Shown here one piece after another: positions 1 through 35,482 of a DNA stretch of 35,482 nucleotides. Where the stretch lies: assembly GCF_007556755.1 (NCBI RefSeq), contig NZ_VJOO01000026.1, forward strand, positions 1-35,482, given 5' to 3'. Under the pieces are notes generated by a model. That model was not told the DNA's origin. It did not search any database and saw only the letters and a program-made list of their open reading frames with translations. Made by a program: the position numbers and the translations under genes. The first letter of the stretch is position 1. Every line of letters begins with the position of its first letter. Source of the stretch: Tepidimonas fonticaldi (GTDB lineage Bacteria; Pseudomonadota; Gammaproteobacteria; Burkholderiales; Burkholderiaceae_C).

Positions 1-49
1 ATGCGGTGCCGGGGGGCGGTGGGCGGGCTATCCATGGGCGGACGCAAAT

Positions 50-65
50 GAGAATGCGCATTATC
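50..65 (+). promoter_or_regulatory. Fur-box-like operator upstream of fbpC-type gene
   Basis: The 16 bases GAGAATGCGCATTATC are a near-perfect palindrome; the reverse complement is GATAATGCGCATTCTC. They match the GATAAT/ATTATC-type halves of Fur operators. The site ends 12 bases before the ATG at 78, and a -10-like TACAAT lies at 66-71, so bound Fur would cover the promoter. Fur control is inferred from the motif together with the iron-transport type of the gene. Confidence 0.6.
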
Positions 66-77
66 TACAATGCAGGC

Positions 78-1199
78 ATGGACCTCGCCGTCACCCAGGT
101 TTCCGTGCGGTATCCACGCGCGCCCCAGCCCGCCGTCGATGGCGTCACGCTGGGCCTGCGCGCTGGCGATATCGGTGTGCTCATCGGGCCATCGGGCTGC
201 GGCAAAACCACGCTGCTGCGCGCGGTGGCGGGGCTGGAGGGCATTGCCGGCGGCACCATTGCGCTGGGGGGCGAGGCGGTCAGCGGCGACGGCGTGCATG
301 TGGCGCCGGAGCACCGACGCATAGGCATGGTGTTTCAGGACTACGCGCTGTTTCCGCACCTGGATGTGGAGCGCAACGTGGGCTTTGGCTTGGCCCACTG
401 GGATGCCGACCAGCGCCGCGCACGGGTGGCCGAGGCGCTGCGTCTGGTTGGGCTGGAGGGTCTGCAGCGGCGCTATCCGCATGAACTCTCGGGCGGCCAG
501 CAGCAGCGCGTGGCCCTGGCGCGGGCGCTGGCCCCGCAGCCGCGCCTGCTGTTGCTGGACGAGCCGTTCTCCAATCTGGATGTGGATCTGCGCGAGCGGC
601 TGGCGCACGAGATCCGCAGCATCATCAAGGCTGCGGGCATCACGGCGCTCTTCGTCACGCATGACCAGATGGAAGCCTTTGCGATCGGGGATGTGATCGG
701 CGTCATGCACCAAGGGCGGCTGCACCAATGGGACGACGCCTATGCGCTCTACCACCGGCCGGCCACGCGCTTCGTCGCGGAGTTCATCGGGCACGGCGTG
801 TTTGCGCCGGCGCGCATCTTGACGCGAGGCCAGCAGGTGGTGGTGGAAACGCCCCTGGGCGAGCTGGAAGACGTGGCCGAGTGCCCTCTGCCCAGCGCCT
901 TCCCCGACGGGCTGTGCGAGGTGCTGCTGCGCGCCGACGACGTGGTGCACGACGACGCCTCGCCGTTTCGGGCCGAAATCGTGCGCAAGGCCTTCCGCGG
1001 CGCGGAGTTCCTGTACACGCTGCGGCTGGCCGACGGCCAATTGCTGCAGGTGCATGTGCCGTCGCACCACGACCATGCGATCGGCGAGTGGATCGGCATC
1101 CGCGCCGCAGTGGATCACGTGGTCACGTTCGCGCGCGGTGCAGGGGCGGCCGCCCCGCCCGCGCCGGCGGTGCGCCAGCCGGCGCCCGAGCCGGTGTGA
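78..1199 (+). CDS. fbpC: ABC transporter ATP-binding protein, FbpC-type (ferric iron)
   Basis: ATPase subunit (373 aa) of a Fe3+/spermidine/sulfate-class ABC importer. It shows Walker A GPSGCGKTT near residue 38, the signature LSGGQQQR, Walker B LLLLDEP, an H-loop VTHDQ, and a C-terminal TOBE-like region of about 110 residues, which is the usual length and layout of FbpC/PotA/CysA proteins. The start at 78 is chosen because family similarity begins at MDLAVTQ. The frame stays open upstream to position 6 but would then run through the Fur-like box. No Shine-Dalgarno sequence precedes 78, and TACAAT at 66-71 would place transcription start at or next to the ATG, so the mRNA may be leaderless. 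No permease or binding-protein gene is adjacent inside the window; partners may lie to the left or elsewhere. Iron is inferred from the operator; polyamine or another substrate is possible. Confidence 0.75.
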   Translation: MDLAVTQVSVRYPRAPQPAVDGVTLGLRAGDIGVLIGPSGCGKTTLLRAVAGLEGIAGGTIALGGEAVSGDGVHVAPEHRRIGMVFQDYALFPHLDVERNVGFGLAHWDADQRRARVAEALRLVGLEGLQRRYPHELSGGQQQRVALARALAPQPRLLLLDEPFSNLDVDLRERLAHEIRSIIKAAGITALFVTHDQMEAFAIGDVIGVMHQGRLHQWDDAYALYHRPATRFVAEFIGHGVFAPARILTRGQQVVVETPLGELEDVAECPLPSAFPDGLCEVLLRADDVVHDDASPFRAEIVRKAFRGAEFLYTLRLADGQLLQVHVPSHHDHAIGEWIGIRAAVDHVVTFARGAGAAAPPAPAVRQPAPEPV

Positions 1200-1221
1200 C
1201 GGCTGAACGGACAGCGAAGGG

Positions 1222-1797
1222 TCAGGCCACCGCCAGCAAGCCAGTGGGACCGGTTGCGGTCTGGGACTCGCGCGGCAGCAGCTCGCCCAGTACGCGGCAC
1301 ACCGTCTCGTGTTTGGCGTCCACCAGCTCCGCCAGCACGCGCAGGGGCGGCAGGCGGCCGCGCAGACCCGCGGGGCCACCGGCGTCACCCAGCACATCCG
1401 GCCGGGTCAGCAGCCGCAGCAGCGAGGCCAGCCGCTGACGCACCGAGCCGGTGCGCAGCAGCGCCATCGCATGCGCCCGTTCGGGCTGTTGCAGCAGCGC
1501 CTCGGTCAGCCAGCGGGCGCGCTCACCGTCGTGGGCGGGCAGCAGCGGCCCGCGCACCGTCACCGGGGTGATGGCCGTGGCGCGCCAGCCGTGTGCCTGG
1601 CCTGCCAGCGCGTCGAGGCCAAGCCAGTCGCCCGGCTCGGCCAGCATCACCAGCAGCGGGCCGTCGCGGCCGACGCGGTCCAGCCGCACCAACCCGCGTT
1701 CGACGCGCCAGGGCCCGCCGCGGCCGCCGACCTCGAACACGGTCTGCTGGGGGGCCAGCACCACCACGGGTGCCTGGGTCAGGTCACTGGATGCCAT
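1222..1797 (-). CDS. Crp/Fnr-type transcriptional regulator
   Basis: A 191-aa protein with a degenerate cyclic-nucleotide-binding-like beta-roll in its first ~110 residues (PGDWLGLDAL resembles the G-E/D-x-x-G turn of the family) and a C-terminal winged helix (RQRLASLLRLL, then LAELVDAKHETVCRVLGEL as recognition region). No Fnr-type N-terminal cysteine cluster is present, so it should not be a [4Fe-4S] sensor. The start at 1797 overlaps the end of the Spy-like gene by 14 bases; an in-frame start at 1824 is possible but lies deeper inside that gene. It is last in the copper/oxidase cluster, which suggests local regulation, but the effector is unknown. It converges on the fbpC-type gene with 22 bases between the stops. 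Confidence 0.7.
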   Translation of the reverse strand: MASSDLTQAPVVVLAPQQTVFEVGGRGGPWRVERGLVRLDRVGRDGPLLVMLAEPGDWLGLDALAGQAHGWRATAITPVTVRGPLLPAHDGERARWLTEALLQQPERAHAMALLRTGSVRQRLASLLRLLTRPDVLGDAGGPAGLRGRLPPLRVLAELVDAKHETVCRVLGELLPRESQTATGPTGLLAVA

Positions 1798-2248
1798 CGA
1801 GGTACCACTGGCGCACGCGCGCAAACTGTTCCGGCGTCAGCGTCGAGCGCACGAAATCGACGCAGCGCTCGCGCGCCTGCAGGTGCTCCTGCTCGGCCTG
1901 CACGAGCTGCTGGCGCAGCTCGTCGCGGCGGGCGGCGGGCGCGCCGTCCAGGATGGCCAGCCGCAGCTCGCCACGCAGCTCGCGGATGCGCTTGGTCAGC
2001 GCGATGCGGCGCGGCATCGCCTCTTTGCGGTATTGATCCAGCGCCTGGCGCTGCGCGTCGCTCAGGCCGAGCTGCGCCTCGTGCTTGACCAGCAGCGGCA
2101 TCAGCTCCGCAATCGGCGTGCTCTCGTCGGCGACACTGGTGCGGGCGAGCGTCGGCGCGGCGGCCAGCGCCAGCCCGCAGGCCAGCAGCGTGGCCGTGGC
2201 GGCGCGGCGCGCCAGCGAACGTCGATCGGTCAGAACGGGGGGGTGCAT
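1784..2248 (-). CDS. Spy/CpxP-like periplasmic protein with LTxxQ-type motif
   Basis: A 154-aa predicted secreted protein. The N-terminus is basic and then hydrophobic (ATATLLACGLALAAAPTLA), a signal peptide ending near residue 36. The mature part is helical and charged: a first helix pair around LGLSDAQRQALDQYRKEA, then long RELRGELRLA and QLVQAEQEHLQARERC segments, and a C-terminal LTPEQFARVRQWY resembling the LTxxQ repeat of Spy/CpxP/CnrR-like proteins. These act as periplasmic chaperones or metal-stress sensors. AGGAG lies 8 bases before the ATG. It sits 23 bases after the PCu(A)C gene on the same strand, suggesting co-expression in metal or envelope homeostasis. Function is inferred from fold-level resemblance only. 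Confidence 0.65.
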   Translation of the reverse strand: MHPPVLTDRRSLARRAATATLLACGLALAAAPTLARTSVADESTPIAELMPLLVKHEAQLGLSDAQRQALDQYRKEAMPRRIALTKRIRELRGELRLAILDGAPAARRDELRQQLVQAEQEHLQARERCVDFVRSTLTPEQFARVRQWYLDGIQ

Positions 2249-2271
2249 CGGGTTTGCTCCTCTTCGGTGTC

Positions 2272-2760
2272 TCAGTGCCGGTGGCCGCCCTGCGGGCCGG
2301 CCCCCATCGCGCCGGGCTGCGCGCCCAACGCCATCACCTTGGCTTGAAGCTCCTGGCGCACGCGCTGGCCGGCGGCGTTCTCGAACACCAGCGTCAGCGG
2401 CACCGTCTCGCCGCCGGCGAGCGGGCGCTTGAGGTCCATCAGCATCACGTGGTAGCCGCCGGGCTTGAGCTCCACCGGCCGGCCGGCCGGCAGCGCCAGC
2501 CCGGGGATGGCGCGCATGCGCATCACGTCGCCGTCCATCGCCATCTCGTGGATCTCCACGACGCCGGCCACCGGCGACTCGCCGGCCACCAGGCGCATGG
2601 GCTCCGGTGCGGTCAGGCGCATGAAGGCGCCGGTGGCCTTCTGCTGCGCGACGGTGCCGCGCACCCAGGGCTCGTCGATCTTGACGGTCTGCGCCCAGGC
2701 GGCGGCGGTGAGGGCCAGCAGCGCGCCGGCGGCGGCGCTGCGGATCAGGTTGCGGGGCAT
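2272..2760 (-). CDS. PCu(A)C-type periplasmic copper chaperone
   Basis: A 162-aa exported protein that delivers Cu(I) to the CuA site of cytochrome c oxidase subunit II, usually together with Sco. The signal peptide ends after AAAWAQ (residues 1-24). The family copper motif H(M)X10MX21HXM is met exactly: His71, Met82, His104 and Met106. A C-terminal tail rich in Gly and Met ends in HRH and may add a second metal site. AAAGGAG is found 8 bases before the ATG. The neighbours, Sco1/SenC 44 bases upstream and a Spy-like gene downstream, support a copper-delivery operon. The protein family is certain; the oxidase partner is not in the window. Confidence 0.93.
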   Translation of the reverse strand: MPRNLIRSAAAGALLALTAAAWAQTVKIDEPWVRGTVAQQKATGAFMRLTAPEPMRLVAGESPVAGVVEIHEMAMDGDVMRMRAIPGLALPAGRPVELKPGGYHVMLMDLKRPLAGGETVPLTLVFENAAGQRVRQELQAKVMALGAQPGAMGAGPQGGHRH

Positions 2761-2804
2761 GGTCGGGTCTCCTTTCGGGGGGTTGAAAACGGAACGGGCG
2801 AACA

Positions 2805-3437
2805 TCAGGCGCCCTCGCGCAGCAGCCAGGCGATGTCGTGCGCGTAGTCGTCGGCGGTCTGCTCGTGCTTGAGCACGATGCGCAGGCGGCCCTGCGCGTC
2901 GATCAGGTAGGTCTGCGCCGAGTGGTCCATGGTGTAGCCGCTGCCGGTGGGCACCTTGGCGTAGTACACCTTGAACTCGCGCGCGGCGGCGGCGATTTCC
3001 TCCGGCGTGCCGGTCAGCCCGAGGAAGGACGGGTGAAACGCCGCCATGTAGTCGCGCAGCAGCGCGGGCGTGTCGCGCTCCGGGTCGACGGTGACGAACA
3101 GCAGCTGCACGCGCCCGGCGTCGGGCCCCAGGCGCTGCATCACCTCCACCGCGCGCGCCAGCGCCGTCGGGCAGACGTCCGGGCACTGCACGAAGCCGAA
3201 GTACAGCATCACCACCTTGCCGCGGAAGTCCTCCAGCGTGCGGCGCTGGCCGTGCTGGTCGGTCAGGGAAAGGGTGCGGCCGTACGGCGCGCCGGTGACG
3301 TCGATGCCGCGCAGCGCGGGGCGGTCGGCGCCGCGCTCGCAGCCGGCCAGCCACGGGGTGGCCGCGGCCGCCAGCGCGGCGGCGGCCAGGCCGAGCCAGC
3401 GGCGTCGGGGCGCTGCGGCGAAACGTTCGGGGTTCAT
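2805..3437 (-). CDS. SCO1/SenC family copper metallochaperone, lipoprotein
   Basis: A 210-aa thioredoxin-fold copper protein for CuA assembly in cytochrome oxidase. After a basic start (RRRW) and hydrophobic stretch the lipobox LAGC gives lipid-anchor Cys33. The copper ligands of the family are present: CPDVCP with Cys85 and Cys89, and His172 in YTMDHSAQTYLID. FVTVDPERD is the conserved core strand. The start at 3437 is supported by AGGAGG 10 bases upstream and by normal family length. It lies 44 bases before the PCu(A)C gene on the same strand, the classic functional pairing. A gap of 122 bases separates it from the DUF2946 gene upstream, so the promoter could lie there or before DUF2946. 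Confidence 0.93.
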   Translation of the reverse strand: MNPERFAAAPRRRWLGLAAAALAAAATPWLAGCERGADRPALRGIDVTGAPYGRTLSLTDQHGQRRTLEDFRGKVVMLYFGFVQCPDVCPTALARAVEVMQRLGPDAGRVQLLFVTVDPERDTPALLRDYMAAFHPSFLGLTGTPEEIAAAAREFKVYYAKVPTGSGYTMDHSAQTYLIDAQGRLRIVLKHEQTADDYAHDIAWLLREGA

Positions 3438-3559
3438 CGCAAACCTGCCTCCTGGGCGTCGTGACACGGGGGTGGCGCGCCCTGCGCGCAGCGGCTGGCT
3501 GCGGGCGGCCACGGCGGCAGCGCCTAGGCGGGCCGCAACGGCCCGCGCCCGGCGCGGCG

Positions 3560-3970
3560 TCAGACGGACAGGGGCGGAGGAGCGTGCGGCTGCGGCCGCG
3601 ACCATGCCTGGGGTGGCGCCGCCGCGCGGGCCGCGTGGGCGAGCGGCGCCAACGGGTCGGCAGCAGGCGGCAGACCGACGCGGGCTTCGGGCGGTGGCAA
3701 ACCCAGCCCGCCGTGCAGCAGGCACCAGTCGCACGCCATCGCGGCCGCGGCGCCCTCGTCCGGCGCGGCGTCGCCAGCCGCGTCCAGCGTCACCCAGGCC
3801 ATGCCGGTGCTGGTGCAGATCTGCACCCGCTCGCCAGCACGCGGCTCGCCCGCCCACGCCCGGGCGAGCGTGGGCGCCAGCGCTGCCCACAGCAGCGCCA
3901 GAAGGGCCAGCACAAGCGGCCAGCGGCGGTGACGGACGATGGCGTTCACTGTTGACATTGTAGTGAGCAT
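3560..3970 (-). CDS. DUF2946-like small membrane/secreted protein, probably copper-related
   Basis: A 136-aa protein with one N-terminal hydrophobic segment (WPLVLALLALLWAALAPTLARAWA) followed by VQICTSTGMAWVTLD and the cysteine-histidine motif CDWCLLHGG, the conserved features of DUF2946 proteins. The C-terminal ~50 residues are Pro/Ala-rich and low in complexity. Members of this family are often found beside copper-resistance and Sco/PCu(A)C genes, as here, so the CxxC...H motif may bind copper; this is inference. Two in-frame ATGs exist (3970 and 3958), neither with a good ribosome site. A TACAAT just before the second could be a -10 element and would favour an even shorter product. Confidence 0.6.
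   Translation of the reverse strand: MLTTMSTVNAIVRHRRWPLVLALLALLWAALAPTLARAWAGEPRAGERVQICTSTGMAWVTLDAAGDAAPDEGAAAAMACDWCLLHGGLGLPPPEARVGLPPAADPLAPLAHAARAAAPPQAWSRPQPHAPPPLSV
3946..3966. promoter_or_regulatory. Short inverted repeat in the DUF2946/maeB divergent region
   Basis: TCACT (3946-3950) and AGTGA (3962-3966) form a 5-base inverted repeat with an 11-base spacer. The repeat overlaps the first codons of the DUF2946 gene and surrounds TTGACATTGTAG. It may be an operator for the copper cluster, but it matches no copper-regulator box I know well. The 105 bases up to maeB otherwise show only weak promoter-like hexamers. Confidence 0.25.
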
Positions 3971-4075
3971 TGCCCGAACGTGTGCTCGTTACACTTGGCG
4001 CGTCACGCCGCACGACCGGGGGTGCCCCGGCGGGTGGCGCCGCACCTTTTTTCGTCCCTTGCGCATCACGCCACC

Positions 4076-6370
4076 ATGACGCCCGCCGAACAAGCCCTGC
4101 GCGACGCCGCGCTCGAATACCACCGCACCCCGACCCGGGGCAAAGTCTCCGTCACGCCGACCAAGGCGCTGTCCAACCAGCGCGACCTGAGCCTGGCCTA
4201 CTCCCCCGGCGTGGCCTATCCGTGTCTGGAGATCGCGGCCGACCCCAACAAGGCCGCCGACTACACCAGCCGCGGCAACCTGGTCGGCGTGGTGACCAAC
4301 GGCACGGCCGTGCTGGGCCTGGGCGACATCGGCCCGCTGGCCGGCAAGCCGGTGATGGAGGGCAAGGGCTGCCTGTTCAAAAAGTTTGCCGGCATCGATG
4401 TGTTCGACATCGAACTGGCCGAGAAGGACCCGGACAAGCTGGTCGAGATCATCGCCGCGCTGGAGCCGACGCTCGGCGGCGTAAATCTGGAGGACATCAA
4501 GGCGCCGGAGTGCTTCTACATCGAGCGCCAGTTGCGCGAGCGCATGAAGATCCCCGTGTTCCACGACGACCAGCACGGCACGGCGATCATCTCGGCGGCG
4601 GCGCTGATCAATGCGCTGGAGCTGGTGGGCAAGGCCATCGGCGACGTGCGCATCGCCGTCAGCGGCGCGGGGGCGGCCGCGATCGCGGTGCTGGATCTGT
4701 TCGTCGCGCTGGGGGCGCGGCCCGAGCACATGCTGGTGTGCGACTCCAAGGGCGTGATCCACGACCAGCGCGAGGACGCGCTGGCCGGCCGGCTGGACGA
4801 ATCCAAGCGCCGCTACTGCCGCACGACGGCGGCGCGCACGCTGGCCGATGCGGTGCGCGGGGCCGACGTGTTCCTGGGCTGTTCGGCACCCGGGGTGCTG
4901 ACGGCCGAGATGGTGCAGACCATGGCCGAGCGGCCGGTCATCCTGGCGCTGGCCAACCCCGAGCCGGAGATCCGCCCGGAGGTGGCCAAGGCGGCGCGGC
5001 CCGACTGCATCATCGCCACCGGGCGCAGTGACTACCCCAACCAGGTCAACAACGTCCTGTGCTTTCCGTACATCTTCCGCGGCGCGCTGGACTGCGGCGC
5101 CACCCGCATCACCGAAGCGATGAAGCTGGCCTGCGTGCACGAGATCGCGGCCCTGGCCAAGGCCGAGATCAGCGACGAGGTGGCCGCCGCCTACACCGGG
5201 CAGGAGTTGCAGTTTGGCCCGGATTACCTCATCCCCAAGCCGTTCGACACCCGGCTGATCCTGCGCATCGCCCCGGCGGTCGCGCAGGCGGCGGCGGAGT
5301 CGGGCGTCGCCACGCGCCCGATCGCCGACATCGAGGCCTACCGCGACAGCCTGCAGCGCTTCGTCTACCAGACCGGCATCCTGATGAAGCCGGTCTTCAA
5401 CGCCGCCAAGGCCGTGGCGCCCAAGGCCCGCGTGGCCTATGCGGACGGCGAGGACGAACGCGCCCTGCGCGCAGCCCAGCTCGCGCTGGAGGAAGGCATC
5501 GCCCAGCCGATCCTGATCGGCCGCCCCGCGGTCATCGAGGCGCGCATCCGCAAAGCGGGACTGCACCTGCGCCTGGGCGTCGATGTGGAAAACGTCAACC
5601 CCGAGGACGACCCGCGCTTCCGCCAGTACTGGGAGGCCTACCACCAGTTGATGAAGCGCAACGGCGCCACGCCGGAGGTGGCCAAGGCCGCGGTGCGCCG
5701 CTCCAACACCATCATCGGCTCGCTGATGGTGCACCTGGGCGATGCAGACGCCCTCATCTGCGGGCTGGTGGGCACGTACACGACGCATCTGGAGCGCATC
5801 GACGCCATCCTGGGGCGGCGCCCCGGGGCTTCGCTCTACGCCGCGCTCAATGCGGTGAACACCGACCGCGGGCCGATCTTCATCACCGACACCTACGTCA
5901 ACGAGGACCCCAGCGCCGAACAACTGGCCGAAATCGCCTGGATGGCCACGCAGGAGGTGCAGCGCTTTGGCATCGTGCCCAAGGTGGCGTTCCTGTCGCA
6001 CTCCACTTTCGGCTCGTCCAAGCGCGCCAGCGCGCGCAAGATGCGCGCCGCGCGCGATCTGTTCGTCGCCGCGCACCCCGAGATCGAATGCGACGGCGAG
6101 CTGCACGGCGACGCCGCGCTGGAGCCGGAGATTCGCGGGCGCTTCCTGTCCGACTCGACGCTCTCGGGCAGCGCCAACCTGCTGGTCTGCCCCAACCTGG
6201 ACGCGGCCAACATCCTCTACAACGTCATGAAGACCACTACCAGCGGCGGCGTGACGGTGGGGCCGATCCTGATGGGCGTCAACGGCACGGCCTATGTGCT
6301 GACGCCGGCGGCCACCGTGCGCCGCGTGCTGAACATGACGGCCGTCGCAGCGGCGCGGGTGCGGGGCTGA
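4076..6370 (+). CDS. maeB: NADP-dependent malic enzyme with C-terminal phosphotransacetylase domain
   Basis: A 764-aa multidomain malic enzyme that decarboxylates malate to pyruvate with NADP+ reduction. Residues 1-~430 hold the malic N and NAD-binding domains: [41 protein letters not shown] for metal and substrate, and the Rossmann segment VSGAGAAA. Residues ~440-764 are a phosphate acetyl/butyryl-transferase-like domain ([19 protein letters not shown] to [11 protein letters not shown]), which in MaeB enzymes is generally regulatory (acetyl-CoA control), not an active Pta. The start at 4076 is set by the family sequence [17 protein letters not shown]; the frame remains open 32 codons upstream without family similarity. 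It is monocistronic and divergent from the copper cluster. A hairpin lies 42 bases past its stop. Confidence 0.95.
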
Positions 6371-6394
6371 CGCGCGGCAGGCTCGCTCGTACGC

Positions 6395-6411
6395 CGCACC
6401 AACATGGCGCA
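6395..6411 (+). promoter_or_regulatory. NtrC-binding-site-like sequence
   Basis: CGCACCAACATGGCGCA agrees with the NtrC consensus TGCACCAnnnTGGTGCA at 12 of 14 defined positions. Its centre is about 127 bases upstream of the start site predicted from the sigma-54 promoter at 6504-6519, a normal enhancer distance. Binding is inferred. Confidence 0.55.
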
Positions 6412-6437
6412 GGATGCCGCTCCGTGGGGCGGCATCC
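6412..6437 (+). terminator. Hairpin after maeB, possible terminator
   Basis: GGATGCCGC (6412-6420) pairs perfectly with GCGGCATCC (6429-6437) around an 8-base loop, 42 bases downstream of the maeB stop. No T-run follows, so it may be a weak or Rho-assisted terminator, or a barrier separating maeB from the nitrogen-regulated promoter. It directly abuts the NtrC-like box. Confidence 0.45.
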
Positions 6438-6455
6438 TCGGGTTTGCCCGGATTC

Positions 6456-6463
6456 TGTATACA
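6456..6463. promoter_or_regulatory. TGTATACA palindrome, possible GntR-type operator
   Basis: A perfect 8-base AT-centred palindrome in otherwise GC-rich DNA, between the NtrC-like box and the sigma-54 promoter. Palindromes of this kind are typical of GntR/FCD-family operators, but no such regulator is encoded nearby, so the assignment is tentative. Confidence 0.25.
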
Positions 6464-6503
6464 ACAATGTGTTCAAAAATGAGGGCTCCGGCGGGCTTGG
6501 GGC

Positions 6504-6519
6504 TGGCACCGTTTTTGCA
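6504..6519 (+). promoter_or_regulatory. Sigma-54 (RpoN) -24/-12 promoter for the ABC transporter-ureD operon
   Basis: TGGCACCGTTTTTGCA contains TGGCAC, a 5-base spacer and TTGCA. The invariant GG (6505-6506) and GC (6517-6518) are 10 bases apart, matching the RpoN consensus TGGCACGnnnnTTGCW at almost every position. Transcription would start near 6530, giving a leader of about 58 bases before the ATG at 6588. Together with the NtrC-like box at 6395-6411 it predicts nitrogen-limitation control. Confidence 0.75.
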
Positions 6520-6587
6520 GCGTTGTGCGCGTGCTGGCGCGCCACTGCCGCCGGCACGCTCCCGCCTCCACCGCTTCCGGAGTCACC

Positions 6588-7619
6588 ATGCACAAGCGCC
6601 ACTTTCTGAAGACGACCGCTGCCCTGGCCATCGCCGCCGCCACCGCCAGCACCGCCCACGCCCAGAACAAGCCGGTCAAGTTTCAGCTCGACTGGCGCTT
6701 TGAAGGTCCGGCGGCCCTGTTTTTGCACCCGGCCAGCAAGGGTTACTTCCGCGATGCCGGGCTGGATGTGAGCATCGACGCCGGCAATGGCTCGGCCGGC
6801 ACCGTGACCCGCGTCGCCTCGGGCACCTACGACATGGGTCTGGCGGACATGGCCGCGCTGATGGAGTTCCACGCCAACAACCCCGACGCGCCCAACAAGC
6901 CTGTGGCCGTCATGATGGTCTACAACAACACCCCGGCGGCGGTGCTGGCGCTCAAGAAGTCCGGCATCCGCGCGCCCAAGGATCTGAGCGGCAAGAAGCT
7001 GGGGGCGCCCGTCTTCGATGCCGGCCGCAAGGCCTGGCCCATCTTCGAAAAGGCCAACGGCGTGGGGCCCGTGACCTGGACGTCGATGGACCCGCCCCTG
7101 CGCGAAACCATGCTGGTGCGCGGCGACATCGACGCCATCACCGGGTTTTCGTTCACCTCGCTGCTCAACCTGGAAGCGCGCGGCGTCAAGACCGACGAGA
7201 TCGTGGTCATGCCCTACGCCCAGTACGGCGTCAAGCTGTATGGCAATGCCATCATCGCCCACCCGCGGCTGCTGCGCGAGAACCCCAACGCCGTGCGCGC
7301 CTTCCTGGCGGCGTTTGCCAAAGGGGCGGGCGAAGTGATGGCCAATCCGGCGCAGGGCATCCAGGCGGTCAAGGAGCGCGACGGCATCATCAACACCGAT
7401 CTGGAGCTGCGCCGCCTGCGCCTGGCGATCGATTCGGTCGTCGCCAGCCCCGATGCCCGCGCGGAGGGCTTTGGCCGTGTCAACGCCGGCCGTCTGGCGC
7501 TCATGGCCAGCCAGATTTCCGACGCTTACCAGACCAAGACCCGTGTGGACGTGAGCAAGGTGTGGGACGGCTCGTTCCTGCCCGACGCCGCGATGCTGAA
7601 CGTGCTGCCCAAGCGGTGA
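6588..7619 (+). CDS. ABC transporter substrate-binding protein, NMT1/THI5 (TauA/SsuA-like) family
   Basis: A 343-aa periplasmic binding protein. The signal peptide MHKRHFLKTTAALAIAAATASTAHAQ has a twin-charged start and an A-H-A cleavage site. The mature domain begins with VKFQLDWRFEGPAALFLHP and runs through KGYFRDAGLDVSIDAGNG, the typical beta1-alpha1 segment of NMT1/THI5 proteins that bind nitrate, sulfonates, pyrimidines and similar small molecules. GGAG stands 5 bases before the ATG. It is first in an operon with an ATPase, a permease and ureD, behind a sigma-54 promoter, which points to a nitrogenous substrate, perhaps one that yields urea. The ligand cannot be read from the sequence. 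Confidence 0.85.
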   Translation: MHKRHFLKTTAALAIAAATASTAHAQNKPVKFQLDWRFEGPAALFLHPASKGYFRDAGLDVSIDAGNGSAGTVTRVASGTYDMGLADMAALMEFHANNPDAPNKPVAVMMVYNNTPAAVLALKKSGIRAPKDLSGKKLGAPVFDAGRKAWPIFEKANGVGPVTWTSMDPPLRETMLVRGDIDAITGFSFTSLLNLEARGVKTDEIVVMPYAQYGVKLYGNAIIAHPRLLRENPNAVRAFLAAFAKGAGEVMANPAQGIQAVKERDGIINTDLELRRLRLAIDSVVASPDARAEGFGRVNAGRLALMASQISDAYQTKTRVDVSKVWDGSFLPDAAMLNVLPKR

Positions 7620-7626
7620 GCGCGCA

Positions 7627-8466
7627 ATGGCCCCGCACGCCACCCCGCAACCGGACGCCCCCTTCGTCGAATTCGACGGCGTGTGGCTGGCCTACAACCA
7701 GACTCTGCTGGACAAGGGGCAGTTTGCCGTCGAGGACATACACCTGCAGGTGCGCCGCGGCGAGTTCATCGCCATCGTCGGGCCATCGGGCTGCGGCAAG
7801 TCCACGTTCATGAAGCTGACCACGGGTCTCAAGCGCCCTTCGCGCGGCACCATCCGCGTCGACGGGCAGCCCGTGGACGGGCCGCTGAAGATCTCTGGCA
7901 TGGCGTTTCAGGCGCCCTCGCTGCTGCCCTGGCGCACCACGCTGGACAACGTGCTGCTGCCGCTGGAGATCGTGGAGCCGTTTCGCAGCCAGTTCAAGGA
8001 CCGGCGGCGCGAGTTCGAGGAGCGCGCAAAGCGATTGCTCGCCTCCGTGGGGCTGGCGGGCTACGAGCGCAAGTTCCCCTGGGAGCTGTCGGGCGGCATG
8101 CAGCAGCGCGCCAGCATCTGCCGCGCGCTCATCCACGAGCCCAAAATGCTGCTGCTCGACGAGCCGTTCGGGGCGCTGGACGCCTTCACCCGCGAGGAGC
8201 TGTGGTGCACCCTGCGCGATCTGTGGGAAGCGCAGCGCTTCAACGTCATCCTCGTCACGCACGACCTGCGCGAATCCGTCTTTCTGGCCGACACGGTGTA
8301 CTGCATGAGCAAAAGCCCCGGGCGCTTCGTCGTGCGGCGCGACATCCCAATCCCGCGCACGCGCGATCTGGAGGTCACCTACACACCCGAGTTCACCGAC
8401 ATCGTGCACGAGCTGCGCGGCCACATCGGTGCCATGCGCAAGACCGGCGCCCCCCTGCAGCAGTAA
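7627..8466 (+). CDS. ABC transporter ATP-binding protein, SsuB/TauB-like
   Basis: A 279-aa ATPase partner of the NMT1-type binding protein. Walker A GPSGCGKST near residue 55, Q-loop AFQAPSLLPW, signature LSGGMQQR, Walker B LLLLDEPFGALD and H-loop VTHDLRES are all intact. The C-terminal stretch (MSKSPGRFVVRRDIPIPR) is characteristic of the nitrate/sulfonate/taurine ATPase group. It begins 7 bases after the binding-protein stop, so it is co-transcribed and probably translationally coupled. The ribosome site is weak (GAG about 8 bases upstream), which fits coupling. It should energise the permease encoded 5 bases downstream. Confidence 0.9.
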   Translation: MAPHATPQPDAPFVEFDGVWLAYNQTLLDKGQFAVEDIHLQVRRGEFIAIVGPSGCGKSTFMKLTTGLKRPSRGTIRVDGQPVDGPLKISGMAFQAPSLLPWRTTLDNVLLPLEIVEPFRSQFKDRRREFEERAKRLLASVGLAGYERKFPWELSGGMQQRASICRALIHEPKMLLLDEPFGALDAFTREELWCTLRDLWEAQRFNVILVTHDLRESVFLADTVYCMSKSPGRFVVRRDIPIPRTRDLEVTYTPEFTDIVHELRGHIGAMRKTGAPLQQ

Positions 8467-8471
8467 CCGCC

Positions 8472-9239
8472 ATGTCCCGCAAAACCCTGGAACGGCTCTC
8501 GCCCCTGATATTGCTGGTCGTACTGATCGCCCTGTGGGAGGCGATCACGCGCGGCTTTGGCGTGTCGGAGTTCATTTTTCCGAGCCCCTCGCGCATCTGG
8601 GAGCAGACGGTCGAACACCACACGGTGATTCTGGGCCACGCCTGGCGCACGTTCTGGGTGACCATGGCGGGCTTTGGCATCGCCATCGTGGTCGGTGTGC
8701 TGCTCGGCTTTCTGATGGGCTCCTCGCGCCTGGCCTACGCGGCCCTCTATCCGCTGATGACGGCATTCAACGCCCTGCCGAAGGCGGCCTTCGTGCCGAT
8801 TCTGGTGGTGTGGTTTGGCATCGGCGTGGGGCCGGCGATCCTGACGGCTTTTTTGATCAGCTTCTTCCCCATCATGGTCAACATCGCCACCGGGCTGGCC
8901 ACGCTGGAGCCGGAGCTGGAGGACGTGCTGCGCGTGCTCGGCGCCCGGCGCTGGGACGTGCTGACCAAGGTGGGGCTGCCACGATCGCTGCCGTATTTTT
9001 TTGGTTCGCTCAAGGTCGCCATCACGCTGGCCTTCGTGGGCACCACGGTGTCCGAGATGACGGCGGCCAACGAGGGCATCGGCTATCTGCTGATCTCGGC
9101 CGGCTCGTCGATGCAGATGGGGCTGGCCTTCTCTGGGCTGCTGGTGGTGGGCATCATGGCCATGGCGATGTACGAGCTGTTCAGCCTGATCGAAAAAAAC
9201 ACCACCGGCTGGGCCCACCGCGGCAGTCAGGCCGCCTGA
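8472..9239 (+). CDS. ABC transporter permease, SsuC/TauC-like
   Basis: A 255-aa inner-membrane permease with about six hydrophobic helices, beginning LSPLILLVVLIALWEAI. The ATPase-coupling loop is present: GLATLEPELEDVLRVLGARRWDVLTKVGLPRSLPYF, which carries the family EAA motif (VLGARRWDVLTKVGLP). NALPKAAFVPILVVWFGIG is the typical substrate-path segment of nitrate/sulfonate/taurine permeases. It starts 5 bases after the ATPase stop and is followed 31 bases later by ureD, so the transporter and the urease accessory gene form one operon. Confidence 0.9.
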   Translation: MSRKTLERLSPLILLVVLIALWEAITRGFGVSEFIFPSPSRIWEQTVEHHTVILGHAWRTFWVTMAGFGIAIVVGVLLGFLMGSSRLAYAALYPLMTAFNALPKAAFVPILVVWFGIGVGPAILTAFLISFFPIMVNIATGLATLEPELEDVLRVLGARRWDVLTKVGLPRSLPYFFGSLKVAITLAFVGTTVSEMTAANEGIGYLLISAGSSMQMGLAFSGLLVVGIMAMAMYELFSLIEKNTTGWAHRGSQAA

Positions 9240-9270
9240 GCCGCGTGCCGCCCCGCACGCCCGCCGCACC

Positions 9271-10101
9271 ATGCCCTGGGACGCCCACCTGCATCTGCAC
9301 TACCAGCGGCGAGGCGACACCACGGTGGCCCACCACCGCCACCACGGTCCGCTGCGCCTGTTCCACAGTCTGTATCCGGAAGGCCCGGGCATCTGCCACA
9401 ACGTGATCGTCCACCCCCCCGGCGGGCTGGTGGAAGGCGACACGCTGCACGTGGCGGTGCAGGCGGACGCGGGCACGCATGGCCTTGTCTCCACGCCAGG
9501 GGCGACGCGTTTTTACCGCTCCGATGGCGAGCCGGCCACCCAGCGGGTGCACATTCGGCTGGAGCCCGGCGCACGGCTGGAATGGGTGCCGCTGGAGACC
9601 ATCGCCTACCCCGGCTGCCAGGCCCGCAATGCGCTGGACGTGCAACTGGCGGCAGGGTCCGAATGGCTGGCCTGGGACGTGACGGCGCTGGGGCTGCCGG
9701 GCTCCGGCCAGCCCTTCGACCGCGGCTGCCTGCACCAGCGCCTGTGCATCGAGGGCCATTGGCTGGAGCAAGGCCGGTTGGACGCCGCGGATGCGCGCCT
9801 GCTCGACAGCCCGGTGGGGCTGGGCGGCCACCGCTGCCTGGGCACGCTGGTGCTGGCCAGCGGCACGCCATGGAGCCGCGAGCGGCGGGAGCGCCTGCTG
9901 GATGCGGTGCGCGCCGTCCTGCCCGACGGGCTCAACCCACTGCCGGCCGGCGCCACCTGCCCCAACGACCATGTGCTGGTGCTGCGGGTGCTGGGCCCGC
10001 TGGTCGAGCCGGTGATGGCCCTGGTGCAGCAAGGCTGGTCGGCGCTGCGGCAGGCGGCGTGGGGCCTGCCGGGGCAGCCGGCGCGGATTTGGCGGGTTTG
10101 A
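9271..10101 (+). CDS. ureD: Urease accessory protein UreD (UreH)
   Basis: A 276-aa cytoplasmic nickel-insertion factor that binds apo-urease and recruits UreF and UreG. Family landmarks are visible: HHGPLRLFHSLYPEGPGICHNVIVHPPGGLVEGDTL near residues 24-62, PGATRFYRS around residue 78, LEWVPLETIAY, and the C-terminal RVLGPLVEPVMALVQQGWSALR. It is last in the sigma-54-driven ABC operon and lies over 10 kb from ureA, with urtABCDE and its sensor pair inverted in between. UreD must therefore be made from a transcript separate from the rest of the urease apparatus. Its stop is 8 bases from the urtE stop on the other strand. Confidence 0.95.
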   Translation: MPWDAHLHLHYQRRGDTTVAHHRHHGPLRLFHSLYPEGPGICHNVIVHPPGGLVEGDTLHVAVQADAGTHGLVSTPGATRFYRSDGEPATQRVHIRLEPGARLEWVPLETIAYPGCQARNALDVQLAAGSEWLAWDVTALGLPGSGQPFDRGCLHQRLCIEGHWLEQGRLDAADARLLDSPVGLGGHRCLGTLVLASGTPWSRERRERLLDAVRAVLPDGLNPLPAGATCPNDHVLVLRVLGPLVEPVMALVQQGWSALRQAAWGLPGQPARIWRV

Positions 10102-10119
10102 GGCGATCTTCAGATCGCC
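10102..10119. terminator. Perfect inverted repeat at the ureD/urtE convergent junction
   Basis: GGCGATCT, TC, AGATCGCC: an 8-base perfect inverted repeat that starts right after the ureD stop (10099-10101) and contains the urtE stop (10110-10112). As RNA it can form a 7-base stem with a TTCA loop from either strand. Position and symmetry suggest a bidirectional transcription or 3'-end barrier, though neither side has a clear T-run. Confidence 0.45.
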
Positions 10120-10814
10120 ACGAGTTGGCGGATACCGCGGGCTTGCATCTCGGCGCCTGGCCCGCTGGCCACCACCTCGCCGCGCTCCATCACCAGATAC
10201 TGGTCGGCCAGTTCTTCGGCGAAGTCGTAATATTGCTCAACCAACAATACGGCGATGGGTTGGCCATCGAGCCCCTCGCGGGCCAGCTTTTTGAGCACTC
10301 GGCCGATGTCTTTGATGATGTTGGGCTGAATGCCTTCGGTCGGCTCGTCGAGCACCAGAAGTCGGGGGCTTGACGCCAAGGCGCGGGCGATGGCCAATTG
10401 CTGCTGCTGCCCGCCGGAGAGGTCGCCCCCACGGCGATTCAACATTTGCTCGAGCACCGGAAACAACTCGAAGAGTTGTGGGGCCAACGGGGTTCCGGCC
10501 TTCTTCGTGGCCTGGCCCATGAGCAGGTTCTCGTGCACGGTCAGGCGGGCGAAGATTTCCCGCCCCTGCGGCACATAGCCAATACCGGCGCGGGCGCGCT
10601 CGTAAGGGCTGGCCTGGGTGATCGCCACGCCGTCCAGCAGGATCTGGCCGCTGCGCACCGGCACCAGGCCCATCAAGGCCTTGAGCAGCGTGGTTTTGCC
10701 CACGCCGTTGCGGCCCAGGACCACGGTAATCTCGCCCGCTCGGGCCTGCAGACTGACCCCACGCAGGATGTGCGAGCCGCCGTAGTACTGGTGGATCCGG
10801 TCGATTTGCAACAT
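10110..10814 (-). CDS. urtE: Urea ABC transporter ATP-binding subunit UrtE
   Basis: A 234-aa LivF-like ATPase of the high-affinity urea importer. Walker A GRNGVGKTT, signature LSGGQQQQLAIARAL, Walker B LLVLDEPTEG and the opening MLQIDRIHQYYGGSHILRG (QYYGGSHIL is diagnostic of UrtE) are present. The start at 10814 is preferred because GGGAAG stands 6 bases upstream and family proteins begin MLQ. An ATG at 10820 overlaps the urtD stop as ATGA and is the alternative. It is the last gene of the urt operon and ends in the palindrome shared with ureD. Confidence 0.95.
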   Translation of the reverse strand: MLQIDRIHQYYGGSHILRGVSLQARAGEITVVLGRNGVGKTTLLKALMGLVPVRSGQILLDGVAITQASPYERARAGIGYVPQGREIFARLTVHENLLMGQATKKAGTPLAPQLFELFPVLEQMLNRRGGDLSGGQQQQLAIARALASSPRLLVLDEPTEGIQPNIIKDIGRVLKKLAREGLDGQPIAVLLVEQYYDFAEELADQYLVMERGEVVASGPGAEMQARGIRQLVAI

Positions 10815-10816
10815 CC

Positions 10817-11692
10817 TCATCTTCCCAGATAAACCTCGATCACCCGCTCATCGGCCTGCACCTGGTCGAGCGTGCCTTCGGCCAGCACGGAGCCGTCACA
10901 CAGCACCGTCACCTTTTCACTGATGGCGCGAATGAAGTGCATGTCGTGCTCCACCACCATGAGGCTGTGCCGGCCCTTGAGGCGCAGGAACAGTTCGGCG
11001 GTGCGCTCGGTTTCCTCGTCGGTCATCCCCGCAACAGGCTCATCCAGCAACAGAAGCTTGGGCTCCTGCATCAGCAGCATGCCGATTTCCAGCCATTGCT
11101 TCTGGCCGTGGCTCAGATCGCCGGCACGGCGCGTCAATGCGTCGCTCAGGTGGATGGTGTGCAGCACCTCCGCCAAACGGTCTTTTTGCTCGCCTGTGAG
11201 AGAGAAGCGCAGGCTGGACCACACGCGTTTGTCGGCAGCCAGCGCCAACTCCAAGTTCTCGAAGACGCTCAGCTCCTCGAACACGGTGGGTTTTTGGAAC
11301 TTGCGACCGATACCCAGCGCGGCTATTTCGGGCTCGCTGTAGTGCAGCAAATCGATGGTCGAGCCAAAGAACACGGTGCCGCGGTCGGGCCGCGTCTTGC
11401 CAGTGATGATGTCCATCATCGTGGTCTTGCCCGCGCCGTTGGGGCCGATGATGCAGCGCAGCTCGCCTGGGGCGATGTCGAGGTTCAGTCCGTTGATGGC
11501 CTTGAAACCATCGAAACTGACGTGCACGTCCTCCAGGTACAAAATACGGCCGTGGGTCGTGTCCACTTCGCCGGTCTTTACGGGACGGGCGAATGGGGCA
11601 CTGCGGCCACCCGCCTCGGTCTGACCGGTGGCGGGTATACCGTGCGCGCGTGCCAGGCGCTGCGCGCCCGCTTCCATGAGGTCCGGGGTCAT
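10817..11692 (-). CDS. urtD: Urea ABC transporter ATP-binding subunit UrtD
   Basis: A 291-aa LivG-like ATPase. After a variable ~45-residue N-terminal tail come ILYLEDVHVSFDGFKAINGLNL, Walker A GPNGAGKTT, the Q-loop GRKFQKPTVFEELSVFENLELAL, the unusual signature LSHGQKQWLEIGMLL typical of UrtD, and Walker B LLLLDEPVAGMTDEET. The ATG at 11692 overlaps the urtC stop as ATGA, so translation is coupled. It pairs with UrtE to form the heteromeric ATPase of the urea importer. Confidence 0.95.
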   Translation of the reverse strand: MTPDLMEAGAQRLARAHGIPATGQTEAGGRSAPFARPVKTGEVDTTHGRILYLEDVHVSFDGFKAINGLNLDIAPGELRCIIGPNGAGKTTMMDIITGKTRPDRGTVFFGSTIDLLHYSEPEIAALGIGRKFQKPTVFEELSVFENLELALAADKRVWSSLRFSLTGEQKDRLAEVLHTIHLSDALTRRAGDLSHGQKQWLEIGMLLMQEPKLLLLDEPVAGMTDEETERTAELFLRLKGRHSLMVVEHDMHFIRAISEKVTVLCDGSVLAEGTLDQVQADERVIEVYLGR

Positions 11693-12834
11693 GCGACGCC
11701 TCCCGCCTGGCCACGCATGCGCTGCAGCACCGTCCGTGCCACCCCGACCAACCCCTGCGGCATGAACAGCGTCACCGCAATGAACAAGCCGCCCAGAAAA
11801 TACAGCCAGTACTCCGGGAAGTGCACCGTCAGCGCGCTTTTGGCACCGTTGACGACGAACGCGCCAATGATCGGTCCGATCAGGCTGGCCCGCCCGCCCA
11901 CAGCGGTCCAAATGGCGATCTCGATGCTGTTGGCAGGACTCATCTCGCTGGGGTTGATGATGCCCACCTGCGGGACGTACAACGCCCCAGCCACAGCGCA
12001 CATCACCGCCGAAATCACCCAGATGGTCAGTTTGTAGGGCAAGGGGTCGTAGCCGCAGAACATGACTCGGCTTTCGGCATCACGAATCGCTTGCAGCACC
12101 CGGCCGAATTTGGAGCGCACCAGCCAGCTTGCCCACAGATAAAAGACCAGCAGGGTCAGCCCGGTGATGACGAACAACACCATGCGCGTTTCGGGGGTAG
12201 CCAGGGGCACGCCCAGAATGCGCTTGAAATCGGTAAAGCCATTGTTGCCGCCCAAGCCGGTTTCGTTACGGAAGAACAGCAGCATGGCCGCAAAGGTCAG
12301 CGCCTGGGTGATGATGGAAAAGTACACCCCTTTGATGCGTGACCTGAAGGCAAAGTAACCAAACGCAAACGCCAGCCCCCCCGGCACCAGCACGATCAGC
12401 AACAGCGTGGCGGCGAAACTGTCGCTCAGCGCCCAGTGCCAGGGCAGCGCCTTCCAGTCCAAAAACACCATGAAGTCGGGCAGCTCGCTGCCATACACAC
12501 CGTCGGTGCCGATCTGTCGCATCAGGTACATGCCCATCACATAGCCGCCGAGCGCAAAGAACAGACCGTGCCCCAGGCTCAGAATGCCGGTGTAGCCCCA
12601 GATCAAATCCATGGCCAGGGCGCAAATGGCGTAACACATGATCTTGCCCAACAAACCGATCATGTAGTCGCTCAAATGCCAGGGGCTGTCAACCGGCACC
12701 CACAGATTGAGCACCGGGGCCAGCGCACAAACCCCTAGCAGCGCCGCAATGACCGCCCCCCAACCAGAGCGCGTCAGCAGCGGTCCCTTGGCGGGCCAGA
12801 GGACGATCGGTGTTGTGGTCGTCGTTGCAGTCAT
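11689..12834 (-). CDS. urtC: Urea ABC transporter permease UrtC
   Basis: A 381-aa LivM-like inner-membrane permease with roughly ten hydrophobic helices. Diagnostic stretches include MDLIWGYTGILSLGHGLFFALGGYVMGMYLMR, FFRNETGLGGNNGFTDFK and AIRDAESRVMFCGYDPLPYKLTIWVISA, which contains the ATPase-contacting loop. The start at 12834 follows a weak GGA site, 29 bases after the urtB stop. It works with UrtB to form the transmembrane urea channel. Confidence 0.95.
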   Translation of the reverse strand: MTATTTTTPIVLWPAKGPLLTRSGWGAVIAALLGVCALAPVLNLWVPVDSPWHLSDYMIGLLGKIMCYAICALAMDLIWGYTGILSLGHGLFFALGGYVMGMYLMRQIGTDGVYGSELPDFMVFLDWKALPWHWALSDSFAATLLLIVLVPGGLAFAFGYFAFRSRIKGVYFSIITQALTFAAMLLFFRNETGLGGNNGFTDFKRILGVPLATPETRMVLFVITGLTLLVFYLWASWLVRSKFGRVLQAIRDAESRVMFCGYDPLPYKLTIWVISAVMCAVAGALYVPQVGIINPSEMSPANSIEIAIWTAVGGRASLIGPIIGAFVVNGAKSALTVHFPEYWLYFLGGLFIAVTLFMPQGLVGVARTVLQRMRGQAGGVA

Positions 12835-12863
12835 GGGTGGATTCCGTGTATTCCAAGGACAAC

Positions 12864-14483
12864 TCAAGCCTGCCGCCCTTTGAGGGCGAAGATGCCCTGC
12901 GGCCGTTTCTGGATGAAGACGATGATGAACACCAGCACCGCGATCTTGGCCAATACCGCACCGGCCCAGCCTTCGATGAACTTGTTGAGCAACCCCAGCC
13001 CCAGCGCGGCATACACGGTGCCTGCGAGTTGCCCGACGCCGCCGAGCACCACCACCATGAAGCTGTCGATGATGTAGCTTTGTCCCAAATCCGGCCCCAC
13101 GTTGCCGACCTGACTCAGCGCCACGCCCGCCAGGCCCGCGATGCCAGACCCCAGCGCAAAGGCGTAGGTGTCGACACGCGCCGTGTTGACCCCCATGCAA
13201 GCCGCGATCGGCCGGTTTTGCGTCACGCCACGCACGAACAGGCCCAGCCGCGTTCGACCGATGAGCAGCGCTACGGCCACCAACACCGCCAACGCGAAGC
13301 CGATGATCACAATCCGGTTCCAGGGCAGTGTGAGATCCCCCATCACCACCACACCTCCGCTCATCCAGCCGGGGCTTTCCACCGCCACGTTTTGAGCGCC
13401 AAACACACTGCGCACCCCTTGCATGAGAATGAGACTGAGCCCCCAGGTCGCCAGCAACGTCTCCAGCGGACGGCCGTAGAGCCATCGAATGACGCCCCGC
13501 TCCATCACCGCGCCCACCAGCGCCGCAGCCAAAAACGCCACAGGCAGGGCCGCGAGCAAATACCACTCGAATGCGCCCGGCAAGTACTGCCTGAAGAGCC
13601 CCTGCACCACGTAAGTGGCGTAGGCGCCAATCATGATCAGCTCGCCGTGGGCCATGTTGATCACACCCATCAACCCATAGGTGATGGCCAGACCCAGGGC
13701 CGCCAGCAGCAGGATGGAGCCCAGGCTCACCCCCGTGAACAACTGCCCAACGACCTGGGCGCGAATCAAAGCCCGGTCCACCTGAGCCAGCGCTTGCGCC
13801 AGCGCGGCCTTGACGGCGGGGTCGGACTCCTGTTCCTGGCGCTGCGCCAGCCTGGCCCGCACGCTGTCCTGCCCCACATGCGCCAGGGTCTGAACAGCCG
13901 TCACGCGTTGCGCGGCATCGCCGCCCTCCAACCACAAAGCGGCGCGGGCCTCCTCCACGGCACGCCGGGCCCGACCATCCAGACGCGAAACATTTTGGGA
14001 AGCCAACGCGTTCTCGATCCAGGGCATGACCGACGCGTCCGGCTGGGCGATCAGGCTGTCCCGCAAGCGCAGCGCTGCCTCGCGCTGCCGCCTTGCGTCA
14101 TCACCCAGCAGATCCAAGCCCGCCAGCGCGCGCTCCAACGCCCCCCGCAGGCGGTTGTTGACCATCGCGCTGGTCGCTCCATCGGCCGAGGCGGGGGCGC
14201 CCGTCACCGCGTCGATGGCGGTCTCCCCCTCCACGATGAGCACCTGCTCGCCGCGCACCATCACCGCCTCGCGGGCCATGGCCCGAATCAGGGCCTCGGC
14301 CTGCGGGTCGCCGGACGTGGCCAGCCGGCCCATGACTGCGATGCGATCGGCGGTCTCGCCCTCGGCCAGGGTCAGTGCCTCCTGCGGCGTGAGCGCTCGC
14401 GCGGCGCCCGCCCATACCCACATCAGGCCCAGCCACAACACCCACAACCGGCGGCCCGCCGCCCACACGCATCGCGAACGCAT
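12864..14483 (-). CDS. urtB: Urea ABC transporter permease UrtB
   Basis: A 539-aa LivH-like permease. As in other UrtB proteins, a signal-like helix (WVLWLGLMWVWAGAARA) is followed by a ~200-residue helical extracytoplasmic region with ALW/LAH repeats resembling HEAT-like units. The membrane domain runs from about residue 245 (VGQLFTGVSLGSILLLAALGLAITYGLMGVINMAHGELIMIGAYATY) to the end. ATCMG-type loop VTQNRPIAACMGVNT contacts the ATPases. AGGAG lies 7 bases before the ATG at 14483. The gene follows urtA by 14 bases. Confidence 0.95.
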   Translation of the reverse strand: MRSRCVWAAGRRLWVLWLGLMWVWAGAARALTPQEALTLAEGETADRIAVMGRLATSGDPQAEALIRAMAREAVMVRGEQVLIVEGETAIDAVTGAPASADGATSAMVNNRLRGALERALAGLDLLGDDARRQREAALRLRDSLIAQPDASVMPWIENALASQNVSRLDGRARRAVEEARAALWLEGGDAAQRVTAVQTLAHVGQDSVRARLAQRQEQESDPAVKAALAQALAQVDRALIRAQVVGQLFTGVSLGSILLLAALGLAITYGLMGVINMAHGELIMIGAYATYVVQGLFRQYLPGAFEWYLLAALPVAFLAAALVGAVMERGVIRWLYGRPLETLLATWGLSLILMQGVRSVFGAQNVAVESPGWMSGGVVVMGDLTLPWNRIVIIGFALAVLVAVALLIGRTRLGLFVRGVTQNRPIAACMGVNTARVDTYAFALGSGIAGLAGVALSQVGNVGPDLGQSYIIDSFMVVVLGGVGQLAGTVYAALGLGLLNKFIEGWAGAVLAKIAVLVFIIVFIQKRPQGIFALKGRQA

Positions 14484-14497
14484 CGTGACACTCCTGC

Positions 14498-15778
14498 TCA
14501 GGCGGACTTTTGCGGGGTGTCGGGCTTCTTGTCGTTGCCTTCGATGAAGGGACTCCAGGGCTGCGCACGCACCGGGCCTTTGGTCTTCCAGACGACGTTG
14601 AACTGGCCGTCGGCGCGCACCTCGCCAATGAACACCGGCTTGTGCAGGTGGTGATTCTTCTCGTCCATCTTGGCCTCGAATCCGTTCGGTGCCTTGAAGG
14701 TCTGACCGCGCATCGCCACACGCACCTTGTCCACATCGGTGGACTTCGCCTTTTCCACGGCCTGCTTCCACATGTGAATGCCGATGTAGGTGGCCTCCAT
14801 GGGGTCATTGGTCAGCGGCCGATCCTTGTGGCCAGGGATGTTCTTGGCCTTGGCGTAAGCGGCCCACTTCTTGGTGAACTCGTCGTTGACCGGGTTTTTC
14901 AGGCTCATGAAGTAGTTCCACGCCGCCAGATGACCGACCAGCGGGCGGGTATCTACGCCGCGCAGTTCTTCCTCGCCCACGCTAAAGGCTACCACTGGCA
15001 CGTCAGTGGCCTTGAGGCCTTGGTTGCCCAGCTCCCGGTAGAAGGGCACGTTGGAGTCGCCGTTGATGGTGGAGACCACGGCCGTTTTCTTGCCCTGCGA
15101 CGAGAACTGCTTGATGCGGGCGATGATGGACTGGTAGTCGCTGTGGCCGAAGGGCGTGTATTCCTCCATGATGTCGCTGTCGGGGATGCCCTTGGACTTC
15201 AGGAACGCGCGCAAGATCTTGTTGGTCGTGCGCGGGTAGACGTAGTCGGTGCCGAGCAGCACGAAACGCTTGGCCGAACCCCCGTCGGCGCTCATCAGGT
15301 ATTCCACCGCCGGAATCGCCTGCTGGTTGGGAGCCGCACCGGTGTAGAACACGTTGGGGCTCATTTCTTCGCCCTCGTACTGCACCGGATAGAACAGCAG
15401 ACCGTTGAGCTCTTCGAACACCGGCAGCACCGATTTGCGGCTGACCGACGTCCAGCAGCCGAAAACCGCGGCCACTTTGTCTTTGGTCAGCAACTGGCGG
15501 GCGCGCTCGGCAAACAGCGGCCAGTTGGAGGCGGGGTCCACCACCACGGCTTCGAGCTTGCGCCCCAGCACGCCGCCCTTGGCGTTGATTTCTTCGACCG
15601 CCATCAGCACCGTGTCCTTCAGCACGGTTTCGGAAATCGCCATGGTGCCCGACAGGCTGTGCAACACCCCCACTTTGATGGGCGTGTTGGCGCGGGCGGG
15701 CCAAGCGGCCAGACTGCCCAGGGTGCCGACGGCCGCTGCGGCCGAAAGGGCTTTGAGGGTGGAACGACGTTTCATCAT
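14498..15778 (-). CDS. urtA: Urea ABC transporter substrate-binding protein UrtA
   Basis: A 426-aa periplasmic type-I binding protein for urea or short amides. The signal region MMKRRSTLKALSAAAAVGTLGSLAAWPARA precedes IKVGVLHSLSGTMAISE. Further UrtA landmarks are VFGCWTSVSRKSVLPVFEE, LLFYPVQYEGEE, YFMSLKNPVN and DPMEATYIGIHMWKQAVEKA. GGAG lies 7 bases upstream of the ATG at 15778 (ATG at 15775 is an alternative), and a promoter with an inverted repeat lies further upstream. It is the first gene of urtABCDE and stands 153 bases after the response regulator gene on the same strand. Confidence 0.96.
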   Translation of the reverse strand: MMKRRSTLKALSAAAAVGTLGSLAAWPARANTPIKVGVLHSLSGTMAISETVLKDTVLMAVEEINAKGGVLGRKLEAVVVDPASNWPLFAERARQLLTKDKVAAVFGCWTSVSRKSVLPVFEELNGLLFYPVQYEGEEMSPNVFYTGAAPNQQAIPAVEYLMSADGGSAKRFVLLGTDYVYPRTTNKILRAFLKSKGIPDSDIMEEYTPFGHSDYQSIIARIKQFSSQGKKTAVVSTINGDSNVPFYRELGNQGLKATDVPVVAFSVGEEELRGVDTRPLVGHLAAWNYFMSLKNPVNDEFTKKWAAYAKAKNIPGHKDRPLTNDPMEATYIGIHMWKQAVEKAKSTDVDKVRVAMRGQTFKAPNGFEAKMDEKNHHLHKPVFIGEVRADGQFNVVWKTKGPVRAQPWSPFIEGNDKKPDTPQKSA

Positions 15779-15871
15779 GGCAGGGCTCCAGTCGAGGTCA
15801 AGACGGTCAAGGTCAAACGAGCAATCCGACCGCGACACCACCGGTTGGACCAGCGCATCACGGACGGTTTG

Positions 15872-15900
15872 ATGCTAGGGTTTGCCCTGATGACTGTCTG
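15872..15900 (-). promoter_or_regulatory. Candidate sigma-70 promoter of urtA
   Basis: On the minus strand CAGACA (15895-15900) and TAGCAT (15872-15877) are separated by 17 bases. The weak match, four of six bases in each hexamer, is what an activator-dependent promoter would show. Start would be near 15865, about 87 bases before urtA. No sigma-54 motif was found here. Confidence 0.4.
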
Positions 15901-15916
15901 TACGCCGGGTGGCGTA
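15901..15916. promoter_or_regulatory. Perfect inverted repeat upstream of urtA, candidate LuxR-type regulator site
   Basis: TACGCC and GGCGTA flank a 4-base spacer, directly abutting the -35-like CAGACA of urtA. Its centre is about 43 bases upstream of the predicted start, the usual place for activation by FixJ/NarL-type regulators such as the one encoded just upstream. The minus-strand 7-mer CATACGC within it recurs in the kinase/ureA intergenic region. It could instead form a hairpin at the end of the regulator mRNA, but no T-run follows. Confidence 0.45.
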
Positions 15917-15931
15917 TGAGCCTCCGGCATG

Positions 15932-16948
15932 TCAGCCTGCCGCACGCTCGCTCAGGGAGGGCACACGCTGCAAGGCCATGGCTGCGGCAGCGGTTCGGGT
16001 TTCCACGCCGAGCTTGGCATGGATGCGCTCCAGGTGCTTTTTCACCGTCGCCGGACTCGCGCCCAGGATGTCGCCAATGTCACGATTGGTCTTGCCTTTG
16101 GCCACCCAGTACAGCACTTCGGCCTCGCGCGCCGTCAGGCCAAAGGTTTGCATCAGCCCCTGTAGGGCGCTGGCGTCCGAGGTTTCCTGCATCACGATCA
16201 GCCACTCGCCGCCCTCCCCGTTGGGGGCGGCGTCGGCCGGATCGCCCACGGCACGGTGCAAGCGAAACGTCAACCGCCGCGGGCCGTGGCTCAAGGTCAG
16301 GCGGGGCGGCTCCACGGGGGCAGTAGCGCCCTGCCGGACATCGGGCACGTGGCGACGCAACCATTGCAGCACGGGCTCGGGCGTCTCGGGCGCCTGGGTG
16401 CCGCAATAGCGCCACAAAAGCTCCCGGGCCAGCGGGGTCTGCCACATCAAGCGGCCATCGCGTTCCCGCACCGTCATGGTGGCATAGCCAAAGGCATCCA
16501 GAGCGTTGCGCGCCTGCTCTTGCTCCAACTCCCCACGACGCACCTGCCGCGCCGTGCGCAAATGCACCCCCATGCGGGCGATCACCTCTTGGGGTTTGAC
16601 CGGCTTGGTCACGTAGTCCACCCCGCCCGCGTCCAGCGCCTGCAGCAGGTGCTCGGTCTCGGTCAACCCGGTCATGAAAATAATGGGAATGTGCGCCGTC
16701 TGCGGATCGGCCTTCAGGCGTCTGGCCACCTCGAAGCCATCCATGCCGGGCATGATGGCATCGAGCAGCACCACATCGGGCTGGGCCTGCCGCGCACGGG
16801 CGAGGGCGGCTTCGCCATCCAGGGCCACCAGAACCGTGTGCCCGGTTTCGTCCAGCGTGTCGTGCAAAACGGCCAAGTTTTCCGGCGCATCGTCCACGAT
16901 CAGGACCACCGGGGGAACGTCTTCAATCTCGTGAGGGTTCCAACGCAC
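15932..16948 (-). CDS. LuxR-type response regulator of the urea sensor pair
   Basis: A 338-aa response regulator. Residues 13-125 form a receiver domain with acidic pair Asp19/Asp20, phospho-acceptor Asp63 (LLDAIMPGMDG), Thr93 and Lys115. Residues ~150-255 look like a PAS-type module (NALDAFGYATMTVRERDGRLMW). Residues 268-325 are a LuxR/GerE helix-turn-helix (GLTAREAEVLYWVAKGKTNRDIG, then ATVKKHLERIHAKLGV). The start is a GTG at 16948: a full AGGAGG lies 6 bases before it, inside the end of the kinase gene. The frame is open 24 codons further upstream but without a ribosome site. The two genes overlap by 26 bases, so synthesis of sensor and regulator is coupled. The next gene downstream is urtA. 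Confidence 0.88.
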   Translation of the reverse strand: MRWNPHEIEDVPPVVLIVDDAPENLAVLHDTLDETGHTVLVALDGEAALARARQAQPDVVLLDAIMPGMDGFEVARRLKADPQTAHIPIIFMTGLTETEHLLQALDAGGVDYVTKPVKPQEVIARMGVHLRTARQVRRGELEQEQARNALDAFGYATMTVRERDGRLMWQTPLARELLWRYCGTQAPETPEPVLQWLRRHVPDVRQGATAPVEPPRLTLSHGPRRLTFRLHRAVGDPADAAPNGEGGEWLIVMQETSDASALQGLMQTFGLTAREAEVLYWVAKGKTNRDIGDILGASPATVKKHLERIHAKLGVETRTAAAAMALQRVPSLSERAAG

Positions 16949-19900
16949 CAAGCGCCTCCTGCAAGACCTGTTCAATCTGTTCAAACCGGAATTCACGTGC
17001 CCACACACGCAAGCGATCACCTGCGGGTCCGGGACACAGCTCGTCGAGGCAACGCACGAGGCCCCGGTAGTGGCCCAGCCGGGCAGATGCGATCAAGCCG
17101 CGCAAATCGGCCGCCGACAGCGTGCGCAAGCCCTCCCAAGACGTTTCGGGCGCCGGCGAATGCATGCGCTGGACCGGCAGGGGTGCCGATGGGGACGGCA
17201 ACCACGTCAGATCGAGTCGCCGGGCGAGCCAGCGCAGCAGGTCGTCACGCCGAACGGGCTTGACGAAAAAGTCGTGCGCGTGCAAGCCGACCGGGTTGTC
17301 CAGCCCCTTGTCAAAGGCATTGGCCGACACGACGGCCCATGCCGGGGCCGGCCAGCCCTGTCCTTGGGCCAGGGCCCGGATGCGCTCGAGCGCCTGCCAG
17401 CCGTCCATGCCGGGCATGGCCAGGTCCATGAACACCGCATCGGGGCGCAGCCCGGCCTCCAGCAGGGCCAGGGCTTGTTCGCCACAGGCAGCCAAGTGCA
17501 CCTCGAAGCCCAATGGGGCCAGCCAGCGTTGCAGCAATTGCCGGTCGTCTTCCTCGTTGTCCACGACCAGCAGGCAACGCCGCGGCCCGGCGTAGCCGTC
17601 CACCTGCAGCGGGCGGGCATCGGCCATCGCGAGCGCCTCGCCGTGCCATTCCGGCAGAAACAGACGCAGCCGGAATACACTGCCCCACCCCGGTGTGCTG
17701 TCAACGGTCATTTCGCCCCCCATGAGGTCGGCCAGCATCCGGGCGATGGTCAATCCCAGCCCAGCGCCATGGGCGCCCGGCTGCGCCGCGGCCAATCCCC
17801 GGGCAAACGGCTCGAACACCCGCTCCCGCTCGGCCGCAGTCATGCCAGGCCCGGTGTCGCAGACCTCGAACACCGCCATCTCGCGCACATACCGCACCCG
17901 CAAGGTCACGCCACCACGCACCGTGAACTTGACCGCATTGCCCAACAGGTTGATCAGGATCTGACGCAGCCGCCGGTCGTCGGCGCGCACGGCCTGCGGC
18001 CAGCGGGTGGGCGGCTCGAAAGCAAACGACAGTCCTTTGGCCTTGGCCTGCAGCTCGAACATGCCGGCCACATCCTGCAACAGAGCCTTGAGGTCCAGCG
18101 GCCTGACGTCGAGGGTCAGGCGGCCCGCCTCGATACGGGCAATATCGAGCGTGCCTTCGATCAGCGACAGCAGGTGCTCGCCACTGCGCAGGATGACCTG
18201 TACCGCATGGGCGCGATGGGGCGGCAGCGCAGCATCCTGCTGCAGGAGCTGGGCATAGCCCAGAATGCTGTTGAGCGGTGTGCGCAGCTCGTGGCTGATG
18301 GTGCTGACATAGCGCGTCTTGGCCTGGCTGGCCTGGTCGGCCTGTTCACGGGCCCGCTCGGCGGCCTGCTTGGCCTGCTGCAGGGCGGCATCGGTGCGGC
18401 GGTGGGATTCGATTTCCTCCATCAGCAGCCGGGTCTGCCGGTTGGATTCCTCCTGCGCCACCTCGCGGCTCTTGTGCGCCAGCACCAGCCACCAGGCGAC
18501 CACGGCCGCCACCATCAGCAAAGCCGCATACACCTTGATGAATCCGGCCTGCAAGGCTGCCAGTGCTTCCTCCCCCGCCGGCAGGGCATCGACCGACAGC
18601 AGCCGGTGCCACTCGTGGCGGTACAACACGGCCAGCACCGCCGCCAACATCGGAGCGATCACCAGCATCAGCAGCAGAAAATGCCCCAAACCGGCATCGA
18701 CCCGAGGCCACCAGCGTGGCGGTAACAAACGGTGCAGCACCTGCTCCCACTGACGCGAGAGGCGTGCATGGGGTTTGCACGCGTCGGCACAGCGGGCGTC
18801 GAGCGTGCAGCACAGCGAGCAAATGTCGCCCTGATAAGCTGGACAGTGCGCCATGTCCGGCGCTTCGTAAGCCGACTCGCAGACCACACAATGCTTGAGC
18901 GGTGCCAGGGCCACGTAGCGGCCATCGAGCCCGACGTCGGAGTGATCGCGATTGGCGGGCTCGGGCTGGCGGGCCAGGTAGTAGCGGCCGCGGGTGGCCC
19001 AGGCAATCAAGGGCGCGGTCAAAAATGCCGTCACCATGGCCACCACCGCCGAGAACGCCTGTGCCATCGGCCCCATCAGGCCCAAATGCGCGGCCATGCC
19101 CAGCGCCGACGCCAGCGTCATGGCCCCCACCCCCACGGGGTTGACGTCGTACAGATACGCCCGCTTGAACTCGATGCCACGCGGCGACCAGCCCAAAGGC
19201 TTGTTGATGACGAGATCGGCCACCACCGCCATGATCCACGCGATGGCGATGTTGGCATACAGGCCCAGCACATCGCCCAGGGCCTCGAACACGTTCATCT
19301 CCATGAGCATGAAGGCGATGGCCGTGTTGAACACCACCCACACCACCCGGCCTGGGTGATGGTGGGTCAGCCGGGAGAAAAAATTGCTCCACGCCAAGGA
19401 GCCTGCGTAAGCATTGGTGACGTTGATCTTGAGCTGCGACACCACCACGAACAGCGCCGTGGCCGCCACGGCCCAGCCGTGGGGCAACAGGTATTCGTAA
19501 GCGGCCAGGTACATCTGGTTCGGGTCCACCGCACGTTCGGCGCCCCCACCGTAGCTGAGCACCAGATGGGCCAGCAACACACCGCCCAGCATTTTCAGCA
19601 CGCCAATCACCACCCAGCCGGGGCCGCCGGCCACCACGCCCAGCCACCAGCGCCCCCGGGTGCGCTGGGTGGGCGGAGGCATGAAGCGCAAATAGTCGGC
19701 CTGCTCCCCCATCTGGGTGATCAGTGCCACCCCCACCGTCAGCGCCGCCCCAAACAAGTGCCACTGAAATGCACCGCCTTCGCCATCCGCCCCAGCATAG
19801 TGCGCCACCGCGGAAAACGCCTCCGGGTCCAGCCACGCCACGGCGACGAACGGCACGACCATCATCACCAGCCACAGGGGCTGCGTCCAGACCTGAAAGC

Positions 19901-20477
19901 GGCTGATGACCGACACCCCGTGCGTGACCAGCGGAATCACCACCAGGGCGCAGATCAGGTAGCCCCAAGCGGGCGGTATACCCAGCGCCAACTCCAGCGC
20001 ATAGGCCATCACCGCGGCTTCGAGCGCGAAAAAGATGAAGGTAAACGACGCATAGATGAGCGAGGTGATGGTGGACCCGATGTAACCGAACCCGGCACCG
20101 CGCGTCAGCAGGTCCATGTCCACGCCATAGCGGGCGGCGTAGACACTGATGGGCAATCCCGCCAAGAAAATGATCAACCCGGTGACCACGATGGCCCAAA
20201 AGGCGTTCAGAAACCCATACTGCACCAGCAACGTGGCCCCCACCGCCTCCAGGATGAGAAACGAGGCCACGCCAAACGCCGTGTTGGCCACCCGCCACTC
20301 CGACCATTTGCGAAACCGCTGCGGGGTGAAGCGCAGGGCGTAGTCTTCCAGCGTCTCGCTGGCCACCCAGCTGTTGTAATCCCTCCGCACCTTGACGATG
20401 CGCTGGACAGGAACGGCATGTTCGACGGCTTCGGGCTTCACGCCTGCTCCGGGTGCAGCTTTCGTGCCATGCGCCAT
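16923..20477 (-). CDS. NCS1 permease-histidine kinase-receiver fusion (putative urea/ureide sensor)
   Basis: An 1184-aa hybrid sensor kinase. Residues ~60-500 form a complete NCS1-type nucleobase/hydantoin permease with about 12 membrane helices ([54 protein letters not shown]). Residues 530-567 hold eight cysteines in the pattern C-x2-C-x11-C-x7-C-x2-CC-x5-C-x3-C. Two more helices (about 599-618 and 646-666) and a coiled coil (670-720) lead to a HisKA domain with His729 in HELRTPLN, an ATPase with N847, DTGPGM (874-879) and GAGLGL (904-909), and a receiver with Asp973, Asp1017 and Lys1073. The last ~70 residues are helical and unassigned. The overlapping regulator and urtA downstream indicate control of urea uptake. 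Transport-coupled kinases are known for the SLC5 family (CbrA); an NCS1 version is unusual. Ligand is inferred. Confidence 0.88.
16955..16960 (-). promoter_or_regulatory. Shine-Dalgarno AGGAGG that sets the response regulator start
   Basis: AGGAGG on the minus strand lies inside the 3' end of the kinase gene, 6 bases before a GTG at 16948. It decides the regulator start and gives a 26-base overlap with the kinase gene, a layout for stoichiometric coupled translation. Confidence 0.75.
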
Positions 20478-20490
20478 CCAGCGTATGGCG
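20472..20490. promoter_or_regulatory. Inverted repeat overlapping the sensor kinase start codon
   Basis: CGCCAT and ATGGCG flank a 7-base spacer in the divergent kinase/ureA region and cover the kinase ATG (20475-20477). The minus-strand sequence CATACGC occurs here and in the repeat upstream of urtA, so the site could be an autoregulatory target of the LuxR-type regulator, also placed to act on ureA. Part of the symmetry may be chance. Confidence 0.3.
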
Positions 20491-20525
20491 ACCTGTCACG
20501 GTCAACAGGCATACTGCCCGAACCT

Positions 20526-20541
20526 AGGCACGCATATTGCA
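20526..20541 (+). promoter_or_regulatory. Sigma-54-like -24/-12 element immediately upstream of ureA
   Basis: AGGCACGCATATTGCA carries GGCACG and TTGCA, with GG (20527-20528) and GC (20539-20540) exactly 10 bases apart. Only the first T of the RpoN consensus is missing. Start would fall at about 20552, one base before the ureA ATG, leaving practically no leader. Either ureA is read from a leaderless message or the match is fortuitous. A poor NtrC-like sequence is at 20386-20402. Confidence 0.45.
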
Positions 20542-20552
20542 AGAGCCAGCCC

Positions 20553-20855
20553 ATGGAACTCTCCCCCCGCGACAAAGACAAGCTGCTCATCTTCACCGCC
20601 GCGCTGCTGGCCGAGCGCCGGCGCGCGCGCGGGCTCAAGCTCAACTACCCCGAGGCGGCGGCCCTGATCAGCGCCTATGTGATGGAAGGGGCCCGCGACG
20701 GCAAGACGGTGGCCGAGCTCATGAGCGAAGGCCGCACCGTGCTCAGCCGCACCGACGTCATGGAGGGCGTGCCGGAGATGCTCGCCGACATCCAGGTCGA
20801 GGCGACCTTCCCCGACGGCACCAAGCTCGTCACCGTGCACCAGCCCATCGTCTGA
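20553..20855 (+). CDS. ureA: Urease gamma subunit UreA
   Basis: A 100-aa structural subunit of the (alpha-beta-gamma)3 nickel urease that hydrolyses urea to ammonia and carbamate. [23 protein letters not shown] at the N-terminus, [14 protein letters not shown] and the C-terminal [13 protein letters not shown] are classic, and the length is exactly that of the family. The upstream ribosome site is poor (AAGAG at 20541-20545). First gene of the ureA-orf-ureBCEFG operon, divergent from the sensor kinase. Confidence 0.97.
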
Positions 20856-20875
20856 ACCGCTCCAGGAACCCCGAT

Positions 20876-21055
20876 ATGCCCTTCACCGCCAAGCTCCCCC
20901 GCCTGCTCGCCCCGGCCCTGACCTGGCTGACCCACGCGGCCCATGCACACGAGGGCCACGGCCTGCCCGGCGCCCACTGGCACGCCACCGACGTGCTGGG
21001 CTTCGTGGGTCTGGCCGCGGCCATCGGTGCGGTCATCTGGTTCACCCGCAAATGA
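20876..21055 (+). CDS. Small His-rich single-span membrane peptide in the urease operon
   Basis: A 59-aa product between ureA and ureB, starting 20 bases after the ureA stop with AGGA 8-11 bases before the ATG. The N-terminal part is a signal-like hydrophobic segment ([18 protein letters not shown]), then comes [15 protein letters not shown] with five closely spaced histidines, and then a membrane helix ([20 protein letters not shown]) ending in basic residues. It resembles the metal-binding N-terminus of HupE/UreJ nickel permeases but is far too short (they have ~190 residues) to be one. Position and histidines suggest a nickel- or urea-linked membrane role. I do not recognise a characterised family. 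Confidence 0.65.
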
Positions 21056-21065
21056 GGGAGCGCCC

Positions 21066-21371
21066 ATGATCCCCGGCGAGCTTTTCATCGACGCGGGCGA
21101 GCACCCGCTCAACCCCGGGCGGCGCACCGTCACCGTGGTGGTGGTCAACACAGCCGACCGCCCCATCCAGGTCGGCTCGCACTACCACTTTGCCGAAACC
21201 AATGCCGCGCTGTCGTTCGACCGCGCCGCCGCGCGCGGCATGCGTCTGAACATCGCCAGCGGGACCGCCGTGCGCTTCGAGCCCGGCCAGCAGCGCACCG
21301 TCGAACTGGTGGACTACGCTGGCGCCCGCGCCGTGTACGGCTTTCGCGGCCTGGTGCAAGGAGCGTTGTGA
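21066..21371 (+). CDS. ureB: Urease beta subunit UreB
   Basis: A 101-aa structural urease subunit. [53 protein letters not shown] and the C-terminal [25 protein letters not shown] are hallmark segments. GGGAG lies shortly upstream and the gene begins 11 bases after the small His-rich gene. The stop TGA overlaps the ureC ATG as TGATG, so synthesis of beta and alpha subunits is coupled. Confidence 0.97.
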
Positions 21372-23116
21372 TGGCCAGCATTTCCCGCCGCGCCTATGCC
21401 GAGATGTTCGGCCCCACCGTGGGCGACCGGGTGCGCCTGGGTGACACCGCCCTGGTCATCGAAGTCGAGCGCGACCACACCCTGCAAGCCGGCGGCTATG
21501 GGGAGGAGGTCAAGTTTGGTGGCGGCAAGACCATCCGCGACGGCATGGGCCAGAGCCAGCGCAGCCGCGCCCAGGGCGCGGTCGATCTGGTCATCACCAA
21601 CGCCCTCATCGTGGACCACTGGGGCATCGTCAAGGCCGACATCGGCGTCAAGGACAGCCGCATCGTCGGCATCGGCAAGGCCGGCAACCCCGACGTGCAG
21701 CCGGGCGTGGACATCGTCATCGGCCCGGGCACCGAAATCCTGGCCGGCGAAGGCCTGATCGTCACCGCCGGCGGCTACGACAGCCACATCCACTTCATCT
21801 GCCCGCAGCAGATCGAAGAGGCGCTCATGTCCGGCATCACCACCATGACGGGCGGCGGCACGGGCCCCGCCACCGGCACCAACGCCACCACCTGCACGCC
21901 AGGGCCGTGGCACATCGAGCGCATGCTGCAGGCGGCGGATGCCTTCCCCATGAACCTGGGTTTTTTGGGCAAGGGCAACGCCAGCCAGCCGCAGGGGCTG
22001 ATGGAGCAGGTGGAGGCCGGCGCCATCGGAATGAAGCTGCACGAGGACTGGGGCACCACCCCGGCCGCCATCGACGCCTGCCTGGACGTGGCGGAGCAGA
22101 CCGACACCCAGATCTGCATCCACACCGACACGCTCAACGAAAGCGGCTTCGTGGAGGACTCCATCGCCGCCTTCAAGGGCCGCACCATCCACACCTTCCA
22201 CTGCGAAGGCGCGGGCGGCGGCCACGCGCCCGACATCCTCAAGGTGGTGGGCGAAGCCAATGTGCTGCCCTCCTCCACCAACCCCACGCGGCCCTACACC
22301 GTCAACACGCTGGAAGAGCACGTGGACATGCTGATGGTGTGCCACCACCTGGACGCCTCCATCGCCGAGGACCTGGCCTTTGCCGAAAGCCGCATCCGCA
22401 AGGAAACCATCGCCGCCGAGGACATCCTGCACGACCTGGGCGCCATCAGCATCATGAGCAGCGACAGCCAGGCCATGGGCCGGGTGGGCGAGGTCATCTG
22501 CCGCACCTGGCAGACCGCGCACAAGATGAAGGTGCAGCGCGGCTGGCTGCCCCCCACGCCGGGCCGCGACGAGCCGGTGGAGCAAAACGACCGCAACGAC
22601 AACTTCCGCGTCAAGCGCTACATCGCCAAATACACCCTCAACCCCGCCATTGCGCACGGCGTCAGCCACATCGTCGGCTCGGTGGAGGTGGGCAAATGGG
22701 CCGACCTGGTGCTATGGAAGCCGGCTTTCTTCGGCATCAAGCCCGCGCTCGTCCTCAAGGGCGGCATGATCGCCGCCGCCGCCATGGGCGACCCCAACGC
22801 CTCCATCCCCACGCCGCAGCCGGTGCACTACCGGCCGATGTTTGGCAGCTTCGGCGCAGCCCTGCACAAAACGTCGCTGACCTTCGTGTCCCAGGCCGGG
22901 CTGGCCGCGGGCATCGGCCAGCGCTACGGCCTGCAGAAACCGCTGGTGGCCGTGCAGGGCTGCCGCACCATCGGCAAGCGCGACATGGTGCTCAACGACT
23001 ACGCGCCGCGCATGGACATCGACCCGCAGACCTACGCCGTGCGCGCCGACGGGGTGCTGCTGACCTGCGAGCCCGCCGCCGAGCTGCCGCTGGCCCAGCG
23101 CTATTGCCTGTTCTGA
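21371..23116 (+). CDS. ureC: Urease alpha subunit UreC (catalytic)
   Basis: A 581-aa catalytic subunit with the binickel centre. All ligands are present, shifted by five from Klebsiella numbering: His139 and His141 ([11 protein letters not shown]), carbamylated Lys222 (MKLHEDWG), His224, His251, His277 and Asp365. The flap has Cys324 and His325 (MVCHHLD). The start is the ATG at 21371, with AAGGAG 7 bases upstream; a GTG at 21368 would be only 4 bases away. No residue is missing, so the enzyme should be active. Confidence 0.98.
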
Positions 23117-23124
23117 ACGCCGCC

Positions 23125-23652
23125 ATGTTGACCGCCGCCCGCCTCATCCCCCGTGGCCAGGGCCTGGCCCCCGCCCTGCTCGACCGCAGCGCCTGGATCA
23201 GCCTGGACTGGGATCAGCGCCAGAAAAGCCGCTTCGACTGCGACGACTCGCACGGGCGCCGGGTGGGGGTGTTTCTGGCACCCGGCACGGTGCTGCGCGG
23301 CGGGGATGTGCTGCTCACCGAGGACGGGGCGCTGCTGCGCGTGCAGGCGGCCGCCCAGCCCGTCCTGCGCGTGACCCCATGCCCCGAACACGGCACCCCG
23401 CTGGACCTGCTGCGCGCGGCCTACCACCTGGGCAACCGGCATGTGCCGCTGGAGGTGCAAGCCGATCACCTGAAGCTCGAACCCGACCCGGTGCTGGCCG
23501 ACATGCTGCGGCAGATGCACCTGATCGTGACCAAAACACGGGAGCCGTTCGAACCCGAAGCCGGGGCCTATGCCGCTCACTCCCATGGGCATCGCCACGG
23601 GCATTCCCACGAACACACCCACGGCCACCCGCACAACCTGCCCCCGCCGTGA
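23125..23652 (+). CDS. ureE: Urease nickel metallochaperone UreE
   Basis: A 175-aa nickel donor for urease maturation. An N-terminal peptide-binding domain (residues 1-~75, DQRQKSRFDCDDSHGRRVGVFL) is followed by the metal-binding domain with YHLGNRHVPLEV (the conserved interface histidine) and ADMLRQMHLIV. The tail has nine histidines alternating with Gly, Ser and other residues (HSHGHRHGHSHEHTHGHPH), a Klebsiella-type nickel store. It begins 8 bases after the ureC stop, and its TGA overlaps the GTG of ureF. Confidence 0.97.
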   Translation: MLTAARLIPRGQGLAPALLDRSAWISLDWDQRQKSRFDCDDSHGRRVGVFLAPGTVLRGGDVLLTEDGALLRVQAAAQPVLRVTPCPEHGTPLDLLRAAYHLGNRHVPLEVQADHLKLEPDPVLADMLRQMHLIVTKTREPFEPEAGAYAAHSHGHRHGHSHEHTHGHPHNLPPP

Positions 23653-24359
23653 GCACCCCGCCCGTGGCCGCCTCATCGACCCTTTTGCCCCTGCTCTGGC
23701 TGGCCTCGCCCGCCCTGCCGGTGGGCGCTTTCTCGTATTCCGAGGGGCTGGAAGCGGCGGTGGAGGCCGGCTGGGTGCATGACGAGGCCAGTGCCGGCGA
23801 CTGGATCGAGGATCAATTGCACCTGAGCCTCGCCCGCGCCGATCTGCCCGCCACGGCCCGCGCCTGGTCCGCCGCGCGCGCGGGGGATGCGGCCGCCCTG
23901 CGGGCACTGGACGACTGGGTGCGGCACAGCCGCGAGACCGCCGAGCTGCGGCTGCAAACCGAACAGATCGGCCACGGGCTGTGGGCCTGGTTGGACAGCC
24001 TGGATGCGCGCCCGGCCGGCTGGTGGCCCCACCCCACGCCCCCGACCCAGCCGGTCGCGCTGGGGATGGCCCTGGCCGTGCAGGCCCATCCCGACACGCC
24101 GCTTGCGGATGCGCTGGCGGCCATCGCCTTCGGGTGGGCGGAAAACGCCGTGCAGGCGGCCATCAAAGCCGTTCCCCTGGGCCAGGCCGCCGGCCAGCGC
24201 ATCCTGCGCCGGCTCGTCCAGCAGATCCCAGCCGCCGTCGACGACGCGTGCCGCCGCAGCCACGACGCCGACCCGCTGGCCCTGCAGGCCTATACCCCCG
24301 GGCTGGGCGTGCTGTCCAGCCGCCACGAAACCCAGTACTCGCGCCTCTTCCGCTCATGA
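23649..24359 (+). CDS. ureF: Urease accessory protein UreF
   Basis: A 236-aa all-helical protein that binds UreD and gates UreG during nickel insertion. [30 protein letters not shown] near the N-terminus and [14 protein letters not shown] at the C-terminus are family signatures. The start is a GTG at 23649 that overlaps the ureE stop as GTGA, fitting the expected N-terminus; no ATG in frame is as well placed. Its stop overlaps the ureG ATG as ATGA. Confidence 0.96.
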
Positions 24360-25033
24360 ACGCCCCCCTCGTCCCCCCCGCTGCCGCCCTGCACCACATC
24401 CCCGGCCGCACCAAACGGCTGCCCCCGCTGCGCGTCGGCATCGGCGGGCCGGTCGGCTCCGGCAAAACCACGCTGCTGGAGATGCTGTGCAAGGCGATGC
24501 GCAACCGCTGGGACCTCGTCGCCATCACCAACGACATCTACACCAAGGAAGACCAACGCCTGCTCACCCTCAGCGGCGCGCTGCCACCGGAGCGCATCCT
24601 CGGCGTGGAGACCGGCGGCTGCCCGCACACCGCCATCCGCGAGGACTGCTCCATCAACCTGGAGGCCATCGACCGCATGCTGCGCCAGTTCCCCAACGCC
24701 GACATCGTGTTCGTCGAAAGCGGCGGCGACAACCTGGCCGCCACCTTCAGCCCGGAGCTGTCCGACCTGACGATTTACGTGATCGACGTCGCCGCCGGCG
24801 AAAAAATCCCCCGCAAAGGCGGCCCCGGCATCACCAAGAGCGACTTGTTCGTCATCAACAAGACCGACCTCGCCCCCCACGTCGGCGCCAACCTGGACGT
24901 GATGGCCGCCGACACCGCCCGCATGCGGCCCGACCCGCAGCGCCGTCCCTGGGTGATGACCAACCTCAAGACCCTGCAAGGCGTGGACGAGGTGGTGGCG
25001 TTCATCGAACGGCGCGGGCTGCTCACCGCCTGA
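24356..25033 (+). CDS. ureG: Urease accessory GTPase UreG
   Basis: A 225-aa SIMIBI-class GTPase that powers nickel delivery. P-loop [10 protein letters not shown] (residues 30-39), [30 protein letters not shown] with the CPH nickel-binding motif, [17 protein letters not shown], and the base-recognition NKTDLA are all intact. It is translationally coupled to ureF (ATGA) and closes the urease operon. The prepilin peptidase gene follows after 38 bases. Confidence 0.98.
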
Positions 25034-25071
25034 GCGCAGGGCTGGACTTCCGCAGCCACTACACTGCGGAC

Positions 25072-25956
25072 ATGGCCACCACCTACTTTGCCACCCTGCC
25101 AGAGCCATGGGGCTGGGTCGTCTCTGCCGTGCTGGGGCTCATCGTCGGCAGCTTCCTCAACGTCGTGATCCACCGCCTGCCGCGCATGCTGGAGCGCCGC
25201 TGGGCGGCCGAATGCGCCGCGCTGCAAGCGCCCGCCGCAGGCGGCACCGGGGATGCGGCCGCCCCAGCCCCGGAACGCTACGACCTGCTGGCGCCGCGCT
25301 CGCACTGCCCGGCGTGCCACACCCCCATCCGCTGGTACCACAACATTCCGGTACTGAGCTGGCTGGCGCTGCGCGGCCGTTGTGCGGCGTGCGCAGCGCC
25401 TATCTCCTGGCGGTACCCGCTGGTCGAGGGGCTGACCGGTCTGGCCTTCGCCCTGGTGTTTGCCCGCCACGGGGCCGGCGCGGCCACCGTCGCGTGGTGG
25501 GGTTTCATGGCGGCCGTGCTGGCCCTGGCCTTCATCGACTGGGACACGACGCTGCTGCCGGACGACATCACGCTGCCGCTGGTCTGGGCCGGTCTGATCG
25601 CCGCGGCCACCGGCCTGAGCGGCGTTGCGCTGCCCGATGCGCTGTGGGGCGCCGTTGCCGGCTATCTGTCGCTGTGGAGCGTCTACTGGGCATTCAAGCT
25701 GCTTACCGGCAAGGAGGGCATGGGCTACGGTGACTTCAAACTGCTGGCCGCGCTGGGAGCGTGGCTGGGCTGGTCCGCGCTGATTCCGCTGGTGCTGGTG
25801 GCCTCGGCCCTGGGCGCCGTCGTCGGGCTGCTCATGAAGGCTTCCAACGCCCTGCGCGAAGGCCGCTACGTGCCCTTCGGGCCCTTTCTGGCCTTTGGCG
25901 GTCTGCTGGTGTGGGGGGTGGGGCCGCAGCGCCTGCTGGGCGCGCTGGGGTTGTGA
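25072..25956 (+). CDS. pilD: Type IV prepilin peptidase/N-methyltransferase
   Basis: A 294-aa polytopic membrane aspartyl protease that cleaves and methylates type IV pilin and pseudopilin leaders. VGSFLNVVIHRLP at the N-terminus, the two CxxC pairs (CPACHTP and CAACAAP) of the cytoplasmic methylase loop, the first catalytic Asp in FIDWDTTLLPDD and the second in GYGDFKLLAALG are present. It leads the pilD-coaE-zapD-yacG series that is standard in Burkholderiales, but pilB and pilC, usually just upstream, are replaced here by the urease operon. The stop overlaps the coaE ATG (TGATG). Confidence 0.95.
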   Translation: MATTYFATLPEPWGWVVSAVLGLIVGSFLNVVIHRLPRMLERRWAAECAALQAPAAGGTGDAAAPAPERYDLLAPRSHCPACHTPIRWYHNIPVLSWLALRGRCAACAAPISWRYPLVEGLTGLAFALVFARHGAGAATVAWWGFMAAVLALAFIDWDTTLLPDDITLPLVWAGLIAAATGLSGVALPDALWGAVAGYLSLWSVYWAFKLLTGKEGMGYGDFKLLAALGAWLGWSALIPLVLVASALGAVVGLLMKASNALREGRYVPFGPFLAFGGLLVWGVGPQRLLGALGL

Positions 25957-26561
25957 TGGGCACGCCCCTGCGCATCGGGCTGACCGGCGGCATCGGCAGC
26001 GGCAAAAGCACGGTCGCGGCCATGCTCGCCGCGCTGGGCGCGACCGTGGTGGATGCGGACGCCATCTCCCGCGCCAGCACCGCGCCGGGCGGCGCCGCGA
26101 TCGAGCCGATCCGGCAGGCCTTCGGCGATGCCTTCATCACGCCTGCGGGTGCGCTGGACCGCGACCGCATGCGCGCGCGGGTGTTCAGCGACGCCGACGC
26201 CAAGGCGCGGCTGGAGGCCATCATCCACCCCCTGGTGCGGGCCGAGATCGACCGCCGCATCGCCGCCTGCACGGCCGACGCCATCGTGCTGGACCTGCCG
26301 CTGCTGGTGGAGTCGGCGGCATGGCGGCAGCGCTGCGACCGGGTGTGGGTGGTCGACTGCACGCCGCAGACGCAAATCCGCCGCGTCATGGCCCGCAACG
26401 GCTGGCCGCGTGAGCAGGTGCTGGCCGTGCTCGCCCAGCAGGCCAGCCGGGCCCAACGGCTGGCCGCGGCCGACGTGGTGATCGACAACGACGACGTCGA
26501 TCTGGACACCCTGCGCGAGCGCGTGCGGCGCGCGTGGGAAGCGCGGGGATTGCCGCTATGA
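25956..26561 (+). CDS. coaE: Dephospho-CoA kinase
   Basis: A 201-aa P-loop kinase for the last step of coenzyme A synthesis. Walker A GGIGSGKSTVAAML (residues 10-23), DADAISR for substrate, IHPLVRAEI and DLPLLVES are the familiar motifs, and the C-terminal AADVVIDNDDVDLDTLRERV is typical. The ATG overlaps the pilD stop. zapD starts 7 bases downstream. Confidence 0.96.
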   Translation: MGTPLRIGLTGGIGSGKSTVAAMLAALGATVVDADAISRASTAPGGAAIEPIRQAFGDAFITPAGALDRDRMRARVFSDADAKARLEAIIHPLVRAEIDRRIAACTADAIVLDLPLLVESAAWRQRCDRVWVVDCTPQTQIRRVMARNGWPREQVLAVLAQQASRAQRLAAADVVIDNDDVDLDTLRERVRRAWEARGLPL

Positions 26562-26568
26562 TGCCCGC

Positions 26569-27327
26569 GTGATCCTGTACGAATACCCCTTCAACGAGCG
26601 CATCCGCACCTATCTGCGTCTGGAGCACCTGCTGCGGCGGCTCGCCGAACTGGTGGCGCGCACGCACCCGCTGGATCACCACTACGCGATCCAGACGCTG
26701 TTCGAGATCGTGGACGTCGGCGCCCGCGCCGACCTCAAAACCGAGATCCTGAAAGACCTGGAGCGCCACAAGCAGATCTTCAACGGCTATCGGGGCAACC
26801 CCGCCATCTCGGAGGCGGCGCTGGACCAGTTCATCGCCCGCATCGACACCTGCTATGCGGCCCTGCGCGACGACGAGGGCAAGGCGGGCCATTCGCTAGC
26901 CGGCATCGAGTGGCTGACGGCCATTCGCAACCGCATCGCCATCCCCGGCGGCACTTGCGAGTTCGACCTGCCCGCCTACCACGACTGGCAACACCGTCCG
27001 GTCGAGCAGCGGCAGGCCGATCTGGCCCGCTGGGCGGGCGAGATCGCCTGCCTGGCCGAACCCGTGCATCTGCTGCTGCGGCTGCTGCGCGAATCGGGTC
27101 TGGCGCAAAAGGTCTATGCCACGCACGGCCAATACCAGCAAAGCCTGCCGCAAAGCCGCACCTTCCAATTGCTGCGCGTGTGGCTGGACCCCGCGCTGCA
27201 GCTGATCCCCGAGATCAGCGGCAACCGGCTGCTGTTTTCGGTGCGGCTGCTGCGGCGCACCGACGACGGCCGGCTGGAGCACGCCGCCGACGCCGAGGCC
27301 GAGTTCGAAGTCCACCTGTGTGCCTGA
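26569..27327 (+). CDS. zapD: Cell division protein ZapD
   Basis: A 252-aa cytoplasmic FtsZ-bundling factor. [21 protein letters not shown] at the N-terminus, [13 protein letters not shown], the central [13 protein letters not shown] and C-terminal [12 protein letters not shown] are characteristic of ZapD (YacF/DUF1342). The start is a GTG at 26569, the only codon that gives the family N-terminus. It lies in the conserved coaE-zapD-yacG order and its stop overlaps the yacG ATG. Confidence 0.95.
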
Positions 27328-27551
27328 TGCCGGCCAGCGCCCCGATGACGCAGCCCTTTGCCGCCCGCACCGTCACCTGCCCCGCCTGCGGGGGACCATC
27401 GCGCTACGCCCCCGACAACCCCTGGCGCCCCTTTTGCAGCGAGCGCTGCAAGCAACTGGACCTGGGCGCCTGGGCCAGCGAGCGCTTTCGCGTGCCCGAC
27501 CCGACACCCCCCGATCCGGGCGAGCTGTCCGACGGCCGCATCCCCTCGTGA
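27327..27551 (+). CDS. yacG: DNA gyrase inhibitor YacG (zinc-finger)
   Basis: A 74-aa zinc protein that binds GyrB and inhibits gyrase. The four zinc ligands lie in CPACGG and [21 protein letters not shown] is the conserved segment after them. The ATG at 27327 overlaps the zapD stop (TGATG); the ATG at 27345 is a shorter alternative. Confidence 0.93.
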
Positions 27552-27567
27552 TCGCGCGGGCCGCGCC

Positions 27568-28518
27568 GTGAACCGCCTCACCCTCGAACGCCGGCAGGTC
27601 TGGATCTATGCCGCGGCCATCGCGGCGGGCCTGTTCGCCGGCGGCGCCTGGCCCGACACCGCCCCCGTGCTGGAGGCGTGGCTGTGGCCCTCCCTGGCGC
27701 TGCTGCTGTACGTGACCTTCGTGCAGGTGCCGCTGTGGCATGTGCGCGATGCGTTCCGCGACCACCGCTTCATCGCGGCGATGCTGGTGGGCAACTTCGT
27801 CGTCTTGCCGGTGGTCGTGGCGGTGCTGCTCGCGGGGCTGCCGCCCGACCCCGCGGTGCGCCTGGGCGTGGCGATGGTGCTGCTCGTGCCCTGCACCGAC
27901 TGGTTCATCACCTTCAGCCAACTGGGCGGGGCCAATGTCGCACGCGCCATCGCGACCACCCCCATCAACCTGCTGCTCCAACTGGCGCTGCTGCCGGTGT
28001 ATTTGTGGTTGCTGCTGGATGCGCAGCCCCTCGTCGGGTGGGGATTGACGGACATCGCGCCCGCCCTGGGCGTCGTGGCCGTGGCCCTGCTGCTGGCGGC
28101 CGCGTCGGAGCGCTGGATCGAAGCCCGGCCCACCCGGCATGCGTGGCGGAAACGGCTGGTGTGGTGGCCGGTTCCGCTGCTGGCCGTGGTGGTGTTTTTG
28201 ATTGCGGGTGTCCAGGCCCATGCGGCCTGGGACGCTTTCGGCTCGCTGGCCGGGGTCGTCCCCGTCTTCGTCGTCTTTCTGCTGCTGGGCGGGGCCATCG
28301 CCAAGGTGCTGGCCCGCCTGATGCGACTGCCGCGCGATCAGGGCCGAACGCTCGCCTTCAGTCTGGGCACACGCAACTCCTTCGTCGTGCTGCCGTTCGC
28401 CCTCGCCCTGCCCCCGGGGTGGGAGGTGGTCGCCCTGATCATCGTCCTGCAATCGCTGGTGGAGCTGGTGGGGATGGTGTTCTACCTGTGGTGGATTCCC
28501 CGCCACCTGTTCCGGTGA
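27568..28518 (+). CDS. ACR3/bile acid:sodium symporter-type permease
   Basis: A 316-aa integral membrane protein with about ten hydrophobic helices. The motif LLVPCTDWFITFSQLGGANVARAIATTPINLLLQ and GTRNSFVVLPFALALP match the arsenic-resistance/bile-acid-symporter (BASS/ACR3) group, which includes arsenite exporters and organic-anion transporters. No arsR, arsC or other arsenic gene is near, so arsenite as substrate is unproven. The start is a GTG at 27568, 16 bases after yacG; nearby upstream GTGs run into a stop. It converges with mutT. Confidence 0.8.
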   Translation: MNRLTLERRQVWIYAAAIAAGLFAGGAWPDTAPVLEAWLWPSLALLLYVTFVQVPLWHVRDAFRDHRFIAAMLVGNFVVLPVVVAVLLAGLPPDPAVRLGVAMVLLVPCTDWFITFSQLGGANVARAIATTPINLLLQLALLPVYLWLLLDAQPLVGWGLTDIAPALGVVAVALLLAAASERWIEARPTRHAWRKRLVWWPVPLLAVVVFLIAGVQAHAAWDAFGSLAGVVPVFVVFLLLGGAIAKVLARLMRLPRDQGRTLAFSLGTRNSFVVLPFALALPPGWEVVALIIVLQSLVELVGMVFYLWWIPRHLFR

Positions 28519-28523
28519 ACGGA

Positions 28524-29015
28524 TCAGGCGTTGGCCTGAGCGGTCTCGGGGCCACCCTCTTGCGCCATCCAGCGCAGCAGCGGCCACGTGCCGGGCAGCA
28601 CCGGCGTCACCGTCACCGGCAGCGTCTGCCAGGCAAACGCCTGCCCCTCGTGCATCTGCAGCTCGCCGCGCCAGTCGAACACGCGGCAGACGTGCAGCCG
28701 CACGCGCGCGTGCGGGTAGTCGGCCTCCAGCACGCGCCACGGGTGCGCCGACCCGATCGTCACGCCGATCTCTTCCTGCAGCTCGCGGCGCAGCGCCTGC
28801 TCCACCGTCTCGCCCGGCTCTACCTTGCCGCCGGGGAACTCCCAGTGCCCGGCGTAGGCCTTGCCGGGTGGGCGCGTGGTCAGCAGAAAGCGCCCGTCGC
28901 GGTCGAACAGCACGCCGACCGCCACGTCCACCACCGGGCGCGGGCCGGGCGCGCGCGGCCGGTCGGCATCGACCACCAGCACCTCGTCCGGCGCCGGCGC
29001 GGCGGGCGCGGTCAT
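28524..29015 (-). CDS. mutT: Nudix hydrolase, MutT-like (8-oxo-dGTP diphosphatase)
   Basis: A 163-aa protein with a complete Nudix box GGKVEPGETVEQALRRELQEEIGV, that is GX5EX7REUXEEXGU, at about residues 61-84. VDVAVGVLFDRDGRFLLTTRPPGKAYAGHWEFPGG before it is MutT-like. The first ~28 residues are a variable acidic/Pro tail. The ATG overlaps the stop of the DUF815 ATPase gene (ATGA). The order argJ-ATPase-mutT is common in Burkholderiales. Sanitation of oxidised nucleotides is the likely role. Confidence 0.88.
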   Translation of the reverse strand: MTAPAAPAPDEVLVVDADRPRAPGPRPVVDVAVGVLFDRDGRFLLTTRPPGKAYAGHWEFPGGKVEPGETVEQALRRELQEEIGVTIGSAHPWRVLEADYPHARVRLHVCRVFDWRGELQMHEGQAFAWQTLPVTVTPVLPGTWPLLRWMAQEGGPETAQANA

Positions 29016-29890
29016 GCCCCCTCCGTTGGCGTGCGACCCGCCCAGTCGCGCGCGAACTGGTAGGCCACGCGCCCGCTGCGCGCGCCGCGCTCCAGCGCCC
29101 ACACCAGCGCGGCGCGGCGCGCCTCGTCCCACTGCGCCTCGGGCACCCCGTAGGCGGCGAGCCACTGCCGCACCACGGCCAGGTATTCGTCCTGGCTGAA
29201 CGGGTAAAAGCTCACCCACAGGCCGAAGCGCTCCGACAGCGAGACCTTCTCCTCCACCGCCTCGCCCGGGTGCAGTTCGCCGTCGTCGCCGTAGGTGGCG
29301 GCGAGGTTGTCGCGCATCTTCTCCGGCAGCAGGTGGCGGCGGTTGCTGGTGGCGCAGATCAGCACGTTGGGGCTGGCGGCGGCCACCGAGCCGTCGAGGA
29401 TCGACTTCAGCGCCTTGTAGCCCGGCTCGCCCTCCTCGAAGCTCAGGTCGTCGCAGAAGACGAGGAAGCGCTCCGGCCGCGGCGCCACCACCTCGACGAT
29501 GTCGGGCAGGTCGGTGAGGTCGGCCTTGTCCACCTCGATCAGGCGCAGGCCCTCCCCGGCGTAGGCGTTCAGGCAGGCCTTGATCAGCGAGCTCTTGCCG
29601 GTGCCGCGCGCACCGGTCAGCAGCACGTTGTTGGCCGGCACCCCGCGCACGAAGCGCTCCAGGTTGCGCTGCACCTTGGCCTTCTGGTCGTCGATGGCCT
29701 GCAGGTCGTCCAGCCGGATCGCGGCCACGTGCCGCACCGGCTCCAGCACGCCGTGCGCCCCGCGCTTGCGGTAGCGGAACGCCACCGAGGCACTCCAATC
29801 GGGGGCGCAGAGCGGCTGCGGCAGGATGGCCTCGATGCGGTCGATCAGCGCCTCGGCGCGCGCCAGCAACCGTTCGAATCGTTCGTTCAT
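29012..29890 (-). CDS. DUF815-family AAA+ ATPase
   Basis: A 292-aa P-loop ATPase of the DUF815 (COG2607) family. Walker A GARGTGKSS is near residue 93 and Walker B FLVFCDDLSFE near residue 145. ICATSNRRHLLPE is the sensor-1 region, followed by EEKVSLSERFGLWVSFYPFSQDEYL, very typical of the family. The function of these ATPases is poorly known. The gene begins 14 bases after the argJ stop and overlaps mutT. Confidence 0.9.
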   Translation of the reverse strand: MNERFERLLARAEALIDRIEAILPQPLCAPDWSASVAFRYRKRGAHGVLEPVRHVAAIRLDDLQAIDDQKAKVQRNLERFVRGVPANNVLLTGARGTGKSSLIKACLNAYAGEGLRLIEVDKADLTDLPDIVEVVAPRPERFLVFCDDLSFEEGEPGYKALKSILDGSVAAASPNVLICATSNRRHLLPEKMRDNLAATYGDDGELHPGEAVEEKVSLSERFGLWVSFYPFSQDEYLAVVRQWLAAYGVPEAQWDEARRAALVWALERGARSGRVAYQFARDWAGRTPTEGA

Positions 29891-29903
29891 CAGCTCAAGG
29901 GGC

Positions 29904-31139
29904 TCAGCTGCGGTAGTCGGCGTTGATGCTGACGTAGTCGTGGCTCAGGTCGCACGTCCACACGGTCTCCGCGGCCGTGCCGCGCCCGAGGTCCACGCGC
30001 ACGGTGATCTCGCTTTGCTTCATCACGCGCTGGCCGTCCTCCTCGCGGTAGGCCGGGTGACGCCCGCCGCGGGTGACCACGTGCACGTCGTCCAGGAACA
30101 GCTCGATGCGCCCCTGGTCCAGGTCCTCGATGCCGGCGTAGCCCACCGCCGCCAGGATGCGGCCGAGGTTGGGGTCGCTGGCGTAGAAGGCGGTCTTGAC
30201 CAGCGGCGAGTGCGCGATGGCGTAGGCGGCCTTCAGGCATTCCTCGGCGTCGCGCCCGCCCTCCACGCGCACGGTGATGAACTTGGTCGCCCCCTCGCCG
30301 TCGCGCACGATGGCGTGCGCCAGCTCGCGCGCGACGTCCGTGACCGCCGCCTGCAGGGCCTGGCCAGCGGGACTGTCCAGCGACGTGATGCGCGGCAGGG
30401 CCGCGCGCCCGGTGGCCATCACGATGAAGGAATCGTTGGTGGAGGTGTCGCCATCGACCGTGATGCGGTTGAATGAGCCGTCGGCGGCGCGGCGGGCCAG
30501 CTCCCCGATCAGCTCCGGGGCCACCGGCGCGTCGGTGGCCACGAAGCCCAGCATCGTCGCCATGTTCGGCCGGATCATGCCGGCGCCCTTGGCAATGCCG
30601 GTCACCGTCACCGGCACGCCGTCGATCGTGACGCGCCGGCTGGCGGCCTTCGGCACGGTGTCGGTGGTCATGATGCCTTCGGCGGCGCGCAGCCAGTGCG
30701 CGCCATCGTCCGCCGCGTCGGCCAGCGCCGCCGGCAGGCCCGCCACGATGCGCTCGACCGGCAACGGCTCCATGATGACGCCGGTGGAAAACGGCAACAC
30801 CTGCTGCGGCGCCACGCCGAGCCGCTGCGCCAGCGCGATGCAGACCGCGCGCGCGTCGATCAGGCCCTGTTCGCCGGTGCCGGCGTTGGCGCAGCCGGTG
30901 TTGACCACCAGCGCGCGGATGCCCTGCCCCGCAGCCAGGTGCTCGCTGCAGACCTGCACCGGCGCGGCGCAGTAGCGGTTGCGGGTGAAGACGCCGCCCA
31001 CCGCGCTGCCTTCGTCGAGCAGCATGACGGTGAGATCCTTGCGGTTGGGCTTGCGCACGTGCGCCTCGGCCACGCCCAGGCGCAGGCCGGGCACGGGCAA
31101 CAGGTCAGCAGCGCCCGGGGGTGTGTACTGTACAGCCAT
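29904..31139 (-). CDS. argJ: Bifunctional glutamate N-acetyltransferase/amino-acid acetyltransferase ArgJ
   Basis: A 411-aa enzyme that transfers acetyl from N-acetylornithine to glutamate in the cyclic arginine pathway; it self-cleaves into alpha and beta chains. The nucleophile is Thr195 in [10 protein letters not shown], the autocatalytic site. [17 protein letters not shown] and [15 protein letters not shown] are conserved. Length and N-terminus ([19 protein letters not shown]) are normal. Upstream of it lies the chemoreceptor remnant and then secA on the same strand. A close AGAGG precedes the ATG. Confidence 0.96.
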
Positions 31140-31190
31140 GCCTCTATCGTAGCCGATGGCGCAGCGGCCCCCGCCCCGGACCCCCGCAGC

Positions 31191-31214
31191 GGTCAGGTGG
31201 TCAGGTGGTCAGAA
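31191..31214. repeat. Three tandem 8-base units
   Basis: GGTCAGGT occurs twice exactly (31191-31198, 31199-31206) and then as GGTCAGAA (31207-31214). The third unit contains the stop codon of the chemoreceptor-tail remnant. Probably slippage or debris at the end of the remnant. Confidence 0.6.
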
Positions 31215-31403
31215 GGTGTCCCAATCGCCATCGTCGGCCTTGGCCGACGCGCTGCCCGTCGCGGCGGGCGGCAAGGGGGCGGCGGCCGGGGTGGAACGCG
31301 GTTTGGACGCCCCCGCCGGCGCAGCCACCCGAGCGGGCGACGGCTTGGGGGCTGCGGGCGCGAGCGCGGGCCGGGACGGTAGGCACGCAAGACCGCGTAT
31401 ACC
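31209..31403 (-). pseudogene. Orphan C-terminal tail of a methyl-accepting chemotaxis protein
   Basis: The 317 bases between argJ and secA hold no intact gene, but one minus-strand frame reads 64 codons from a TAG at 31404-31406 to a TGA. It encodes an Ala/Pro-rich linker (KPSPARVAAPAGASKPRS) ending in ADDGDWDTF. Such Ala/Pro/Lys tails ending in DWxTF are typical of Burkholderiales chemoreceptors, where the terminal pentapeptide tethers CheR/CheB. No signalling domain, start codon or ribosome site is present. It is best read as the remnant of a deleted or recombined receptor gene. Confidence 0.6.
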
Positions 31404-31456
31404 CTACTCCACCCCGTATGTCCGAGGTGCACGTCGCCCAAGGCTCACAGAGCCGG

Positions 31457-34213
<2,757 letters not shown>

Positions 34214-34343
34214 ACAAACCCCGCCGCGCGACCGCCCGGGGGCAGGCGCGGCTCAAGCAATTCTCGGATCGCTCCGCCAGCGGCGAAGCGCCATGACGCG
34301 CAGCCCGGGGGCTTGCGCACCCGGGACCGACAGTGCGGGCATT

Positions 34344-34367
34344 GTAGCCCCGCCTGCCCGGGGCTAC
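34344..34367 (-). terminator. Hairpin between the dciA-like gene and secA
   Basis: GTAGCCCC (34344-34351) and GGGGCTAC (34360-34367) form a perfect 8-base stem around an 8-base loop, 11 bases past the dciA-like stop. No T-run follows on the minus strand, so termination is uncertain. The rest of the 165-base gap up to secA is GC-rich and shows no clear promoter. Confidence 0.4.
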
Positions 34368-34378
34368 CGGACGGGCAT

Positions 34379-34678
34379 TCAGGACGCCTCGCGCCCCTGC
34401 ACCCGCACCTGCAGGGTCTGCACCTCGCCGCCTGCGGAGCGGGCCGCCGCCAGCAACACCGGCGCGAGCTGCCGCACCTTGGCCGCCACCGACGGGTTGG
34501 CTGCGAGCAGGCACCACACCCCATCCTCCAACGGCCCGGCGGTCACCCGCTCGCGCAGCAGGGGGGGCAAATGCACGGCCACCCGCTGGAGCAGCCGCCG
34601 CGACACCCAGGCGCGCTCGGCCACATCGGCCAGCACGGGGTTGGCACGCACGGCCTGCTGCAGCGTCAACACGGACAT
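34379..34678 (-). CDS. DciA-like DUF721 protein
   Basis: A 99-aa protein beginning MSVLTLQQAVRANPVLADVAERAW, with the helix-sheet pattern of the DUF721/DciA domain and the C-terminal LQVRVQG strand. DciA is the ancestral helicase loader that recruits DnaB; short DUF721 proteins are found next to secA in Burkholderiales, as here. The residues that contact DnaB are not recognisable by eye, so the loader role is inferred from family and position. Confidence 0.65.
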   Translation of the reverse strand: MSVLTLQQAVRANPVLADVAERAWVSRRLLQRVAVHLPPLLRERVTAGPLEDGVWCLLAANPSVAAKVRQLAPVLLAAARSAGGEVQTLQVRVQGREAS

Positions 34679-34712
34679 GGATGGCCCCTCTCGCCGGCAG
34701 CGCTCACCCGCT

Positions 34713-35012
34713 TCACTGCGGTGCCTGGCCCACGGCGTCGCGCAGGCATTTCTGCGTGAAACTGGTCTTGGCCGCGCCAGCCAGCTTCTTTTCTGCCGCC
34801 CGGGCGTCGCAGGCGGTCTGGGCGTCTTGTTCGCACTTTTTCAGGAACGACGTCTTGGCGGCGCCCGCCAGCTTCTTCTGGGCCGCGGCCGCGTGGCAGG
34901 TGGGGCCTGCGCCATCGGCCGCAGTGGCGGCCCAGGCCGGGCTGGCCGCCAGGGCCAGCGCCGTGGCGCCGGTGATCAAACCCGTGGCGAGACGAAGGGA
35001 CAGAATGCGCAT
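34713..35012 (-). CDS. PsiF-repeat secreted protein
   Basis: A 99-aa exported protein. Signal peptide MRILSLRLATGLITGATALALAASPAWA is followed by two tandem PsiF repeats, AAQKKLAGAAKTSFLKKCEQD and AAEKKLAGAAKTSFTQKCLRD, each with a conserved Cys, plus further cysteines just before each repeat. PsiF in E. coli is phosphate-starvation-inducible with unknown function. The two repeats are almost identical in sequence, indicating internal duplication. It lies 117 bases downstream of the interrupted sugar dehydrogenase tail. Confidence 0.85.
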   Translation of the reverse strand: MRILSLRLATGLITGATALALAASPAWAATAADGAGPTCHAAAAQKKLAGAAKTSFLKKCEQDAQTACDARAAEKKLAGAAKTSFTQKCLRDAVGQAPQ

Positions 35013-35128
35013 GGGACGACTCCAGACGGTTGGGGCCGACACCCTGCCGGCCCCAGGCGGACAGTCTACGCCAGGATGCGCCCTTTGCCACGCCCAGTGG
35101 ACCCCCACGCTGGCACCCAGACCGTGGC

Positions 35129-35187
35129 TCAGGGCGTGGGGCGCAGGCGCAGCAGCCGCCCGTCCGGCGCGTCGGTCAGCACATACA
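35129..35187 (-). pseudogene. 3' remnant of a PQQ-dependent sugar dehydrogenase gene cut by IS481
   Basis: After the transposase-like sequence ends (about PGHDM), the same frame continues as YVLTDAPDGRLLRLRPTP and stops at 35129. This closely resembles the C-terminus of soluble aldose sugar dehydrogenases (YliI/Gdh-B type), where a G(Y/L)LYVLTD...G.LL+L segment closes the last propeller blade. I infer that the element landed just inside the 3' end of such a gene; the 5' part would be beyond the window. The fragment is only about 18 codons, so the assignment is tentative. Confidence 0.45.
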
Positions 35188-35482
35188 TGTCGTGTCCCGG
35201 CTGATTGGTAACACGTCTGTTGAACAGTTCGGGGTGTGATCGCTGCCATTGTTTCATGGCCTGGATGGGGCTGACGTGCCCCAAGGCTTTCTGTGGCAGT
35301 TGGTGATTGTACAGCCAGACATACCGCAGGATGGTGGCCTCAAGTTCTTCGCCGCAATGGAAGTGATGGGTGCGCAGGATGTCGGCGATGCGCCCGTTGA
35401 AGCGTTCAACCATGCCGTTGGTCTGCGGGTGTTTTGGGCGGGTCAGGCGATGCTCAATGCCTAGCTCCTCGCAGAGCTGATC
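35129..35482 (-). CDS. IS481-family transposase, C-terminal part (runs off the window)
   Basis: The frame is open from the window edge for 117 codons. It reads QTNGMVERFNGRIADILR, whose Glu is the last residue of the DDE triad, then YVWLYNHQLPQKALGHVSPIQAMKQW and PELFNRRVTNQPGHD, the standard end of IS481-type integrase-core transposases. Such proteins usually stop near PGxD; here the frame reads through the element end into host DNA for about 18 codons. The N-terminal HTH and first two catalytic Asp residues lie outside the window, so intactness cannot be judged. Confidence 0.85.
   Translation of the reverse strand, partial: DQLCEELGIEHRLTRPKHPQTNGMVERFNGRIADILRTHHFHCGEELEATILRYVWLYNHQLPQKALGHVSPIQAMKQWQRSHPELFNRRVTNQPGHDMYVLTDAPDGRLLRLRPTP
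35188..35482 (-). mobile_element. IS481-family insertion sequence, partial
   Basis: The element end is placed at about 35188, where TGTCGTGTCCCGGCTGATTG begins. This TGT-starting, transposase-overlapping sequence resembles terminal repeats of IS481 elements that encode the RVTNQPG peptide. Only this end is in the window, so neither the second repeat nor target duplication can be seen. Confidence 0.7.

Follow-up and report, generated by a model that had tools for sequence, protein, structure and literature searches.

The window, that is, the whole 35,482-nucleotide stretch of Tepidimonas fonticaldi DNA that was analysed, carries the genes of a hybrid sensor kinase, a response regulator and a urea transporter on the minus strand, with urease genes diverging from the kinase on the plus strand. 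The features, in order of position, are as follows:

10110..10820, minus strand: second ATPase, urtE by position (ABC_tran)
10817..12001, minus strand: longest open frame with an ATPase, urtD by position (ABC_tran, BCA_ABC_TP_C); the true start lies further in
11689..13935, minus strand: longest open frame with the second urt permease, urtC by position (BPD_transp_2); the true start lies further in
12864..14483, minus strand: urtB (TIGR03409 on a longer frame, 424 bits, cut-off 250.3); start chosen by eye
14498..15778, minus strand: urtA, urea ABC transporter binding protein (TIGR03407, 595 bits, cut-off 492.75)
15900..15917, minus strand: operator-like dyad ATACGCCACCCGGCGTAC, about 130 bp upstream of the urtA ATG
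15932..16948, minus strand: NarL/FixJ (LuxR-type) response regulator (Response_reg and GerE, Pfam)
16923..20477, minus strand: hybrid sensor kinase, 1184 aa (NCS1-fold domain, cysteine module, two more helices, HisKA, HATPase, receiver)
16955..16960, minus strand: AGGAGG ribosome-binding site of the regulator, from sequence
17232..17570, minus strand: receiver of the kinase, residues 970-1082 (Pfam, E 2.1e-16)
17655..17981, minus strand: HATPase_c, residues 833-941 (Pfam, E 6.7e-25)
18123..18323, minus strand: HisKA, residues 719-785 (Pfam, E 4.2e-18)
18777..18890, minus strand: cysteine module, residues 530-567, C-x2-C-x11-C-x7-C-x2-CC-x5-C-x3-C
18963..20345, minus strand: NCS1-fold permease domain, about residues 45-505 (intermediate sequence, profile-profile comparison, fold search)
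20469..20486, plus strand: weaker dyad ATGCGCCATCCAGCGTAT, across the kinase ATG and about 76 bp upstream of ureA
20553..20855, plus strand: ureA, divergent from the kinase (tblastn match in record L119, at the place annotated as urease subunit gamma)
20943..21371, plus strand: longest open frame holding ureB (Urease_beta)
21371..23116, plus strand: ureC (Urease_alpha, Amidohydro_1)
23116..23652, plus strand: ureE; the stretch includes bases ahead of the start
23379..24359, plus strand: longest open frame holding ureF

Assignment of the Urt transporter is based on UrtA and UrtB, which both score above their NCBIfam cut-offs, and the placement of urtA downstream of the regulator on the same strand, as an earlier note on this DNA had it, is confirmed. 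The 1184-aa frame described in that note is likewise present, with its HisKA, HATPase and receiver domains all above the Pfam cut-offs. Its partner combines a receiver with a GerE helix-turn-helix, the make-up of the NarL/FixJ two-component type; a longer regulator frame opens at 17020, and the start is a GTG at 16948-16946, so that the gene shares 26 bases with the end of the kinase (16923) and has a perfect AGGAGG ahead of it at 16960-16955, just as had been noticed.

The N-terminal half of the kinase had been read as an NCS1-type permease, a claim that failed in plain profile searches and was upheld by indirect routes. Neither the window protein nor any of the 39 aligned members matched the Pfam model NCS1 (PF02133), even with the threshold relaxed to E 1, and searching PDB sequences by profile brought up no NCS1 entry. 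Taken alone, these failures would have misled. A relative, L177, bridges the gap, matching both the fused domain (E 7e-35) and PF02133 (E 3.6e-9), and profile-profile comparison with hhalign joined the fused domain to seven standalone proteins (E 3.6e-50) and to three canonical NCS1 members (7e-10). When the AlphaFold model (pLDDT 71.6, pTM 0.71) was searched against the PDB, CodB and Mhp1 occupied ranks 1-5 by E-value, with TM-scores by target length of 0.67-0.74; a few other LeuT-superfamily entries reached TM-scores of up to 0.68 with worse E-values. NCS1 entries ranked above SSS entries in this structure search, and Pfam returned no SSF match at E 1 in the window protein. The N-terminal half therefore has the NCS1 fold, its kinship being shown indirectly.

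Behind the permease, in the position held by STAC in kinases of the CbrA type, the models place a module of eight cysteines with short strands. This module, which the earlier note had also pointed out, is real, since the spacing of its eight cysteines is identical in 143 of 144 fused frames. No named fold was assigned to it: Foldseek returned mostly RING, PHD and other zinc-finger entries (best E 0.54), the best Pfam match was Prok-RING_1 (0.0059, in 3/28 members), and the best PDB profile match (0.0012) fell on short repeated C2H2 pieces. The module is probably a rigid coupler with bound metal.

Across Proteobacteria the fusion is widespread, with 57 genes in 52 of the 398 sampled genomes, and plasmids carry it too. 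Searching its surroundings for urea, formamide and amidase genes, we found urt, ure or fmdA beside it in 54/56 sampled loci, in 77/80 near relatives and in all seven plasmid loci that were picked among 549 matching records. In the five loci without any of these genes, the contig runs out on the upstream side, no more than 1.2 kb from the midpoint of the permease match. A regulator match lies within the locus in 54/56 sampled loci, 76/80 near relatives and 6/7 plasmid loci. Conserved linkage, set beforehand as a check, came out in favour of the earlier note. Urease linkage is found in two separate clades within a tree in which linkage to formamidase prevails.

The dyad, of 7-2-7 architecture, was derived from 62 loci, using the bases ahead of the kinase gene, and a copy lies upstream of urtA in 76 of the 81 loci that have this gene (40/45, 30/30 and 5/5, plus the window), leaving 5 of the 45 sampled urtA genes without one. 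With the urease-clade loci omitted from the matrix, the best site across the entire locus still fell upstream of urtA in 33 of 34 urease-clade loci. The site is tied to the kinase: in the window's family it stands at urtA in 7/7 genomes that have the kinase, including four in which 40-245 kb separate the two genes, and none of the 39 kinase-less genomes tested has it there. Furthermore, a helix of the regulator covaries with the dyad half-site. In the window's own genome, TACG-N8-CGTA occurs exactly at five places, one of them the urtA site; with one mismatch allowed, the matches are too many to define a regulon. Control of urt by the kinase and regulator, which the earlier note had proposed in the form of induction of urea uptake, is well supported by the conserved linkage and this operator-like dyad. 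Control of urease, which the note had prefaced with "maybe", draws on the linkage and on the window's weaker dyad near ureA; it is less certain than control of urt, since dyads precede ureA in a minority of loci (3/12, 22/75 and 0/1) and both loci of the second urease lineage lack the exact dyad. The dyad precedes fmdA likewise in a minority (8/37 and 1/4), and lies at the kinase in only 22 of 80 near relatives.

As for the ligand, ten residues (E77, E153, Q255, E258, Q259, D261, R264, K350, N352 and N355) are invariant in 39/39 members, as expected of a kept binding site. In a strict test (6 vs 28), no residue cleanly separated urease-linked from formamidase-linked proteins; two positions passed a relaxed test, and only four changed in parallel in both urease lineages. 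A change at Glu401 was considered as a ligand switch and is kept as a lead only, because the basal urease-linked protein L127 retains Glu401. A lysine at the Na2 site, as in CbrA, is not claimed either, because the register of TM8 differs between alignments and the place of K350, and with it the Na2-site comparison, shifts accordingly. Formamidase adjoins most sampled relatives outside the window's family, so the proposed ligand, urea or a ureide, must be broadened: judging by gene neighbours, small amides are the more likely signal for the family as a whole and urea the likely one in the clade of the window, and we saw nothing that speaks for a ureide.

We therefore propose, with a probability of about 0.7 for the explanation as a whole, that the protein is a sensor kinase derived from a transporter. 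Its NCS1-fold domain would bind a small amide, urea in the clade of the window and formamide in the majority of relatives, and the movement would pass through the cysteine module and the two further hydrophobic helices to HisKA and HATPase. A phosphoryl group would then reach the adjacent NarL/FixJ regulator, which would bind the dyad and switch on urt. Less certainly, the regulator would also activate its own promoter and the genes for urease or formamidase. The ligand, the direction of regulation, the signal path and a main role in sensing rather than transport are what we infer. A relay through a C-terminal HPt, suggested by LGHYRGL near the kinase end, was rejected because its histidine is replaced by tyrosine in many relatives and by other residues in some.

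A true transceptor, whose NCS1 domain would take up the amide as well and signal partly through that transport, would accord with the NCS1 fold and its invariant polar residues, and CbrA is reported both to bind and to transport histidine (PMC7096432). We consider it unlikely, however, since a urt importer is already present in 46 of the 56 sampled loci and an AmiS-type channel in two more, the Na2 ligands are not clearly kept in the differing TM8 registers, and Ks-Amt5, the ammonium sensor kinase of Kuenenia, is described as binding ammonium without translocating it (PMC5764959). Equally improbable is a permease that serves as an anchor only, with a signal that is cytosolic (nitrogen status, or metal or redox state sensed by the cysteine module) or perceived by the two extra helices. 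The constancy of the cysteine spacing and the lack of clear ligand-specific residues suit such a role, and CbrA reportedly signals without its SLC5 domain (PMC7096432); yet the intramembrane polar residues are invariant, and genes concerned with small amides are what recurs nearby in a search that covered urea, formamide and amidase genes. Very improbable as ligand is a ring amide such as a nucleobase, hydantoin or allantoin, to which the urea genes would respond as an upstream nitrogen source. It is favoured by the kinship with classical NCS1 carriers and their substrates, by two standalone relatives that adjoin hydantoinase-type genes and by one plasmid copy with a gene for cyanuric acid amidohydrolase about 10 kb away. 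Against it, the gene tables of the seven plasmid fusions inspected, which are incomplete, list neither uricase nor hydantoinase nor allantoin genes within about 12 kb.

A broader history can tentatively be sketched, though it is more doubtful than the mechanism itself. The family may have given up transport and begun as formamide sensors, with at least two switches to urea, during which Glu401 near TM9-TM10 became Gly in parallel; insulated paralogues might coexist in one cell through matched changes in regulator helix and dyad, and a private two-metal RING-like cysteine module might couple the movement of the permease to the kinase.

In the open-access literature we found no characterised sensor kinase of NCS1 type or linked to urt or formamidase genes. 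Ks-Amt5, likewise concerned with nitrogen acquisition, uses a recruited nutrient transporter fold as the membrane sensor of its histidine kinase, but it has the Amt fold and ammonium, whereas the window protein has the NCS1 fold, the cysteine module and an adjacent NarL/FixJ partner (PMC5764959). The SLC5-type permease kinases CbrA (PMC7096432, PMC13022988), CrbS and RpuS (PMC9100948) also fuse a LeuT-superfamily permease to a histidine kinase, and Csal869, the putative partner of EupR, is a hybrid paired with a NarL/FixJ regulator like the window kinase (PMC2964678); they differ in their SLC5/SSF permease, their STAC or PAS domain and their ligands, where here an NCS1 permease is followed by the eight-cysteine module and two extra helices. 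Mhp1 and CodB share the fold by structure search and profile comparison and have no kinase (CodB: PMC9379551). Two threonines of TM8 bind Na+ at the Na2 site of CodB, whereas the window's family has an invariant lysine nearby, in a register that differs by alignment (PMC9379551). Operons of the same kind, with urt linked to formamidase, are described in Bradyrhizobium (PMC3098086), P. veronii (PMC13209695) and E. guguanensis (PMC13296017), the last listing a hybrid kinase and a LuxR regulator beside its operon; the accessible parts of these reports mention neither the permease domain nor the dyad nor the family.

The NCS1 fold would join SLC5 and Amt among the known transporter-kinase fusions. 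The family offers candidate sensors of urea and of formamide, and since their DNA site is defined, the regulon can be put to a direct test. The natural series of possible ligand switches in the family may illustrate how a carrier becomes a receptor. Since the fusion is widespread in Proteobacteria and present on plasmids, it bears on the nitrogen supply of bacteria from urea and formamide.

The hybrid kinase gene has the form that the earlier note described, and was located as follows:

16923-20477, minus strand, hybrid kinase of 1184 aa

The remaining anatomy in that note was also borne out. On the minus strand of the window, the regulator gene (NarL/FixJ type) shares 26 bases with the end of the kinase gene, AGGAGG stands six bases ahead of its GTG start, and urtA and urtB follow on the same strand, with three more urt-type frames beyond. 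The urease operon, in which ureB, ureC, ureE and ureF are present, runs on the plus strand from ureA at 20553 and starts 75 bp from the kinase start. Beyond urtE, a stretch with plus-strand features at 3980-6370 and 6525-9239 holds a malic enzyme/phosphotransacetylase fusion, an NMT1/THI5-like protein, and an ABC permease.

Run against Pfam at E 1, the window protein and all 39 sequences of alignment A1 gave no NCS1 match. NCS1 kinship of the fused domain is nevertheless firm, with a bridging protein, profile-profile comparison and structural matches behind it. A search of 398 genomes returned standalone frames of 434-585 aa that weakly match the fused domain, and the strongest of these, L177 (E 7e-35), passes the NCS1 model (36.4 bits vs. 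a cut-off of 23.5). Profile-profile comparison of the fused domain gave E 3.6e-50 with seven standalone proteins and E 7e-10 (probability 96.5%) with three canonical NCS1 proteins. When the PDB matches of an AlphaFold model, built from 72 of 81 near-relative sequences (pLDDT 71.6, pTM 0.71), were ranked by E-value, the first five were entries of CodB and Mhp1, with TM-scores of 0.67-0.74 by target length. Six standalone NCS1-like relatives (L177, L116, L178-L180, and L184), three of them without a PF02133 match at E 0.1, have Arg at the position of the kinases' invariant Lys350.

Between permease and kinase lies an eight-cysteine module, whose spacing is the same in 143 of 144 fused frames; the sole exception, L176, is on a short contig and still matches the module profile. 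Searched against the 398 genomes, this profile matched 57 frames of 894-1365 aa, spread over 52 genomes. These equal the fused genes in number (56 fetched, plus the window's) and fall in the same genomes, and the module therefore appears private to the permease-kinase family, although at most 16 candidates were scored per genome and others could be missed. Structure models predict short strands and one helix for the module, and its matches in a structure search were mostly RING/PHD-type zinc fingers, none of them significant. Two more helices, hydrophobic by sequence, lie between the module and HisKA.

Of the 398 genomes sampled from the phylum, 52 carried the fused gene. Near relatives were the best 80 of at least 577 relatives in a scan of species genomes, and include L002, which matches the query at 100% identity and probably comes from the same organism. 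Plasmid records matching the permease domain numbered 549 (Klebsiella, 342), and 310 of the 549 were of conjugative type. Neighbourhoods were scored by tblastn, with the window and annotated plasmid loci supplying the queries. The 56 sampled loci carried urt with fmdA (35), ure with urt (6), ure (6), urt (5), fmdA (2), or none of these (2), while the 80 near-relative loci carried ure (47), ure with urt (28), urt (2), or none (3); all seven hand-chosen plasmid loci were linked to marker genes. All five marker-less loci run into a contig end, which lies upstream of the permease match at no more than 1.2 kb from its middle. In the one Klebsiella neighbourhood examined, plasmid locus L115 of K. 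oxytoca, the kinase, regulator, urtABCDE, and formamidase gene amiF lie between heat-shock genes (clpK, hsp20) and a cyanuric acid amidohydrolase gene ~10 kb on. Three loci (L118, L168, and L174) have a short kinase adjoining fmdA and amiS, 838-868 aa from the match start vs. ~1100 or more elsewhere; from this length we infer that the receiver is missing, and the gene that follows in L118 carries a response-regulator annotation.

Urease-linked proteins fell into two separate, well-supported groups in a tree that covered 69 fused domains plus two outgroups, i.e., 15 rows of the window's order (support 99/99) and L173 with L175 (100/100), both nested in a mainly formamidase-linked tree. Formamidase linkage is likely ancestral on this topology, but the outgroups sit on very long branches, long branches also enter some of the joins, and support for the deepest forks is weak. 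Three genomes (G225, G246, and G379) each pair a urease-linked copy with a formamidase-linked one, and in loci L020 and L035 two copies lie side by side. Kinase residue 401 (window 19275-19277), placed by sequence between TM9 and TM10, is Glu in 34 of 39 formamidase-linked proteins, and Gly in 88/89 and 2/2 urease-linked proteins of the two lineages, respectively.

Searching 62 loci for exact dyads in the sequence ahead of the kinase returned variants of TACGTCA-NN-TGACGTA, the best in 18 loci vs. three or fewer in three shuffles. NarL sites resemble this 7-2-7 layout. Across 144 loci (2.77 Mb), TACG-N8-CGTA occurred 89 times, compared to 3-6 times with spacers of 5-7 and 9-11, and a dyad matrix gave 138 matches vs. 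36 in shuffled sequence. Matrix sites stood upstream of urtA in 40/45 sampled, 30/30 near-relative and 5/5 plasmid loci and in the window, and upstream of the kinase in 40/56, 22/80 and 4/7, respectively, and in the window. Upstream of ureA they were found in 3/12, 22/75 and 0/1 and in the window, and upstream of fmdA in 8/37 sampled and 1/4 plasmid loci. None preceded the regulator gene (0/54 sampled, 0/76 near-relative and 0/6 plasmid loci, nor in the window). When the matrix was built without urease-clade loci, the highest-scoring site anywhere in the locus was still upstream of urtA in 33 of 34 urease-clade loci, which include L002, L020, and L035.

The dyad is tied to presence of the kinase. 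Of the 398 genomes, 163 gave a UrtA match with E 1e-80 or better, and the 30 best of these loci were examined. Among the 30, all seven loci that come from the window's family and whose genomes carry the kinase had the urtA site, scoring 14.8-24.2. Four of the seven have urtA at a distance from the kinase (about 40, 60, 100 and 245 kb), and the sites of these four had not gone into the matrix. The site was absent from all 21 kinase-less genomes among the 30 (scores of 0.7 at most), two of which belong to the window's family and have UrtA 77 and 81% identical, and from a further 18 hand-picked kinase-less genomes (6.7 or less). Nor did it precede four second urtA copies from genomes of other families that carry the kinase, as expected if these copies are outside the control of the kinase's partner regulator.

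The half-site also varied with the regulator's recognition helix. That helix was found in all but 25 of the 144 loci, and the counts include related, hence non-independent, loci. In 57 loci with S-P-A-T-V-K-K-H or a near variant keeping Ala and Lys, the base after TACG was C 57 times, A twice, G once and never T, and in 32 loci with an Arg/Asn helix (S-P-R-T-V-N-K-H) it was T 55 times and C nine times. Other types were mixed or sparse, with 4 C and 4 T (Met/Lys), 19 C and 5 T (Arg/Asp), 7 C, 4 T and 1 A (Arg/Thr), and 2 C (Arg/His). L020 and L035 account for all four T of the Met/Lys type; there the site lies between the second kinase and that copy's urtA.

Formamidase-linked urt has been proposed to move formamide or other amides (PMC3098086, PMC13209695), and a hybrid kinase with a LuxR regulator was reported beside such an operon (PMC13296017); the available portions of these three papers describe neither the permease-kinase family nor the dyad. 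Searches of the open-access literature listed no characterised NCS1-kinase. A small amide is the common denominator of urease, formamidase, Urt and AmiS/UreI, and we therefore infer that the NCS1 domain may be an amide sensor. Certain polar residues of the membrane part, invariant in 39/39 members, argue that a binding site is kept in the permease domain. Because 46 of the 56 sampled loci already hold a urt importer, a receptor would be likelier than a carrier, by analogy with Ks-Amt5, which is reported to bind ammonium without translocating it (PMC5764959). However, the carrier domain of CbrA is described as dispensable for signalling (PMC7096432), a warning for sensing by the NCS1 domain here. 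In the reading we prefer, what the NCS1 domain senses would be urea within the window's clade and, outside it, formamide or related amides; the signal would pass through the kinase to the regulator, and the regulator would induce urt and probably ure as well.
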